Shown: positions 1 through 64,000 of the stretch, one piece after another
How positions within the stretch are numbered: the stretch's first letter is position 1
Layout: each line of letters begins with the position of its first letter
NCBI RefSeq assembly: GCF_002864685.1
Contig: NZ_NMQZ01000001.1
Location: 1-64,000, forward strand
Length of the DNA stretch: 64,000 bases
Direction of reading: 5' to 3'
From: Alloalcanivorax mobilis
Lineage (GTDB): Bacteria > Pseudomonadota > Gammaproteobacteria > Pseudomonadales > Alcanivoracaceae
Position numbers and translations under genes: made by a program
The notes under the pieces: model-generated
Database searches by the model: none
What the model saw: the letters and a program-made list of their open reading frames with translations, nothing else
Told to the model about the DNA's origin: nothing

Positions 1-16
1 TGTAGCAAGGCCGGGG

Positions 17-50
17 CAGGGAACAGGTTGCAGGGAACAGCCAGGCTGGC
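17..50. repeat. Dispersed intergenic repeat, copy 1
   Basis: A stretch reading GGAACAGGTTGCAGGG followed by ACAGCCAGGCTGGC recurs almost unchanged at 17496-17528. Both copies are intergenic and both lie next to a REP-like GC-rich stretch. It is a short dispersed repeat of unknown nature and lies at the window edge, so it may extend further left. Confidence 0.6.
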
Positions 51-67
51 ACCGGGTTGGATTCTGA

Positions 68-141
68 TGTGGGAGCGGTCCTTGACCGCGAAACGGCTTT
101 GCCAGGCCCACCCTCGCCTTCGGGGACCGCTCCCACAGCGG
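68..141. repeat. REP-like inverted repeat pair
   Basis: Two arms in opposite orientation, TGTGGGAGCGGTCC at 68-81 and GGACCGCTCCCACA at 124-137, enclose a GC-rich spacer. The same module, with longer arms, recurs at 51684-51771. The size, palindromic structure and intergenic position are those of REP/BIME elements. The stretch 1-177 otherwise holds no gene that I can support. Confidence 0.75.
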
Positions 142-177
142 CGTTGTGGCCGGGCTCACTCCGGACCAGGAAACAGG

Positions 178-561
178 TTAGTTCGATTCACTCAATGCCA
201 CGGCCCGCCGGTTGGCGTCTTCGCTGCGCTTTTCCGCTTGCAACCGTTGATGCTGCTGCGGGGTGCAGCCCAGGCACCGCACGAACGCGGTTTGCGCCGG
301 CGCCGCCACCAGTGTTTCGGCGGCTTCGCCGGGGTTGCCCCCAAGCAGGCTGAACGGCAGGGTCACCACATACAACGCCAGCCCACCCACGGTGGCCACG
401 GTCATCACCGGGCGCACCAGCACCGCATCGCCCACCATCGCCAGCGGCGACGGGCGGGCGCCTTCCAGCTCCAGATCGCGGGCCTGGGCGAACGTGGCCA
501 ATGAAAACGTGAGCGCAGAGGCGAGGGCGGTCGTGACGACCAGGCGCGGAGCTCGCTTCAT
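178..561 (-). CDS. Small exported protein of unknown function
   Basis: A 127-residue protein with a clear signal peptide (residues about 1-27, positive n-region, hydrophobic core, cleavage near FAQA). One further hydrophobic segment lies at about 55-73 and a conserved-looking FVRCLGC motif at about 93-99. Charged and polar residues fill the C-terminus. Short proteins of this build occur in Pseudomonas relatives and are sometimes labelled multidrug transporter, for which the sequence gives no support. It probably acts in the envelope. It shares its orientation with mutM but is separated from it by about 130 bases of AT-richer DNA that may hold its promoter. Function unknown. Confidence 0.7.
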   Translation of the reverse strand: MKRAPRLVVTTALASALTFSLATFAQARDLELEGARPSPLAMVGDAVLVRPVMTVATVGGLALYVVTLPFSLLGGNPGEAAETLVAAPAQTAFVRCLGCTPQQHQRLQAEKRSEDANRRAVALSESN

Positions 562-695
562 GGTGGTTCCCCTGTTGTTTCTTATCGTTAAAGTGCTACT
601 AATATTGTCGTAGCTAAGTGTTTAATAATCCGGCAATTGCATCACAATCTACAGCTTTGTCCCGGGAGCGGCAATAACGCCTGGAGCGGCGCCCT

Positions 696-1505
696 TCAAC
701 GCTGGCAACGCGGGCAGAATACGGTGCTGCGCTGGCCATGGCGGCCACCGCGCAGCGTCTCGCCACAGTGCGGACAGGGCTGGCCGGCACGGCCGTACAC
801 CAGCAGTTGCTGGGCAAAGTAGCCGGGCTGGCCGTCCGCCCGGGTGAAATCACGCAAGGTGGTACCACCGGCCTCGATGGCCTTCGCCAGCACCGAGCGG
901 ATCGCCAGCGCCAGCCCCTGGTAACGGGCCAGACTGATGCGGCCCGCCGGGCGGGAAGGGTGGATCCCGGCCAGGAACAGGCTTTCCTGGGCGTAGATGT
1001 TGCCCACCCCCACCACGGTGGCGCTGTCCATGATGAAGCTTTTCACCGACACCTTGCGGCCCCGGCTGCGCTGATACATTCCCTCACCGGAGAAGTCCGG
1101 GCCCAGAGGTTCGGGCCCAAGGCTGGCCAGCAGCGGGTGAGTGAGCCCTTGCTCAAGGTAGAGCACGGCGCCGAAGCGGCGCGGATCGTTGAAGCGCAGC
1201 ACCATTCCGGAGTCGAGCAACAGATCAATGTGGTCATGCTTGCGCAACGGCGTGTCCGCCTGCACCACGCGCAGGGTGCCGGACATGCCCAGATGGATGC
1301 CCAGCTCCAGACCGTCCAGCGTCATCAGCAAATACTTGGCGCGCCGGTGCAGGCCAAGAATGGCCTGATCACGCAAAGCGCCGACCCGCGCGTCCACTGG
1401 CCAGCGCAGCCGTGGCTCACGCACGGTCACCGCGCGCAGAACACGGCCTTCGACAAAGGGCGCGATGCCGCGCCGAGTGGTTTCCACTTCGGGCAATTCG
1501 GGCAT
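696..1505 (-). CDS. mutM: Formamidopyrimidine-DNA glycosylase
   Basis: Fpg/MutM removes 8-oxoguanine and ring-opened purines from DNA and nicks the abasic site. The 269-residue product begins PELPEVE, whose proline becomes the catalytic N-terminal nucleophile after Met removal, with the partner Glu next to it. The conserved Lys is seen in RRAKYLL, and the C-terminus carries the zinc finger CPHC...CPRC. The open frame extends 33 codons upstream, but ATG at 1505 is forced because PELPEVE must be N-terminal. Length is normal. It is divergent from the hydantoinase-A gene with 131 bases between the starts. All key residues are present. Confidence 0.97.
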   Translation of the reverse strand: MPELPEVETTRRGIAPFVEGRVLRAVTVREPRLRWPVDARVGALRDQAILGLHRRAKYLLMTLDGLELGIHLGMSGTLRVVQADTPLRKHDHIDLLLDSGMVLRFNDPRRFGAVLYLEQGLTHPLLASLGPEPLGPDFSGEGMYQRSRGRKVSVKSFIMDSATVVGVGNIYAQESLFLAGIHPSRPAGRISLARYQGLALAIRSVLAKAIEAGGTTLRDFTRADGQPGYFAQQLLVYGRAGQPCPHCGETLRGGRHGQRSTVFCPRCQR

Positions 1506-1636
1506 GGGGACATCCGGCTTGTGGTAAATTCGGCCTGCGGGTTCACCGGCAACGGCCGCACCCCGCGGTGGCGCGAGGATCGCATAGAGTGCGCAGAGCG
1601 ACACCGATTGTAAACGGCAGCGACAACGGAGACACC

Positions 1637-3601
1637 ATGCGCTACTGGCTCGGCGTGGACACCGGCGGCACGTTCACCGATTTCGTTTTGCTCGGTGGCG
1701 ACGCCCCGCGCATTCACAAAGTGCTCTCTTCCCCCTCCGCCCCGGAGCAGGCGATCCTGCGCGGCATCGACGAAATGGGTCTGAGCAACGCCCTGGCCGC
1801 CGGCGAGCTGGTGATCGTGCACGGCACCACGGTGGCCACCAACGCGGCGCTGGAAAACAAAGGCGCACGCACCGTGCTGGTGACCAACCGGGGTCTGGAA
1901 GACGTGCTGCTGATCGGCCGACAGAACCGGGCCGAGCTGTACAATTTGACGCCCTCCACCACGCCCACGGCGATGCGCTCAACCCCGGTGGAAAGCGTGG
2001 CGGCCAGGCTGGATGCCGCCGGCAACACGCTGGTCGACTTGAATGCCGCCGACATTGACGACCTGGTCGCCCGGGTTCGCGAACACGGCGCCGAATCGGT
2101 GGCGATCACTCTGCTGTTCTCCTACCTGGACGGCGGCCACGAACAGCGGCTGGGAGAAGCGCTGAGGGCCGCCGGCCTGCCCGTGAGCCTGTCCTGCGAG
2201 GTGCTGCCCACCCGGGGCGAATACGAACGCGGCACCGCCACCTGGCTGAACGCCTGGCTGGCGCCACGGGTCAGCCATTACCTGCGGCGGCTGGCGGACA
2301 GCGTCAGCCCTTCGCCCCTGACCATCATGCAATCCAACGGCGGCACCCTGGAGGCCGGCAACGCCGCCGAGCGGGCCGTGAATCTGTTGTTGTCCGGCCC
2401 GGCCGGCGGCCTCAGCGCCGCGCTGCACCTGGGCCGCGAGCTGGATCAGCGGCGCCTGATGACGTTTGATATGGGCGGCACCTCCACCGACGTGGCCTTG
2501 TTGGATGGCGACCTGCGCTTGACCCAGAGCGGCCACATCGGCCCCTATCCGGTGGCGGTGCCAATGGTGGACATGCACACCATCGGCGCCGGGGGCGGCT
2601 CCCTGGCCCGGGTCGACGACGCCGGCCTGCTGCACGTTGGCCCGCAATCCGCCGGCGCCGACCCGGGCCCCGCATGCTATGGCCGGGGCGGCGAACAGAC
2701 CACCGTCACCGACGCCAATGTGCTGCTCGGGCGCCTGCAGCCGGAGTTCGCACTGGGCGGCAACCTGCAACTGGACATCGCCGCCGCCCACGCCGCCGTG
2801 GCGCGCCTGGCGATGCGGCTCGGGCTATCCCTGGAAGACGCTGCCCATGGTGTTCTGGACCTCGCCAACGAGCACATGAGCCAGGCCCTGCGGGTCATTT
2901 CCATTCAAAAGGGCTTCGACCCGGCGGATTTCACCCTGATGAGCTTCGGCGGCGCCGGCGGCCTGCACGTGTGCGCGCTGGCCGACAACCTGGGCATGAC
3001 CCGGGCGGTGGTGCCAATCCGTGCCGGGGTGCTCTCGGCGGAAGGCCTGGTGCACGCGCCGCGCAAGCGGGAGATGATCCAGGCGCTGGCGGCCGACGCG
3101 GACACCGCCGCCCTGGAAGCGGTGGCGGCGGCGTTGCTGGAACGGGGGCGGGCCGAACTGGTCGCCGAAGGGGTGTCCGGCGCGGACATCGACACCACGG
3201 TCAGCCTGGACCTGTGCTACCAGGGCCAGTCCTCGACGCTGGCACTGCCCTGGCACGGCGACCCCGACGCCTGCGAACAGGCGTTCCATCAACAGCACCA
3301 GCAACGCTACGGTTATCGACTGGCCCTGCCGGTGCGGCGCGTCAATGTGCGGGTCCGGTGCCAGGCCCGGGCCGTATCGCCGGCCCCCACGCCGTTACCC
3401 GGCGGCAGCGGCGAGCGGGCCTGGCAAGCCCGCCTGCCCGGGTTATCCATGCCAGTGCCAGTGTACCGCCGGGACGATCTGCACGCCGACCAGCGGCTCG
3501 CCGGCCCGGCCTTGATCGTCGAAGCGGTCGGCACCATTTATCTGGCACCGGGCTGGCAGGCTCGGGTACACTCGAAGGGTCACCTGCTGCTGTTTCGATA
3601 A
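1637..3601 (+). CDS. Hydantoinase/oxoprolinase family protein, subunit A type
   Basis: A 654-residue HyuA-type protein. Members of this family open hydantoin or 5-oxoproline rings using ATP, normally with a HyuB partner. Seen here: the N-terminal phosphate-binding motif GVDTGGTFTDF (about residues 5-15), the second motif FDMGGTSTDVALL (about 276-288) and the family segment SAGADPGPACYG (about 337-348). ATG 1637 is preceded by GGAG, and the frame upstream overlaps mutM, so the longer frame is not used. The usual hyuB neighbour is absent: the next gene is a desaturase after 190 bases. The substrate cannot be told from sequence. Confidence 0.9.
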   Translation: MRYWLGVDTGGTFTDFVLLGGDAPRIHKVLSSPSAPEQAILRGIDEMGLSNALAAGELVIVHGTTVATNAALENKGARTVLVTNRGLEDVLLIGRQNRAELYNLTPSTTPTAMRSTPVESVAARLDAAGNTLVDLNAADIDDLVARVREHGAESVAITLLFSYLDGGHEQRLGEALRAAGLPVSLSCEVLPTRGEYERGTATWLNAWLAPRVSHYLRRLADSVSPSPLTIMQSNGGTLEAGNAAERAVNLLLSGPAGGLSAALHLGRELDQRRLMTFDMGGTSTDVALLDGDLRLTQSGHIGPYPVAVPMVDMHTIGAGGGSLARVDDAGLLHVGPQSAGADPGPACYGRGGEQTTVTDANVLLGRLQPEFALGGNLQLDIAAAHAAVARLAMRLGLSLEDAAHGVLDLANEHMSQALRVISIQKGFDPADFTLMSFGGAGGLHVCALADNLGMTRAVVPIRAGVLSAEGLVHAPRKREMIQALAADADTAALEAVAAALLERGRAELVAEGVSGADIDTTVSLDLCYQGQSSTLALPWHGDPDACEQAFHQQHQQRYGYRLALPVRRVNVRVRCQARAVSPAPTPLPGGSGERAWQARLPGLSMPVPVYRRDDLHADQRLAGPALIVEAVGTIYLAPGWQARVHSKGHLLLFR

Positions 3602-3799
3602 AGATTATTGACCCAGTTGCGTCAGGACCCCGCTGATTTCCCGAGCGCCACGTTGCAACCGACAACGCCGGCCGTGGTCAAAACGATAAGTGGGCTCCGG
3701 CCCCGGTGACCGGCGGGCAAGCCAGATAAGCCAACCCGCGGACTCCGTACAACCAAGGAACGCGCCTACCGCGCCTCCACCTTTTTAGCAGTGCTTCCC

Positions 3800-5005
3800 A
3801 TGATGAACGAGATACTGACTTTCCTCTCCCAGGGGCTGCTCGCCCCGGGCCCCTGGACCCTGGTGCTGATCACCCTGGGCCTGACTCACATCACCATTGT
3901 GAGCGTAACGGTTTACCTTCACCGCTATTCCGCCCATCGCGCGTTGGAATTGCACCCGGCTTTGAAACACTTCTTCCGCTTCTGGCTGTGGATGACCACC
4001 GGCATGGGCACCCGTGCCTGGACCGCCATCCACCGCAAACACCACGCCCGCTGCGACAGCGAGGAAGACCCGCACAGCCCACAGGTGCTGGGCATCCGCA
4101 AAGTGCTGCGTGAAGGCGCAGAGTTGTATCAGGCCGAGGCCGTCAACCAGGAAACCCTGGACAAATACGGCGCCGGCTGCCCGAACGACTGGATCGAGCG
4201 CAACGTCTACGAAAAGTACACGGTGCTGGGCATTACCCTGATGGGCCTGATCAACGTCGCCCTGTTCGGCGTGATCGGCGTGACCGTGTGGGCCATCCAA
4301 ATGATGTGGATCCCGATCACCGCCGCCGGCATCATCAACGGCATCGGCCACTACTGGGGCTACCGCAACTTCGAATGCACCGACGCCTCCCGCAACGTGC
4401 TGCCCTGGGGCATCCTGATCGGCGGCGAAGAACTGCACAACAACCACCACACTTACCCCAGCTCCGCAAAGCTGTCAGTGCGCCGTTTTGAATTCGACAT
4501 GGGCTGGGCCTGGATTCGTCTGTTCGAAATGCTGCACCTGGCGAAGGTTAAGAAAGTCGCGCCCAAACCGATCGTCGAAGCCGGCAAACCCAGCGTCGAC
4601 CTGGACACCCTGCGCGCCCTGATGCAGCACCGCTTCCAGGTGATGGCGCACTACCGCCGCACCGTGATCAAACCGGTGTTCAACCAGGAGAAAGCCCGCG
4701 CCTGCGACGCCACCCGTGGCCTGTACCACCGGGCTCACAAGTTGCTGCACCGCGACCAGCGCTTCTTCAAACACCGCCACAAAGACCGGCTCGCCAACCT
4801 GACCGCGCACAACCACACCCTGGCGACCATCTACGATTACCGCCTGCGTCTTCAGGAAATCTGGAGCCAGACCAGCCGTAATTCCTCGGAGATGCTCGAC
4901 GCCCTGGCGCAATGGTGCCGCGACGCCGAAGAATCCGGCATTCATGCCCTGCAGGATTTCGTGAATACGTTGAAGGGTTATCAGGTGGCGAAGGTTCGGG
5001 TTTAA
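3800..5005 (+). CDS. Acyl-CoA/acyl-lipid fatty acid desaturase (DesA family)
   Basis: A membrane di-iron desaturase that puts a double bond into acyl chains using O2 and reducing equivalents. The three histidine boxes are present: HRYSAH (about residue 40), HRKHH (about 77) and HNNHH (about 213), between hydrophobic membrane segments. A soluble, charged tail of about 130 residues follows, rich in histidine and arginine. ATG 3800 or 3803 is more likely than the in-frame GTG at 3791; no strong ribosome site separates them. The last 26 codons are duplicated at 5960-6041 beyond the higBA module, showing that this locus has been rearranged. Confidence 0.92.
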   Translation: MMNEILTFLSQGLLAPGPWTLVLITLGLTHITIVSVTVYLHRYSAHRALELHPALKHFFRFWLWMTTGMGTRAWTAIHRKHHARCDSEEDPHSPQVLGIRKVLREGAELYQAEAVNQETLDKYGAGCPNDWIERNVYEKYTVLGITLMGLINVALFGVIGVTVWAIQMMWIPITAAGIINGIGHYWGYRNFECTDASRNVLPWGILIGGEELHNNHHTYPSSAKLSVRRFEFDMGWAWIRLFEMLHLAKVKKVAPKPIVEAGKPSVDLDTLRALMQHRFQVMAHYRRTVIKPVFNQEKARACDATRGLYHRAHKLLHRDQRFFKHRHKDRLANLTAHNHTLATIYDYRLRLQEIWSQTSRNSSEMLDALAQWCRDAEESGIHALQDFVNTLKGYQVAKVRV

Positions 5006-5040
5006 CGGACTCCGCCAACGCCTACTCGCAACGCTGCTGA

Positions 5041-5172
5041 CTTCAGATCGATCTTTGCCCCTCTCCCCTCGCGGGAGAGGGGGAAGCACCGTCTCGCATG
5101 GTAAGGCACTGAAATGGCGTCGCCCCCTCTCCCTGTCCCTCTCCCTCAAGGGGAGAGGGAACCGATCTGAAG
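5041..5172. mobile_element. 132-bp palindromic MITE-like element
   Basis: Perfect 10-bp terminal inverted repeats, CTTCAGATCG at 5041-5050 and CGATCTGAAG at 5163-5172, enclose two internal hairpins. One is CCCCTCTCCC/GGGAGAGGGG at 5058-5082 and the other CCCTCTCCC/GGGAGAGGG at 5137-5159. There is no coding capacity. A clear target-site duplication is not visible. A related but imperfect hairpin (CCCCTCTCC...GGAGAAGGGG) stands at 6104-6128. It is best read as a non-autonomous palindromic element just behind the desaturase gene. Confidence 0.6.
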
Positions 5173-5230
5173 AAACGCGGAGGACCTCTTAAGCGGAGGC
5201 CGTTACAGCGGGTTCAGGCGCTTTGTAGGC

Positions 5231-5599
5231 TCAGGGGCATTCTTTTGGCGGCTTGATCAGCGAGTCCGCGGGGATACCCAGCTCTCGGTGAAGCCTCCAA
5301 ATCATCTTCAGCGTTAACGAGCGCTTCCTGTTCAGGACCTCGTAAACGCGGTTGCGCTTGCCAATCATCGGCTCGAGGTCTTTGATACTGAGTCCTTTCC
5401 GTTCCATTTCGAACTTGATCGCTTCCACCGGATCGGGAAGGTCCAGCGGATAATGCCTGCTTTCGTAGGACTCAACCAACGTCGTTAATACGTCCAGCTT
5501 TTCTCCTTCCGGAGTGTCCGGCTCCGCCATCATCAGGCCTTCGATCTCTTTCAGCGTTGCCTTGTAGTCGGCATCGGTCTTGATCGGTTTGAGGTCCAT
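5231..5599 (-). CDS. higA: HigA-type antitoxin / HTH transcriptional regulator
   Basis: A 122-residue antitoxin. The N-terminal half is acidic (MDLKPIKTDADY..., about 1-60) and would wrap the toxin. The C-terminal half is a helix-turn-helix (about 66-112, with GLSIKDLEPMIGKRNRVYEVLNR) that would bind the module's own promoter. ATG 5599 lies 16 bases after the toxin stop, so the order is toxin first, as in higBA loci. The frame continues upstream to 5692 inside higB but that part is not HigA-like. The gene is intact although its toxin partner is frameshifted. Confidence 0.9.
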   Translation of the reverse strand: MDLKPIKTDADYKATLKEIEGLMMAEPDTPEGEKLDVLTTLVESYESRHYPLDLPDPVEAIKFEMERKGLSIKDLEPMIGKRNRVYEVLNRKRSLTLKMIWRLHRELGIPADSLIKPPKECP

Positions 5600-5615
5600 C
5601 GTCGTTACCTCTTGA

Positions 5616-5917
5616 TCAGATGATCTGAACATCGATCCTGTCGTACTCGGAGTGGGTGCCAATAAAGCGGATGTAGACCACTCGATAAACATAGTTGATC
5701 CACACGGCCAGCCTGTACTTATTCCCAGCGATATTGAACACCACTCTACCGTCCCTCAGAACACTGGCATTTCTGAACTGCGTCTTACGTCCGCCGGGGT
5801 GGCCCAATCCGCGCTGACCGCATGACGGTACCAAGCCAAGACGGGCTCCGTCGCATCGGCATGGCCGGGATTGTTCTGCCAGAAGGCCTTTAGCGTCGAC
5901 AGGGCAATGACTTTCAT
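5616..5917 (-). pseudogene. higB: HigB-type mRNA interferase toxin, frameshifted
   Basis: HigB toxins cleave mRNA on the ribosome. From ATG 5917 one frame reads MKVIALSTLKAFWQNN and continues to ADWATPADV. The matching C-terminal half, TQFRNASVLRDGRVVF...DRIDVQII, lies in another frame. The 302-nt interval is one base short of a 100-codon gene, and the break is at about 5784-5790 where GACGTAAGACG stands in place of an expected GAC-GTC-AAG-ACG. Both halves are well conserved, so the lesion looks recent, or it is a sequencing error. The downstream antitoxin frame is intact. Confidence 0.85.
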
Positions 5918-5929
5918 AACGCAGGCATA

Positions 5930-5943
5930 GTCCCAATTTGGAC
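5930..5943. promoter_or_regulatory. Palindromic operator candidate of higBA
   Basis: GTCCCAATTTGGAC is a 14-bp palindrome with a single mismatched central pair. It lies 13 bases upstream of the higB start, where a HigA dimer would be expected to repress its own promoter. The assignment is inferred from position and symmetry only. Confidence 0.5.
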
Positions 5944-5959
5944 CAGCTCAATACCCACA

Positions 5960-6041
5960 ACGCCGAGGAATCCGTCATCCATGTCTTGCAGGATTTCGGG
6001 AATACGTTGAAGGGTTATCAGGTGGCGAGGGTTCGGGTCTG
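5960..6041 (+). pseudogene. Duplicated 3' end of the desaturase gene
   Basis: Bases 5960-6038 match 4923-5001, the 3' end of the desaturase gene, with 7 mismatches in 79 positions counted by eye. The copy keeps the reading frame: AEESVIHVLQDF then GNTLKGYQVARVRV and a stop, against AEESGIHALQDF and VNTLKGYQVAKVRV in the full gene. It is a remnant of a second desaturase copy. The palindromic element and the higBA module lie between the two copies. Confidence 0.85.
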
Positions 6042-6169
6042 ACCGCCGGCCACAACGCGCCGCGCGTGAGTGAGTCGCTACCCATTCGACGCGCTTCTGG
6101 AATGCCCCCTCTCCTTACGGAGAAGGGGCAACCCATTGACGTGAACAGCATTACGGCTCGACCGGCTGT

Positions 6170-7312
6170 CTATTGCTCTTGAAAAGCCGGTACAGCTTCT
6201 TCGTGGGGCTGACGTCGGGAGTACCAACGTCCAACGGCAATCCAGATTAGCGATGTCGTCAGAATAGAAAAATAGCCATCCACTGAGTAGTGCCAACCCA
6301 GGTGCACCGACCCCACCAGAATCACACCCGCATACAGCAACGCCACCGCGCCCAGCCATCCATTGATTCGTCTGAAGAGCAGGAACGTTAGCCAGGCGAG
6401 GGCAACATGCATGCTCGGCATGGCCGTAATCCCTGAACCAAGCGAAAGCTCTTCGTTCTGATAAAGCTGCCAGAGATAGTTCTGCGTGTTGATGGCCCAT
6501 ACTGGCGCGCCGTGATAAGCGCTCGCCAGATAGGTCATCAAGGGCGCATATGGATCGACTTCGCCGGGGAAAAGGCGTCCGTAATAACATGGGCCTGCGG
6601 ACGAAAAAAACACCGCGAACATGGATCCGTTCAAGGCCCAGGACAGCACAAAGGCGACCAGAAAGTGACGACGCCTGTGCCAGTGATTAATCTCCAAGAT
6701 TTGCCAGAGCAGCACGCCCGGAATCAGAAAGAACCAGAAATTGTAGGCGACATTAATCGGTTGACTCAGGTTCCAGGCCGAAATCCACGGTTGCAGCCAT
6801 TGCCACGCCTGCCTGTCACCGTACAGCACCTGCTCCAGATCATAAAAAGCCGCATCCCAACGATAGGGAATCAGTGCGGGAATCAGTGTCTTAAAGGAGG
6901 ACACGGAAGAAAGAAGCGCGGCAAACGCAACGATCATTATCGCCGGCCGGATGAAACCAAGCCGGCCCAGGTAAGTCCGCAGCTGGGCTATAAGATAGCG
7001 CACAGGGAATTCGGGGCGCACCACCAAAATCACATGGGAAGCAGCAATCAGAACAGCCACGGCCCCCACGCACACAAGCAGCAGGACTGCTGTTTGCGGG
7101 TATACCAAAACAGAAAAACGATCTTGCAAGCCGTATATCCGAGCTATCGACCAGGTGATGGCAATATAGATAGAAATCAAAAAAATAACGGCCTTTTCCT
7201 TCCTGAAACTGGTTAAGAAAGGGCGCACGAGAAGACGCAATTTTTCCAGAGTGAGAAGAGCTCCATCCCGTTGATCAACCGGCTTTTTATTATTGGTTAT
7301 CGAATATTTCAC
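6170..7312 (-). CDS. PAP2-superfamily membrane phosphatase / Aur1-Ipt1-type phosphotransferase
   Basis: A 380-residue polytopic membrane protein with about eight hydrophobic segments. The catalytic PAP2 motifs are present: GSGITAMPSMH (about residues 295-305) and GSVHLGWHYSVDGY (about 340-353), the latter giving the His...Asp dyad. The extracytoplasmic loop before them and the overall build match the inositolphosphotransferase Aur1/Ipt1 branch, which moves phosphoryl head groups onto lipids. The start is GTG at 7312, 23 bases inside tadG, so the gene is translationally coupled to the tad operon. Its base composition is visibly less GC-rich than the housekeeping genes. The true substrate is unknown. 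Confidence 0.85.
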   Translation of the reverse strand: MKYSITNNKKPVDQRDGALLTLEKLRLLVRPFLTSFRKEKAVIFLISIYIAITWSIARIYGLQDRFSVLVYPQTAVLLLVCVGAVAVLIAASHVILVVRPEFPVRYLIAQLRTYLGRLGFIRPAIMIVAFAALLSSVSSFKTLIPALIPYRWDAAFYDLEQVLYGDRQAWQWLQPWISAWNLSQPINVAYNFWFFLIPGVLLWQILEINHWHRRRHFLVAFVLSWALNGSMFAVFFSSAGPCYYGRLFPGEVDPYAPLMTYLASAYHGAPVWAINTQNYLWQLYQNEELSLGSGITAMPSMHVALAWLTFLLFRRINGWLGAVALLYAGVILVGSVHLGWHYSVDGYFSILTTSLIWIAVGRWYSRRQPHEEAVPAFQEQ

Positions 7313-8996
7313 TTGGCAGATCTTCCAGCAAGATCATTCGTCCTTGCTGAGCGTCGGATATCTGGATATCAACAACGCCCAGGCTCAAGCCAAGCCCGGA
7401 TAGCAGCGGATCAATGACTGCATCCAAGAGATTGGTTACCAGCCCGACAAGCTGGCTCTGCAATATTCCATTGACCGCGCCGATGATTGGCGTTAATAGC
7501 AAATTGAGCGCCGAACAAAGCAGGCCGCAGGAAAAACTGCCGGCATGAGCCGAGCCGGTCACGGTTAGATTCGCCCCGGTTATGCCACCCAAGCCCAAAC
7601 CGCCACCAACGGATATTGTTTCCGGTTGAGGTTCGTCCAATGGCATTGGCTGACTGTCGACATCGAAACTGTTTGAGCCCACTGGAAGATCAAGATTCAA
7701 GCGAAGGCCCAACAGCGTTATCGGAATACCCAGCAATGCCAGTTGAGCATTCACATCGGCGGCACCGGAAACAGAAGCCACGCCGGACTGCCCTCTAACT
7801 CCGAACCTCACCTGATTAAAAAGACCTTGCGCGCATTCAGCCCGCACCAAATCAGCGGTCCCAACACCGGTCTGCACCTCGATAGGGAGATCCACCAGAA
7901 CTCTAACGCCTGTTCCCAGAACAATAATATTCAGATTTATTTCGGCGTTTAAGACTATGGCGACGTCAGCCGTTTCCACATGGCCTATCCATTGCTGAGA
8001 TGCATCCTGTCTCGCCGGCGCAACCACCACGGAAGGCGCATTGAACACCTGGATACTGGCACCAACGTTTGCCAACCCGGGTATGCTTACGCCTATGTTA
8101 TTAAGCATTACGGACGTTCCTTGCAGAACATTCAGCGTCATGCTCATTAGAAGGTCATACACCGGAATAGTAGCGTTCTCGGGAACCACCGCGCCGTCTT
8201 CCGCCAGTTTCAGTACTTTCTCTACGCTTACTCCCTCAAGACCAGCGGCATTTTTAAGCAGGTCATCAACGAGTATCCCGGCCGGACTCGCGCCATCCAG
8301 AACCGTCGACAGAGCTTGCGCCAGCCCCTCAGCATCCACTGGCAATCGGTTAACAACGCTGCCGACCCCCGTGTCATCAAGCAGATCACCGAGCCGGACG
8401 GTCACATCAGCCAACTGGTTAAGGCTCGTAGGAGAAAAACTGTAAGGCGAACCGCCATTGAAAAGTCCGCCGAGCAAGCTGTTTAATACCGTTGCGCTTG
8501 CCGTGTCCCCGCCGGCGATGGCCGTGGTGCCGACTGCGCTGACCGTTGCCAGGACCTCTTTTCTCGAAGCAGCCGTTACTTCCAGGCCGACCCTACCAAA
8601 ACGCTCTGGAATCAACATTGATATCGGTGCCGAGCGCCTGTACCTGATAGCGACGCTATTCGCCTGCAGTAGCCCCGACTCTCGAAAAGCAAAGTCGCCG
8701 TCAGTTGCTTCCATAACGCCGGCTGCCGCTAAAAAATCGCCCTGCCCGTCCCAGCCGCTTTCCATGGCCAAGCGGCGGGCCTCTGTTTCAATATCATTGA
8801 ATGTGCTGGCGCCAGACAAGCTTGTGCAGGTTTGGGTGATCCCAGCCGCTGCGCTGGCCGCCGCGTTCGCTTGAGCCTGCATGTCCTGCCGCAGGGAGTA
8901 CAGGCGAGCACCATCCAGCGCTAGTACCGAGAGCAACACCACCACCACCATTAGCAGTGGAGTAATGAACATCAAAGCCCCGCGCTGGCCGTTCAT
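7290..8996 (-). CDS. tadG: Tad pilus minor pseudopilin-like protein TadG
   Basis: 568 residues. The N-terminus MNGQRGALMFITPLLMVVVV is a TadG-type membrane anchor with the RGA sequence typical of TadE/F/G proteins; a large exported domain of about 530 residues follows, rich in small and hydrophobic residues. TadG is thought to anchor or tip the Flp fibre. ATG 8996 is chosen over the open frame reaching 9167, because the anchor begins there and it starts one base after the stop of the upstream gene. The C-terminal coding end overlaps the PAP2 gene by 23 bases. Confidence 0.88.
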   Translation of the reverse strand: MNGQRGALMFITPLLMVVVVLLSVLALDGARLYSLRQDMQAQANAAASAAAGITQTCTSLSGASTFNDIETEARRLAMESGWDGQGDFLAAAGVMEATDGDFAFRESGLLQANSVAIRYRRSAPISMLIPERFGRVGLEVTAASRKEVLATVSAVGTTAIAGGDTASATVLNSLLGGLFNGGSPYSFSPTSLNQLADVTVRLGDLLDDTGVGSVVNRLPVDAEGLAQALSTVLDGASPAGILVDDLLKNAAGLEGVSVEKVLKLAEDGAVVPENATIPVYDLLMSMTLNVLQGTSVMLNNIGVSIPGLANVGASIQVFNAPSVVVAPARQDASQQWIGHVETADVAIVLNAEINLNIIVLGTGVRVLVDLPIEVQTGVGTADLVRAECAQGLFNQVRFGVRGQSGVASVSGAADVNAQLALLGIPITLLGLRLNLDLPVGSNSFDVDSQPMPLDEPQPETISVGGGLGLGGITGANLTVTGSAHAGSFSCGLLCSALNLLLTPIIGAVNGILQSQLVGLVTNLLDAVIDPLLSGLGLSLGVVDIQISDAQQGRMILLEDLPSEIFDNQ

Positions 8997-8997
8997 T

Positions 8998-9270
8998 TCA
9001 GTTCTCTTCCCGGGTCTGGTCTTCGCCAAAATCTTCCGGGATTGGCTGCTTAAAGGTATCGGCGATGCGGCGCTGGCTGTCGACGTAGAGAGGGGCGGAC
9101 AGTTCGCTTCGTGCTGCTGGTGCCGATTGGCTCTGCTGATCGAGGAGCTTTTTAGTGTCGAATTCATAGCGCCGCTCCACCACCTGGCCGGAGAGGCCGA
9201 AAGCCGGCGGTTGGTCCGCCAGGGCCAGCAGGGGCGCCATCATCAGCATTGAGAAAATTACTTTTTTCAT
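8998..9270 (-). CDS. DUF3613-type small exported protein of the tad operon
   Basis: A 90-residue protein with a signal peptide (about 1-19, ending ALA). The mature part contains TKKLLDQQ, then YVDSQRRIADTFKQPIPEDF, which resembles the DUF3613 signature seen next to tadD in other tad loci. ATG 9270 overlaps the tadD stop in an ATGA arrangement, and its own stop is one base before the tadG start, so all three are translated together. Role unknown, presumably periplasmic support for Flp pilus assembly. Confidence 0.75.
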   Translation of the reverse strand: MKKVIFSMLMMAPLLALADQPPAFGLSGQVVERRYEFDTKKLLDQQSQSAPAARSELSAPLYVDSQRRIADTFKQPIPEDFGEDQTREEN

Positions 9271-9944
9271 TCCGCTCTCCCGAACTGCGGGGCCAGTTTT
9301 TCCGCGTAGGCCCGCTCATCGCCGGTGAAGTTGTATTGCTGGGTCATCCACTGCAGGCCCGCCCAGTTTTCGGTGAGCAGATAAGCCACCGCCAGGTTCT
9401 GACGTACCGGGCCTTCACCGTTGCCCAGCTCCATGGCGGTGCGCAGTTCGTAGGCGGCCTCTTCGGGCAGGCCGACCACCAACAGCACGTAGCCATAGTC
9501 GTTCCGCACTTCGGCGGACGCCGGTGTGCGTTCGCGGGCGATGCGCAGATGGTTCAGTGCGCCGTTCACATCGTTCTTTTTCAGCAGCACCATGCCCAGG
9601 CCATGGTGGCTACGGCCGGTGCCGCATTGGTCCACCAGGGCCCGAAACACTTCCTCGGAGCGGTCCAGGCGACCGGTGGCGGCCAACAACTGGCCGTAGC
9701 GCAGCCAGTGATCGACGGTGGCCAGCGGCCGGCTTTCCAGTTGCGCGAGGGCGGCGTGCTCGCGTTGGCGCGCCATCATGTCGTCGATCATGTCCATCTG
9801 AACCTGATCCTCGGGTCGGTTCACCGGCTCGCAGCTCAGGTTGGCCAGGCTGAGGCGATCCTCCGCTGTGACTGGCGGCGGTGGTTGGTGCGCGCATCCT
9901 CCCAGCATGACCGCGGTGACCAGCCCTAATATAATTTTCTGCAT
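9267..9944 (-). CDS. tadD: Tad pilus assembly lipoprotein TadD (TPR)
   Basis: A 225-residue lipoprotein: MQKIILGLVTAVMLGGC gives a lipobox with Cys17. TPR-like helical repeats occupy about 75-200, including SHHGLGMVLLKKNDVNGALNHL and AEVRNDYGYVLLVVGLPEEA. TadD is an outer-membrane-associated pilotin-like factor that helps the RcpA secretin. It follows tadC by about 57 bases, with AAAGGAT-like ribosome-site bases before the start. Nothing is broken. Confidence 0.92.
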   Translation of the reverse strand: MQKIILGLVTAVMLGGCAHQPPPPVTAEDRLSLANLSCEPVNRPEDQVQMDMIDDMMARQREHAALAQLESRPLATVDHWLRYGQLLAATGRLDRSEEVFRALVDQCGTGRSHHGLGMVLLKKNDVNGALNHLRIARERTPASAEVRNDYGYVLLVVGLPEEAAYELRTAMELGNGEGPVRQNLAVAYLLTENWAGLQWMTQQYNFTGDERAYAEKLAPQFGRAE

Positions 9945-10001
9945 CCTTTGCTCTCCGTTTCTTTATGCCCGCGGTGCTCTGTTGCCGCGACAATACGCCC
10001 G

Positions 10002-10871
10002 CTACCGTGACAACGCTTCGGCGATGGAAATCACCGCCGGCCCACCAATCAAACTAAACAGCGCCGGCAGCATGAACGCCATCATCACCACGGTCATCTT
10101 GGCACCGATGCGGTTGGTCTCTTCACGAATACGATTGCGCTCCACGTTCTGGGCTTCATGAATAATCTGATCCAGACTGTGAGAAACACCAGCGCCAAGC
10201 TGGCTGCTCTGCTTCATCAGCACTACATAGTTACGCAGCACCGGGATGCGCCGGTTCTCGCCGAGCTCATCCAGTGCCTGGCTGCGTTCGGCGCCGGACT
10301 CCATCAGGCGGTTAAAGCGGTCCAGCCTGGGCGCCAGCATCGGCAACATGGCGCGCCCTTGCGCCGCGATCAGACGCAACACCCGCTCCAGGGACAAGCC
10401 GGCTTCAATCAGCATGCGGGTGAGGTGACACAGCTCCACCGCTTCCAGATTCTGTTGAAGCTCCGCCGCTTTGCCCATGCCGCGAATCACCCGACGCGGC
10501 ACCAGGAAGGCGAGCACCGCCACCACCATGCCACCGAGCAAACCAAACACGGCAAAGCCCGCCATGATTGCCAGTGCCGGAATCAGCCAACAGAACAGCA
10601 GATAGAGCACCTGCGCCTGTTCCTTACCGCGTCCGGTGGCGGCGTAGGCTTCACGAATCTCCTCGAAATCCCCCCTGGCCAGCGACGACTCGGTGAACTG
10701 GCTGGCAAGCCGGCCCAGCCAGGATGATTTAACGGCATCCTCGTCCACCGCCTGTTCCCGCAGACGCGCATTAATGCGAGCCCGTCGCGCCCACTGGGGT
10801 GCTTTTACCGACGCCACCCAGACCGAGGCCAAGGCGATGACGATGGCGGCGAGCAACCAGGCATTAATCAC
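10002..10871 (-). CDS. tadC: Tad inner-membrane platform protein TadC
   Basis: 289 residues of the type II secretion F family. One N-terminal membrane helix (about 4-24) precedes a cytoplasmic stretch, a central pair of helices (about 89-125) and a C-terminal helix (about 262-285). The family core ELCHLTRMLIEAGLSLERVLRLIA lies between. TadB and TadC together form the inner-membrane platform on which TadA drives fibre assembly. The start is GTG at 10871, eight bases inside tadB, and is preceded by AGGGGGTGGG. Confidence 0.93.
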   Translation of the reverse strand: MINAWLLAAIVIALASVWVASVKAPQWARRARINARLREQAVDEDAVKSSWLGRLASQFTESSLARGDFEEIREAYAATGRGKEQAQVLYLLFCWLIPALAIMAGFAVFGLLGGMVVAVLAFLVPRRVIRGMGKAAELQQNLEAVELCHLTRMLIEAGLSLERVLRLIAAQGRAMLPMLAPRLDRFNRLMESGAERSQALDELGENRRIPVLRNYVVLMKQSSQLGAGVSHSLDQIIHEAQNVERNRIREETNRIGAKMTVVMMAFMLPALFSLIGGPAVISIAEALSR

Positions 10872-11781
10872 GGCCCACCCCCTGAATCATCCGCCAGATA
10901 ATGATCACACCAAGCCCCTGAAGCGCGCCAGCGATGCCCAGCATCACATGGCCGGTGGACGTGCTCAGCAGCACGCGGGAATAATTTTCGTTCATCAGCA
11001 TCATGTAGGCCGCCAACCCCAGGGGCAGCAACGCGAAGGCGGCGGCGGTGAAGCGGGTTTCCGCGGTGGCGGCAAGAAATTCCCGGCGCAGTTCCTGTTG
11101 CGAGCGCAGCGAGCCGGCGACCTGCTGAAACACCGGGCGAATCGACGAACCGAAACGCGAGGAAGTGCGCAGGGCAATGGACACCAGCACCAGGGAAGGC
11201 ACCTGATAAAGCGCGGCGAAATCCTCGAACAAGCCGGTGTAATCACGACCGGATTCCACCGCGCTGCGCAGGCGGAAAGAAAGCGGGTCAAACACCGGCG
11301 GCGCGTCGCGGAACGATTCCACCAGGGCGTTCTCTAGGGAGCGGCCGGCGTCCATATAACGCAAAGCGGTGTCGATCAGGCCGGGCAATTCCTCATAAAT
11401 GCGCCGGCGCTGTTGCTGGAAGCGAAACCGCCAGTACATCCACAGCGCCACCACGATCAACCCGGCCGTGATCAGGGCCACCAACGCGCCGTTCAAGCTC
11501 AGCACCACACCCACGAACACGACAATGACCAGTGCCGATACCATCAACTGACCGCGAGACAGTCGGATGTCGGCGCGCAGCAGTATCCGCTCCAGCGAAG
11601 ACAGCGTCACCCGCACTTCGGAATCGCTGTTGACGTCGAGGGAAGGCCGCAGCCGGTCGCGCACGTTGTCACGCAGTAACCGTCGTTGCCGATAACGGGC
11701 CCACAGCCACTGCAGAACCATCAGCAACAGAGCCAATACCGCCAGCGTGCGGGCCAGAGCGAGCATCTGTTCAGTCGCCAT
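10864..11781 (-). CDS. tadB: Tad inner-membrane platform protein TadB
   Basis: 305 residues, F family, with an N-terminal helix (about 7-25), a pair of helices near 85-120 and C-terminal helices after 235. The family core GLIDTALRYMDAGRSLENAL lies at about 130-150. ATG 11781 follows GGAG at an eight-base spacing. The alternative GTG at 11790 overlaps that ribosome site and is unlikely. The gene overlaps the end of tadA by 11 bases and the start of tadC by 8, so the three are coupled. Confidence 0.93.
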   Translation of the reverse strand: MATEQMLALARTLAVLALLLMVLQWLWARYRQRRLLRDNVRDRLRPSLDVNSDSEVRVTLSSLERILLRADIRLSRGQLMVSALVIVVFVGVVLSLNGALVALITAGLIVVALWMYWRFRFQQQRRRIYEELPGLIDTALRYMDAGRSLENALVESFRDAPPVFDPLSFRLRSAVESGRDYTGLFEDFAALYQVPSLVLVSIALRTSSRFGSSIRPVFQQVAGSLRSQQELRREFLAATAETRFTAAAFALLPLGLAAYMMLMNENYSRVLLSTSTGHVMLGIAGALQGLGVIIIWRMIQGVGRD

Positions 11782-12940
11782 GGTCGCCACTCCGGTACAG
11801 GTAATCCATGTGGTAGGGGTTGTCGTCGGTGGGCGTGAGGGCTACCACCTCGCTGACCACGCGTCGGCCATCGGGGGTGCGAACGAGCTGAATAATAATG
11901 TCCAGCGCCGAGCCGATCAGCCGGCCGATGGCTTTTTCGCTGGCGTCGTAACCGTTCACCGCCAGCAGGGTTTCGATTCGAACCAGGGCGTCCTTGGTGG
12001 TATTGGCGTGGATGGTGCTCATGGAACCTTCGTGGCCGGTGTTCATCGCCTGCAGCAGTTCGATGATTTCGCCGGAACGCACCTCACCCAGAATGATCCG
12101 GTCCGGGCGCATTCGCAGTGAGTTGATCACCAGTTCCCGCGCCGAGATACGGCCCTTGCCTTCGGTGTTGGCCGGGCGCGTTTCCAGGCGCACCACGTGG
12201 GGGTGATGCAGCACCAGTTCGGCGGAATCCTCAATGGTGAGAATGCGTTCCTGGCGGGGAATGTACTGGCTGATCAGATTGAGCATGGTGGTCTTACCGG
12301 TGCCGGTGCCACCGCTGATAATAATATTGCGGCGCGATTCCACCGCGCGTACCAGCACATCCAGGCACGCTTCGGTCATCGAACCACTGTCGATCAATTG
12401 CTGCGCGGAAAGATGATTGCCGGTGAATTTTCGGATACTGATCGAGGGGCCATCCAGAGCCAGTGGCGGAATAATGGCGTTGACGCGGGAGCCATCCGGG
12501 AGGCGCGCATCCACCATCGGGCTGGACTCATCCAACCGCCGGCCCAGCGGTGCCAGCATGCGGCGAATCACGCGCACCACATGATCGTCGTTGATAAAGC
12601 GGGTGTGGGCGCGCTGCAACACACCGGCCACTTCAACAAACACGTGGCCGGGGCCGTTCACCAGAATGTCGTTGATGCGATCGTCGGCGAGCAGCGGTTC
12701 CAACGGGCCGAAACCGGTGACTTCGTCGACCACATCGCGCACCAGAAGATTGAGATCCTGGGTGGACAACGGCACCCGGTGATGGGAAATGTACTGGCCA
12801 ACACTGTTGCGGATAAATTCATTCAGGCCGTCCCGCCCGGCCCGGCCGACTTCGATGCCTTCTTCGTCAAGCCGCTCCACCACCCAGCGATGGGTGCGCT
12901 CTTTGAGTTCCTGATACTCCTGGTCCACTCGAGCGGCCAC
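11771..12940 (-). CDS. tadA: Tad pilus assembly ATPase TadA (CpaF)
   Basis: A 389-residue secretion ATPase. It shows the Walker A GGTGTGKTT (about 205-213), the Asp box ILTIEDSAEL, the Walker B RIILGEVRSGE (about 280-290) and the His box TGHEGSMSTIHANT (about 298-311), all intact. The N-terminal domain includes GFGPLEPLLADDRINDILVNG. It hydrolyses ATP to power assembly and probably retraction of Flp pili through TadB/TadC. The start is GTG 12940, with GGAG nine bases upstream. Confidence 0.96.
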   Translation of the reverse strand: MAARVDQEYQELKERTHRWVVERLDEEGIEVGRAGRDGLNEFIRNSVGQYISHHRVPLSTQDLNLLVRDVVDEVTGFGPLEPLLADDRINDILVNGPGHVFVEVAGVLQRAHTRFINDDHVVRVIRRMLAPLGRRLDESSPMVDARLPDGSRVNAIIPPLALDGPSISIRKFTGNHLSAQQLIDSGSMTEACLDVLVRAVESRRNIIISGGTGTGKTTMLNLISQYIPRQERILTIEDSAELVLHHPHVVRLETRPANTEGKGRISARELVINSLRMRPDRIILGEVRSGEIIELLQAMNTGHEGSMSTIHANTTKDALVRIETLLAVNGYDASEKAIGRLIGSALDIIIQLVRTPDGRRVVSEVVALTPTDDNPYHMDYLYRSGDHGD

Positions 12941-12950
12941 GGTCTGTCTC

Positions 12951-14138
12951 CTACCTGCTCAGCATGCGACCGAACAGCCCGCGCCGAGCGACGCCCCCGG
13001 CCTCACCGCCGAGATGATCGAGCAGGCCATCCATGGCCCGGCTGTAAGCGCATCGCGGCGATTGTTCGGTGATCGGCTTACCGGAGTTGATCGCCAGGAG
13101 CCGATGCCGCCAATCCATTGGCAGGGCCCCCGCCAGATCCACCGCCACGGTTTCGCTGAGTTCGGAAAGATCCGGCGGCACGCCGGCATCGTGGCCATCG
13201 ACGATCAGCTCCACGCGGCTGTCGCGCCCCAGATGGGAACGCCAGTCATGAATCAGACGGCGGGCGGCGTGAGCGTGATCCACCAACGGGTGCGCGGCGA
13301 CCAGAAGGTGGCGGGTATGAATGCCCAGCGCCCGCACCCAGTGGCTGCCCTGCACCGCCGCCACGTTGATAATGATGTGATCGAACATCTGCATCAGCCG
13401 GTTCAGCGCGATGAACAAGTCGGCGCTGCGGTCGCCGTCCAACGTGGTGCCGGTAGTGCCACCGGCCAGCAGGCGCAGCCCCGGGCGGTACTCCTCCAGG
13501 GCCGTGTCGATCAGGGTTTCGTCCAGGGTTTCCGGGTTGGCGAGCAGATTATCCAGGGTGAATTCGGTGCCGGTGTCGAGATAAAACACGCCGCGCTCGC
13601 GCCACTGGGTGTCGATCGCCAAACAGCGTTTAGTGGGAAAGCGCTGATTGAGACCAATGGCCAGATTCTGCGCCAGAAAGCGGGTATCCACGGTGGGGTC
13701 CGCGCCGGTGACCAGCGTCAGATTGTTCACCGACGAGCGGTTCTCATCACCGTAATGGCCACTGCGCACCAGTTGATGACGACGCAACCGGTCGCGGATT
13801 TCGGTGGCGTCGTTGCCGGCCAGAAAACAGTCCCGGGCGCCGGCGCGCATGCTCTGTAACAACAGGTCCTGGTTGGCGCGGGTGCACACGGTGATCACGG
13901 TGACCCAGGGGCGCGCGCTGGTCAGTGCGGTGATGATCGCCAGGGACTGGTCCAGGTCGTGCTCGGTGATTTCCACCAGCACCATATGGGCGGTGGTCGC
14001 TTCCAGCAGGCGCAACACCCGGGTCAGATCGCCGCGGCTGACGAATTCCAGCCGGAACGGATCTTCCACCACCCGGTCCAACCAGGCCTTGATGCCGGGG
14101 TCGTCAACCACGGACAGAATGATTTCGTTATCGTTCAT
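12951..14138 (-). CDS. tadZ: Tad localisation protein TadZ/CpaE, degenerate P-loop
   Basis: 395 residues: a response-regulator-like receiver domain (about 1-130, without a clean phospho-Asp) followed by a MinD/ParA-like domain. TadZ places the Tad machinery at a site on the cell. Where a deviant Walker A (KGGxGK[T/S]T) should stand, the sequence reads LVTGADPTVDTRFLAQNLA, so the P-loop Lys and Thr are missing. The later LAIDTQWRERG keeps the shape of the Walker A-prime strand. The protein may bind partners without hydrolysing ATP. It sits ten bases from tadA and four bases after rcpA. Confidence 0.88.
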   Translation of the reverse strand: MNDNEIILSVVDDPGIKAWLDRVVEDPFRLEFVSRGDLTRVLRLLEATTAHMVLVEITEHDLDQSLAIITALTSARPWVTVITVCTRANQDLLLQSMRAGARDCFLAGNDATEIRDRLRRHQLVRSGHYGDENRSSVNNLTLVTGADPTVDTRFLAQNLAIGLNQRFPTKRCLAIDTQWRERGVFYLDTGTEFTLDNLLANPETLDETLIDTALEEYRPGLRLLAGGTTGTTLDGDRSADLFIALNRLMQMFDHIIINVAAVQGSHWVRALGIHTRHLLVAAHPLVDHAHAARRLIHDWRSHLGRDSRVELIVDGHDAGVPPDLSELSETVAVDLAGALPMDWRHRLLAINSGKPITEQSPRCAYSRAMDGLLDHLGGEAGGVARRGLFGRMLSR

Positions 14139-14142
14139 GGCT

Positions 14143-15420
14143 TCACCAGCTCAGTCCGTGACGAAGGGGTTGCGAGCCACGCCGGGTCTCGGTGGCCATA
14201 TCCAGCCACTGGGTGCTGGATTCGTGATAACGCTGGGCCGGCAAACGGATCGGCCGTTGGCCCGCCTGTCGCGGCGTGACCAGATGGGGGGTCACCACCA
14301 TCACCAGCTCCTTGTCTTCCCGGGAGATGCGGCTGGAGCGGAAGAACGCGCCCAGCACCGGAATGTTGCCAAGGCCCGGCACCCGGTCGCTGCTGTTGAT
14401 GGTGTTGCGGCTGACCAGCCCGCTGATGATGAAGGTCTCCCCCGGCGCCAGCGACACCGTGGTCTGCGAACGCCGGACACGCAGGCCCGGCACCGCCACG
14501 CCGCCGGTCTCCACACCGGCGGAGAAGTCCAGCTCGCTGACCTCCGGCGCCACTTTAAGAATGATCTGATCGCCGCTGATCACCGTGGGCGTCAGGGTCA
14601 GGCCGACACCGAATTCCTTGAACTCGATCTGCACGCCGTTGATATCACTGCGCGTGGGCACCGGGAATTCACCGCCGGACAGGAACGAGGCGCTCTGGCC
14701 GCTAAGGCTGGTGAGCGACGGCTCCGCCAGGGTATAAGCAAAGCCGCCGGATTCCAGGGCGTTGATAATGGTCAGAGAATTCTTGCCGATACCAAACAGA
14801 TTGAAGCCATCCGAACTGATCGGGGTTTGCGAGGCAGAGGCCCCGGAGAAGCCCCGGAATGAAGTGCCCGGCGGCGCGATGCCGATGGCCGAGTCGCCGC
14901 CGTTAAAAAGATTGGCGTAATACACACCCAGGCTGTTAAGTTCGGTGCGGCTCACTTCCAGCACCCGAATATCGGTCTGCACCTGGGTGCCGAACGGCAG
15001 CGCGCCCCCCAGGGTGGTGGCCACCACCACCGCGCTGCGCAGCGGCTGGTCATTGCCACGCACCCATACCGACAGCACCGCGGAGCCCTCTTTCTTGGCG
15101 GTGACCAGCAACTCCTGGGCGCCGGAAACAGTGACCGCCATGACCTCGGGATCGGAAGTGGCGACTTTCGTCACCGCCGCTGGAAAAGTAAGCACCTTCT
15201 GTTCGCCGGGAGCCACCTGCAGCGAGGCACCCATGTCATCGGCGGCCACCGGGGTGCCCGCCAGCAACAGCGCGGCGGCGGCCAACGCCGCGATCGCTTT
15301 AGCCGCGTTGCGTCGCTTGACAAGGACCAGGGCCATTGCCTGCACGCCGCGCCTTGCTACTGCGTGCGGTAGCGCCCACAGAACCATCGGGGAGTTGTTC
15401 AGAGATTCCTTAACGAACAT
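14143..15420 (-). CDS. rcpA: Tad outer-membrane secretin RcpA (CpaC)
   Basis: 425 residues: an N-terminal extension and signal segment (hydrophobic AAKAIAALAAAALLLAGTPVAA, cut near ADD), a BON/pilus-NtQ domain with KVATSDPEVMAVT, and a secretin domain at about 230-390 including VPGLGNIPVLGAFFRSS and KELVMVVTPHLV. It forms the outer-membrane channel of the Flp pilus. ATG 15420 is chosen because GAGGAGC sits six bases upstream; it overlaps the end of rcpC by 11 bases. An internal ATG at 15336 would give a shorter, more classical signal peptide. Confidence 0.93.
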   Translation of the reverse strand: MFVKESLNNSPMVLWALPHAVARRGVQAMALVLVKRRNAAKAIAALAAAALLLAGTPVAADDMGASLQVAPGEQKVLTFPAAVTKVATSDPEVMAVTVSGAQELLVTAKKEGSAVLSVWVRGNDQPLRSAVVVATTLGGALPFGTQVQTDIRVLEVSRTELNSLGVYYANLFNGGDSAIGIAPPGTSFRGFSGASASQTPISSDGFNLFGIGKNSLTIINALESGGFAYTLAEPSLTSLSGQSASFLSGGEFPVPTRSDINGVQIEFKEFGVGLTLTPTVISGDQIILKVAPEVSELDFSAGVETGGVAVPGLRVRRSQTTVSLAPGETFIISGLVSRNTINSSDRVPGLGNIPVLGAFFRSSRISREDKELVMVVTPHLVTPRQAGQRPIRLPAQRYHESSTQWLDMATETRRGSQPLRHGLSW

Positions 15421-16339
15421 AGGTGCTCCTCGATTCCGAGCCTTCGAAAATCTGTACCCGCTGGCCCGGCGACCGGCGCGGCGCAGGCGCCGCGGCTTTG
15501 GGCTTTTCTTTTTCGGGGAAGAAGTCGTCGAAGTAGAACGGTTGCGCCGCGGTAATGGCGGCAACGCTATCGTTATCAGGGGTGTCATCGGGAGCCTGAC
15601 GAGCACCCTGAGCAGATGGGTCGGCGCTGGCAAGCGGGTCTTCGACGGCGTTGCGCTCTTCGCCGCCCACCACCGCCAGCCGCAAACTGCCTTCGGCGGA
15701 CGCCAGCATCAGCGCCGGAATACGCGCCTCGGGTACCGACAGCACCACGGTGTTATTGCGTCTGCGGTTTTCTTCGCCGGCCGGGTCGGCGCCCTGGGAC
15801 AGCACACCGCGCACCGCCAGCACCGGCACCCGGCGCAGCATCACCAATGCCACCGGCTTGTCCTGATCGGAACGGCGGAAGGCGCTGACCACATCGACCA
15901 GATCACCGGGTTGCAACAGGCCACCGGCGCCGGTGACATCGTCCACCGGGATCGCCATGGCACGGAACCCGTCGGGCAGCGCCGCCTGCAAGGAGCCGCC
16001 GGGTTCGAGAATATCCTGGGTGAGCAATTCTCCCGGGCGAACGAAACGCTGCACCGGTTTATCCGCCACGGAAGTGTCCGCGGCGACCGCGCCGGCGATG
16101 GGTGACGTGGCCGTGACCACCGCCAGCTTTTCCTGGCTCAGCGTCTCACCGGTGCTCGCCGGCTGCATCACCACCCAGTAGCGATAGCTGGGCGCCGCTT
16201 TAGCCGCGTCCGCTTGAGATGGGCGTGATGGCTGACCAGCGGGAGTGGCCGGATCGCGGCTCAACCCGACAATCGCCAGCACCAGCGCCAGCAGGGCCAG
16301 CGCCAGAGCCGGCAACATGAACAACACTCTTGATCCCAT
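15410..16339 (-). CDS. rcpC: Tad pilus assembly protein RcpC (CpaB)
   Basis: 309 residues. A membrane anchor (about 5-26) is followed by an SAF-like domain (about 55-125, with VRPGELLTQDIL) and the CpaB core AMAIPVDDVTGAGGLLQPGDLVDVV (split here at about residues 127-151). The C-terminal third is low-complexity and acidic, rich in Pro and Ala. RcpC supports secretin assembly and may touch peptidoglycan. AGGAGGGG stands just before ATG 16339. It lies between tadE and rcpA. Confidence 0.92.
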   Translation of the reverse strand: MGSRVLFMLPALALALLALVLAIVGLSRDPATPAGQPSRPSQADAAKAAPSYRYWVVMQPASTGETLSQEKLAVVTATSPIAGAVAADTSVADKPVQRFVRPGELLTQDILEPGGSLQAALPDGFRAMAIPVDDVTGAGGLLQPGDLVDVVSAFRRSDQDKPVALVMLRRVPVLAVRGVLSQGADPAGEENRRRNNTVVLSVPEARIPALMLASAEGSLRLAVVGGEERNAVEDPLASADPSAQGARQAPDDTPDNDSVAAITAAQPFYFDDFFPEKEKPKAAAPAPRRSPGQRVQIFEGSESRSTYVR

Positions 16340-16384
16340 GTCCCCTCCTGAACATCCCTGTCTCGGTACTGCTTATCGTTGTGA

Positions 16385-16840
16385 TCAAAAGGCGGTGCGG
16401 GCTTCCGCCTGCAAGGTATCGGGCAACGGCGGGAAAGTACCGAGCATGCCGAAGCTCATTACCGGCACGATGGGGTTGGCCTTGTAGTTGTAGGTCAATC
16501 CACACCGCAACAACTCCACCCCCTCGCTGGATTCCACCGCGCACGCCGTGCCCTGGGTGTCGATACTGGCCAGCGGCGCCGGCAGCGCCGCCACCAGAAT
16601 CGCCAGGGTGGCGTTGGCCTTGCTCTCCACCGCCGCCTGCAGCTGCGAGGCCTGCAGGGCCGAGCGATCCACGTAAAGCGCGGTGCTGACCGCCCGGTCC
16701 ACGGCATTCTGCATTCGGTACTGGCTGAAAAACACAATGCCGTAGATGGCGGCGGCGTAGAGCATGGCGACGATAAAGGGAAACAGCATCAGGAATTCCA
16801 ATGCCACCGCCCCGCGCTGTCGCCAAGCCGACGCACACAC
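16385..16840 (-). CDS. tadE: Tad minor pseudopilin TadE
   Basis: 151 residues. RQRGAVALEFLMLFPFIVAM contains the prepilin-like cleavage site G-AVALEF and the hydrophobic helix of TadE proteins. Two cysteines (about 112 and 124) could form a disulphide in the exported domain. The start is GTG 16840 with GGGAG upstream. It stands directly behind flp, so the pilin and its minor pseudopilin are made first. Processing needs a TadV-type prepilin peptidase, which is not encoded in this window. Confidence 0.9.
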   Translation of the reverse strand: MCASAWRQRGAVALEFLMLFPFIVAMLYAAAIYGIVFFSQYRMQNAVDRAVSTALYVDRSALQASQLQAAVESKANATLAILVAALPAPLASIDTQGTACAVESSEGVELLRCGLTYNYKANPIVPVMSFGMLGTFPPLPDTLQAEARTAF

Positions 16841-16866
16841 GATCTGCTCCCAGTCAACGACGTTGA

Positions 16867-17109
16867 TCAGGTGCCTGTGCCTGCGTCTTTAGCGCTTTGG
16901 AACAGATCAGAGAAGGCATCGCTCAGAGGATTGGAGTCGCCACCAAACACCGTGGCCAACACACCGACGATGATGATAATTGCTGCCGCCAACACGATGT
17001 ATTCCAACGCGCTCGCGCCACGCTGGCGATCAGCGGAAGAATTGCCCCGGGTGAAGAGACGAACGGCGAGCCGTTGAGAAATGGACTGAAGAGAAGAGAT
17101 TGCTTTCAT
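16867..17109 (-). CDS. flp: Flp-family type IVb pilin
   Basis: 80 residues. The Flp processing site is RQRG-ASALEYIV, followed by a hydrophobic helix (AAAIIIIVGVLATVFGG) and a short polar tail; the Glu-Tyr pair at +5/+6 is the Flp hallmark. It is the major pilin of the adhesive Flp pilus. ATG 17109 is preferred to the upstream in-frame codon at 17130 because GGGAGGG lies six bases before it. It is the first gene of the operon, below a likely CRP-activated promoter. Confidence 0.94.
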   Translation of the reverse strand: MKAISSLQSISQRLAVRLFTRGNSSADRQRGASALEYIVLAAAIIIIVGVLATVFGGDSNPLSDAFSDLFQSAKDAGTGT

Positions 17110-17144
17110 TGTGAACCCTCCCATGCACATGCCCTGTGCGGTAA

Positions 17145-17213
17145 GTCAACGTTTATAAATCGTTAATCAACATTCCTGTTTTTTATGGTAGGAACTTTGT
17201 GACAGACTTCACA
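17145..17213 (-). promoter_or_regulatory. flp/tad operon promoter with consensus CRP/Vfr site
   Basis: TGTGA-N6-TCACA at 17198-17213 matches the CRP core exactly. It sits inside a larger imperfect inverted repeat (17188-17221). On the minus strand TATAAA at 17157-17152 is a good -10, giving a start near 17145. The CRP centre is then about 61 bases upstream, the class I activation distance. The start point is inferred. Confidence 0.65.
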
Positions 17214-17495
17214 AGTCCTACTTTGTGCATATTCGGTAAGCAAACGTAGTCGTATCAGTCACTTAACGATTATGCCGGGCGATGACCGGCGCCTAGAGAG
17301 CGACAACCGGTACTGCCGTTTCACATTTTTACGGTATTTTTGGTCGATCTGCCATCACTCAATGTGACAGGCACAACAGGAGAATAGGCCAGCCGTTCGG
17401 AAAAGGTATAGCGTATATGCAACACCGGACACTTCGGTTCAAGATTGTGAACAAAGTGAGGGGCAAAGAGCGAAGCAGTTGGCAAAAGCAGGAAC

Positions 17496-17528
17496 AGGGA
17501 ACAGGTTGCAGGGCACAGCCAGGCTGGC
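17496..17528. repeat. Dispersed intergenic repeat, copy 2
   Basis: Second copy of the stretch at 17-50: GGAACAGGTTGCAGGG then ACAGCCAGGCTGGC, with one difference (A to C). It is followed by a GC-rich fragment sharing CCACAGCGGCGCTGT with the element at 51684-51771. Confidence 0.6.
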
Positions 17529-17616
17529 GGTCGGGGCCCCTCCACAGCGGCGCTGTCGCAGGGCTCGATCCCGGGGGCTGCCAGAGACATCCCACTCACC
17601 AGCGCGGCAAACAACA

Positions 17617-17651
17617 AAAAAACCCGGCGTGAGCGAATCATGCCGGGTTTC
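17617..17651 (-). terminator. Rho-independent terminator of rpmB-rpmG
   Basis: Read on the minus strand, AAACCCGGC and GCCGGGTTT form a stem around a loop of about 13 bases, directly followed by a run of seven T. It lies about 30 bases after the rpmG stop. Confidence 0.85.
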
Positions 17652-17681
17652 ATGTGCCCCTTTGCCAGGCGGGCGCGGAAG

Positions 17682-17849
17682 TTACTTAATCTTCGCTTCC
17701 TTGTACATCACGTGCTTACGAACCACCGGATCGAACTTTTTGGTCTCCATCTTTTCCGGATGCAGACGCTTGTTCTTGGTGGTGGTATAGAAGTGCCCGG
17801 TACCCTCGGAGGACACCAGACGGATCTTTTCACGAATCGGACCAGCCAT
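17682..17849 (-). CDS. rpmG: 50S ribosomal protein L33
   Basis: 55 residues, [20 protein letters not shown] then [20 protein letters not shown] and [15 protein letters not shown]: the cysteine-free L33 form, matching the usual length of about 51-55. L33 is a small protein of the large ribosomal subunit near the E site. It is below the size of typical ORF lists but unmistakable. It follows rpmB after 11 bases in the standard rpmBG pair and ends just before a strong terminator. Lack of the CxxC zinc pairs means this is the zinc-independent version. Confidence 0.97.
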
Positions 17850-17860
17850 GACTCAGCTCC

Positions 17861-18097
17861 TTACGCTCGGGCGCCGCGGGCGCGGATATCGGCCAATACG
17901 GTGTCGATACCCTTCTTATCAATGATACGCATCCCCTTGGAGGATACACGCAGGCGCACGAAGCGCTTTTCACTCTCCACCCAGAACCGGTGGTAGTGCA
18001 GATTGGGCTCGAAACGACGCTTGGTCTTGATGTTCGAGTGGGAAACATTGTTCCCCGTCACCGGCCGCTTACCGGTCACCTGGCAAATCTTGGACAT
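17861..18097 (-). CDS. rpmB: 50S ribosomal protein L28
   Basis: 78 residues beginning [20 protein letters not shown], the L28 signature, followed by [18 protein letters not shown]. It is of normal length and is a component of the large ribosomal subunit. It is the first gene of the rpmB-rpmG operon and has a good promoter about 60-85 bases upstream. Confidence 0.98.
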
Positions 18098-18153
18098 GAT
18101 CTTGCTCCCGTGATGCGACTTTTGGGGGCGGGGCAGCCCCGGAAAAGGCGCGT

Positions 18154-18182
18154 TTTATACCAGACCCCCCGGCTTCGATCAA
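18154..18182 (-). promoter_or_regulatory. Sigma-70 promoter of rpmBG
   Basis: Read on the minus strand, TTGATC (18182-18177) and TATAAA (18159-18154) are separated by exactly 17 bases, about 57 bases before the L28 start. Confidence 0.7.
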
Positions 18183-18271
18183 GGCTTTCCTTTGAAAAGA
18201 CACGCTGGGAAAGCCTTCTCACGGCCCCCTGGAACGGGCTGGAAGCGGCGCCATCCGGGCGTCATGGCGAT

Positions 18272-18946
18272 TCACATCCAGCCCCGACGCATAAAGGATT
18301 CCCACCCCCCGTCACCAATCACCAGATGGTCCAACACGCTGACATCGACCAGCTTAAGGGCACGGCGCAACTGATCAGTGACATCCCGGTCCGCCTGGCT
18401 GGGCTCCGCCACCCCCGAGGGATGGTTGTGCGCGATGATCACGCTGGACGCGTTGTGGTCAATCGCCCGCCGAACCACCTCCCGGGGATACACCGGTGCG
18501 CTGTCCACCGTGCCCTTGAACATCTTCTCCATGGCGCGCACCCGGTGCTTGTTGTCCAGAAACAACACCAGAAATACCTCACTGGTCTCGCCGCGTAACT
18601 CCGCCATCAACAACTGGCCGGCGGAGTCCGGGTCCTGCAGCAGCGGCCCCCGGCTCAGCTCCTCGGCCAGAAACCGCCGGCCGAGTTCCAGCGCCGCGAT
18701 CAGCATGGCGCTGCGGCTGCCGCCCAGCCCGCGCATCCGCTTCATGCGTTGCGGCGACATTTCCAGCAGCGAGCGCAGCCCACCGGCCTGATCCAGCAGG
18801 TCCCGGCCCAGATCCACCGCGGTACCTCCGCGCAGCCCCACGCGCAGAAACACCGCCAGCAGCTCCGCATCGCTGAGCGCGTTCGCCCCCCGCGCCAGCA
18901 GTTTCTCCCTGGGTCGCTCCTCTTTGGGCCAATCCGAAATCGCCAT
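18272..18946 (-). CDS. radC: RadC family JAB-domain protein
   Basis: 224 residues. The N-terminal helix-hairpin-helix part (MAISDWPKEERPREKLLARG..., about 1-90) is followed by the JAB/MPN metalloprotease-like domain with HNHPSGVAEPSQAD (about 172-185), which carries the His-x-His...Asp zinc ligands. The old DNA-repair label for RadC is not well supported; its role is unclear. ATG 18946 is chosen because AAGGAG lies just before it and the family starts there; the frame extends upstream to 19012. It is divergent from coaBC, the usual neighbour in gammaproteobacteria. Confidence 0.94.
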   Translation of the reverse strand: MAISDWPKEERPREKLLARGANALSDAELLAVFLRVGLRGGTAVDLGRDLLDQAGGLRSLLEMSPQRMKRMRGLGGSRSAMLIAALELGRRFLAEELSRGPLLQDPDSAGQLLMAELRGETSEVFLVLFLDNKHRVRAMEKMFKGTVDSAPVYPREVVRRAIDHNASSVIIAHNHPSGVAEPSQADRDVTDQLRRALKLVDVSVLDHLVIGDGGWESFMRRGWM

Positions 18947-19317
18947 GTCACGTCTCCTTGTGATTTTGAGTACACCGGCCAGGGCGGGCGGCACCCCACC
19001 CAAAAACGCCAACGATCAGGTCGAAGACGCCGCGCTCCGGGGGATTACTACGCATGCTCACCCCGTGGTGCTACCCTATGGCTCCTTGAAACGGGCTCTT
19101 TGAAACGGGCCCCCGGAAAACCGGTGCCATGAAAGGCGGCACTCTGAACTGACCGGCTCCGGCACTGGCGGGAAGACCTGGCGGGAAGACCGGCCGCCGG
19201 CAATCCGGGACATCGCCGCCCCACCCCCAGTATCCATAACTTCCCTGGGCCGCGGCAGACGATATCCTCTCGGATTACTGTCAGTGAAAACCCACAATTA
19301 CTGTACGGAATGACAGT
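18947..19317. other. Non-coding stretch between radC and coaBC
   Basis: About 370 bases. It contains two copies of TTGAAACGGGC (19086-19096 and 19100-19110), a 13-bp tandem duplication of CTGGCGGGAAGAC (19165-19190) and, at its right end, a LexA-like palindrome. No coding frame is convincing. Confidence 0.6.
19165..19190. repeat. 13-bp tandem duplication
   Basis: CTGGCGGGAAGAC occurs twice head to tail, in the intergenic region before coaBC. It is probably simple slippage. Confidence 0.7.
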
Positions 19318-19318
19318 A
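19299..19318. promoter_or_regulatory. LexA-box-like palindrome at the coaBC start
   Basis: The 20-bp block runs TACTGT, eight bases, then ACAGTA. It has the CTGT-N8-ACAG form of SOS boxes with perfect TACTG/CAGTA ends, but the eight central bases (ACGGAATG) are less AT-rich than the consensus. Its last base is the A of the coaBC ATG. Confidence 0.4.
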
Positions 19319-20514
19319 TGCAGCGTTTGGTCAATAAGCGGATTCTTCTTGGCGTCACCGGCGGCATCGCCGCGTACAAGAGCGCCGACCTGGTGCGGCG
19401 CCTGCAAGACACCGGCGCCGAAGTGCGGGTGGTAATGACCCAGGGCGCGAGCGAATTCATCACGCCCCTGACCATGCAGGCGCTCTCCGGATACCCGGTG
19501 CACACCGACCTGCTCGACCCACGCGCGGAAGCCGCGATGGGCCACATCGAGCTGGCCCGCTGGGCGGACCTGGTGCTGATCGCGCCGGCCTCGGCCAATT
19601 TCCTGGCGCGGCTCGCCCATGGCCACGGCAACGATCTGCTGGCCACGCTCTGCCTGGCCACCGGCGCGCCCATCGCGGTGGCTCCGGCCATGAATCAGCA
19701 GATGTGGGCCGACCCCGCCACGCGCAAGAATCAACTGATCCTGCAAGAGAAGGGCATCCACATCTTCGGCCCCGGCGACGGCGGCCAGGCCTGCGGCGAG
19801 ATCGGCCCCGGGCGCATGCTCGAGCCGTTGGACATCATTCACCAGGCGGCGGAGGTGTTCGACTACGACCTGATGACCGGCAAACACGTGGTGATCACCG
19901 CCGGCCCCACCCGCGAGCCGATCGACCCGGTGCGTTACCTGACCAACAAAAGCTCCGGCAAGATGGGCTTTTCGCTGGCCCAGGCGGCGGCCGAAGCCGG
20001 CGCCCGCGTCACCCTGATCGCCGGGCCGGTGGCGCTGGACACCCCCAACCGGGTGAAGCGGATCGATGTGGTGCGCGCCGAAGAGATGTACCAGGCCAGC
20101 ATCCAGGCGGTGGAACAGGGCTGCGACATTTTCATCTCCACCGCCGCCGTGGCCGATTACCGGCCTACCGTGACCGCCGACCACAAGATCAAGAAATCCA
20201 CCGAGGAAATTCACCTCACGCTGATCAAGAACCCGGACATCATCGCCGCCGTGGCCCTGCATGAAAAACGCCCGTTCACGGTGGGCTTCGCCGCCGAAAC
20301 CCAGGACGTGATCGAATACGCCCAGGGCAAGCTGAAAAACAAGAAACTGGACATGATCGCCACCAACGACGTGTCCGGCAGCGACGTCGGCTTCAACAGC
20401 GACAACAACGCCCTGACCGTGATCTGGCCCGGCGGGCACAAAGTGCTGCCCCTGGCCTCGAAAACGCAGATCGCCAAACAGCTCATTGAGCTGATCGCGA
20501 TCCGCCAGAGCTGA
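19318..20514 (+). CDS. coaBC: Bifunctional phosphopantothenoylcysteine decarboxylase / phosphopantothenate-cysteine ligase
   Basis: 398 residues catalysing two successive steps of coenzyme A synthesis. The CoaC half (about 1-190, FMN-binding) has [10 protein letters not shown], the active-site His region [11 protein letters not shown] and the substrate clamp PAMNQQMW. The CoaB half (about 191-398) has [25 protein letters not shown] (split over 211-235), AAVADYRP and IKNPDII. Length is normal. The gene stands in the conserved order coaBC-dut, with 34 bases to dut. The start codon is overlapped by a LexA-like palindrome. Confidence 0.97.
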
Positions 20515-20548
20515 CTCCCGCTTTCAACCCACGAGGCCCCTGCCGCCC

Positions 20549-21001
20549 ATGGAACTGCAATACCGTCTTCTCGACACCCGCCTGGGTGACGCTTTTCCGC
20601 TGCCCGACTACGCCACCGGCGGCTCCGCCGGCCTGGACCTGCGCGCCATGGTGGAGGCGCCCCTGACCCTGGCGCCGGGCGACACCGAACTGCTGCCCAC
20701 CGGGCTTGCGATTCATATCAGCGACCCGGGCTACGCCGGGCTGATTCTGCCGCGCTCCGGGCTCGGCCATAAACACGGCATCGTGCTGGGCAACCTGGTG
20801 GGGCTGATCGATTCGGACTACCAGGGCCAACTGATGGTGTCGTGTTGGAATCGCGGCCAGAACGCGTTCACCATCGAGCCCGGCGAGCGCATCGCCCAGC
20901 TGGTGGTGGTGCCGGTGATGCAGGTGGCGCTGCGCCAGGTGGAGACCTTCACCGACAGCGAACGCGGCAGCGGCGGCTTCGGGCACAGCGGACGGCACTG
21001 A
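20549..21001 (+). CDS. dut: dUTP diphosphatase
   Basis: 150 residues of the trimeric dUTPase family, hydrolysing dUTP to dUMP and so keeping uracil out of DNA and feeding dTMP synthesis. All five motifs are visible: [42 protein letters not shown] and the C-terminal [10 protein letters not shown]. It is cotranscribed behind coaBC. Intact and of normal length. Confidence 0.98.
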
Positions 21002-21077
21002 CACCTGTTGCGCGCCACCCGGCGCGCGGCGGCCCTGCGGCTATTGGCGGACCCGGAGCACCATGCTAGCTTAGCCG

Positions 21078-21112
21078 CATCCAGGAAGATGATGGGGTCA
21101 TTTTCCTGGATG
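21078..21112. other. Long hairpin in the dut-degV gap
   Basis: CATCCAGGAAGATGA and TCATTTTCCTGGATG form a 15-bp stem (one G-T pair) around the loop TGGGG. There is no following T-run, so it is not a classical terminator. It lies 137 bases before the degV start and could be an RNA structure or a protein-binding palindrome. Confidence 0.6.
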
Positions 21113-21248
21113 TTCGCGGCACGAACACCAACAAAGAAGCAATAAGAGCGGGCAACGCTAAACGTTCCTCCCGCCTGAAAAACAACAAACCATGGGCCGG
21201 CGTTCAGCCGCCCGTTTAGAACCCGATAAGGGGAAAAGGGGATCAACC

Positions 21249-22205
21249 ATGCGCATCGGCATCGTAGTCGACTCCACGTGCGACCTGCCGGAGTCCTATT
21301 TCAAACAACACCGCATCCGCATCATGCCGATTTCCATCCGGCTGGGGGATGATCTGCTGGTCGATGAGCGCAACGCCGCCGCCGCCCGCCACTTCTACGC
21401 CGAGCAAATCAGCTCCAAAGGCGTGTCCGCCGAATCGATCCCGTTTTCCGCCGAGCAAATCCAATCGGTGTTCCTGCAACGCCTGGTGATCGACTACGAT
21501 CTGGTGTTCTGCGTTACCGTCTCCAGCAAGCACAGCCCGATTTTCGAAAACGCCACCAAAGCCGCCTTCGGCATTCTCAAACGCTATCGCGAAGTGCGCG
21601 CCGCCGCCGACGTACCGGGGCCGTTTTCGATGCGCGTCATCGACAGCAAAACCCTGTTCGCCGGCACCGCGGTGCTGGTGGCGGAAGCGGCGCAGATGAT
21701 CGAAAAAGGCGCCAACCCCAATGAAATCCGGCTGAAAATCGACGAAATGGTGCCAAACATCTGCGGTTACATGGTGCCCGCCGACCTCGCCTATGTGCGC
21801 GACCGGGGCTTTAAAAAGGGCGTGCGCAAAAGCTGGGCGGATTCCATGCGCGGCATGGCCCTGACGTTCGGCTCGGCGTTGTCGATGCATCCGGTGATCA
21901 AGGTGCACGGCGGCGAGGAAAACCCGGCCACGGTGAACCGCAGTTACGAAAAATCCGTACGCAAGATGCTCGAGCATGTCGCCGAACGGATTCGCGCCGG
22001 TGATCTGATATCCTCCAGCGTCTGTTTAAGCTACGCCGGCGATACCGCCAGGGTGCAATGGATGCCGGGCTATACCGAGTTGGAGGCGGCGGCCCGGGAG
22101 CACGGCGTGGCGCTGCACCTGGCGACGATGAGCGCGACCGGCGCGGTGAACGTCGGCCCCGGCTGCCTGTTCGTGGCCTACGCGGGTAAACTCATACCGC
22201 TGTAA
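21249..22205 (+). CDS. DegV family fatty-acid-binding protein
   Basis: 318 residues. MRIGIVVDSTCDLPESYF is the DegV N-terminal motif (EDD fold). DegV (FakB-like) proteins hold a fatty acid in a pocket and, with a FakA kinase, feed exogenous fatty acids into lipids in Firmicutes; the role in gammaproteobacteria is uncertain, and no FakA is nearby. ATG 21249 is chosen because AAGGGG precedes it and the motif begins there, although the frame opens at 21192. It lies between dut and algC, with a 247-base leader containing a strong hairpin. Confidence 0.85.
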   Translation: MRIGIVVDSTCDLPESYFKQHRIRIMPISIRLGDDLLVDERNAAAARHFYAEQISSKGVSAESIPFSAEQIQSVFLQRLVIDYDLVFCVTVSSKHSPIFENATKAAFGILKRYREVRAAADVPGPFSMRVIDSKTLFAGTAVLVAEAAQMIEKGANPNEIRLKIDEMVPNICGYMVPADLAYVRDRGFKKGVRKSWADSMRGMALTFGSALSMHPVIKVHGGEENPATVNRSYEKSVRKMLEHVAERIRAGDLISSSVCLSYAGDTARVQWMPGYTELEAAAREHGVALHLATMSATGAVNVGPGCLFVAYAGKLIPL

Positions 22206-22302
22206 ACACCCATGCCGGCGAAAACCAGAACGCCCTTCAGGTCTTGTTGTGGCCTGACCCGCTACACTGGGGAAGGATTTCAACCGGCCTCAAGAGGCAA
22301 CA

Positions 22303-25570
<3,268 letters not shown>

Positions 25571-25671
25571 AAAAGGGTTCTTTGTCGCGGCCGGAGCCGC
25601 CCGCGCGCACACGCCGGGCCGGCTTCGACCGCGCTTTATCGGGGGATGCAAACAATGTGCGGGAACGACGA

Positions 25672-26262
25672 ATGACAGACCAGAAACTCTCCAGGAAGGA
25701 GCAAATCCTGCAAGCCCTGGCCCATATGCTGGAAGCCGAGCCCGGCGGGCGCATCACCACCGCGGGCCTGGCCCGTGAAGTGGGCGTCTCGGAAGCCGCG
25801 CTGTACCGTCATTTTCCCAGCAAGGCGAAAATGTTCGAAGGGCTGATCGACTTTATCGAAGACGCGATTTTTTCGCGCATCAACAAAATCACCGCGGAAG
25901 GCACCGCTCTGCAACAGGTGGAGCAGATGCTGACGTTGATACTGGCGTTCACCGAGCGCAACCCGGGCATCACCCGGCTGCTCACCGGCGATGCTCTCAC
26001 CGGCGAAAACGAACGCCTGCGCCGCCGCATTCAGCAGTTTTACGACCGCCTGGAAAGCCAGCTCAAACAGGCGGTGCGCGACGCCGAATTCAAAGAAGGC
26101 AAGCGCACCCGGGCGACCCCCACGGTCACCGCCAACCTGCTGCTGGCGGTGGTGGAGGGGCGCGTGGCGCAGTTCGTGCGGTCCGGCTTCAAGGTCCGCC
26201 CCGGGCAGGACTGGCCCGAGCAATGGGCACTGCTGTCGGCGCTGGTGTTCCGAGACGACTGA
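25672..26262 (+). CDS. slmA: Nucleoid occlusion factor SlmA
   Basis: 196 residues of the TetR fold. SlmA binds chromosomal sites and blocks FtsZ ring assembly over the nucleoid. The N-terminal helix-turn-helix region reads RKEQILQALAHMLEAE then TTAGLAREVGVSEAALYRHF; LLTGDALTGENERLRRRI is a SlmA-typical central helix. ATG 25672 is chosen because SlmA homology starts there; the frame opens at 25582. It lies between the dut/argB block and pyrE, the conserved slmA location, and converges with the following minus-strand gene after six bases. Confidence 0.94.
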   Translation: MTDQKLSRKEQILQALAHMLEAEPGGRITTAGLAREVGVSEAALYRHFPSKAKMFEGLIDFIEDAIFSRINKITAEGTALQQVEQMLTLILAFTERNPGITRLLTGDALTGENERLRRRIQQFYDRLESQLKQAVRDAEFKEGKRTRATPTVTANLLLAVVEGRVAQFVRSGFKVRPGQDWPEQWALLSALVFRDD

Positions 26263-26268
26263 ACGCCG

Positions 26269-26901
26269 TCAAGGGGCGTTGGTGTCGCCGCCGGGCGCGT
26301 CCAGCGTTCGCAACCGTTCGATGATCGGCCGGTACTGGGTGCGCACCGCCTCGATATCCGCATGAAACCCGGCCATCCGCTGCCGGGTTTCGTCGATCTG
26401 GCGGCTGTACCGATCAATCGCCTCGCGATTGTTGTCCGAGACCGCCCGGCCACTTCGCTCCGCGCGGGCGGCATCGTGCACTTCATCGGCGAGTTTTTTC
26501 TCAAGCTGCTCGAGATTATTGCTCGCGTAATTGAGCTTAAGCGTGAGCGCCTCGATCTGCCGATCCCGAGCCCGCTCCGCATCACCGGGGCCCGCGTACA
26601 AACGCCGCAACTCCTGATCGCGACGGCCCTGGGCCTCGGCCTGGCGCTGCGCTTCCATCTGGGCGCGCCGGCGCGCCTGCTCTTCCGGCGGCGCCGCCGG
26701 CACGCTTTTGATCACCCGGCCGTTGTCGTCCAGCATCTGGTAGCCGGAATAGATCGCCTGCTGATTCAAGGTGGCGCTGATCGCCAGGGTGCCATCCGCA
26801 TTGTGGTAGCGATACAGATAGGCCTGGGCGGCCGGTTCGGCGGCGCCCGCCGCCAGCGCCGGCGCCAGCAGCAGCCACCCCCAGCGGCGCGCGCCGATCA
26901 C
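26269..26901 (-). CDS. DUF4124-like exported coiled-coil protein
   Basis: 210 residues: a signal peptide (about 1-21), a small DUF4124-like domain (about 28-65, with [18 protein letters not shown]), then a long charged helical region rich in Gln, Glu and Arg (about 70-200) that should form a coiled coil. Probably periplasmic; function unknown. Its ATG overlaps the pyrE stop (ATGA at 26898-26901), so it is translated as the last gene of rph-pyrE. The family is common behind pyrE in related bacteria. Confidence 0.78.
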
Positions 26902-27548
26902 GCCGGCTCCACCCCATAGCGCTCCCGATAGGCGCGCAACGCGGCGCGGTCCGCTTCGCGATCCTCTTGGGCGTCCAGCCAGTTGATGATGTCCGACATG
27001 CAGGCAATGCTCTTCACCGGCACGCCCAGCGTGCGTTCCACCTCCTGAATGGCCGACAACTCCCCGGTGCCACGCTCCTGGCGGTCCAGCGCCACGAACA
27101 CCGCCGCCATGGCGGCATCGGTGCCCTCGAACAGCGCCGCCACCTCGCGGATCGCGGTGCCGGCGGTGATCACATCATCGATCACCAGCACCCGGCCACT
27201 GAGCGGCGCGCCCACCAGCCAGCCGCCCTCACCGTGCGCCTTGGCCTCCTTGCGGTTGAACGCCCAGGGCAGATCCCGGCCGTGGTGCTCCGCCAGCGCC
27301 ACGGACACCGCCGCCACCAGCGGAATGCCCTTGTAAGCGGGCCCGAACAGCATGTCGAACTCGAGCCCGGATTCGACGATGGCGTCCGCGTAGTAGCGCC
27401 CCAAACGCGCCAGCGCCTCGCCGGTGTGGAAGGTGCCCGCATTGAAAAAATACGGGCTGATGCGGCCGGACTTGAGCGTGAACTCACCAAACTTCAACGC
27501 CTGGCGTTCCTCGGCGAAACGCAAAAAGTGTTTTTTATAATTCTTCAC
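26898..27548 (-). CDS. pyrE: Orotate phosphoribosyltransferase
   Basis: 216 residues making OMP from orotate and PRPP in UMP synthesis. It shows [23 protein letters not shown], the catalytic loop [13 protein letters not shown] and the PRPP motif [13 protein letters not shown]. The start is GTG 27548, overlapping the rph stop (GTGA). Order rph-pyrE as in E. coli, where transcription of rph attenuates pyrE; no clear attenuator is seen here because the genes overlap. Confidence 0.97.
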
Positions 27549-28264
27549 CAGCCCAGCGCCTCCTGTTGCTTGCGGATGATCTCACCAATGCCTTTCTCAG
27601 CCAGCCCGAGAAGCTGATTGGACTGCTCCCGGGTGAACGGCTCGTCGCCCTCGGCGGTGCCCTGGATTTCCACGAACCCGCCGTGCTCGGTCATCACCAC
27701 GTTCATGTCGGTGTCGGCGTTGGAATCCTCGGGGTAGTCCAGATCCAGCACCGGCTCTCCCTTATAAATCCCCACGGAGACGGAGGCAATCAGGCCATTG
27801 AGCGGGTCTTGCTTGATGCGTTTGCGCTCCAGCAACGAGGTAAAGGCATCCACCAGCGCCACGCACGCCCCGGAAATCGACGCGGTGCGGGTGCCGCCAT
27901 CGGCCTGGATCACGTCGCAATCCAGATAGATGGTGTTCTCGCCCAGCTTCTTCAGATCCACCGCCGCGCGCAGCGAGCGGCCGATCAGACGCTGGATCTC
28001 CAGGGTCCGCCCGCCCTGCTTGCCGCGCGCCGCCTCGCGGCCGGAGCGGGTGTGGGTGGCGCGAGGCAACATGCCGTATTCGGCGGTGATCCAGCCCTGG
28101 CCCTTGCCCTTGAGAAAGCGCGGCACGCCGTCTTCCACGGAGGCGGTGCACAACACCTTGGTATTGCCGAACGACACCAATACGCTGCCCTCGGCGTGCA
28201 TGGTATAGGCGCGTTCGAAGGTGACGTCGCGTAGCTGGTCGTGCTGGCGGCCGGAAGGGCGCAT
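27545..28264 (-). CDS. rph: Ribonuclease PH
   Basis: 239 residues; a phosphorolytic 3'-5' exoribonuclease trimming tRNA 3' ends. It begins [18 protein letters not shown] and shows [20 protein letters not shown] (the phosphate-binding region), [29 protein letters not shown] and MNVVMT. Full length, unlike the truncated rph of E. coli K-12. It is divergent from yicC with about 200 bases between; a TACAAT-type -10 (minus strand, 28304-28299) lies about 35 bases upstream. Confidence 0.97.
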
Positions 28265-28463
28265 GAAAGCTCCTTATCAGGAAAGGGTGAAAACGCCCAT
28301 TGTAGCGAACCGGCGGCGATCTGTGCGAGGTAACCCGGCTTATCAGCGCCGCCGCCCGCCCGGCAGCCCGCCGCCCGGGCGAACAAGCCGCATGCTCGCG
28401 CCCTGTTCCGCGCGGCAGGAACCGGTACACTAGGCCTCCACGCACCCGCCCGACGAGACCTCC

Positions 28464-29327
28464 ATGATCCATAGCATGACCGCCTTCGCCCGTGCCGACC
28501 GCCACCTCGAGGGCGCCAGCCTGGTGTGGGAGATCCGCTCCGTGAACCACCGCTATCTGGAAGTCAGCCCGCGCCTGCCGGACGCCCTGCGCGCCCTGGA
28601 AAACCCGGTGCGGGAACAGCTGCGCAAGCGCCTGGCGCGGGGCAAGGTGGACGTCACCCTGCGCTACCAGACCGACGACTCCGACCCGTGCCTGGAGCTC
28701 AACGAAACGCTGGTCAAGCAACTCTCCGACGCCGCCCGCCGGGTCGGCGATCTGGTGCTGCACGCCGGCCAGGTGAACCCCCTGGAAGTACTGCGCTACC
28801 CCGGCGTGCTCAATCACATCGAAGTGGACGCCGACACCCTCAACGCCACTGCCCTGGAATTGCTCAACGAAGCCCTCGACGCCCTGCTCGACACCCGCGC
28901 CCGGGAAGGCGCGCAACTGGCGAACATGATCCTCGAGCGCCTCGACGGCATCGAAGTGCAAACCGCCCGCGTGCGCCAGGCCCTGCCCGCCATCCGCGAC
29001 GCCCTGCGTGAACGCCTGCGCCAGCGCGTGCAGGACGTGGTCGACAGCCCCGACCCGGACCGCCTGGAGCAAGAACTGGTGATGGCCGCCCAGAAAATGG
29101 ACGTGGACGAAGAACTCGACCGTCTCGCCACCCACGTCACCGAAGTGCGCCGCGTGGTTGAAAAAGGCGGCCAGATCGGCCGACGCCTGGATTTCCTGAT
29201 GCAGGAACTGAACCGCGAGGCCAACACCCTGGCCTCAAAATCGGTGGACGCGGAAACCACGGCGGCGGCGGTGGAATTGAAGGTGCTGATCGAGCAGATG
29301 AGGGAGCAGATTCAGAATATCGAATGA
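28464..29327 (+). CDS. yicC: YicC family endoribonuclease
   Basis: 287 residues. MIHSMTAFARAD is the family start, with WEIRSVNHRYLEVSPRLP close behind and the C-terminal motif GGQIGRRLDFLMQELNREANTLASKS (split over about 235-260). YicC proteins are endoribonucleases implicated in small-RNA turnover. It stands divergent from rph, as in E. coli. A TACACT -10-like box is seen at 28426-28431. Downstream the vapBC region begins, bounded by a direct repeat at 29384. Confidence 0.94.
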   Translation: MIHSMTAFARADRHLEGASLVWEIRSVNHRYLEVSPRLPDALRALENPVREQLRKRLARGKVDVTLRYQTDDSDPCLELNETLVKQLSDAARRVGDLVLHAGQVNPLEVLRYPGVLNHIEVDADTLNATALELLNEALDALLDTRAREGAQLANMILERLDGIEVQTARVRQALPAIRDALRERLRQRVQDVVDSPDPDRLEQELVMAAQKMDVDEELDRLATHVTEVRRVVEKGGQIGRRLDFLMQELNREANTLASKSVDAETTAAAVELKVLIEQMREQIQNIE

Positions 29328-29383
29328 AGTCCGAGGACATCCCTTTTAATCTATAACCCTCTGTTTTAATAAACCTTAACAGC

Positions 29384-29433
29384 ACAGTGACCGATTTTCG
29401 CCGCTTCACGGCTCCAATCCAGTACGAGAGCCG
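29384..29433. repeat. Direct repeat flanking vapBC, left copy
   Basis: ACAGTGACCGATTTTCG, CCGCTTCACGGCTCCAA and GAGAGCCGG run in the same order as in 30106-30157. The two copies flank the vapBC module closely on both sides. They match imperfectly, about three positions in four by eye. Confidence 0.6.
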
Positions 29434-29437
29434 GACG

Positions 29438-29839
29438 CTATGTTTCTCTCAAGGCAGACTCAAGTCCGAGGTGATCAATAAAAGGTATGAAATCGCGATC
29501 CGAAAACAGTAGAGGCAGATCCTTCTCTATGCAGAACGTCGCGATGATCACATCCGCGGTTTTTCTGATTGTGATGCCCTTTTTACGAAGCGCTCGGTAA
29601 TTGTCGGCGCAGATCTCCGCCATATCTTTGCCAAACATTTCGTATTGATCCAGAGCGAGCAGGCTTTGTTTGGTCTGACGATATTGCTTGTCGTTGCGGA
29701 TGCCTTGAAGTATCTCCAGAAATATGAGGTCGCCAATGACGACTGCCCCTTGGACTATCGAGATATCCAGCAAGTCAGTATGCGGGTTCCTGACTCCGTT
29801 GAAATAATCTATCCAGACGCTGGTATCCACCAGTATCAT
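29438..29839 (-). CDS. vapC: VapC-type PIN-domain ribonuclease toxin
   Basis: 133 residues, a PIN-domain endoribonuclease that in VapC toxins cuts tRNA or rRNA. The acidic active site is intact: Asp5 (MILVDTSVWIDYF), Glu near 43 (GDLIFLEILQG), Asp near 95 (TADVIIATFCIE) and Asp near 114 (SDRDF). Its start overlaps the vapB stop by four bases, so toxin and antitoxin are coupled. Target unknown. Confidence 0.93.
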   Translation of the reverse strand: MILVDTSVWIDYFNGVRNPHTDLLDISIVQGAVVIGDLIFLEILQGIRNDKQYRQTKQSLLALDQYEMFGKDMAEICADNYRALRKKGITIRKTADVIIATFCIEKDLPLLFSDRDFIPFIDHLGLESALRET

Positions 29840-30030
29840 CCGGCGCTCCGCATCTCATCCAGGTCACCTTCCCACTTAATTTTGCCTCGTAGCTTCCGGA
29901 TTTCCTGCTGCTTGCTACGCTGGACCAGAAGTTTCAGGCCTCGCTCAACGGCCTCCTTTTTGGTTTCGCAGCCAGAGGCTTTCAGGGCTTCGGCCATTAA
30001 TCGGTCGTCAATGACAATGTTCGTTCTCAT
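29836..30030 (-). CDS. vapB: VapB-type antitoxin
   Basis: 64 residues. MRTNIVIDDRLMAEALKASG is the ribbon-helix-helix DNA-binding part of VapB2/Arc-like antitoxins. The C-terminal KLRGKIKWEGDLDEMR would occupy the toxin active site (a Trp/acidic tail). ATG 30030 is preferred to the upstream in-frame codon at 30078, since the family motif begins there. It is the first gene of the module. Confidence 0.92.
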   Translation of the reverse strand: MRTNIVIDDRLMAEALKASGCETKKEAVERGLKLLVQRSKQQEIRKLRGKIKWEGDLDEMRSAG

Positions 30031-30105
30031 GTGGGCACCCATGTGTATCAATATCGAAATCCATACACAATCTACCACTTTAGATAGAACACAACAATTG
30101 GCTGT

Positions 30106-30157
30106 ACAGCGTCCGATTTTCCGCCGCTTTGCGGCTCCAAACCGGCGCCCGAGCCGG
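30106..30157. repeat. Direct repeat flanking vapBC, right copy
   Basis: ACAGCGTCCGATTTTCC, GCCGCTTTGCGGCTCCAA and GAGCCGG match 29384-29433 in order. This copy contains a perfect GCCGC-TTT-GCGGC hairpin. It lies between vapB and the tetR stop. Confidence 0.6.
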
Positions 30158-30177
30158 GTGTTTGACCCGAGGAAAGG

Positions 30178-30783
30178 TCACTCCGAACCCAATTGCTTCT
30201 CCAAGCCGGCAATGGCGATGCGCGCCACCTCCATTAGCCGTGTCTGGTCCATGCCTTCCCGGGCGCTGGCGGAAAGCCCTGACATCGTGCTGGTGACAAA
30301 GTCGGTGACCGCCGCGGCGCACTCGGGATGGGTGCGGGCGATGAACTGGCGGATCCGGTTACGGCGCTGCTCGGCGACGCGGCGCGCGTGGGTCGCGCTG
30401 TCATCGCCGTCCTGCCCTCGCGCGGCTTCGAGAACAAGACAGCCGCGCTGCTCCGGATCCTGTGTGTAGGTTCTGGCGGCACTCTCCAGCAGGGCCGCCA
30501 GGGCCTGCGCCGGCGGTCGGCCCGGCTGCAAGATGTCATCCAGCGCCAGCGCGGATTGCGCGTAGCGCTCCAGCACTCTTGAGAAAAACGCCGCCTTGCT
30601 GCCGAACGCCTTGTAAAAGCTGGGCGGTTTCACCCCCAGGGCGTCGGTCAGCGCCGCCAACCCCACGGCGTCGTAGCTGCTGGCATGAAACAACCGCTGC
30701 CCTGTGTCCAAGGCGGTTTCCGTGTCGAAGCCACGGGGGCGGCCACGGCGGGCCGGCTGCTTCGCATTTTCTTTAGTGACCAT
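30178..30783 (-). CDS. TetR family transcriptional regulator
   Basis: 201 residues. The N-terminal helix-turn-helix reads LAALTDALGVKPPSFYKAFGSKAAFF (about residues 42-67, split). The C-terminal ligand domain has the TetR_C_6-like look of YcdC/AcrR-type repressors, with a CLVLEAARG segment. It is divergent from an SDR gene with 101 bases between; a palindrome there (30828-30841) is the likely operator, so it probably represses the SDR-dehydrogenase pair and itself. Confidence 0.92.
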   Translation of the reverse strand: MVTKENAKQPARRGRPRGFDTETALDTGQRLFHASSYDAVGLAALTDALGVKPPSFYKAFGSKAAFFSRVLERYAQSALALDDILQPGRPPAQALAALLESAARTYTQDPEQRGCLVLEAARGQDGDDSATHARRVAEQRRNRIRQFIARTHPECAAAVTDFVTSTMSGLSASAREGMDQTRLMEVARIAIAGLEKQLGSE

Positions 30784-30827
30784 TACAAAATCCTTGCGCG
30801 TGCGTTCCGTATGATTTTATAGTGATT

Positions 30828-30841
30828 GCTAACCAATTAGC
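30828..30841. promoter_or_regulatory. TetR operator candidate
   Basis: GCTAA-CCAA-TTAGC is a perfect inverted repeat with five-base arms in the 101-base gap between the divergent tetR and SDR genes, of the size and place of a TetR-family operator. Confidence 0.5.
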
Positions 30842-30884
30842 CAGCCGAGGCACTCTCGGTGCTTTTCGTCCGCGGGAGGACATC

Positions 30885-31736
30885 ATGAACAAGACATGGT
30901 TGATCACCGGTTGCTCCAGTGGCCTCGGTCTACATATTGCTCAGGCCGCCGCCGCCCGTGGCGACAACGTCGTTGCCACGGCCCGCGACCCGGACACGCT
31001 GCGCGACCTCGCCGAGCGTTTTCCGGACCGGGTGCGCACCGCCCGGCTCGACGTTACCGAGCCCGAGTCGGCGGCGGCCGCCATCGCGCTCGCCGAGCGC
31101 GACTTCGGCGGCTTCGATGTGCTGGTCAACAACGCCGGGTATGGCCTGATCGGCGCGCTGGAAGAGGCGGAGCCGGAGGAGTACCGCCCCATGTTCGAGG
31201 TCAATGTTTTCGGCCTGATCGAAACCACGCGGCGGGCCTTGCCGGTGCTGCGCCGCAGGCGCGGAGCCCGCATCGTCAACCTGTCGTCCGGGGCGGGAAT
31301 TTCTGGAGGCGCCGGTTCCGGCCACTACAGTGCCACCAAGTTCGCGGTGGAAGGCCTCTCGGAGGCGCTGGCCAGGGAAGTGGCGCCGCTGGGTGTGCGC
31401 GTGATCATCGTCGAGCCCGGCCCGTTTCGTACCGGGTTTCTGGGGCGCTCCATCGCCACCGCCGAGAGAGAGATGGAGGTCTACGCCGGGACGGCGGGCC
31501 AGCGGCGTGCTTATCGGGAGAGTAATGACGGCAGGCAGGCCGGCGATCCGGAGAAGGCCGCGGCGGTCATCCTGCGGGCGGTCGATGCGGACCATCCGCC
31601 GCTCCATTTACCGCTGGGGCCGGTCGCCTACGGCATCGCCGAGCGCAAGCTCGAAGCGTTCCGCTCGGACATGGAAGCCTGGCGGTCTGTCGCCATTGAT
31701 ACCGACTACGGACCAACAGCAGAGGTGGCGCCATGA
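30885..31736 (+). CDS. SDR family oxidoreductase
   Basis: 283 residues, classical short-chain dehydrogenase. It shows the cofactor motif TGCSSGLG (about 8-15), NNAGYG (about 84-89) and the catalytic Tyr-x-x-x-Lys as HYSATK (Tyr about 148) after the Ser at about 135 in NLSSGAG. The basic residue after the first strand (ARDPD) suggests NADP. ATG 30885 is preceded by GGGAGGA. The stop overlaps the start of the next dehydrogenase by four bases. Probably controlled by the divergent TetR; substrate unknown. Confidence 0.93.
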   Translation: MNKTWLITGCSSGLGLHIAQAAAARGDNVVATARDPDTLRDLAERFPDRVRTARLDVTEPESAAAAIALAERDFGGFDVLVNNAGYGLIGALEEAEPEEYRPMFEVNVFGLIETTRRALPVLRRRRGARIVNLSSGAGISGGAGSGHYSATKFAVEGLSEALAREVAPLGVRVIIVEPGPFRTGFLGRSIATAEREMEVYAGTAGQRRAYRESNDGRQAGDPEKAAAVILRAVDADHPPLHLPLGPVAYGIAERKLEAFRSDMEAWRSVAIDTDYGPTAEVAP

Positions 31737-32599
31737 AGATTGGATTGATCGGCCTGGGCGCAATGGGCCGCGCCATGGCGCGCAATCTGGTTACCGCCGG
31801 GCACACGGTGACGGCCTGGAACCGCTCCGGCGGCGAGCTCGACGGCGTGACGATGGCCTCCACACCGGAGGAGGCTTTTCAGGGCGATGCGGTGCTGACC
31901 ATGCTCTCCGATGACGCGGCGGTGCGCGAGGTGCTGCTGGATGCCGGTGTGCTGGAGCGGGCGAAGCCGGGGCTGACGCATGTCATGACCTCGACCATCT
32001 CGGTGGCGTTTTCGCACCAGTTGGTCGCGCTGCATGCCCGGGCCGGTGTTGATTACATTGCCGCGCCAGTGCTGGGCAGGCCGGATGTGGCGGCCAAAGG
32101 CGAGCTCAATATCCTCGCCGGCGGCGCGCCGGCGGCCATTGAACGCATGCGCCCCGTCTTCGAGGCGATTGGCAAGCGGGTGTGGGCCATGGGAGAGAGC
32201 GCGCCCGCCGCCAATGCCGCCAAGATCGCCTGCAACATGATGATCACCATGGCGATCGAGGCGATGGCGGAAGCGGTGGTGCTGACCGAAGCCAACGGCG
32301 TGGAACGCGATCACTTCTTTGAATTGATCCTCGGCACCCTGTTCGGCGCCCGCTCTTATCACGTCTACTCGGCCAACATTCTGGCGGGGGACTACCAGCC
32401 GGGCTTCAAGGCGACACTCGGCCTCAAGGATCTGCGCCTGGCCAGCGAAGCCGCCGAGCAGGCCGGCGGTTCGTTACCGATGCTGGCCGCGGTGCATGAT
32501 CGCATGCGCGACACCGTCGAGGCGGGTTTTGGCGATAGCGACTGGTCGGCCATGGCCGAGTTCACGATTCAGTCCCGGAAAGCCACACTCGGGAAATAA
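31733..32599 (+). CDS. NAD(P)-dependent beta-hydroxyacid dehydrogenase family protein
   Basis: 288 residues, 3-hydroxyisobutyrate-dehydrogenase/imine-reductase superfamily. The Rossmann motif is GLIGLGAMGRAMARNL (residues 4-19), the substrate loop TSTISVAFS (about 86-94) and the catalytic-Lys helix AANAAKIACNMM (about 159-170). DYIAAPVLGRPDVA is typical of the YfjR-like branch. It overlaps the SDR gene (ATGA), and the two may act in successive oxidation or reduction steps. Substrate unknown. Confidence 0.9.
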   Translation: MKIGLIGLGAMGRAMARNLVTAGHTVTAWNRSGGELDGVTMASTPEEAFQGDAVLTMLSDDAAVREVLLDAGVLERAKPGLTHVMTSTISVAFSHQLVALHARAGVDYIAAPVLGRPDVAAKGELNILAGGAPAAIERMRPVFEAIGKRVWAMGESAPAANAAKIACNMMITMAIEAMAEAVVLTEANGVERDHFFELILGTLFGARSYHVYSANILAGDYQPGFKATLGLKDLRLASEAAEQAGGSLPMLAAVHDRMRDTVEAGFGDSDWSAMAEFTIQSRKATLGK

Positions 32600-32656
32600 C
32601 GCGATGGCTGAATCACTAAAATACACAGTCGCCGCCGAGCAGGCCGCTGATTCGAG

Positions 32657-34027
32657 TCATCGGCCCAGGCTGGCCCGGAACGCCGGGTCATCCAGATAGG
32701 CCACATTGAGCCGGGTCCAGGGCACCCGGGCGCGGCGGTCCACCGAGAAAATCGAGCCGGGGGCAAGCATCACGCCCCGCTCCAGGCAGCGGCGGGTCAG
32801 GTCGTTGGCGTCGGCAATGCCGGGGAAGCGGGCCCAAAGATAGAGGCTCTGTTCCGGTCGATGGAACACATCCGCGCCCAGTTCGTCGAGTACGCGCAGG
32901 CCGGTGACGGTGGCGGCGCGCAGCTTTTCCTGCAGCCGCGACAGATGGCGCAGATAATTCCCTTCTCGCAGAATCACGTCCACGGTGCGTTCGGCGTATT
33001 CGGTGCCGCCGATGTGCAGCAGCATTTTCACGTCCGCCAGTTCACTGATCAGGCCTTCGTCGCCGGCCACGAAGCCAACACGCAGGGCAGCGGAAATCGG
33101 CTTTGAGAAACTGCCCACATAGAGGGTCCGCTTGAGCTGGTCCAGGTTGGAGAGCTTGGTGCAGGTATTGAGCTTGAAGTCGGCCATGGCGTCGTTTTCC
33201 ACCACCAGCAGATTGTGCTTTTCCGCCAGCGCCAGAATGCGCCGGGCCTTGTCCTCGGACAGGTCGGTGCCGGTGGGGTTGTGCCCCACCGATTGCATGA
33301 AAAACAGGGCGGGCTTTTCCCGTTCCAGCCAGCGTTGCAGGGCGTTCAGGTCCGGGCCATCGATGCGGCGGGGCACCGGCAGCATGCGCGCGCCCTGCAG
33401 TTGCAGCTTGCCGAACAGGGGGTAATAGCCGGGGCTTTCCACCAGCACCGGGTCACCGGGTTTGACGAAGCGGCGGATGATCAGATCCATGCCATGGTTG
33501 GCGCCGAAGGTGGTGAGAATCTGTGCCGGCGCCGAATTGATGCCATAGCCGGCCAGCTTTTTTACCAGTTGCTCGCGCAAGCTGGCATTGCCGTAGCGAT
33601 TGCCGTAGCGAAACAGGGTGGTAACGCCCCCGCGCACCACCTGGCGATGAAACCGGTCCAGCCGCATGTCCATCAGCCAGTCCACCGGCGGAAACCCTTC
33701 CCCCAGATGAGAATGACCCGGTTCACGGACCAGTTGCTGGCGCATCATCCAGATGGTGTCCAGGGCGCGGGCGTAGGGCGGCGGCGTCTGGTCGCCCTCG
33801 CCGACGGCGGGTACCGCGCGCACAAAGAAACCGCGCCCGTGGCGGGCCTCCACCAGGCCGTCGGCGGCCAGGTATTCATAGGCGGTGATGACGGTGTTCT
33901 TGGAGTGCCCGTGCAGCCGCATATACTCGCGCAGGGACGGCAGCTTGTCGCCCTCGCGCAGGATACCGCCGGCGATCTGGCCCGCGATATCGGACGCGAT
34001 GTTCTGTGAAAGGGTTTGCCGTCGCAT
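32657..34027 (-). CDS. MocR-type (GntR/aminotransferase) transcriptional regulator
   Basis: 456 residues: an N-terminal winged helix (about 1-75, with [20 protein letters not shown] and ARHGRGFFV) and a fold-type I aminotransferase domain (about 90-456). The PLP-binding Lys lies in [17 protein letters not shown] and the conserved Asn in [10 protein letters not shown], so PLP can probably be bound. ATG 34027 is preferred over the in-frame ATG 34051. It is divergent from the HMG-CoA reductase gene with 139 bases between and a palindrome in the gap, so it is the likely regulator of the mvaAB island. Confidence 0.92.
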
Positions 34028-34067
34028 TTTCCCCCGTCCTCCTGGATGCACCCACTGTTCACGCCAA

Positions 34068-34090
34068 CTGTACCTTTTTCATGGGTACAG
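34068..34090. promoter_or_regulatory. Operator candidate of the mvaAB island
   Basis: CTGTACC and GGTACAG are perfect seven-base arms nine bases apart, located in the gap between the divergent MocR regulator and HMG-CoA reductase genes. It is the obvious candidate binding site of the MocR protein. Confidence 0.6.
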
Positions 34091-34166
34091 GCGCCGATAT
34101 GTTAGATCGAAACCGGCGCGATCACACGCGCCCTCTAACAACAACGCTGCCCAGAAGAGGTCTTCA

Positions 34167-35453
34167 GTGACTGCCAGTTCCCAACTCCCCGGTTTCCGCG
34201 ATCTTTCTCCGTCCGAGCGCCTGGAAGTGCTGCGCCGACAGTTCGGGCTGAGCGAAGAGGACACCGCATTGCTGCGCGACCAGGGCGCGCTGCCCATGGA
34301 CATCGCCGACGGCATGATCGAGAACGTGATCGGCAAGTTCGAGCTGCCCCTGGGGCTGGCCGGTAACTTCATGATCAACGGTCGAGACGTGGTGGTGCCG
34401 ATGGCGGTGGAAGAGCCGTCCGTGGTGGCGGCGGCCTCCTACATGGCCAAGCTGGCCCGGCCGGGGGGTGGCTTCCTGACGTCCAGCAGCGCGCCGTTGA
34501 TGCGTGCCCAGATTCAAATCATCGGCCTGGACAATCCTGCCCATGCCCGCCTGAGCCTGCTGCGCCATCGTCAGCGGATCATCGAGCTGGCCAATAGCAA
34601 GGACGCCCTGCTCAACACGCTGGGCGGCGGTTGTCGGGATCTGGAAGTTCATTTGTTCACCGACAGCCCGCGCGGCCCCATGGTGGTGGCGCATCTGGTG
34701 GTGGACGTGCGCGACGCCATGGGCGCCAACACGGTCAACACCATGGCCGAGGCGGTGGCGCCGCTGATGGAGGAAATCACCGGCGGCAAGGTACGGCTGC
34801 GCATCCTGTCCAATCTGGCCGATCTGCGGCTGGCACGCGCCCAGGTCTCCATCGCCCCCGAACACTTTGAAACAGATGCCTTTGCTGGCGCCGACGTGAT
34901 CGACCGTATCATCGACGCCTATACCTTCGCCGCCATCGACCCGTACCGGGCCGCGACTCACAACAAGGGCATCATGAACGGCATCGATCCGCTGATCGTC
35001 GCCACCGGCAACGACTGGCGGGCGGTGGAGGCCGGCGCCCACGCCTGGGCCTGCCGCAACGGCCATTACGGTTCCCTGACCACCTGGGAGAAGGACGCCC
35101 GCGGGCATCTGGTCGGCACCATCGAAATGCCCATGCCGGTGGGCCTGGTGGGCGGCGCCACCAAAACCCACCCGCTGGCGCAATTGTCCCTGCGACTGCT
35201 CGGCGTGAAAACCTCCCAGGAGCTGTCGGAGATCGCCGTGGCGGTGGGCCTGGCGCAGAATCTGGGCGCCCTGCGCGCGCTGGCCACCGAAGGCATTCAA
35301 CGCGGCCATATGGCGCTGCACGCGCGCAATATCGCGCTGTCCGCCGGCGCTCGGGGCGATGAAGTGGATCAGCTGGTGCGGCAGATGGTGGAGAACCACG
35401 ACGTGCGCGCGGACCGCGCGGAAGCGCTGCTGAAAGCGTTGCGCGACCAATGA
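34167..35453 (+). CDS. mvaA: Hydroxymethylglutaryl-CoA reductase, class II (degradative)
   Basis: 428 residues, the length of the Pseudomonas mevalonii enzyme, which oxidises mevalonate to HMG-CoA with NAD and CoA. Catalytic residues are visible: Glu in [18 protein letters not shown] (about residue 50-80), Lys in [13 protein letters not shown], Asp in VATGNDWR and the C-terminal His in [13 protein letters not shown]. It lacks the membrane domain of class I enzymes. The start is GTG 34167 with AGAAGAGG upstream. Its stop overlaps the HMG-CoA lyase start (ATGA). It diverges from a MocR regulator. Confidence 0.96.
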
Positions 35454-36370
35454 GCGAGGCGGTCCGGCTGGTGGAGGTCGGCGCCCGGGACGGGCTTCAG
35501 AACGAAGCCCGCTCTCTGCCGGCGTCGGTGCGCGCCGGGTTGATCGAGCGCCTGGCCGACGCCGGCTTAACGCACATCGAGGCGGGCGCCTTCGTGTCGC
35601 CGCGCTGGGTGCCGCAAATGGCCGGCACCGACCAGGTGCTGGCCCGGCTGCCGAAGCGTCCGGGTCTGACTTATAGCGTGTTGGTGCCCAACGAGCGCGG
35701 CCTGAGCGCGGCGCTGGCCGCCGGCGCCTCCGAGGTGGCGGTGTTCACCGCCGCCTCGGAGGCGTTCAACCAACGCAATATCAACTGCTCCATCGCCGAA
35801 AGCCTGGCCCGGTTCGAGCCGGTGCTGGCACAGGCGAGAGCCCAGGGCGTGCCGGTGCGAGGCTATGTGTCCTGTGTGCTGGGCTGCCCTTACCAGGGCG
35901 ACGTGCCGGTGGCGCAGGTGGTGCGCGCCGCATCCGGGTTGGCGCGGTTGGGCTGCCATGAAATCAGCCTCGGCGATACCATCGGCGCCGGCGTGCCCTC
36001 GGCGGTGAGACAACTGCTCTCGGCCTGCGCCACGGAACTGCCGCTGGACCAACTGGCGGTGCACTTTCATGACACCCAGGGCATGGCGGTGGCCAACTGC
36101 CTCGCCGCCCTGGAACAGGGCGTGCGCGTGTTCGACAGCTCGGTGTCCGGTTTGGGCGGCTGCCCCTATTCGCCCGGCGCCACCGGCAACGTGGCCAGCG
36201 AGGAGCTGGTGTACCTGTTCGAAGGTCTGGGCCTGAACACCGGCGTGGACCTGGACCGGTTGGTGGCCGCCGGCGACTTTGTGGACCGGCACCTGGGCCG
36301 CGCCACCCAATCCCGGGTGGCGCGGGCCCGCCACGCCGCCAATACGACAATAAATTCGGAGAAGACATGA
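35450..36370 (+). CDS. mvaB: Hydroxymethylglutaryl-CoA lyase
   Basis: 306 residues, TIM-barrel lyase splitting HMG-CoA into acetyl-CoA and acetoacetate. It shows [12 protein letters not shown] (catalytic Arg-Asp), [16 protein letters not shown], the metal-binding HFHDTQG and the signature [17 protein letters not shown] with the catalytic Cys. Length fits mvaB of P. mevalonii. It overlaps mvaA upstream and the CoA-transferase downstream by four bases on each side, so the three are one translational unit. Confidence 0.95.
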
Positions 36371-37596
36371 TCGATAACACCGGCCTGACCATGCCGCCAA
36401 AGGGCGCGCTCAAGGATGTCATCATCCTCGACCTGACCCGCGTCGTGGCCGGCCCCTACTGCGCCATGCTGCTTGCCGACATGGGCGCCACGGTGATCAA
36501 GATCGAGCATCCTCGCGACCCGGATCTGACGCGCGCTTTTCCTCCGGCCCTCGGCGCAAGCGACGACGCCATCAGCGGCTTCTTCGCGCAATACAACCGA
36601 AACAAGATGGCGATCAGCCTCGACCTCAAAGCGGCCGCCGGGCGGCAACTGTTCCTGGAGATGGTGGCCAAAGCGCACATCGTTCTGGAGAATTTCCGGC
36701 CCGGCACCATGAACAAACTGGACCTGGGTTACGACGTGCTCAAAGCGGCCAACCCGGCCATCGTCATGACCTCGATCAGCGGCTTCGGCCAGATTGGCGC
36801 CAACGCGCCGCGCCCGGCGTTCGACAGCAGCGCCCAGGCGTCCGGCGGCCTGTGGTCGATGAACGGCACCGTGGAGGAACCGATGCGCGTGGGCACCGTG
36901 CTCGGTGATCTGAGCGCCGCACTGTACGGCGCCATCGGCGCCCTGGGCGCGCTGCGCGAAGCGGAACGCAGCGGCCAGGGCCAGCAGGTGGACATCTCCC
37001 AACAGGACTCGATCATCTCGCTCACCGAAAACGCCCTGGTCAACTACACCACCACCGGCAAAGTAGCGGTGCCGGAAGGCAATGGCCACCCATTCGTTAA
37101 ACCCTACGGGCGCTTTGCCTGCAAGGACGGCTATGTGTTCTTCGGTGCCTACACGGACAAGTTCTGGCGGGAGGCCTGCCTGGTGTTCGGCGACGAAGCC
37201 CTGATCAACGATCCGGAAATCGACACCATGGCCAAGCGCTTCGACCACGAGGTCTATCAGCGCCGGGTGCATCCGGTGGTGGAACGCTGGTGCGCCGCCT
37301 ATACCAAGGACGAACTGGAAACCATGACCGGCTCCCGGTTCCCCCTGTCGCCGATCAAAACCATCGATGAGGTGGTCGAGGACCCGCACGTTCGTGAACG
37401 GGACATGGTCATTCCAGTGGAATATCGCGGCACCCGTTTCCAGGTGTTCGGCAACCCGGTGAAGATGTCCGGCGGCACCAACGAACGGGATGCCCGCGCC
37501 CCCACCGTGGGCGAGTCCAACCAGGCGGTGTATCAGGGCTGGCTGGGCCGCTCGGAGGAGGAATTGGAAGCATTGCGGAGGGACGGCGTGGTGTAA
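36367..37596 (+). CDS. CaiB/BaiF family (class III) CoA-transferase
   Basis: 409 residues. The family start reads LKDVIILDLTRVVAGPYCAMLLADMGATVIKIEHP (about residues 17-50, split), with NRNKMAISLDLK, ENFRPGTM and the catalytic Asp region ARPAFDSSAQASGGL (Asp about 156). These enzymes move CoA between carboxylic acids (for example succinyl-CoA to a dicarboxylate). In an operon with HMG-CoA reductase and lyase, HMG, methylglutaconate or a related acid is a reasonable acceptor, but this is inference. Its start overlaps mvaB; a 58-base gap separates it from dctP. Confidence 0.92.
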   Translation: MIDNTGLTMPPKGALKDVIILDLTRVVAGPYCAMLLADMGATVIKIEHPRDPDLTRAFPPALGASDDAISGFFAQYNRNKMAISLDLKAAAGRQLFLEMVAKAHIVLENFRPGTMNKLDLGYDVLKAANPAIVMTSISGFGQIGANAPRPAFDSSAQASGGLWSMNGTVEEPMRVGTVLGDLSAALYGAIGALGALREAERSGQGQQVDISQQDSIISLTENALVNYTTTGKVAVPEGNGHPFVKPYGRFACKDGYVFFGAYTDKFWREACLVFGDEALINDPEIDTMAKRFDHEVYQRRVHPVVERWCAAYTKDELETMTGSRFPLSPIKTIDEVVEDPHVRERDMVIPVEYRGTRFQVFGNPVKMSGGTNERDARAPTVGESNQAVYQGWLGRSEEELEALRRDGVV

Positions 37597-37654
37597 CGTC
37601 GCCCCTTCTCTTATCTGTTAAAAAAACCATTAAACAACAAAATAAGGTACCGCT

Positions 37655-38806
37655 ATGAACGGCAAAAGTTTCGCCAGCCTGGCGCTGGTCTGTACCGTCC
37701 TGTTCGGCACACTCGCCGGCACCGCCGACGCCCGTACCCTGCGTTACGCCATTGGCCATCCGCCCAGCTCTTTCGTGGTCGATGTGGCCAAGCAGTACGC
37801 CAATACCGTCGAGGAACGCTCGGACGGTGATCTGAAAGTGCGCATCTTTCCCATGTCACTGCTGAATTTCGCCGAGACCTCCGGTGGCGTACGCGACGGC
37901 ATGGCGGACATCGGCTTCGTGCTGACTTCCTACTTCCCGTCCGAGTTTCCGCACAGCAATGTGGCGGTGGAAGCCTCCATGCTGGTGAGCCTGCTGGGCG
38001 AAAAGGCGCGCGGCCGGGAAGGCATGATCTTCATGGGCGCACTGTCCGAGTTCACTTTCTTTAAGTGCCCGGAGTGCAACCAGGAGTTCAAAAATCAGAA
38101 CCAGGTTTACACCGGCAGCACCGGCGGCACCTCCTATGGGCTGGTGTGCAATAAGCCAGTGGAAACGGAAGCGGATCTGAAAGGCATGCGGCTGCGCGTG
38201 GGCGCCGCCAATTGGTCGCGCTGGGCCGAGGCAGTGGGCGCCTCGCCGGTGACCATGTCCGCCAACGAAATGTTCGAGGCCCTGAGCCAGGGCGTGGTGT
38301 CCTGCATCGTGCTGGCCTCGCCGGAAATTCATAACTTCGGTCTCACCGACGTGGTCACCGACATCAATATGGACGTGCCCGGCGGCCCGATGCCAATCGC
38401 CGGTACCAACATCAATGCCGACACCTGGAAGGACCTGTCCGAGGAACAGCGCACCGTGATGCTGCGCGCCGCCAGTGTGTTCTCCGCCGGCGTACCCTGG
38501 ATTTACCACCAGCACGAAGATCGCATTCTCTCCGAGGCCAAGGAGCGCGGTGTCCGAATCCATCACGCCGGTCAGGCACTGATCGATAAGAACCGCGCCT
38601 TTATCGAGCAGGACATGCGCCATATCGCCGAGGACTACAAAGCCCGCTATGGGGTCAAGAATGGCGTGGCTCTGATAAAGGAATTCCGAGCGCTGTTGGA
38701 AAAGTGGACCGACCTGGTTCAGGACGTGGACAGCGAGGACGCTCTGGCCGATCTCTACTGGCAGGAAATTTTCTCCAAGGTGGACGTCAGCAAACACGGT
38801 CTTTAA
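37655..38806 (+). CDS. TRAP transporter solute-binding protein (DctP family)
   Basis: 383 residues, longer than most DctP proteins. It has a signal peptide (about 1-27, GTADA), then the DctP fold with GTSYGLVCNKPVETEADLKGMRLRV and the family Arg region. It binds an organic acid in the periplasm for the DctQ/DctM permease encoded downstream. Unusual are a CPECNQ pair and further cysteines (about residues 133, 136, 167 and 215) that could form disulphides. An AT-rich leader with AAGGT precedes ATG 37655. The ligand is unknown; mevalonate or HMG is inferred from the operon. Confidence 0.9.
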   Translation: MNGKSFASLALVCTVLFGTLAGTADARTLRYAIGHPPSSFVVDVAKQYANTVEERSDGDLKVRIFPMSLLNFAETSGGVRDGMADIGFVLTSYFPSEFPHSNVAVEASMLVSLLGEKARGREGMIFMGALSEFTFFKCPECNQEFKNQNQVYTGSTGGTSYGLVCNKPVETEADLKGMRLRVGAANWSRWAEAVGASPVTMSANEMFEALSQGVVSCIVLASPEIHNFGLTDVVTDINMDVPGGPMPIAGTNINADTWKDLSEEQRTVMLRAASVFSAGVPWIYHQHEDRILSEAKERGVRIHHAGQALIDKNRAFIEQDMRHIAEDYKARYGVKNGVALIKEFRALLEKWTDLVQDVDSEDALADLYWQEIFSKVDVSKHGL

Positions 38807-38810
38807 GAGT

Positions 38811-38838
38811 ACGGCGCCCCCCGTGGCGTCGCCCTTTT
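38811..38838 (+). terminator. Weak terminator-like hairpin after dctP
   Basis: GGCGCC and GGCGTCGCC can pair imperfectly and are followed by CTTTTTTC. Partial termination here would give more binding protein than permease, as is common in transporter operons. The stem is weak. Confidence 0.35.
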
Positions 38839-38860
38839 TTCTTTAGTTGGCGATAAAAGC

Positions 38861-39316
38861 ATGAGCATTCTCACCGACGAGATTCGTGCGCTGATCGGCA
38901 CCGAGGTGGCGCCGTTCGAATTCGAAATCAGCCGCAACGATATCCGCAAGTACGCCGTGGCCACCGGCCAGCGCCAGCGCCGTTATCTGGACGGCGACGA
39001 AGCACCGCTGTTGTTTTTGTTCAGTGCCATGATGCCGGTGGTGCCATTGAATGAGTTGCTGCCCGATGGTCGCCAGCCGGACAGTCCGCTGATTCCGGAA
39101 CTACCGCTCAAACGCATCATGGCCGGTGGCAGCGAGTACCGTGTCCACGGACGGATCCTGCCCGGCCAGGTGCTGGTCTGCCGGCAGAAGCTGGCCAATC
39201 TTTACGAAAAACAGGGCAGCGCCGGGCCGCTGATTTTCATGGTGTTCGAAAACCGTTTCGAAACCCGGGACGGCGAACCCGTGGTCACCGAATATCTCAC
39301 TCGGATTGCGAGGTAA
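38861..39316 (+). CDS. MaoC-like dehydratase, N-terminal half (FAS1-like hot-dog domain)
   Basis: 151 residues. The FAS1-type dehydratase N-terminal domain is seen: FEISRNDIRKYAVATG near the start, PLLFLFSAMM, and RIMAGGSEYRVHGRILPGQ. It lacks the catalytic Asn/His pair, which is on the next protein. In the mesaconyl-C4-CoA hydratase/itaconyl-CoA hydratase group, this N-domain and a C-domain form one double hot-dog; here they are split into two genes five bases apart. Likely half of an enoyl-CoA hydratase for a branched dicarboxylic acyl-CoA. Confidence 0.82.
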   Translation: MSILTDEIRALIGTEVAPFEFEISRNDIRKYAVATGQRQRRYLDGDEAPLLFLFSAMMPVVPLNELLPDGRQPDSPLIPELPLKRIMAGGSEYRVHGRILPGQVLVCRQKLANLYEKQGSAGPLIFMVFENRFETRDGEPVVTEYLTRIAR

Positions 39317-39321
39317 CCGTC

Positions 39322-39732
39322 ATGCCCACCTCCATGGTCGCCGTTGGCGATACCCTGAAAACACGTCGCTTCGAAGCGGACAGCGTGCAGCTTTTTCTCT
39401 ACAACGCAGCGATCTGGAACCCACACCGTATTCATTATGACCTGCCCTATACGCGCGAAACCGAAGGCCACCCGCAACTGCTCATCGACGGCCCCTTACA
39501 GGGCGACTGGCTCACGCAGATCGTCGAGGAATGGCTGAACGGCCGGGGCGTGCTCGAGTCCTTCGAGTACAGCAATCGTCTGGCCGCGTATCTCGGCGAC
39601 GTGCTGACCGGAGCCGGCGAGGTGGTCGAGTGCGATGACCACGGCGCCACGCTCAACCTGACCTTGAACAATCAGAACGATAAAACCACCACCGTGGCCA
39701 CCGCCCGGGTGCGCTTCCAGGCACGAGCCTGA
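39322..39732 (+). CDS. MaoC-like dehydratase, catalytic C-terminal half
   Basis: 136 residues. The hydratase-2 active-site motif AAIWNPHRIHYDLPYT (about 29-44) carries the Asn and His, followed by EGHPQLLIDGPLQGDWL, which is close to mesaconyl-C4-CoA and related hydratases. It must pair with the preceding N-domain protein. In this operon it could hydrate 3-methylglutaconyl-CoA to HMG-CoA or act on a related C5/C6 acyl-CoA; this is inference. The dctQ permease gene follows after 28 bases, with GGGGGAGAG as ribosome site. Confidence 0.85.
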   Translation: MPTSMVAVGDTLKTRRFEADSVQLFLYNAAIWNPHRIHYDLPYTRETEGHPQLLIDGPLQGDWLTQIVEEWLNGRGVLESFEYSNRLAAYLGDVLTGAGEVVECDDHGATLNLTLNNQNDKTTTVATARVRFQARA

Positions 39733-39760
39733 ACCGGCCCTTGGGCCTGGGGGAGAGAAC

Positions 39761-40339
39761 ATGATGTACCGGCTAGGACGTTGGCTCTCCGGGCTGACGG
39801 ATTTCACCACGCTGATCGGTGGCCTCGCCATCGCTCTGATGATGCTGCATATCACCACCGATGTGGTGTTGCGTTTCCTGCTGTCTTCGCCGCTTCCCGG
39901 CACCATCACCTATGTGTCGAACTACTACATGGTGATCGCCGCGTTCGTGCCCCTGGCCTACGCGGAGAAACTCGATGCCCATGTGAGCGTGGAAGTGGTG
40001 GTGGAGCGCCTGCCCCGCAATCTGCAGCGTCATCTGGCGCATTGGCTTTTGCCGGCCAGCGCCACGGTGCTCGGCTTCATGACGGTGAAGACCTGGGACG
40101 AGGCGATCAACAAATATCACAGCGGCGCCGCTTTGGTGGAAGGCGGCACCACCATCATTACCTGGCCTGGCTATTTCATGCTGCCCCTGGGGCTTGGGCT
40201 GATGGTGTTGGTCCTGGTCTACAAGTTTCTGATTTATCTGACCGGCGCCCGCTGTGGGCTGCGCGTCAGCGAGCAAGAGCGCCGTCGCGAGGCGGACGTG
40301 CGCCCGCACGGTGACCGCGAGGACGCCCATCATGAGTGA
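39761..40339 (+). CDS. TRAP transporter small permease (DctQ family)
   Basis: 192 residues with four membrane helices (about 20-38, 53-71, 93-112, 136-160). ITTDVVLRFL and the sequence before LPGTITYVSNYYMVIAAFVPL carry the usual DctQ pattern. It forms the integral part of the TRAP permease with DctM. Its stop lies eight bases inside the dctM start. The C-terminal tail is unusually charged. Intact, although the dctM partner has a nonsense codon. Confidence 0.92.
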   Translation: MMYRLGRWLSGLTDFTTLIGGLAIALMMLHITTDVVLRFLLSSPLPGTITYVSNYYMVIAAFVPLAYAEKLDAHVSVEVVVERLPRNLQRHLAHWLLPASATVLGFMTVKTWDEAINKYHSGAALVEGGTTIITWPGYFMLPLGLGLMVLVLVYKFLIYLTGARCGLRVSEQERRREADVRPHGDREDAHHE

Positions 40340-41639
40340 TGTGCAGATCGGCCTGTCCGGGCTGGCGGCGCTGCTGGTGCTGATCGCCCTGCGTTTGCCG
40401 GTGGCCCTGGCCCTGATCGGCGTGTCATTCGGCGGCCTCTGGTACATGATGGGCTGGGGCATCGCCTGGGGCTCGCTGGCTCTGATTCCCTATCAGTTCT
40501 CCGCCAACTGGGTGCTCAGCTCGGTGCCCATGTTTCTGTTGCTCGGCTACGTGTGCTACCACGCGCAGTAGACCCAGGGTCTGTTTCGGGCAGCGCGCCT
40601 GTGGCTGACCCGCATTCCCGGCGGCCTGGCGGTGGCGTCGATTTTCGGCACCACCGGCTTCGCCGCCGTGTGCGGCTCGTCGGTGGCCTGCTCCGCGGCC
40701 ATGGGCCGGGTGGCGGTGCCGGAGATGATCCAGCACCGCTACCAGCCCGGCCTGGCCACCAGCACCGTGGCCATCGCCGGTACCGTGGGCGCGCTGCTGC
40801 CGCCGTCAATCATCATGATTCTGTACGGCATCATCGCCCAGGAGTCGATCACCAAACTGTTCCTGGGCGGCATCGCCGCGGGCCTGATCACGGTGCTCGG
40901 CTACATCGTCGTGGTGGTCACCCGGGTCAAGCTGAACCCGGCGCTGGCGCCCGCCACCGACGAGCACATCGACCGCGCCGAAAAGTGGAAGGCCCTGTGG
41001 GAAGTCTGGCCGGTGGTGATGATCATGGTGGGTATTTTCGGCGGCCTGTTCGCCGGCCTGTTCACCCCCACCGAAGCCGGCGCCGTGGGTGCCGCGCTGG
41101 CCTGCCTGGTGGCCCTGTGCAAACGCACCCTCACCTGGGGACGTTTCCGCGAGGCCATTCTGGAAACGCTGCTGACCACCGGCACGCTGCTGATCATTGC
41201 CATGGGCGCCAGCCTGCTGACGCGTTTCCTGTCCCTGTCCGGGGCCGGTGACTTTCTGTCGTCGCTGGTGATCGACGCTGGCGCCAGCACCTTCATGGTG
41301 CTGCTGATCATCGTGCTGATCTATCTGCTGCTGGGCATGTTTCTGGAACCGATCGGCGCCATGCTGCTGACCCTGCCCATCGTGCTGCCGATCATCGACA
41401 GCCTCGACCTCAGCCTGATCTGGTTCGGCGTGGTGCTCACCAAGTTACTGGAGATCGGCATGGTGACCCCGCCCGTCGGCATGAACATTTTCGTGATCAA
41501 GAGCGTGGTCGGGGATCTGGTCAACACCGGCGCCATCTTCAAGGGCGTGCTCTGGTTCCTGGTGATGGATCTGCTGGTGCTGACGGTGCTGATGGCGTTC
41601 CCCGACATTATTCTGTTCCTGCCCCGCGTGCTCGGCTGA
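40332..41639 (+). pseudogene. TRAP transporter large permease (DctM family), amber-interrupted
   Basis: One frame from ATG 40332 to 41639 encodes a full DctM of about 435 residues, broken by a TAG at 40569-40571 after residue 79. The upstream part ends SVPMFLLLGYVCYHAQ, and the downstream part resumes TQGLFRAARLWLTRIPGGLA. The family normally has a Leu there, so TTG to TAG is a one-base change. No other damage is seen, so the mutation is recent, a sequencing error, or tolerated by suppression. A restart at 40632 would lose two or three helices. Confidence 0.85.
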
Positions 41640-41651
41640 ACGGCGCGCGGC

Positions 41652-42650
41652 TCAGGACTCCGCCCGCGATTGCAGCCACACGGTCAGCCCCTGGCTGTTG
41701 AGCCTGGCGTCCATGTCCAGTATTGCTTCCAGGGCGTCGTCATCCAGCTGACAACCATGATCCAGCGCCGCGCCGGACAGATAGGCCAGCATCGCTTCGT
41801 GGAGCACCTCTTGCCATTCGTCCACTGCCAGGCCGGCGGCGATGCTTTCCGCCACCGTCACATAGTCATCGATCATCCCCTGCAACCGCTCGCCCAGGGG
41901 TCGCGGGTGCTCGACCATGCCGTAATGGGTCAGGTACAGGCGCTCGGGGTTGAGCTCAAGCAACGTGTTGATGGACGCCTTCAGGGCCGGCGGGTCGAAC
42001 TGCACCGGGGTGGTGGTGGGGAAAATAAACGGACCATGTTCAGTGGTCAGCGCCGGGTAGGAAATGCCGAAGGTGTCGCCGGTGAAGATGCCCGCCGAGG
42101 CCGGATCGTGCACGCAGAAGTGGTGTTTGGCGTGGCCGGGGGTGTCGTAAAAGATCAGCTCGCGGTCGCCGACGGTGAGGCGTTCGCCGTCTTCCATGAT
42201 GCGTACCCGGCTTTCGTCCACGGGGATTACGTCACCGTAGATCCTGGCAAAGGTCGCCTCGCCATACACCGCCATGGCGCCAGCCTTGAGCCGGGCCGGG
42301 TCAATCATGTGCCGGGCGCCCCGGGGGTGGATCAGCAGAGTGGCGCCGGGCAGTGCCCGCATCAGGCCGCCCGCGCCGCCGGCGTGGTCCAGGTGCACGT
42401 GGGTGGGGATCACGTATTTCACCTGCTCGGGGCGAATCCGCCGTTGCTCGAGCAACTCAAGAATGATCGGCACCGTGTGGTGGGTGCCGGTTTCGATGAT
42501 GGCGTAATCATCGCCGCCCTTGAGCAGGTAACAGGCGGCCAGCTCATCGCGCACCATGGCGGTGTCGATGCGGGTAATGTGGTGGCCGAGGTCTTGGTAG
42601 CGCTGAAAGGACATGGCTGGGCGGGCTCCTGGCGGGTTGGCGTGGTTCAT
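41652..42650 (-). CDS. MBL-fold metallo-hydrolase
   Basis: 332 residues, metallo-beta-lactamase fold. The dinuclear metal site is THVHLDHAGG (about 112-121), with further ligands in DTPGHAKHHFCVHD, FTGDTFG and LTHYG. This branch resembles uncharacterised hydrolases of thioesters or lactones. The start may be ATG 42650 or ATG 42614 (MSFQRYQDLG), where homology probably begins. It follows the DoeB-like gene by 47 bases in the same direction, and converges with the broken dctM after 12 bases. Confidence 0.88.
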   Translation of the reverse strand: MNHANPPGARPAMSFQRYQDLGHHITRIDTAMVRDELAACYLLKGGDDYAIIETGTHHTVPIILELLEQRRIRPEQVKYVIPTHVHLDHAGGAGGLMRALPGATLLIHPRGARHMIDPARLKAGAMAVYGEATFARIYGDVIPVDESRVRIMEDGERLTVGDRELIFYDTPGHAKHHFCVHDPASAGIFTGDTFGISYPALTTEHGPFIFPTTTPVQFDPPALKASINTLLELNPERLYLTHYGMVEHPRPLGERLQGMIDDYVTVAESIAAGLAVDEWQEVLHEAMLAYLSGAALDHGCQLDDDALEAILDMDARLNSQGLTVWLQSRAES

Positions 42651-42697
42651 GGTTCCAAAAACCGGCGCCCTCGTCGAGCCGTCGGTGCTGGCGGGGC

Positions 42698-43684
42698 TCA
42701 GCCCACGGCCAGCACCGCGAAGGTGTCACCCAGGGCGATTTTCGCCGGGTGACGGCGGCCAATAACAATGCCGTCGACGCCGGCGCGGTACTCCGCTGGG
42801 GCAACACCGGTGCGCTCCATGGAATACACCCGGGCGATCAGATCGCCGACGCGCACGGCATCGCCAAGATTAACCACGAATTCCAGCAATCCGGCGTGCT
42901 CGCTGTGCAGGTAGTGAGCCGCGTCGGGGATTTCCAGCATTCGGGTGGCCGCTGACGTCGGCGCGCCAGCGAGGATGCCGGCGTGGCGGAGCAGGTTTTC
43001 GGCGCCGCGTTCGGCCAGCGCCACCGATTCTGGCGTGGAGGTGCCGCCGCCGCGCAATTCGGTGCTGACGAACACCTTGCCCTGACCTTCCACCACGGTG
43101 TCGAACAGGGCGTCGCCCTCCAATTCCGCCATCAACAAGGTATTCGGGGCTCCGAAGGCGAGGGTCGCCTCCATGCAGCGCCGGGCCAGTTGTTCGTCTT
43201 CCAGCCGGTGGGTGGCGGCGAAGGGCAGCAGGTCCAGGGTGCGGCCTCCCGAGTGCATGTCCAGCACCAGATCGCTGATCGGCACCAGATAACGGGTGAA
43301 ATAATCGGCGATCCGCTCGGTCAGTGTGCCGGTGGGGCTGCCGGGGAAGGCGCGGTTGAGGTTGCCCTTGTCGATCGGCGAGGTACGGGTGCCATTGAGC
43401 GCGGCGGGGTGGTTCATCATCGGCACGATGATCACCCGGCCGGTGAGGTCCTCGGCGCGCAAACGGTTGGCCAGCTTGATCAGGGCGGTGATGCCCTCGT
43501 ATTCGTCGCCGTGGTTGCCGCCGGTGAGCAGCGCGGTGGGGCCCGCCCCGTTGCGCACCACGGTGATGGGAATCATCAGACTGCCCCAGGCGGAGTCATC
43601 GTGGGAGTGGGGCAACTTGAGAAAGCCGTGCTGAACGCCGTCCAGCTCAAAGTCCACGGTGGCGGTGATCGGGCTGGGCAGCAT
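42698..43684 (-). CDS. DoeB-like N-acyl amino acid deacylase (AstE/AspA family)
   Basis: 328 residues of the zinc succinylglutamate desuccinylase/aspartoacylase family. TGGNHGDEYEG (His and Glu ligands), RTSPIDKGNLNRAFPG and LDMHSGGRTLD (third His) are present. The start MLPSPITATVDFELDGVQHG and the overall pattern are close to DoeB, the N-acetyl-diaminobutyrate deacetylase of ectoine breakdown. No other ectoine gene is in the window, so the substrate is uncertain. It is divergent from gmk and is followed by an MBL hydrolase in the same direction. Confidence 0.87.
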   Translation of the reverse strand: MLPSPITATVDFELDGVQHGFLKLPHSHDDSAWGSLMIPITVVRNGAGPTALLTGGNHGDEYEGITALIKLANRLRAEDLTGRVIIVPMMNHPAALNGTRTSPIDKGNLNRAFPGSPTGTLTERIADYFTRYLVPISDLVLDMHSGGRTLDLLPFAATHRLEDEQLARRCMEATLAFGAPNTLLMAELEGDALFDTVVEGQGKVFVSTELRGGGTSTPESVALAERGAENLLRHAGILAGAPTSAATRMLEIPDAAHYLHSEHAGLLEFVVNLGDAVRVGDLIARVYSMERTGVAPAEYRAGVDGIVIGRRHPAKIALGDTFAVLAVG

Positions 43685-43738
43685 GGCGTCTCCTGTGATT
43701 GTTGGCGGCCGGCCGGGGCCGGTTCATTTCCCACGCCC

Positions 43739-43768
43739 ATGACGGGCCGGCGGCTTTGGCCCTATAAT
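43739..43768 (+). promoter_or_regulatory. Sigma-70 promoter of gmk
   Basis: A perfect TATAAT at 43763-43768 and ATGACG at 43739-43744, 18 bases apart, stand about 84 bases before the gmk start. Confidence 0.65.
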
Positions 43769-43851
43769 GCCCGTTTTCGCGGCGGGGCCGGCAGCGATTT
43801 CGCGTCATGCCCGGCGCCCCGCCACGCCCCGGAAAACAGGAACCCCACGTT

Positions 43852-44484
43852 ATGGCCGATAAAGGCACCCTGTACATTGTTTCGGCCCCCTCGGGCGCGG
43901 GCAAGACCTCTCTGGTGGCGGCGCTGGTGGACAAGCTGCCACGGCTGAAGATCTCGATCTCGCACACCACCCGGCCCCGTCGCGAGGGCGAAGTGGACGG
44001 CCAGAACTACCACTTTATCGAGCGCCGTGACTTCGTGCGGCTGGTGGAGGAAGGCCGTTTCCTGGAGCACGCCGAGGTGTTCGGTAACCTCTATGGCACC
44101 AGCGCCGACTGGGTGGCAGGATCCCTGCGCGGCGGCGAGGACGTGATCCTCGAGATCGATTGGCAGGGCGCCTCGCAGATTCGCCATGTGATGCCCGAGG
44201 CGGTCAGCATCTTTATTCTGCCGCCCTGCCTGAAGACCCTGGCCGGGCGGCTGCGCAGCCGCGCTTCCGACGACGAAACCGTGATCCAGCGCCGGCTGGC
44301 CGGCGCCCGCGAAGAGATGAGCCACTACGGCGAATTCGACTATCTGGTGGTCAACGACAACTTCGAGCATGCCCTTCACGAGCTGTCCGCCATCGTCGAG
44401 GCGAACCGCCTGACCACCGACCGCCAGGCGGTTCGCCAGGCCGCCACGCTCGCCGACTTGTTGTCAGGCCCCGAAACCCAGTAA
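43852..44484 (+). CDS. gmk: Guanylate kinase
   Basis: 210 residues converting GMP to GDP with ATP. It shows the P-loop [12 protein letters not shown] (about 11-22), [19 protein letters not shown], the GMP site FGNLYGTS and [13 protein letters not shown] 43852 is chosen because AGGAA precedes it and the P-loop spacing is normal; the open frame begins at 43807. It stands in the conserved order gmk-rpoZ-spoT, which links guanine nucleotide supply with the stringent response. Confidence 0.97.
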
Positions 44485-44513
44485 AATCCCGCTCCCTGCA
44501 ACAGGAGAACACC

Positions 44514-44777
44514 ATGGCCCGTGTAACCGTAGAAGACTGCCTGGAACACCTGGACAACCGTTTCGAGTTGGTTCTGGTGGCCAGCAAGCGCGCCCATCAG
44601 CTGCAAAGCGGTGGCAAGGAGGCTCGGGTCGCCTGGGAGAACGACAAGCCCACCGTGGTGGCTCTGCGCGAAATCGCCGAAGGCCACGTGAACGCGGAAT
44701 CCGTCGAAGCGCCGATGCTCGACCAGGATGGCGAGGTCGATGACCTGGCCCTGCTGACCCAGTCGTTCGGCGAATAA
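44514..44777 (+). CDS. rpoZ: RNA polymerase omega subunit
   Basis: 87 residues: [20 protein letters not shown] is the omega signature and [13 protein letters not shown] the conserved core. Omega helps beta-prime folding and forms part of the ppGpp site 1 in proteobacteria. It lies 29 bases after gmk with AGGAG before ATG. TTGTCA (44461) and TAAAAT (44482) 15 bases apart may be an extra promoter inside the end of gmk. Confidence 0.97.
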
Positions 44778-44980
44778 ACACCGGATCAGGCTTCGAATGA
44801 CAGCGCGGCGCTGGCCGCCGCGTGGTCACCGCCGTGCCGCTCACAACGCCTGCGCGCCACCTCCGCTCAGCTCCATCAGGCGCCGCCCGCTCTCCTCAAA
44901 GCCCTTTCTCTTAAAAACCCTTTTCTTTTCAAGCACTCACGGCAGCGTCGTGGACAAATCGTCACGTCAAATCTAAGCTG

Positions 44981-45025
44981 GTGGTCCATGCGGCTAATTC
45001 TGTCACTCTCAGCCACATGGACCAC
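44981..45025. other. Long inverted repeat in the spoT leader
   Basis: GTGGTCCATGCGGCT (44981-44995) and AGCCACATGGACCAC (45011-45025) pair over 15 positions with one mismatch, around a 15-base loop. It lies 40 bases upstream of the spoT start in a 287-base gap and has no T-run. It could be an RNA hairpin or a protein site. Confidence 0.65.
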
Positions 45026-45064
45026 TTGGACGATCAACCAACCTGACGCGCCCGGCGAGGAACC

Positions 45065-47179
45065 TTGCCCTCTATCCGCAATTTGGAAAAACGGCTTCAC
45101 AGCTACCTGACGGACGATCAGATCGCCCAGGTGACGCGCGCCTATCGTTTCGCGAAAAAAGCCCACGAAGGGCAGTTCCGGCGCACCGGGGACCCCTATA
45201 TCACCCACCCCCTGGCGGTGGCCAATATTCTGGTCGACATGCACATGGACCACGCCTCGCTGATGGCGGCCATGCTGCACGATGTGATCGAGGACACCGG
45301 CATCAGCAAGGAGCAGCTCGCCAACGAGTTCAGCGAAGAGGTCGCCGAGCTGGTGGACGGGGTGTCCAAGATCGCGCAGATCAAGTTCGAATCAAAAGCC
45401 GAACAACAGGCCGAGAATTTGCGCAAAATGATGCTCGCGATGACCCGCGACATCCGCGTGATCCTGGTGAAGCTGGCCGACCGCCTGCACAACATGCGCA
45501 CCCTGCATGTGATGAAGCCGGAGAAACGCCGCCGCATCGCCACCGAGACCCTGGAGATTTACGCGCCAATCGCGTTCCGGCTGGGCATGTACAACATGCG
45601 CATCGAGTACGAGGACCTGGCGTTCCACAATATTTACCCGATGCGCGCCAAATTGATTGGCCAGGCGGTGAAATCCGCCCGAGGCAATCGCCGCGAAATT
45701 CTTTCTTCGATCAAGACCAGCATCGAACAATGTCTGGAAGAAGAGGGCATTCAGGGCCGCGTGCTGGGCCGCGAAAAGCATTTGTACAGCATCTACCAGA
45801 AGATGAAAGAACAGCACAAGCCGTTCTCCGACATCATGGACGTGTTTGGTTTTCGCATCATTGTCGACCGCGTCGACACCTGTTATCGGGCGCTCGGCGC
45901 GGTGCACAATTACTTCATCCCGATTCCCGGTCGCTTCAAGGATTACGTGGCGATCCCCAAGGCCAACGGCTATCAGAGCCTGCATACCACGCTGAAAGCG
46001 CATTCGGGCATTCCGCTGGAAATCCAGATCCGCACCGAGGAAATGGAAGCGATGGCCAATAACGGCATCGCCGCCCACTGGCTCTACAAGGCCGAAGGCG
46101 AGTCCGGTTCACCCACCCACACACGCGCTCAATCCTGGATGCAGCGGTTGCTGGAATTGCAGCAAAAGGCCGGCAATTCCATGGAGTTTATCGAGAACGT
46201 CAAGGTGGATCTGTTCCCCGACGAGGCCTATGTGTTCACGCCCAAGGGCGACATCAAGGAGCTGCCCGCCGGCGCCACGCCGGTGGATTTCGCCTATGCG
46301 GTGCACACCAAGGTGGGCACCCGCTGCGTGGCGGCGCGGGTGGACGGCAAGCTTTCGGCGCTGTCCACGCCACTGGAATCCGGCCAGACGGTGAAAATCA
46401 TCACCGCCCCCAACGCCAGCCCCAACCCCGCCTGGCTGAACTTCGTGGTCACCGGCAAGGCGCGCTCGAACATCCGTCATTTCCTCAAGCAGCAACGACA
46501 GGAAGACGCGGTGGAACTGGGCCGCCGCCTGCTGGATAAAGCACTGGGCGGCTACGACATGAATGTCGAGCAGCTTCCCGCGACCACCGTGGCCAAAGAG
46601 CTGCTGACCTACAATTACCCCAGCCTGGATGCTCTGCTGGAAGACATTGGCATGGGCAACCGCCTGGCGCCTCTGGTGGCGCGCAAACTTTCCGGCGTGC
46701 TCGGCGATGACCGCCACGACGAAGACGACCGCCGGCCCCTGGCGATTCGCGGCAGCGAGGGGCTGACGGTCACCTACGCCAAATGCTGTTACCCGTTGCC
46801 CGGCGACACCATAATTGGCCATCTGAGCGCCGGCCGTGGCATCGTGGTGCACCGCGACACCTGCAAGAACCTGCTCGCGGAAATGCGCAGCGCGCCGGAG
46901 AAGTGCATTGCCCTGAATTGGGATAAAGAGGTGGAGCAGGAGTTTACCGCCGGCCTGCGCATTGAACTGATGAACAAAAAAGGCGTGCTGGCGACGCTCG
47001 CCAACAGCGTTTCCGAGCTGGGCTCGAACATCGACACCATCGACATGGCGGAGAAAGACCCGACTCTCTCCGTGATCAACGTCACCCTCACCGTCAAGGA
47101 TCGCATTCATCTGGCGCGCATCATCAAGCGCTTGCGCACCCTGGACAATGTTGTGAGGATTCACCGCATCAGCGCCTGA
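45065..47179 (+). CDS. spoT: Bifunctional (p)ppGpp synthetase/hydrolase
   Basis: 704 residues. The order is an HD hydrolase domain (HDVIEDT about 72-78, KLADRLHNMRTL), a synthetase domain (FGFRIIVDRVDTCYRALG, RFKDYVAIPKANGYQSLHTT), TGS (YVFTPKGDIKELPAGATPVDFAYAVHT), a Cys-rich helical part (YAKCCYPLPGD) and ACT (VLATLANSVSELGSNIDTI). SpoT sets the alarmone level during starvation. The start is TTG 45065, with GAGGA close upstream; no better codon lies nearby. A long hairpin stands in the leader. Gene order rpoZ-spoT-ridA is conserved. Confidence 0.97.
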   Translation: MPSIRNLEKRLHSYLTDDQIAQVTRAYRFAKKAHEGQFRRTGDPYITHPLAVANILVDMHMDHASLMAAMLHDVIEDTGISKEQLANEFSEEVAELVDGVSKIAQIKFESKAEQQAENLRKMMLAMTRDIRVILVKLADRLHNMRTLHVMKPEKRRRIATETLEIYAPIAFRLGMYNMRIEYEDLAFHNIYPMRAKLIGQAVKSARGNRREILSSIKTSIEQCLEEEGIQGRVLGREKHLYSIYQKMKEQHKPFSDIMDVFGFRIIVDRVDTCYRALGAVHNYFIPIPGRFKDYVAIPKANGYQSLHTTLKAHSGIPLEIQIRTEEMEAMANNGIAAHWLYKAEGESGSPTHTRAQSWMQRLLELQQKAGNSMEFIENVKVDLFPDEAYVFTPKGDIKELPAGATPVDFAYAVHTKVGTRCVAARVDGKLSALSTPLESGQTVKIITAPNASPNPAWLNFVVTGKARSNIRHFLKQQRQEDAVELGRRLLDKALGGYDMNVEQLPATTVAKELLTYNYPSLDALLEDIGMGNRLAPLVARKLSGVLGDDRHDEDDRRPLAIRGSEGLTVTYAKCCYPLPGDTIIGHLSAGRGIVVHRDTCKNLLAEMRSAPEKCIALNWDKEVEQEFTAGLRIELMNKKGVLATLANSVSELGSNIDTIDMAEKDPTLSVINVTLTVKDRIHLARIIKRLRTLDNVVRIHRISA

Positions 47180-47221
47180 CGGAATCCCCGGCGGGCCACC
47201 ATTATTGTTGGGAAGAAGACC

Positions 47222-47614
47222 ATGTCCAACCGTTCCGTGATCAACACCGACCGCGCCCCGGCGGCCATTGGCACCTATTCACAGGCCATCAAAGCCGGCT
47301 CCACCGTTTACCTGTCCGGGCAGATTCCCCTGGACCCGGCCACCATGGAGCTGGTGGGCGGCGAAGGCGACATGCAGGCGCAGATACGCCGCGTGTTCGA
47401 CAATCTCAGCGCCGTGTGCGAGGCCGCCGGCGGCGGGCTTCAGGACATCGTCAAACTGAATATTTTTCTTACCGACCTGAGCCACTTCGCTCTGGTTAAC
47501 GAAATCATGGCCGGTTATTTTCAACAACCCTACCCGGCCCGCGCCGCCATCGGCGTGGCCGCGCTGCCTAAAGGCGCCGGCGTCGAAATGGACGCGATCA
47601 TGGACATCGCCTGA
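47222..47614 (+). CDS. ridA: RidA family reactive enamine/imine deaminase
   Basis: 130 residues. RidA hydrolyses reactive 2-aminoacrylate and related imines released by PLP enzymes. It shows [45 protein letters not shown] and [22 protein letters not shown] with the conserved Arg and Glu. It stands directly behind spoT in the usual order and ends before a strong GC hairpin. Confidence 0.97.
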
Positions 47615-47627
47615 ACAACCGCTGTAT

Positions 47628-47651
47628 GGCGCCTCGCCCCGGCGAGGCGCC
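47628..47651. terminator. GC hairpin after ridA
   Basis: GGCGCCTCGCC and GGCGAGGCGCC form a perfect 11-bp stem with a two-base turn, 14 bases after the ridA stop. No T-run follows, so termination would be inefficient or need a factor. Confidence 0.55.
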
Positions 47652-47865
47652 GACATCCCATTATCGCGCACCCGCCTTGCACCATCGGTTACCACCTGCC
47701 CCGGCCTCCCGCTTTTCCCCTTGCCCGTTTTTGAAGCGCCCTGCCTCTTGCTAACGCATCATTCTCCCGCGCTCAGGATCAAGCTTCTTACAAAGCTCAT
47801 TATTCAGTTAATAAAACAGGCATTTATTCCTGCAAAATAGCTAATAAATACAAAAAAATATCGGA

Positions 47866-47881
47866 TGGCATTCAAATTGCT
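47866..47881 (+). promoter_or_regulatory. Sigma-54 (RpoN) promoter candidate
   Basis: TGGCATTCAAATTGCT has GG and GC exactly ten bases apart and matches TGGCA-N6-TTGCT. A transcript would start near 47892, leaving a leader of about 47 bases to the hydrolase start. RpoN promoters need an enhancer-binding activator, not seen in the window. Confidence 0.6.
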
Positions 47882-47938
47882 TTCCCTTGCCCCCGAAAAA
47901 GCAAAAACCAACCATCACCATCAAGGGGAAGCTTCGAC

Positions 47939-49711
47939 ATGAGCATGTTCCATACGCTCTCCGCGCCGAGAGCACTGGGCGCCTTTTGGTTTGCCACCTG
48001 CCTGGGCCTGACCGCCTGCGGCGGCGACTCCAGCCACCACGACTCAGGCGAGGAAGCGAAAACCACGCCGGATTCAGTGTACTCCGGCACCGCCGCCGAC
48101 CCGGCCGACATGGGCGATTTCGCCGTCGCCCACGAGGAATACGACTTCGGTCGCATGACCCTCAACGACGAAAAAAATGGCGACAGTTACGAATCCACCA
48201 TTCATGGCTACATTGAATACCCCGAAGATCAGGCCGGGCCGTTCCCGGTGGTGCTGATCCTGCACGGCCGCCACGGAACCTGTTACAGCGGTGGCCGCGA
48301 TCCGGACACCTGCGCTGACCCGATCCCCAGTTTTGAAGGTTACGAGTACATCACCGAGAACCTGGCCAGCCACGGCTACGCGGTGCTTTCCATCGACGCC
48401 AACTACGTCAACGCCAACGACAGCAGCCCGGGCAATGGCGACACCGGCGCCCTGGCGCGCGCCCAGTTGATTTACCGGCACCTGGATGAATTCCGCACCA
48501 TCAATGCCTCCGGCGGCAACGGCTTCGATGCGCTGGTTGGCAAACTGAACTTCGATAAAGTCGGCATCATGGGGCACTCCCGAGGCGGCGAAGGCGTCGA
48601 TCGCGCGGTCCTGTACAACCGCAACCAGCCGGAGCCGATCAACATCACCGCGGTGTTCGCCATGGCGCCCACCGACTACAACACCCTGACCGTATCCAAC
48701 GTGGCGTTCACCGCGCTGGCCGGTTATTGCGACGGCGACGTGGAAGATCTGATGGGCAACTATGCCTTCGACACCAGCCGCTACGCGGTGGCCAACGACC
48801 CCTATCCGAAGTTCCAGCTGATCCCCATGGGCGCCAACCACAACTACTACAACACGGTCTGGACCGACGACAGCCGTCCGGACGACTGGACCATTCTGGA
48901 CAGCGACGGCGACGACCCCTGGTGTGGCGAGAACGCCGCCGGCAATGGTCGTGACACCCCCGAACTGCAACGCGCCCAGGGCCTGTTCTTTGTCGCCTCG
49001 TTCTTCCGTTACTTCGTCGGCGGCGAGCAGGAATACGCCTCTTACTGGAGCGGTCAGGCCAGCGTGCCCGACAGCATCTGCCCCAACGGCGCGCCCTGCG
49101 ACGACCGTTATCTGTTGTCCGTTCACGCCCCGGCGGAAGACCGCCTGGTGGTCGACGACACCCTTGATCCGGCCAGCCTGACCACCAACAACCTGGGCGG
49201 CGCGGTGACGTTCGATGGCTTCTCCAACTTCGGCATCTGCCAGACCAACGGCCGCCCCGGCGAAGGCTGCGACGTGGCCACGCCCACCTTCAACACCGCC
49301 GAGCAACTGTTCATGGCCTGGGACACCACCGCCACCTACCGCACCGAACTGCTGGACCAGGACGTGACCGATTTCCAGGTGGTCACCCTGCGCGTGGGCA
49401 TCTCCCACGGCGACCTGGATAATGAAGCTGGCCAGGATTTCCACATCGTGCTCGAAGACATGGACGGCAACCGGGTGGCGGTCGCCGCCGACGATTACAG
49501 CGACGCCCTGTTCTTCCCGCCCGGCCGCGCCTTCTACGACGACACCAACCACGGCTCCCAGAAAACCACCCTGAACGCCGTGGACATTCCGCTGACCGCT
49601 TTCGATGGCATCGATTACCAGCACGTCAAAGCCCTGGAAGTGGTGTTCGACCAAACCCCGGCCGGCACCATCCAGCTCACCGATGTGATGTTCCAACGAG
49701 TGGATTTCTAA
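47939..49711 (+). CDS. Exported lipoprotein alpha/beta hydrolase
   Basis: 590 residues. The lipobox is LGLTAC (Cys about 27), followed by a GGDSSHHDSG linker. The hydrolase domain shows LILHGRHGTC (oxyanion strand, about 100-109), the nucleophile elbow GHSRGG (about 215-220) and a late His region GANHNYYN. The C-terminal ~170 residues form a beta-rich part of unknown role. Many Asp and Cys residues fit an extracellular enzyme. It probably hydrolyses esters or a polyester at the cell surface. AAGGGGAAG precedes ATG 47939, and a strong terminator follows. Confidence 0.86.
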   Translation: MSMFHTLSAPRALGAFWFATCLGLTACGGDSSHHDSGEEAKTTPDSVYSGTAADPADMGDFAVAHEEYDFGRMTLNDEKNGDSYESTIHGYIEYPEDQAGPFPVVLILHGRHGTCYSGGRDPDTCADPIPSFEGYEYITENLASHGYAVLSIDANYVNANDSSPGNGDTGALARAQLIYRHLDEFRTINASGGNGFDALVGKLNFDKVGIMGHSRGGEGVDRAVLYNRNQPEPINITAVFAMAPTDYNTLTVSNVAFTALAGYCDGDVEDLMGNYAFDTSRYAVANDPYPKFQLIPMGANHNYYNTVWTDDSRPDDWTILDSDGDDPWCGENAAGNGRDTPELQRAQGLFFVASFFRYFVGGEQEYASYWSGQASVPDSICPNGAPCDDRYLLSVHAPAEDRLVVDDTLDPASLTTNNLGGAVTFDGFSNFGICQTNGRPGEGCDVATPTFNTAEQLFMAWDTTATYRTELLDQDVTDFQVVTLRVGISHGDLDNEAGQDFHIVLEDMDGNRVAVAADDYSDALFFPPGRAFYDDTNHGSQKTTLNAVDIPLTAFDGIDYQHVKALEVVFDQTPAGTIQLTDVMFQRVDF

Positions 49712-49739
49712 ACAACGTTGCTTTAATTGCGAGATTTCG

Positions 49740-49765
49740 CGGGGCCCTTCGGGGCCCTTTTTTTT
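49740..49765 (+). terminator. Rho-independent terminator of the first lipoprotein hydrolase
   Basis: GGGCCC-TTCG-GGGCCC forms a six-base stem with a stable TTCG loop followed by eight T, about 30 bases after the stop. Confidence 0.9.
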
Positions 49766-49773
49766 GACGTCAG

Positions 49774-49813
49774 ACGCTGGACGCTGGACGCTGGACGCTG
49801 GACGCTGGACGCC
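49774..49813. repeat. 7-bp tandem repeat ACGCTGG
   Basis: Five perfect copies of ACGCTGG (49774-49808) and a partial copy stand in the gap between the two lipoprotein hydrolases. Period seven and perfect identity suggest recent slippage. Confidence 0.9.
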
Positions 49814-49852
49814 AACATAAAACCCCATCTTCGAGAACGGCAAGCGGGTTTG

Positions 49853-49897
49853 GCGTGTTGCGTGTTGCGTGTCGCGTGTTGTTGCGTGTCGCGTGTT
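49853..49897. repeat. 7-bp tandem repeat GCGTGTT/GCGTGTC
   Basis: Six copies of GCGTGTY, one interrupted by an extra GTT, form a second seven-base array 40 bases after the first. The unit is unrelated to ACGCTGG. The remainder of the 49712-50144 gap contains the terminator, a CCAACATAA repeat and the next promoter. Confidence 0.85.
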
Positions 49898-50023
49898 GCC
49901 TGCCCAGCCAGCCCCCCGCACCGCCGCCTGAAACAATCCAATGCAATTTAACGCGGCCACCACCACTTTGTTGATGCATCTCTCAGCCCGGGCACGTTCC
50001 CACGGCACCGAAACGGTAAACGC

Positions 50024-50053
50024 TTGACACTTTTTTCGCCGGGAGCGGATATT
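50024..50053 (+). promoter_or_regulatory. Sigma-70 promoter of the second lipoprotein hydrolase
   Basis: A perfect TTGACA at 50024-50029 and GATATT at 50048-50053, 18 bases apart, stand about 92 bases before the gene. Confidence 0.5.
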
Positions 50054-50076
50054 ACTTGTCCGTCAATACAAAACAG

Positions 50077-50095
50077 TGTTTCGCACTGCGAAACA
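50077..50095. promoter_or_regulatory. Perfect palindrome in the second hydrolase leader
   Basis: TGTTTCGC-ACT-GCGAAACA has perfect eight-base arms. It lies just downstream of the predicted promoter, where a repressor would block transcription. The binding protein is unknown. Confidence 0.55.
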
Positions 50096-50144
50096 TAAAC
50101 CGGCGGGCCAATAAAAATATCAAACTGTCTCGGGAGACAAAATC

Positions 50145-51593
50145 GTGAAACCCCATTCCATAATATCGACGGAAGGACTGACGAAAACATTGGGCGGCGC
50201 CTTGCTCGCCTCCTCTCTGCTGCTCACCGCCTGCGGCGGCGACAGCGACCACCACGACGGCGGCGACCAAGAGCCTGAACGGGTACAGGACACCCGCAGC
50301 TTCTCGGTCAATGAAGAAGAGTTGGCTTTCGATGAACTGGCAGGCGCCCTGGAAGCCGATCAATGGTACGGCGTGCGCCCCAATGGCGCCGGCTACCGCG
50401 TGGAAGTGCCGGACGACTGGAACGGCATGCTGGTGATGTACGCCCACGGTTATCGCGGTGAGGGCTCCGAGCTGAGCGTGTCCGACCCGGCGATTCGCGG
50501 CTGGCTCCTGGAACACGGCTACGCCTGGGCCGCGTCCAGTTACTCCACCAACTATTACGATGTGCGCACCGGGGTGGAAGACACCAACGAGCTGGCGTTG
50601 GCGTTCACCGAGATCGCCGAAGAGAACGGCCGCACTCTCAACGAGCCCAGCAAAATCTATATCACCGGCCATTCCATGGGCGGCCATGTCACCGCCGCCG
50701 CCATCGAGGAAGAAGCTTACGCTACCGCCAACAACCACGTGGAATACAACGGCGCCGTGCCGATGTGCGGCGTGGTCGGCGACACCTTTGAGTTCGATTA
50801 CCTGGCCCGCTTCACCCTGGGCGCTCAGCACCTGGCCCACCTGGCCGACGACAGTGCGCCGCCCCTGGAAAGCTTCCCGGCCACCAACTTCGACGTGGAC
50901 GCCATCAACAGCGTGTTCTGGGACGTGGTGCCGGCGGTGGGCGTGCAAGGCGTGACCACGGAAACCGGCGACAAAATGGCCGATCTGGTGCGCGACCTCA
51001 GCGGCGGCGATCGGCCGATCTTCGACATCGGCTTCCGCACCTATTACTGGGGCGTGGTGATGGGCACCGGTGGCCGCGATGGCACCGTCAACGGCATTCT
51101 CGCCGACGATCTGTCCGGTAACGAAGGCTACGCCTACCAGCTCGACCAGGATCTGAACACCGTCAGCGACGAAGAGCAGGCGTTCAACGAGAGCATCCTG
51201 CGCGCGCCCAACGACCCGGACGCCAACGCCCTGCGTGACGATGGCCTGCGCTGGATTCCGGTGGTCAACGGTGAGTTCAGCATTCCGGTGGTCAGCCTGC
51301 AGGGCCTGGGCGATCTGTACGTGCCATTTCACCACGGCCAGATCTACCGCGAACGCGCCAACGCCAACGGCAGTGGCGACTGGCTGGTGCAACGGGCGAT
51401 CCGCTCACCGGGACATTGCGACTACACCCTCGATGAGCAGGAAACCGCCTTCGCCGACATGATCAACTGGGAACAGAACGGCATCAAACCCGACGGCGAT
51501 GACGTGCTCGACGCCGACACTGTCGCCGACCCGCTGTACGGCTGCCAGTTCAGCGACGACCGCGCCGGCCTGCCTGGCTGTACGCCTCAGTAA
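50145..51593 (+). CDS. Exported lipoprotein alpha/beta hydrolase (second)
   Basis: 482 residues. Signal and lipobox LLLTAC (Cys about 30), then GGDSDHHDGG, nearly the same linker as in the preceding hydrolase. The catalytic part shows MYAHGYRGEG (about 98-107) and the elbow GHSMGGH (about 176-182), with a late SPGHCDYT that may give the His. It resembles uncharacterised secreted esterases of lipid degraders. The start is GTG 50145 behind GGGAGA. The body is not obviously related to the first hydrolase, only the leader. A terminator follows. Confidence 0.85.
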   Translation: MKPHSIISTEGLTKTLGGALLASSLLLTACGGDSDHHDGGDQEPERVQDTRSFSVNEEELAFDELAGALEADQWYGVRPNGAGYRVEVPDDWNGMLVMYAHGYRGEGSELSVSDPAIRGWLLEHGYAWAASSYSTNYYDVRTGVEDTNELALAFTEIAEENGRTLNEPSKIYITGHSMGGHVTAAAIEEEAYATANNHVEYNGAVPMCGVVGDTFEFDYLARFTLGAQHLAHLADDSAPPLESFPATNFDVDAINSVFWDVVPAVGVQGVTTETGDKMADLVRDLSGGDRPIFDIGFRTYYWGVVMGTGGRDGTVNGILADDLSGNEGYAYQLDQDLNTVSDEEQAFNESILRAPNDPDANALRDDGLRWIPVVNGEFSIPVVSLQGLGDLYVPFHHGQIYRERANANGSGDWLVQRAIRSPGHCDYTLDEQETAFADMINWEQNGIKPDGDDVLDADTVADPLYGCQFSDDRAGLPGCTPQ

Positions 51594-51613
51594 GTACGCT
51601 GGCACGCTGGCAC

Positions 51614-51646
51614 AAAAAAACCATCGCCTTTGGCGGTGGTTTTTTT
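51614..51646 (+). terminator. Rho-independent terminator of the second lipoprotein hydrolase
   Basis: ACCATCGCC-TTT-GGCGGTGGT forms a nine-base stem with one G-T pair, followed by T7 (preceded by A7, so it may work both ways). Confidence 0.88.
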
Positions 51647-51683
51647 ACTCAAGGGAAAGGCGGTGCTGCTATTTGGCTAAAAG

Positions 51684-51771
51684 ATTCGCGGTCAAGGACC
51701 GCTCCCACAGCGGCGCTGTAGAGCGGCCCGGCTGAAGGATTCCGCTGTGGGAGCGGTCCCTGACCGCGAAT
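51684..51771. repeat. REP/BIME element with near-perfect 30-bp inverted arms
   Basis: The arms 51684-51713 and 51742-51771 are reverse complements with a single difference. Each contains GGACCGCTCCCACAGCGG or its complement. The spacer is 28 bases. It belongs to the same family as 68-141 and lies between the second lipoprotein hydrolase and purK, where it may also act in termination or mRNA stability. Confidence 0.85.
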
Positions 51772-51827
51772 CGGCGCAGCCGGCCGGCTTATCAGCCTGG
51801 CAAGGGAAGCGCTTTCACGCCCCTCCC

Positions 51828-52943
51828 CTACAACCCCAGTTCCGAATCCAGCACCGCTTCAAAGCCCTCGGGCAGTACGTCGGCCCAGGCGCGCAGGCCG
51901 TTTCTGAGCCCTTCCAGGGTGCCGGCGGTCAGATTGGCGTGGCCCACCTTACGGCCCGGGCGCACCGATTTGCCGTACCAGTGCACCACGCCGGGGTGTT
52001 GCAGCCAAGCCTGGTCAAAGGGGGTGCCGATCAGATTGACCATGGCGCTGGGGCCGTGCACGTTGAGCGAGTGCAGCGGCACGCCGGCCAGGGCGTGCAC
52101 GTGCAGATCGAATTGCGACCAGTCGGCGCCTTCGTGGGTCCAGTGGCCGGAGTTGTGCACCCGGGGCGCGATCTCATTGACCAGCAGCTCACCGTCCACT
52201 TCGAAGAACTCCACCGCCATCACCCCGGCGTAGTCCAGCTCTTCCATGATGCGGCGCAGAATCCCCTCGGCCCGCGGCTGCAGGGCGACGCAGGCGTTCG
52301 CCGGCGCCAGGCTAAGACGCAAAATGCCGTCCACGTGCCAGTTGCGGGTGAGCGGGTAGAACAGGGTTTCGCCACGGGTGCTGCGCGCGCCGACAATGGA
52401 CAGCTCGCGGCGGAATGGAATCTTCTTTTCGATGATCGCCCGGCCCGCCAGCTCCGTCGCTGGCACCGCGTCCAGGCGGCCGCCGTCGCCGACAATCCAG
52501 GTGCCACGGCCGTCGTAGCCGCCGCTGCGCGCCTTGACCACCACGCCAGAGAATTCCGCCATCGCCGCGCTCAGATCCTCGGCGCGCTCCAGGGTCCGCC
52601 AGGGGGCGCTGGCGATGCCCAGCCAGTCGAGCATGGATTTCTGGTCAAAGCGGTCGGGAATCACCGCCAGAGCGCCGCGCGCCACGCACCGCTCGCTGTC
52701 CGCCAGGCGGGCGGACAGACCGGTGTCCGGGAACGCCTCGCGCTCCACGGTGATGACCGGATAGCGCTGCAAACATTCTTCCCAGGTGATCGGCACCGGC
52801 AGATCCGAGGTGCCGGGCAGCAGCACCGCGCGCTCCGGGTCGTAGCGATCCACCACCAGACCAAGCCGGGCACCGGCTTCCGCCATCATCAGACCCAGTT
52901 GGCCGCCGCCAAGCACCAGCACGCGATTGATCGCATTTTCCAA
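51828..52943 (-). CDS. purK: N5-carboxyaminoimidazole ribonucleotide synthase
   Basis: 371 residues, ATP-grasp enzyme making N5-CAIR from AIR, bicarbonate and ATP. It begins NRVLVLGGGQLGLMMAEAGARLG, and shows VVKARSGGYDGRGTWIV, the active-site loop EFFEVDGELLVNEIAPRVHNSGHWT and GKSVRPGRKVGH. The start is TTG 52943 with GGGAGAG upstream. It follows purE by 35 bases in a standard purEK operon. Intact. Confidence 0.96.
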   Translation of the reverse strand: MENAINRVLVLGGGQLGLMMAEAGARLGLVVDRYDPERAVLLPGTSDLPVPITWEECLQRYPVITVEREAFPDTGLSARLADSERCVARGALAVIPDRFDQKSMLDWLGIASAPWRTLERAEDLSAAMAEFSGVVVKARSGGYDGRGTWIVGDGGRLDAVPATELAGRAIIEKKIPFRRELSIVGARSTRGETLFYPLTRNWHVDGILRLSLAPANACVALQPRAEGILRRIMEELDYAGVMAVEFFEVDGELLVNEIAPRVHNSGHWTHEGADWSQFDLHVHALAGVPLHSLNVHGPSAMVNLIGTPFDQAWLQHPGVVHWYGKSVRPGRKVGHANLTAGTLEGLRNGLRAWADVLPEGFEAVLDSELGL

Positions 52944-52978
52944 CTTGCTCTCCCTTAATCCAGCGGGCCCCGCCCGGC

Positions 52979-53470
52979 CTAACCCTGGCCGAGGTCGGCG
53001 TTGGCCAGGACTTCATCGGCCCGCGACGCCTTCCAATCCGCGATGCGCTGGAGCAGCGCCGGGTCGTGGGCAGCCAGCATCTGTGCCGCCAGCAGGCCGG
53101 CGTTGTAGGCGCCGGCGGCGCCGATCGCCAGCGTGCCCACGGCCACGCCACGGGGCATCTGAACAATCGACAACAGGCTGTCCAGCCCGGACAGCGCGCG
53201 GCTTTGCACCGGCACGCCCAGCACCGGCAGCGGCGTCATCGAGGCGATCATGCCTGGCAGATGAGCGGCGCCGCCGGCGCCAGCGATGATCACCTTATAG
53301 CCGTCGTCCACGGCGCCCCGGGCGAACTCAAACAGCCGCTCGGGAGTACGGTGCGCGGAAACCACCTGCGCTTTCCAGCCCACGGCGAACTGACCGAGGG
53401 CGTCGCAGGCCTCTTTCATGGTCTCCCAATCGGATTGCGAGCCCATCACCACGGCTACCGGTACTGTCAT
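52979..53470 (-). CDS. purE: N5-carboxyaminoimidazole ribonucleotide mutase
   Basis: 163 residues, rearranging N5-CAIR to CAIR in purine synthesis. It shows GSQSDWETM, the catalytic His in [23 protein letters not shown] and [17 protein letters not shown]. First gene of purE-purK, with AGGGAG upstream of ATG 53470. Length normal. Confidence 0.97.
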
Positions 53471-53916
53471 CGCTCCACTCCCTAGGCCGGCGCGGGCGCG
53501 CCGACTGCCTCAGGGCGCCCTGGGGGGCGCTTGAAAAAGGGCAATACTTTACCCGTTCCACGGCACGGTACAAGCCGCGTAAGGCACCCAAAGATACCGC
53601 AGCCGCCATTGGCAGCCCAGCACGGTGGGCCGGCAAAGCGTCGCACGTCTGACCTCGAACGTCCGGCGCCAACATAAGCCCCCGTTTCCAAAGGCATTGC
53701 GGCAACGAAACAGGCCCTTGCGCGGCTCAAACCGCCCGGCTTGGGGGTGAAGCGTCCGCCCCCCCAGGCCGGCGCTTTTATGAAAGTTCGGCCTGTGCAC
53801 CCGCTCATTATTGCGAATTGATCTCAACTGCGCCTTGTGAAGGCGATTCACCGAGCCCAGGTTGCAAGGACGGTCGCGAAACGCGGCCCTTTGAAACGGA
53901 CGAAAGGAGCAAGACG
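53471..53916. other. Non-coding stretch between purE and the CBS gene
   Basis: About 450 bases. It would hold the divergent purE and CBS promoters. At 53663-53680 it has GCCAACATAAGCCCCC preceded by CGTCCG, resembling the end of the repeat region at 49809-49830 (GACGCCAACATAAAACCCC). No convincing frame. Confidence 0.6.
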
Positions 53917-54351
53917 ATGAAAGTACAGGATGTCATGACCCCCTCGCCCCATTACCTGGAGGCGGACAGCAGCATCGAGCAAGCGGCGAAGCTGATGCGC
54001 GAACACCACGTGGGCGTGGTGCCGGTGGGCGAGAATGATCGCCTGATCGGCATGGTCACTGATCGTGATCTGGTGCTCAGAGCCCTTTCCGAAGGAAAAG
54101 GCCCGGATACGCCGGTCAAGGATTGCATGACCGGCATGGTGCTGTATTGCTACAGCACCGACGATGTCGCGGACGTGGCGGCCAACATGCAGGAGCAGCA
54201 GGTGCAGCGGCTGATCGTTCTCGACAAGCCGGACAGCAAAAGCATGGCCGGCGTGATCTCGCTGTCGGACATCGCCACCGCCGGCGACAACAGCCACGAC
54301 ATGGCCAGTTCGATTTCCTCGTGCAGCAAGCGCTACCAGCGCGCCGCCTGA
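53917..54351 (+). CDS. CBS-domain protein
   Basis: 144 residues made of two CBS domains (about 1-60 and 65-125): MKVQDVMTPSPHYLEADSSI, VGVVPVGENDRLIGMVTDRD, then VKDCMTGMVLYCYSTDD and QVQRLIVLDKPDSKSMAGVISLSDIA. Such pairs bind adenine nucleotides and often sense energy or stress. No partner domain is attached. ATG 53917 is set by AAAGGAGC before it; the frame opens at 53818. Partner and function unknown. Confidence 0.92.
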   Translation: MKVQDVMTPSPHYLEADSSIEQAAKLMREHHVGVVPVGENDRLIGMVTDRDLVLRALSEGKGPDTPVKDCMTGMVLYCYSTDDVADVAANMQEQQVQRLIVLDKPDSKSMAGVISLSDIATAGDNSHDMASSISSCSKRYQRAA

Positions 54352-54397
54352 CTCCACCCCCCTGAAGAGACCGCTCCGCGCGCCAGACGCGGGGCGG

Positions 54398-55222
54398 TTA
54401 AGCGGGCAGCAACGCCTGATAGCCCTGCCGATAGTCCTGAAAACGCAGCCGGTATAACCCCTCGGCGATATAGCGGCTGATGATCCGTTTGCCGGTGGGC
54501 GTGGCGGTCGGCACCGTCAGTGGCAAGCCCCGTTGTTGCGCCAGCCAGGCGTACACGTCCAGATTACTGACCGGATGATTGTCGGTGCCCACCACCACGG
54601 GCGGCACGTCCTCGCCGGCCAGCCAGCGGCCGGCCAGATGCTGCAGCAGCCCGACGCAATCGTCGCGGTGTATGCGATTGCTCCAGGCGGGCGCGGGCAG
54701 GGCTTCCTCGCCGCGCGCCAGCTTCTCGACCTTGTTCAATAAACGACTGCGCCCCGGCCCGTAGATGCCGGAAAAGCGCACCACCGTGGCCAGCCCCCGG
54801 GCGCTGATCTCCTGTTCCGCCGCCAGCATCACCCGGCCGTTGTAGCGGCTTGGCTGGGGCGGCGTGGTTTCGTCCACCTCACCCTGCACGTCACCAAACA
54901 CGGCGGTGCTGGAGACAAACAGAATCGGCGGCAGCGGCTGGCGGGCGGCCAGTGCATCCAGCAGGGTCAGCGGGGCACGCAGGTAGGCGGCCAGATAACC
55001 CGCCTCGGAATAGTCGCTGGGAGTGAGGATGATCACCAGCAGATCAACCCGGTCCGGCGGCAGCAGCGCCGCCCCCTGAAACAGGTCCTGGCTGTACAGT
55101 TCAACCCCGGCCGGTGCGCTGTCGCCACGGCGAATGCCGCTGACGCGGTGGCCATCGGCGAGCAGCGCCCGGGCCAGGCCGGCGCCCAGATCACCCAGAC
55201 CGGCAATCAGAATATGGCTCAT
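54398..55222 (-). CDS. NAD-dependent epimerase/dehydratase family protein
   Basis: 274 residues, atypical SDR. The Rossmann motif is HILIAGLGDLGAGLARALL (about 3-21), with the YeeZ-like GxGxxG spacing. ILFVSSTAVFGD follows, and the usual YxxxK Tyr is seen only weakly as RYNGRVMLAAEQ. RFSGIYGPGR is typical of the family. ATG 55222 is chosen because the fold begins there; the frame opens at 55261. It is divergent from oxyR with 59 bases between. Substrate unknown. Confidence 0.88.
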   Translation of the reverse strand: MSHILIAGLGDLGAGLARALLADGHRVSGIRRGDSAPAGVELYSQDLFQGAALLPPDRVDLLVIILTPSDYSEAGYLAAYLRAPLTLLDALAARQPLPPILFVSSTAVFGDVQGEVDETTPPQPSRYNGRVMLAAEQEISARGLATVVRFSGIYGPGRSRLLNKVEKLARGEEALPAPAWSNRIHRDDCVGLLQHLAGRWLAGEDVPPVVVGTDNHPVSNLDVYAWLAQQRGLPLTVPTATPTGKRIISRYIAEGLYRLRFQDYRQGYQALLPA

Positions 55223-55281
55223 GGTCGTTGAGTCCGGCAGAATGGCAGCACGATCTCTCATTGAGAAAATAAGTTGCGCTT

Positions 55282-56184
55282 ATGACCCTAACAGAACTTC
55301 GCTATCTGGTCGCCCTCGCCCGCGAGCGTCATTTCGGCCACGCCGCCCAGGTGTGCAATGTCAGCCAGCCAACACTCAGCGCCGCCATTAAGAAGCTGGA
55401 GGAGCAACTGGGCATGCCGCTGTTCGAGCGACGGCCTCGGGAAGTGGTGGTCACGCCTCAGGCGGAACCGATTGTCGCCCAGGCCCAGCGGGTGCTGGAG
55501 CAGGCCGATCTGCTTGAGCAGATGGCAATGAGCCAGCGTGATCAGCTCGGCGCGCCGTTGCGCGTGGGTGCCATTTTTACCGTGGCGCCGTATCTGTTCC
55601 CGACCATGGTACCGCGAGTGCGCGCCGCCGCCGCCGAGATGCCGCTGTTCATTGAAGAGAACTACACCCACGTGCTGCGCGGCAAACTGGAGCGTGGCGA
55701 ACTGGACGCGATCATCGTGGCGTTGCCTTTTTCCGGCGGCGGTCTGGTGCGCGCAAAAATGTACGAGGAATCGTTCTCGGTGCTGCTGCCGGGCGATCAC
55801 CCCTGGACCAAACAGACCCACATCAAGCCCGACCAGCTGCTCGACGAAACCCTGCTGCTGCTCGGCGAGGGCCACTGCTTCCGCGATCAGGTGCTGGAGC
55901 TGTGCCCGGCGATCACCTCCGAACGCCAGCGCAATCTGGTGCAGATCGAGGGCGGCTCCCTGGAAACCCTGCGCCATATGGTGGCCTCGGGGCTGGGCAT
56001 CACCATTTTGCCGGACTCCGCGCTCTACCAGCACGGTTACGACAAGGATACTTTCGCGGTGCGCCCGTTCACCGCGCCGGTGCCCTCACGCACCATCGCC
56101 CTGGTATGGCGGGACAGCTTCCCCCGGCCCAAAGCCATTGAGGTTCTGCGTCAGTCGGTGCCCCGCCAGGGATTGGCCGCTTAG
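55282..56184 (+). CDS. oxyR: Hydrogen peroxide sensor/activator OxyR
   Basis: 300 residues of the LysR family. The winged helix is MTLTELRYLVALARERHFGH then AAQVCNVSQPTLSAAIKKLE. The two redox cysteines are in GEGHCFRDQVLELCP (about 199 and 208), which form a disulphide on peroxide attack and switch on catalase and peroxidase genes. The oxyR-recG pair is conserved in pseudomonads. Both cysteines and the DNA-binding part are intact. Confidence 0.96.
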   Translation: MTLTELRYLVALARERHFGHAAQVCNVSQPTLSAAIKKLEEQLGMPLFERRPREVVVTPQAEPIVAQAQRVLEQADLLEQMAMSQRDQLGAPLRVGAIFTVAPYLFPTMVPRVRAAAAEMPLFIEENYTHVLRGKLERGELDAIIVALPFSGGGLVRAKMYEESFSVLLPGDHPWTKQTHIKPDQLLDETLLLLGEGHCFRDQVLELCPAITSERQRNLVQIEGGSLETLRHMVASGLGITILPDSALYQHGYDKDTFAVRPFTAPVPSRTIALVWRDSFPRPKAIEVLRQSVPRQGLAA

Positions 56185-56198
56185 CGGCCTTTCCCGCG

Positions 56199-58283
56199 AT
56201 GAGTCCGCCCGCCGCCGACACTCTCGAGTCGCTCGCCATTACCCGCCTCAAGGGCGTTGGCCCGCGGGCCGCCGAGCGGCTCGCGCGGCTCGGCCTGATC
56301 ACCCTGGAAGACGTGCTGTTCCACCTTCCGTTCCGCTACGAAGACCGCACCCGCATTACGCCAATCGGCGCTCTGCGCCCGGAACAGGGGGTGGTGATCG
56401 AGGGCGAGGTGATGGCCGCCGACGTGGTGTTCGGCAAGCGGCGCTCGCTGCTGTGCAAAGTGGCGGACGGCACCGGCCTGGTGGCACTACGCTTCTATCA
56501 CTTCAGTGCGGCGCAGAAGAACAGCCTGGAGAAAGGCCGGGCGATCCGCGTCTATGGCGAACCGCGCCCCGGCGCCGCCGGCCTGGAATTCTACCACCCG
56601 GAATACCAGACCGGCCCGGACCTGCCGCCGCTGGAGCGGGCACTGACGCCGGTGTATCCGACCACCGAAGGGGTCAGCCAGAAACTGCTGCGCAACCTGG
56701 CCGGCCAGGCGCTGCACTGGTTGCAAGGCCATCCCCCCGAGGAGTTGATCCCCCCTGCCCTGCTTGATCAGAGCGGCCTGCCCGGCCTGGCGGCGGCCCT
56801 GACCAAATTGCATCACCCGCAGCCGGATGGTCCGGTGGATCTGCTGCTCGACGGCCAGCACCCGGCGGTGAAACGGCTGGTGATGGAAGAAATGGTCGCC
56901 CACCAACTCGGCATGCTGACCAAACGGGCCGGCCAGAAAGCGCTGGCGGCGCCGCCGTTGCGCGGCGACACCCTGCCCCGCCGGCTGCTTGAGAACCTGC
57001 CGTTTACGCTGACCGGCGCCCAGCAGCGGGTGATTGGCGAGATCCGCGCCGATCTGGCCCGCCGCCATCCGGCGTTGCGGTTGATCCAGGGCGACGTCGG
57101 CTCCGGCAAAACACTGGTGGCCGCCTGCGCGGCCCTGATCGCCATCGAAGCCGGCCACCAGGTGGCGCTGATGGCGCCCACCGAACTGCTCGCCGAGCAG
57201 CACCTGGCCAACTTCCGCCACTGGCTGGCGTCGCTGGGCATCGATGTGCACTGGCTGGCCGGCGGCATGGGCGCCAAGGCGCGCCGCGATACCCTGGCCG
57301 CCCTCGCGGACGGCCACGGCGCCATGGTGGTGGGCACCCACGCCCTGTTCCAGGAGGCGGTGCGCTTCCAGCGCCTGGGGCTGATCGTCATCGACGAACA
57401 ACACCGCTTCGGCGTGCAGCAGCGCCTGGCTCTGCGCGAGAAAGGCCGTTTCGGCAATCAGGTGCCGCACCAGCTCACCCTCACCGCCACGCCGATTCCT
57501 CGCACCCTGGCGATGAGCGTGTACGGCGACCTGGACACCTCGGCGATTGATGAAATGCCGCCCGGCCGCAAGCCGATTCAGACCCTGGCATTGCCGGTGT
57601 CGCGGCGCGATCAGGTGGTGGAACGCATCCGCGCCGCCTGCCGCGACGGCACCCAGGCCTATTGGGTGTGCACCCTGATCGAGGAATCCGACGAGCTGCA
57701 GGCGGAGGCCGCCGAGGCCACGTTCGAGACCCTCAAGCAGGCGCTGCCGGAACTCACCATTGAACTGGTGCACGGCCGCCTGAAGGGCCGCGAAAAGGCC
57801 GAACGGATGGCGCGCTTCGCCAGCGGCGCGGCGCAATTGCTGGTGGCCACCACGGTGATCGAAGTGGGGGTGGACGTGCCCAACGCCAGCCTCATGGTGA
57901 TGGAAAACGCCGAGCGTCTGGGCCTGGCGCAGTTGCACCAGTTGCGGGGCCGGGTCGGGCGAGGCAGCGCCCAGAGTTATTGTCTGTTGTTGTATCAGAC
58001 ACCGTTGTCGCAGACCGCGCGCCGGCGCCTGGCGGTGATGCGCGAGACCACCGACGGCTTCGTGATCGCCGAGGAAGACCTGAAATTACGCGGCCCGGGG
58101 GAATGGCTGGGCACCCGACAAACCGGCGAGCTGGCGTTCCGGATCGCTGACCTGGTGCGCGATGAGGCCCTGATGAGCCCGGCCCGCGCGGTCGGTGAAT
58201 CGTTATTGAAGAGTTACCCGGATCGGGTCGAGCGGTTGCTGCGCCGCTGGCTGCGTGGCGGCGAGGATTTCGCCGACGTGTGA
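56199..58283 (+). CDS. recG: ATP-dependent DNA helicase RecG
   Basis: 694 residues. It reverses stalled forks and processes D- and R-loops. The N-terminal wedge domain is GVGPRAAERLARLG and FHLPFRYEDRT. Motif I is QGDVGSGKTLVA (about 298-309), motif II IDEQHRFGV, motif III TLTATPIPRTLA; the C-terminal helicase domain has ATTVIEVGVDVPNA and QLHQLRGRVGRG. Starts 14 bases after oxyR. Normal length, all motifs intact. Confidence 0.97.
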   Translation: MSPPAADTLESLAITRLKGVGPRAAERLARLGLITLEDVLFHLPFRYEDRTRITPIGALRPEQGVVIEGEVMAADVVFGKRRSLLCKVADGTGLVALRFYHFSAAQKNSLEKGRAIRVYGEPRPGAAGLEFYHPEYQTGPDLPPLERALTPVYPTTEGVSQKLLRNLAGQALHWLQGHPPEELIPPALLDQSGLPGLAAALTKLHHPQPDGPVDLLLDGQHPAVKRLVMEEMVAHQLGMLTKRAGQKALAAPPLRGDTLPRRLLENLPFTLTGAQQRVIGEIRADLARRHPALRLIQGDVGSGKTLVAACAALIAIEAGHQVALMAPTELLAEQHLANFRHWLASLGIDVHWLAGGMGAKARRDTLAALADGHGAMVVGTHALFQEAVRFQRLGLIVIDEQHRFGVQQRLALREKGRFGNQVPHQLTLTATPIPRTLAMSVYGDLDTSAIDEMPPGRKPIQTLALPVSRRDQVVERIRAACRDGTQAYWVCTLIEESDELQAEAAEATFETLKQALPELTIELVHGRLKGREKAERMARFASGAAQLLVATTVIEVGVDVPNASLMVMENAERLGLAQLHQLRGRVGRGSAQSYCLLLYQTPLSQTARRRLAVMRETTDGFVIAEEDLKLRGPGEWLGTRQTGELAFRIADLVRDEALMSPARAVGESLLKSYPDRVERLLRRWLRGGEDFADV

Positions 58284-58306
58284 GGGTGGTGCGTCGCGGC
58301 CAGCCT

Positions 58307-58780
58307 TTATTGATCCTGCGCCGGAGTGGGCGCGGTCAGTTCACGCCAAGCCTGCCTGGTGGCATCCCAGGCGTTGCCAAAACGCACCTTGGCGGCGTCC
58401 CAGTTGTCGGCGCTGGCGTCTTGCAGGCGTTGGTAATCCGCTTGCAGTTCGGCGCGCTGCTCCTTGAGGTTGGCGAGTGCCTGCTGTTTCTTCAGGCGGG
58501 TTTCCTGGGAGAGTTCCTTCCAACCGTCATTAATGCTGTCCGAGGCGTCATCAATGCGGGCATCGAGCCGCTCCAGGCCGTTGCGCGCCGCCTGCATCGC
58601 CTGCTCTTTCTGCTCGGCACTGTACTGGCGGATATCCTCCATGGTGTCGCGCTGTTGCGCCTGCACATTTTCCTGGTCGGGCTGCTTGATGTTGGGAACG
58701 CCTTCGGTGGCGTCCTGCGCCCAGCTGGACGACGTGGTGGCAAGCATAAAGGTGGCGGCCACAAGCAGGGAATGTCGCAT
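58307..58780 (-). CDS. Exported helical protein of unknown function
   Basis: 157 residues or fewer: a signal peptide (about 1-22, ending SSWAQ) and a mature part rich in Gln, Ala, Glu and Arg that should be helical, with two possible amphipathic repeats (RNGLERLDARIDDASDSIND and WDAAKVRFGNAWDATRQAW). This resembles small periplasmic coiled-coil proteins. ATG 58780 is chosen because the signal peptide starts there, with GGAG upstream; the frame opens at 58861. Convergent with recG. I do not recognise a family. Confidence 0.75.
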   Translation of the reverse strand: MRHSLLVAATFMLATTSSSWAQDATEGVPNIKQPDQENVQAQQRDTMEDIRQYSAEQKEQAMQAARNGLERLDARIDDASDSINDGWKELSQETRLKKQQALANLKEQRAELQADYQRLQDASADNWDAAKVRFGNAWDATRQAWRELTAPTPAQDQ

Positions 58781-58867
58781 TGGGGGAGTCTCCGGTTTTT
58801 TGTTCGGCAACAAAAGTGTGCGCCCTCTCCTTTGATATGGGTGAAAAATCCTGAAAAACAAGCCTGC

Positions 58868-59917
58868 TCAACGGCTGTGGCGAAAGCGGTCCGGGCTGAC
58901 GCCGTACCAACGCTTAAAGGCCTTGCCAAAATTACTGGCATCGGAAAAACCCAACCGCTGCGCCACCACCGCCAGCGGCGCATCGCTGCGCCGCAGCAGC
59001 TCGGCGGCGCTCTCGGCGCGCTGCTCTTCAAGCAACTGCCGGTAGCCGCTGCCGGCCTGATCCAGCCGGCGGCGCAGGGAACGTTCACTCATGCGCACCG
59101 CTTGCGCCAGCTCCCCCAGCGAGGGCGGCGCTTGCGGGCGGGCACGCAATAAATCGCGCAGGGTACGCACCAGCGGCGGCGTGTGGTCGAGTTCGGCCAG
59201 CGCCTGCTCGGCCAGCCGCACATGCTGATCGGACAGGCGCGCGTCCCCCAAGGGCAGCGGCTCATGCATTCTGTGGCGCTGGTGCCAGATGACGTCCACC
59301 TCGGCAGCGAACTCCGGCTGCGCGCCGAGAACGCACCGCCACGGGCCGATGTCCGCCGGCGCCGGCCGCGACAGAGCCACTGAAATCACCGGGCTGGGCC
59401 GGGCAACCCGCCGCAAACTGACCACATGGGCGGCAATAAACGCATCCAGGGCACAGGGGTGTATCGGCGCGTCCGGCAGCGTCTGGATCGCCAGGCCCAC
59501 GGCATCGGGCCGGTGGTATTGTGACGTGGTCACGCCGGTTGAGATCAGTGCCTGGAAGCGCACCGTGAACGCCAGCAGATGGGCAAGATCCGGGGCGGTC
59601 TGCAGCAGCAGCCCCATCACCCGCAGGTTCATCGGATGGGCGCGCTGCCCCACCCACAAGCCAATGGCCGGGTCACCGCTGATTCGTTCCGCGATCCGCC
59701 ACAGGTGGGTCATGGCGGCGGTGTCCACCCGGCCGCCGGGGTTGGCGCGCAACGTGGCCGCGCTCAGCCCCGCCTCGGCCAGCGCCGCGACGGCATCCAG
59801 GCCGCGCTCTTCAAGCAGATCGATCAGCGCCAGCGGCCAGGCCGCCACGGTGGTCGCAACAAACGGCTTATTGGCCACCACCGACCGCCCGCTGGCCGTT
59901 TGCCACCTTGGCGCCAT
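58868..59917 (-). CDS. AraC family transcriptional regulator (OruR/ArgR-like type)
   Basis: 349 residues: an N-terminal Arabinose_bd/DUF4-like domain (about 25-210, with LRVMGLLLQTAPDLAHLL) and a C-terminal double helix-turn-helix (about 245-345: SLGELAQAVRMSERSLRRRL and VVAQRLGFSDASNFGKAFKRW). This build is common in regulators of lipid and hydrocarbon genes. It is divergent from the alkylsulfatase-like gene with only 50 bases between, so that gene is the likely target. Effector unknown. Confidence 0.92.
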   Translation of the reverse strand: MAPRWQTASGRSVVANKPFVATTVAAWPLALIDLLEERGLDAVAALAEAGLSAATLRANPGGRVDTAAMTHLWRIAERISGDPAIGLWVGQRAHPMNLRVMGLLLQTAPDLAHLLAFTVRFQALISTGVTTSQYHRPDAVGLAIQTLPDAPIHPCALDAFIAAHVVSLRRVARPSPVISVALSRPAPADIGPWRCVLGAQPEFAAEVDVIWHQRHRMHEPLPLGDARLSDQHVRLAEQALAELDHTPPLVRTLRDLLRARPQAPPSLGELAQAVRMSERSLRRRLDQAGSGYRQLLEEQRAESAAELLRRSDAPLAVVAQRLGFSDASNFGKAFKRWYGVSPDRFRHSR

Positions 59918-59967
59918 GACCGCACCCGCCTAGCCTTGCCAGCAATAACGAATCAGGACAACACACC

Positions 59968-61671
59968 ATGCGATACCTTTTTGTTTTTCTGGCTTTCATG
60001 ATCGCCGGTTGCGGTGATCAGACCGACACCGGCGCCCCCAAACCCCTGGCGCCGGACGCCCTGCGCGAACACAGCCAGGAGTTCAAAAAAGGCGTGGTCC
60101 GCGTTACCGACGGTGTCTATGTGGCCATCGGCTACGGCCTCGCCAACTCCATTATGCTGGAAGGCGATGACGGCATCATCATCGTGGACACCATGGAGAC
60201 CGTGGAAGAAGGCCGCCAGGTGCTGGCGGAATTTCGCAACATCACCGACAAACCGGTGACCGCCATCATCTATACCCACAATCACACCGACCATGTGTTC
60301 GGTGCCCGCGCCTTCGCCGAGCCCGGCGCCGTGCCCGTGTACGCCCACAGCAGCACCAGTTATTACATCAACCGGGTGGTCAACCAGATCCGGCCGATCA
60401 TTACCGCGCGCTCGATGCGCATGTTCGGGCATCACCTGCCCGACGGCGAGCTGATCAACGACGGCATTGGCCCCAAACTGGGCGTCAACGAAGACAGCAC
60501 CCTGTTCGCGTTGCCGCCGGATCACACCTTCGACGACCGGATGGAAGTCACCATCGCCGGCGTGCGCCTGCAACTGGTGCATGCCCCCGGCGAAACCGAA
60601 GACCAGCTGTTCGTCTGGCTGCCGGACAAGAAAGTGCTGCTCAGCGGCGACAACCTGTATCGCGCCTTTCCCAATCTCTACACCATTCGCGGCACCTACT
60701 ACCGCGACGTGCAGAAGTGGATTCACAGCCTCGACCTGATGCGCGCGCTGGACGCCGAATACATGGTGCCCAGCCATACCCGTCCGCTCAGCGGCCACGA
60801 GCACATCGAGCGCACCCTCACCGACTACCGGGACGCGATCCAGTTCGTGCACGATCAGACCCTGCGCTATATGAACCAGGGCCTGACGCCGGACCAGATC
60901 GTCGAACGCGTGCACCTGCCCGCCCATCTGGCGAACAACCCCTGGCTGCAGGAGTTCTACGGCAAGGTATCCTGGTCGGTGCGCTCGGTGTTCGAAGGTT
61001 ACCTGGGCTGGTTCGACGGCAACCCGAGCACCCTGCAGCCGTTGCCCGAATTGCAACAGGCACGCAATCTGGCGGAACTGGCCGGCGGCGCCGACGCCCT
61101 GCTCGACAAGGCGCGCGCGGCGCTTGATGAAGGCCGCGCGCAATGGGCACTGTCGCTCAGCGACGCCCTGCTGCTGCTGAAACCCGACCAACAGGCGGTC
61201 AAGGATCTGCGCGCCAGCGCCCTGCGCACGCTGGCCACCGCCGAGGCCAACCCGCCGGCGCGCAATTACTACTTCACCGCCGCCCGGGAAGTGGCCGATG
61301 GCCTGAAACCGGGCTTTCGCACCCACCCGCCGGAGGGCTTTCTCGCCACCCTGCCGGTGGGCAATTTCCTGCGCGCCATGCCGGCCTTCCTGAAAGCGGA
61401 AGAGACTCTGGACGTGCACCAGAAGCTGGGCTTTCACTTCCGCGACAGCAACCGGGATTTCACCCTGGAAATCCGCCGCGGCGTGGCGGTGGTGCTGGAC
61501 GGCCTGGCGGCGGACACGGTGGCGGTGATCGACACCACCGAACCGACCTGGAAGGCGATCGCCGCCGGCGAACGCAACGCCGCCGCCGCGCTGGCCGGCG
61601 ACGACCTGGACATTCGCGGCGGCAAGCTCGACGCCCTGCGGATTCTCGGCTACTTCGAAAAGGTCGAGTGA
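59968..61671 (+). CDS. Alkylsulfatase-like MBL-fold lipoprotein
   Basis: 567 residues. Signal and lipobox FMIAGC (Cys15). The metallo-beta-lactamase core shows YTHNHTDHVFG (about 98-108), LVHAPGETEDQLFVW, LLSGDNLYRAFPN and the SdsA1-type WIHSLDLMRAL and VPSHTRPLSG. A helical dimerisation part (about 330-430) and an SCP2-like C-terminus (about 440-567) complete the alkyl-sulfatase order. Such enzymes release sulfate from alkyl sulfates; being a lipoprotein it would act in the periplasm or at the outer membrane. Probably controlled by the divergent AraC gene. Confidence 0.9.
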   Translation: MRYLFVFLAFMIAGCGDQTDTGAPKPLAPDALREHSQEFKKGVVRVTDGVYVAIGYGLANSIMLEGDDGIIIVDTMETVEEGRQVLAEFRNITDKPVTAIIYTHNHTDHVFGARAFAEPGAVPVYAHSSTSYYINRVVNQIRPIITARSMRMFGHHLPDGELINDGIGPKLGVNEDSTLFALPPDHTFDDRMEVTIAGVRLQLVHAPGETEDQLFVWLPDKKVLLSGDNLYRAFPNLYTIRGTYYRDVQKWIHSLDLMRALDAEYMVPSHTRPLSGHEHIERTLTDYRDAIQFVHDQTLRYMNQGLTPDQIVERVHLPAHLANNPWLQEFYGKVSWSVRSVFEGYLGWFDGNPSTLQPLPELQQARNLAELAGGADALLDKARAALDEGRAQWALSLSDALLLLKPDQQAVKDLRASALRTLATAEANPPARNYYFTAAREVADGLKPGFRTHPPEGFLATLPVGNFLRAMPAFLKAEETLDVHQKLGFHFRDSNRDFTLEIRRGVAVVLDGLAADTVAVIDTTEPTWKAIAAGERNAAAALAGDDLDIRGGKLDALRILGYFEKVE

Positions 61672-61756
61672 CAACACGCCGCCGGCGGCTTTGCATGGTC
61701 CCGCGAATACAGGCACGCTTAAGCGACCTCAGACCAGGCCGCCAAGGAACGAGCCC

Positions 61757-62605
61757 ATGCGTTTATCCCTTTTCACCGCCCTGGCCCTGCTGCTGGCCCT
61801 GGCCGGTTGCGACAACGGCAACGACAACGCCGACAAGGCGCCCCAGGCGCCGGCGCAAAGCGAGCAGAGCGAATCTTCCCACCAGCCACCGGCCAGCCCT
61901 GCCCCGCCGCAGGCCAGGCTGGAAGGCAAGTCGGAAACGCTGCAGCGTCAGCCCGACCAATGCCAGAGCAAAGAGTGCCCCAAGGTCGATATCGATCTTG
62001 AGGTCTACGCCCAGCAAGACGCCCTGAACCAGGCAGTGCGCGCGCAACTGATTCGCCAACTGGCCGGCAACGGCAAGGACGACGGCAGCCAGGCCACGTC
62101 GCTGGAGGCGGTGGCCGCCGGCTTTATCGCCGATGCCGCCAATCTGCCCGACCAGGGCGCCAACGGCTGGGAGCTGACCGGCGAAACCGGCCTGCTCGAC
62201 CAGCGCGGTTCGCTCGCCACCATCAAGATCGACAGTTACGAATTCACCGGCGGCGCCCATGGCATGCCCGCCACGCACTGGCTCAACTGGGACCTGGCCG
62301 CCAATCAACGTGTCCGCCTCGCCGATGTCATTGAGCCCGGCCAGCAGGACGCGTTCTGGGCGCTCGCTGAACAGGCCCACGACCAATGGCTGAAGGACGA
62401 AGCGGACGCCGACGATGACTTCCGCAAGGCGTGGCCGTTTCAGAAAACCAGTGACTTCCGGATCACCGACGACGGCATCGTGCTTTTATACGGCGCCTAC
62501 ACCATCGGCCCTTATGTGATGGGCATGCCGGAACTGACCCTGCCGCGTGAGCAGCTCAGCGGCATCGTGAAAGAGCGCTACCTGAGCGCCGACAAACCGT
62601 CCTGA
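61757..62605 (+). CDS. DUF3298 (RsiV-like) lipoprotein
   Basis: 282 residues with lipobox LALAGC (Cys18), a low-complexity Ala/Pro/Gln/Ser linker (about 20-60) and a DUF4163/DUF3298 domain (about 65-270) with SYEFTGGAHGMPATHWLNWDL and GAYTIGPYVMGMPELTLPREQL (split over two segments). DUF3298 occurs in the sigma-factor regulator RsiV, where it binds lysozyme; here it is a stand-alone lipoprotein with no linked sigma gene. ATG 61757 follows AAGGA. Function unknown. Confidence 0.88.
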   Translation: MRLSLFTALALLLALAGCDNGNDNADKAPQAPAQSEQSESSHQPPASPAPPQARLEGKSETLQRQPDQCQSKECPKVDIDLEVYAQQDALNQAVRAQLIRQLAGNGKDDGSQATSLEAVAAGFIADAANLPDQGANGWELTGETGLLDQRGSLATIKIDSYEFTGGAHGMPATHWLNWDLAANQRVRLADVIEPGQQDAFWALAEQAHDQWLKDEADADDDFRKAWPFQKTSDFRITDDGIVLLYGAYTIGPYVMGMPELTLPREQLSGIVKERYLSADKPS

Positions 62606-62614
62606 GAGCGCGCA

Positions 62615-63499
62615 TCAGCCCGATGATTCCCGACACAGCTGCAGCCAGCGCTCCACCCCCGGGCTGCGGTGTTTTTGCCGGTGCAGCACAAAATAAAACT
62701 GGCGGCTGAAATCCCGCTCCGGCACGGCCAGTGGCACCAGGGAGCCGCGCCGAAACGCCTCGCGCAACGACACCCGGGACAGGCAACTGATGCCCAACCC
62801 GGTTTCCACCGCCCGCTTGATCGCCTCGGTATGCTCCAGCTCCAGCAAAAGATTGAGGCTGGGCAGCAGGCCGTGCATGGCACGCTCGAAGGTTTGCCGG
62901 GTACCCGAGCCCGGCTCACGGACGATCCAGGTGGCGGCGCGCAGATCGTGATCGTCCAAGGTTTTCTTGGCCGCCAGCGGATGATCCGGCGCGCAGAACA
63001 CCACCAGCTCATCATCGCGCCAGGGCAGCAGATCCAGGTCCGGGTGATTGATCTCGCCTTCGATCAGGCCCACGTCCAGGTCGAAGCCCAGCACCCGCTC
63101 GACAATGGCGCTGGTATTGGCCACTTCCAGTTTGACGCGCGCGTCCGGCTGCTCGGCCATATAGCGCGCCATGATGCTCACCGCCAGATAGTTGCCAATG
63201 GTAAGGGTCGCCCCCACCTTGATCGGACCCAGGTCGTGATGGGAGAGCAGGCTGACCTGCAACTCCAGCGCCTGCCCGAGCAGCGCTTCCGCCCGGGGCC
63301 AAAGCTGGCGGCCCAGCTCGTTCAAACGCAGGCGTTTGCCGGCGCGCTCGAACAGCTTGATGCCAAACTGGCTTTCCAGTTCCTTGAGCGCGCCGGAGGC
63401 GGCGGACTGGGACATACTCAGGTGCTCCGCCGCCCGGCTCACGTTTTCAAAATGGGCGGTGGCGAGAAACACTTCCAATTGGCGAAGGGTGTAGCGCAT
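62615..63499 (-). CDS. finR: LysR family regulator FinR-like
   Basis: 294 residues. The winged helix is MRYTLRQLEVFLATAHFENV, followed by SRAAEHLSMSQSAASGALKELE; the C-terminal part is a LysR effector domain with VGATLTIGNYLAVSIMARYM. It is divergent from the ferredoxin-NADP reductase gene; in Pseudomonas this arrangement is finR-fpr, where FinR activates fpr under superoxide and other stress. ATG 63499 is chosen because MRYTLRQLE is the family start, although the frame opens at 63535. The name rests on homology pattern plus position. Confidence 0.85.
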   Translation of the reverse strand: MRYTLRQLEVFLATAHFENVSRAAEHLSMSQSAASGALKELESQFGIKLFERAGKRLRLNELGRQLWPRAEALLGQALELQVSLLSHHDLGPIKVGATLTIGNYLAVSIMARYMAEQPDARVKLEVANTSAIVERVLGFDLDVGLIEGEINHPDLDLLPWRDDELVVFCAPDHPLAAKKTLDDHDLRAATWIVREPGSGTRQTFERAMHGLLPSLNLLLELEHTEAIKRAVETGLGISCLSRVSLREAFRRGSLVPLAVPERDFSRQFYFVLHRQKHRSPGVERWLQLCRESSG

Positions 63500-63514
63500 C
63501 GTTATCACCATAAT

Positions 63515-63552
63515 CGATATCAAATATCGGAACATCCCATTTTACCGATATG
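63515..63552. promoter_or_regulatory. FinR binding-site candidate
   Basis: Three half-sites CGATAT, ATATCG and CGATAT stand at 63515-63520, 63524-63529 and 63547-63552. The first two form the perfect palindrome CGATAT-CAA-ATATCG. They lie in the finR-fpr gap, as expected for a LysR regulator that represses itself and activates fpr. Confidence 0.55.
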
Positions 63553-63610
63553 AGAGAAACGGTTACATTCTCACCAATTGGAGAATTTTGGAATAAAGGC
63601 GCATTAGCTT

Positions 63611-64000
63611 ATGTCTAATTTGAATACTGAAACCGTGACCAGTGTCCGTCATTGGAACGACACGCTGTTCAGCTTCACCACCAGTCGGGACCCCGGTTTC
63701 CGCTTCAAAAACGGCCATTTCACCATGATCGGCCTGGAGCAGGACGGCGGCCGGCCGCTGCTGCGCGCTTATTCCATCGCCAGCGCCAACTATGAGGAAG
63801 AGCTGGAATTCTTCAGCATCAAGGTGCCGGACGGCCCGCTTACCTCACAGCTGCAGAAAATCCAGCCCGGCGACAAAATTTATGTCAGCCGCAAGCCCAC
63901 CGGCACCCTGGTGGCGGATCATCTGCTGCCTGGCAAACGCCTGTGGCTGCTCTCCACGGGCACCGGCCTGGCACCGTTCCTGAGCATCATCAAGGACCCG
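63611..64000 (+). CDS. fpr: Ferredoxin/flavodoxin-NADP reductase, partial
   Basis: The first 130 residues are in the window; the gene continues past the right edge. It begins MSNLNTETVTSVRHWNDTLF, with FKNGHFTMIGL, the FAD motif LLRAYSIASANYEEELEFFS, VPDGPLTSQLQ, the VSRKPTGTLV segment and the NADP-binding LLSTGTGLAPFLSI. The enzyme exchanges electrons between NADPH and ferredoxin or flavodoxin and is used for Fe-S repair and against superoxide. It is divergent from finR. Confidence 0.96.
   Translation, partial: MSNLNTETVTSVRHWNDTLFSFTTSRDPGFRFKNGHFTMIGLEQDGGRPLLRAYSIASANYEEELEFFSIKVPDGPLTSQLQKIQPGDKIYVSRKPTGTLVADHLLPGKRLWLLSTGTGLAPFLSIIKDP

Follow-up and report, generated by a model that had tools for sequence, protein, structure and literature searches.

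Known routes

Bacterial HMG-CoA reductase was reportedly characterised from bacteria that grow on mevalonate, and in Pseudomonas mevalonii its gene, mvaA, is said to form an operon with mvaB; to our knowledge, the natural source of mevalonate for such bacteria is not settled. In carnitine metabolism, the family III CoA-transferase CaiB works together with the hydratase CaiD, and the two recycle CoA between crotonobetaine and carnitine. Itaconate catabolism comprises a CoA-transferase, an itaconyl-CoA hydratase and a citramalyl-CoA lyase. The fungal siderophores coprogen, fusarinine C and TAFC contain an anhydromevalonyl group, which is made from mevalonate via SidI and SidH (excerpts of PMC3709128 and PMC10500206). 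Methylglutaconyl is another siderophore acyl group (excerpt of PMC10500206), and siderophores can serve bacteria as a carbon source for growth (excerpt of PMC10866069).

Gene content of the locus

The window, that is, the whole stretch of 64,000 nucleotides of DNA of the marine bacterium Alloalcanivorax mobilis that was analysed, carries a run of nine genes at positions 32657–41639, the nearest kin of which are found in Alloalcanivorax. A MocR-type regulator gene is divergent from mvaA, mvaB and caiB, which are followed by dctP, two MaoC-fold genes, dctQ and dctM. The earlier note had described this gene content and order, and all nine genes are indeed found in their places, as are the overlaps of four bases that it had reported between mvaA and mvaB and between mvaB and caiB. 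MocR, mvaA, caiB, dctP, both MaoC-fold genes, dctQ and dctM occur together in 10 of the 12 relatives read, six of which also have mvaB. No Rfam family reaches its gathering score in 30000–45000. Two genes beyond dctM were considered as partners and rejected: the MBL-fold gene (41652–42650), a candidate mevalonolactonase, lies next to the cluster in no more than 5 of the 12 relatives, and the M14 deacylase gene (42698–43684) adjoins gmk also in three relatives that lack the cluster, and is therefore a backbone gene.

The regulator (32657–34051, minus strand) harbors a GntR helix-turn-helix and an aminotransferase-like domain (PF00392 and PF00155, both above cut-off), its best NCBIfam model being PdxR with 200 bits, under the cut-off of 320. 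Its gene is linked to the island in 12 of 12 relatives. Its start is unsure: the 464-residue frame opens with GTG, and alignments with the ten closest relatives span 454 or 457 residues. The true start may lie some codons inside the frame. Between this gene and mvaA lies the palindrome CTGTACC-N9-GGTACAG (34068–34090), the sole exact match in its own genome, with the left half-site CTGTACC kept in all 11 aligned intergenic stretches. It is a candidate operator, from which the divergent MocR protein would control the operon. Neither this palindrome nor the stop codon in dctM (see below) appears in the earlier note.

MvaA (34167–35453, plus strand, GTG start) is a class II degradative HMG-CoA reductase, scoring 426.2 bits against TIGR00532 (cut-off 259.95). 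It matches PDB 1qax (E=1.3e-218), which we take to be the P. mevalonii enzyme, and has E83, K267, D283 and H381, presumably the catalytic positions. MvaB (35450–36370, plus strand), whose overlapping gene shares the operon of the reductase, reaches 432 bits against NF004283 (cut-off 246), and the HMG-CoA lyases 2ftp and 2cw6 are among its PDB matches. The third enzyme (36367–37596, plus strand) is a family III (CaiB) CoA-transferase with 377 bits against PF02515 and an Asp181 that is invariant in the 10 sequences aligned. No NCBIfam model reaches its cut-off with this protein, which obtains 128.9 of the 413 bits set for carnitine CoA-transferase (NF002914) and 308 of 700 for the mesaconate-transferase. 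It also resembles the succinate–hydroxymethylglutarate CoA-transferase 9br6 (E=8e-48), which YfdE and others outscore.

MaoC-fold subunit 1 (38861–39316, plus strand) matches PF13452 (FAS1_DH_region, E=5.8e-21). Subunit 2 (39322–39732, plus strand) has no Pfam match, but its residues 16–60 match the itaconyl-CoA hydratase 8khg/8huc (E=1.3e-9 for 8khg), and the motif N33-x-H35-R36-I37-H38-x-D40 is invariant in 17 sequences. Subunit 1 is predicted to be the non-catalytic half of a hydratase and subunit 2 the catalytic one.

Co-occurrence of the CoA-transferase, the hydratase and mvaA

Of the 235 CaiB relatives found, the survey covers the loci of the best 80. Genes were called there by simple frame and GC3 rules instead of a gene finder, and some neighbours were named by eye, such as the ligases of loci L153 and L154; the CaiB of Rhizobium sp. 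CC-CFT758, split over two frames, was omitted from the CaiB alignment. Among these best 80 of 235, a hydratase gene is present in 70 loci, as the MaoC pair in 26, where subunit 1 stays beside CaiB, and as a crotonase in 44. In the tree, a branch with 100/100 support has the CaiB rows of MaoC-type loci together on one of its sides. The hydratase folds swap between loci, and the conserved element is therefore hydration itself. For three crotonases of the module, the NCBIfam matches listed include no methylglutaconyl-CoA hydratase model and none that passes its cut-off. A close relationship of the crotonase to fungal SidH was considered and rejected, SidH (7oeq) ranking 40th among the PDB matches.

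All 70 genomes with CaiB–hydratase loci (from the best 80 of 235) have mvaA, in the locus in 68 and elsewhere in two; in none of them does the pair occur with mvaB in the absence of mvaA. The locus includes the lyase gene mvaB in 40 of the 70; 29 of the other 30 genomes have a lyase homologue elsewhere (E ≤ 1e-40). The earlier note had named TRAP, CoA-transferase and MaoC genes travelling together without mvaAB as a finding that would speak against it. For CaiB and the MaoC genes, no such case is seen as to mvaA (0 of 26 MaoC-type loci), mvaB being missing from the locus in 3 of 26. There are also loci with mvaA, MocR and an importer that give no CaiB, crotonase or MaoC subunit 1 match, in Ruegeria, Tistrella, Paroceanicella, Sulfitobacter and Rhizobium etli, and therefore the CaiB–hydratase pair is an add-on to MvaA. 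Since mvaA is found in all 70 genomes with a hydratase at the locus, and mvaB in no more than 40 of these loci, this add-on is tied to mvaA, which fits a product that would enter at mevalonate rather than at HMG-CoA.

The remaining 10 of the 80 loci have no hydratase match at E ≤ 1e-6, and none of their genomes has mvaA above the cut-off. Their CaiB rows are gathered on a single side of a branch (100/99), next to crotonase rows, so that hydratase and mvaA were most simply lost together. Six of the ten are on contigs shorter than 12 kb, four of these showing less than 1.5 kb downstream of CaiB, and several of the genomes are MAGs; genes may thus be missing on these accounts. Across 369 genomes sampled evenly from the class, with at most 4 or 5 preliminary candidates scored in each, CaiB (E ≤ 1e-110) and DctP (E ≤ 1e-60) are each found, among the matches listed, in their own genome only (1/369), and the reductase family in 27.

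The transporter

The solute-binding protein DctP (37655–38806, plus strand) passes the cut-offs of PF03480 and NF037995; its nearest solved relative, 4p56 (E=2.8e-19), is too distant for naming a ligand, and this approach was rejected. The small permease gene dctQ (39761–40339, plus strand; PF04290) is followed by dctM (40332–41639, plus strand), which has an in-frame TAG at codon 80 (40569–40571) and matches PF06808 on the piece downstream of it, so that the DctP–DctQ–DctM set is incomplete in this assembly. None of the 10 relatives that carry dctM has an internal stop when checked by coordinates; the TAG is therefore either a nonsense mutation of recent origin or an error of the assembly. 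A second DctQM lies elsewhere in the genome, 57% and 75–80% identical.

The earlier note had made the TRAP importer part of the system. It is not a fixed partner, as 18 of the 26 MaoC-type loci have a tripartite tricarboxylate permease instead and 8 have this TRAP; with the transporter replaced in most loci, a fixed link between TRAP and substrate was rejected. Across the survey, transporters and accessory genes vary widely (TRAP, tripartite tricarboxylate and several ABC types, with hydantoinase-like genes in Actinomycetota). No literature was found on mevalonate combined with TRAP transporters.

Siderophore-type neighbours

In three lineages, Luteimonas, Steroidobacteraceae and Pelomonas, the core has genes for an FhuE-like receptor (coprogen-type), for esterases and for an amidase next to it. 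The best FhuE-like receptor of the genome is within about 10 kb of CaiB in seven genomes of these lineages, the FhuE probe having been taken from one of the loci later tested with it. The linked receptors match best to FhuE, a receptor named for coprogen and rhodotorulic acid. All seven genomes also have a PAF-AH-like esterase there, five have an ArgE-type deacylase, and the five whose flank was read have both an amidase and an FMN/hydrolase fusion. At E ≤ 1e-15, 11 siderophore-type probes have no match in the 26 MaoC-type loci, 22 of which have 10 kb on both sides, or in the window itself. Two distant matches, to a TonB receptor (locus L097, 24% identity) and to an amidase (L121, 28%), were not counted as siderophore genes. 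A close amidase homologue is also absent from the 13 MaoC-type hosts tested (matches in 4 of 13, at best 43% identical).

Proposed route and alternatives

The model that we consider moderately probable proposes that the island degrades an unsaturated mevalonate precursor, most likely trans-anhydromevalonate (5-hydroxy-3-methylpent-2-enoate), through mevalonate. The acid would be imported by the TRAP system here and by other importers in relatives, and CaiB would transfer CoA onto it from a presumed donor. The MaoC pair, or the crotonase in most other bacteria, would then hydrate anhydromevalonyl-CoA to mevalonyl-CoA, whose CoA CaiB would hand to the next anhydromevalonate, releasing mevalonate. 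MvaA would oxidise mevalonate to HMG-CoA, and MvaB would cleave the latter into acetoacetate and acetyl-CoA. The proposed route is the reverse of the fungal one from mevalonate to anhydromevalonyl by SidI and SidH. As counter-points, MvaA may be there because mevalonate, too, is consumed by the hosts, the 11 siderophore-type probes found no such genes at MaoC-type loci, the kind present in the window, and the crotonase is not especially near fungal SidH.

Of the earlier reading, the following is supported: the island serves mevalonate/HMG-CoA catabolism and has a regulator of its own, its CoA-transferase and hydratase keep to mvaA, and acetoacetate and acetyl-CoA are the predicted end. The fixed importer and the entry at HMG-CoA are not supported. 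According to that entry, which we regard as unlikely, CaiB charges 3-methylglutaconate or HMG, the hydratase converts 3-methylglutaconyl-CoA to HMG-CoA for MvaB to cleave, and MvaA serves mevalonate in parallel. Such logic mirrors itaconate catabolism, and MaoC-fold subunit 2 resembles itaconyl-CoA hydratase, CaiB resembles 9br6, outscored as this is, and methylglutaconyl also occurs in siderophores (excerpt of PMC10500206). It needs no MvaA, yet MvaA is present in 70 of 70 genomes with the pair, and why the pair follows mvaA more strictly than mvaB in the locus (40 of 70, never without mvaA) is left unexplained.

It could also be argued that the same CaiB and hydratase take both 3-methylglutaconate and anhydromevalonate, with MvaA and MvaB covering both siderophore acyl groups. 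Tolerance is common among family III CoA-transferases and hydratases, both acids are 3-methyl-2-enoates sharing the reacting part, and both acyl groups are found in fungal siderophores (excerpt of PMC10500206); against it stands the best match of the linked receptors to FhuE, with its coprogen and rhodotorulic acid, and we consider such a mixture rather improbable. That some other acid ending at mevalonate, such as a different unsaturated or cyclic relative, is the substrate and the siderophore neighbours a lineage-specific addition would agree with the wide variation of transporters and accessory genes, but we found no linked gene set pointing to another acid as specifically as that of FhuE, amidase and esterase, and we likewise consider this rather improbable.

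A possible fungal source

Under the anhydromevalonate model, the module may tentatively be seen as the missing bacterial pathway for consuming the isoprenoid acyl arm that fungal hydroxamate siderophores carry. In Luteimonas, Steroidobacteraceae and Pelomonas, most of the work would fall to a single locus, of which Alloalcanivorax and pseudomonads would have retained just the final part, to use free acid that other organisms release. In the three lineages, FhuE-like uptake would be followed by esterases acting on the ester bonds and the amidase on the hydroxamate bond, a deacylase would handle N-alpha-acetylornithine in two of them, with an amino-acid permease in two, and CaiB, hydratase and MvaA would process anhydromevalonate. 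Among the matches listed, no literature report of genes for the anhydromevalonyl part of siderophores was found. If the proposal is true, one source of mevalonate is the acyl arm of fungal siderophores, which would be food besides iron carriers in fungal–bacterial contact; a marker gene set for soils and hyphae, and enzymes joining anhydromevalonate and mevalonate, would become available.

Comparison with known systems

With the SidI/SidH branch by which fungi make fusarinine and coprogen, the island would share mevalonate, mevalonyl-CoA and anhydromevalonyl-CoA as intermediates, as far as the excerpts on that branch go; the crotonase is not specially close to SidH, and the island would run in the reverse direction, with a CoA-transferase in place of the ligase. 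Itaconate catabolism has the same family logic, including a MaoC-fold hydratase (PF13452; 8khg). The island differs in that its lyase is an HMG-CoA lyase, no CitE-type (citramalyl-CoA lyase) Pfam match occurring among the 10 proteins scanned, in that none of the pairs read comes without mvaA, and in the low score of CaiB for mesaconate-transferase. The carnitine system is alike by analogy, in that a family III CoA-transferase and a hydratase would link an enoate to a 3-hydroxy acid through their CoA esters and recycle the CoA, whereas here CaiB stays far below the carnitine cut-off, the hydratase has the MaoC fold and the product would go to MvaA. With P. mevalonii the island shares a class II degradative HMG-CoA reductase of the same family and an HMG-CoA lyase in one operon, to which it adds CaiB and the hydratase, the MocR regulator and the TRAP genes; judged by its genes, it is probably a variant of mevalonate catabolism in which CaiB and a hydratase have been added to the known mvaA–mvaB pair.

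Gene content and regulation of the island

The island (32657-41639) carries a MocR regulator on the reverse strand, followed on the forward strand by mvaA, mvaB, caiB, dctP, two MaoC-fold genes, dctQ and dctM. All nine genes claimed by the earlier note are found at the positions it gave, and the four-base overlaps that it described among the first three enzyme genes are confirmed for mvaA/mvaB and mvaB/caiB. One correction concerns dctM, in which codon 80 (out of 435) is an in-frame TAG (40569-40571). Because dctM is without internal stops in all ten relatives that have it, either the stop arose recently or the assembly is wrong here. The genome (4.1 Mb, 92 contigs; nearest named kin Alloalcanivorax and Alcanivorax) harbors a second DctQM pair, 57% and 75-80% identical and with a full-length DctM, along with another DctP; as a guess, it might substitute for that of the island. 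Three further DctP paralogues (L152:7456-8583, L153:7539-8678 and L154:2634-3770) are 43-47% identical to the island's DctP; acyl-CoA-ligase-like genes, judged by eye, lie beside two of them, and one of the three regions also has a DctQM pair.

With 426 bits, MvaA clears the cut-off (260) of the model for degradative HMG-CoA reductases, and among solved structures it matches 1qax, the enzyme of Pseudomonas mevalonii, very closely (E=1.3e-218). MvaB is complete and scores 432 bits as an HMG-CoA lyase (cut-off 246); CaiB belongs to the family III CoA-transferases and exceeds no model's cut-off in the NCBIfam search. Together, the two small MaoC-fold proteins resemble an itaconyl-CoA-hydratase-like protein split in two: the first contains PF13452, and the second matches part of itaconyl-CoA hydratase (E about 1e-9) and retains N-x-H-R-I-H-x-D in 17/17 sequences. 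The palindrome CTGTACC-N9-GGTACAG (34068-34090), between MocR and mvaA, has its only exact site in the genome there, and its left half is conserved in all 11 intergenic regions aligned, which come from the window itself, seven members of its family, two Pseudomonas loci and Herbaspirillum; the palindrome is a good candidate for the MocR operator.

Distribution

The same 13 genomes, 13/57 relatives in one search and 13/46 family genomes in another, carry strong matches to mvaA (E below 1e-190) and to this CaiB (E up to 1e-80), with weak matches only (E 1e-4 to 1e-8) in 11 further genomes of the 57-relative search. The full regulator-mvaA-caiB-TRAP-MaoC set is present in 10 of 12 relatives fetched, and six of these ten also have mvaB; in the remaining two, mvaA and caiB are accompanied by a crotonase and ABC-type permeases. 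In three relatives of the genus lacking the cluster, gmk and an M14 gene are kept side by side, and therefore the island adjoins conserved backbone genes. Of 369 genomes sampled evenly across the class, the own genome alone has this CaiB and this DctP; therefore, the module is rare. An MBL-fold hydrolase (41652-42650) adjoins the island and is 68-70% identical in five relatives that have it there, three of which (L028-L030) show higher identity in the island genes (83-97%); in the remaining seven relatives none was found at that place.

Entry point of the CoA-transferase and hydratase

A CaiB-alignment scan of 84,980 species genomes gave 235 relatives, the best 80 of which were taken as named loci and underlie all locus counts. 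A hydratase lies beside CaiB in 70 of the 80, as a MaoC pair in 26 and a crotonase in 44. Of these 70 loci, 68 contain mvaA, which the other two (L073, L118) carry elsewhere in the genome, and 40 contain mvaB; 29 of the 30 genomes without mvaB in the locus encode a homologous lyase at another site (E <= 1e-40), and the thirtieth, L089, is a MAG. The crotonase/MaoC search at E <= 1e-6 found no match in the other ten loci. Four of these are full-length and six come from contigs shorter than 12 kb, with <1.5 kb of sequence downstream of CaiB in four of the six. mvaA above the cut-off is absent from all ten genomes, several of them MAGs, with a single weak sub-threshold match in L107. Thus, presence of the hydratase goes with presence of mvaA, and absence with absence (Fisher p about 6e-13 for the 80 loci, without correction for kinship). 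A CaiB tree of 81 rows, midpoint-rooted only for display, has a branch (100/100) with the MaoC rows all on one side and another (100/99) that does the same for the ten no-hydratase rows, which adjoin crotonase rows; this indicates one hydratase swap and, most simply, one joint loss of hydratase and mvaA.

Seven of the loci where neither was found (L080, L083, L085, L086, L087, L091, L107) adjoin a DsbA-domain protein (PF01323) and, for the most part, an ABC importer of the sugar type. L083 continues with a phosphotransferase (APH) gene, and its ABC permease fused to a strictosidine-synthase/SMP-30-like domain (L083:4573-6774) adjoins a second strictosidine-synthase-like protein; a homologous operon sits after the crotonase in some mvaA-caiB loci (e.g. 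L038/L081). Actinomycetota loci (L041:5331-9580, L110, L114, L126) have hydantoinase/oxoprolinase A and B genes next to the module, which perhaps open a cyclic precursor. In Rhizobium sp. CC-CFT758, CaiB is divided between two reading frames (L040:10457-11649), although the neighbouring mvaA, crotonase and mvaB matches are long.

Ruegeria, Tistrella, Paroceanicella, Rhizobium etli and Sulfitobacter plasmids also carry mvaA with a MocR regulator and an importer, and these loci (about 19 kb each) contain no match to CaiB, crotonase or the first MaoC-fold protein. Therefore, mevalonate use by itself seems to require just MvaA, a lyase and an importer, and CaiB with the hydratase is an add-on accompanying MvaA. 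On two haloarchaeal plasmids (H22, H23), the match to a degradative-type HMG-CoA reductase also carries the annotation of an AtuA-family gene, possibly another mevalonate-linked pathway.

A pair feeding HMG-CoA would track mvaB and be indifferent to mvaA, while for one feeding mevalonate mvaA would be obligatory; the data fit the latter. The pair most likely forms mevalonate out of anhydromevalonate (5-hydroxy-3-methylpent-2-enoate), the enoate whose hydration yields it. The earlier proposal, that an imported mevalonate/HMG-type acid enters through CoA transfer and hydration, is thereby partly retained and sharpened as to substrate and product. It is possible that the module has a dual role, serving 3-methylglutaconate as well as anhydromevalonate. 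3-Methylglutaconate as the substrate, which the earlier note had included, is also possible, since methylglutaconyl is a siderophore acyl group too (PMC10500206), but a pair entering at HMG-CoA is expected to follow mvaB, and this one follows mvaA instead. Three crotonases scanned gave no methylglutaconyl-CoA hydratase model among the matches listed, none of which is over its cut-off.

Siderophore-related neighbours

The anhydromevalonate may come from fungi, which convert mevalonate into anhydromevalonyl-CoA by SidI (ligase) and SidH (hydratase) and place the anhydromevalonyl group into fusarinine C, TAFC and coprogen (PMC3709128 and PMC10500206). SidH is only the fortieth PDB match of the crotonase. 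A TonB receptor accompanies the module in seven crotonase-type loci, four of them from Luteimonas, two from Steroidobacteraceae and one from Pelomonas. For the three receptors examined, one per lineage, the best NCBIfam match is FhuE, the ferric-rhodotorulic acid/ferric-coprogen receptor (403-409 bits, below the 666-bit cut-off). The Luteimonas receptor, taken from L094 so that this lineage is not independent, has a match in seven of eight genomes searched and none in Sphingosinicella (L105); in 7/7 the best genome match lies within about 10 kb of CaiB, a 24 kb neighbourhood being 0.26-0.63% of the searched genomes. A PAF-AH-like esterase is present in all seven receptor-bearing loci. The five with flanks read (all except L115 and L119) also have an amidase and an FMN-binding/alpha-beta-hydrolase fusion. 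An amino-acid permease lies beside the module in Luteimonas and Steroidobacteraceae, and the four Luteimonas loci and that of Pelomonas have an ArgE-type deacylase. Phyllobacteriaceae loci (L079, L092, L098, L099) have instead a dipeptide-type ABC importer, an M20 amidohydrolase and a flavin/2Fe-2S reductase. We infer that these neighbours correspond to the parts of coprogen/TAFC: ester bonds, hydroxamate bond, N-acetyl-ornithine and anhydromevalonyl. The fusion of an FMN-binding domain (PF04299) with an alpha/beta hydrolase (PF07859), seen beside the module at L150:7452-9179, L074:6012-7628 and L077:6004-7626, is possibly a combined reductase-esterase for ferric siderophores.

This fungal link is a bold one. 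Eleven siderophore-type probes (E <= 1e-15) find no match in the 26 MaoC-type loci (22 of them with 10 kb on both sides of CaiB) or in the 64 kb window, and a close amidase homologue is absent from 13 MaoC-type hosts, the own genome included (matches in 4/13, at most 43% identity), so most of the 70 hydratase loci show no sign of siderophores. For the window, the claim is limited to catabolism of the free acid.

Comparison with known systems

The MvaA route of mevalonate catabolism is known. Class II HMG-CoA reductases and their reverse reaction have been described (PMC12292504), and siderophores support bacterial growth as a carbon source (PMC10866069): examples are a Pseudomonas with ferrichrome A, and Mesorhizobium loti and Azospirillum with desferrioxamine B. 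No report of bacterial anhydromevalonate degradation was found among titles and abstract beginnings, a scope that mostly excludes subscription literature, and none on mevalonate with TRAP transporters. The pathway variant is apparently new, this negative being no proof of novelty. In carnitine metabolism, the CoA-transferase CaiB and the hydratase CaiD convert an enoate to the free 3-hydroxy acid; by the same proposed logic, the island's CaiB and hydratase would make mevalonate from anhydromevalonate.
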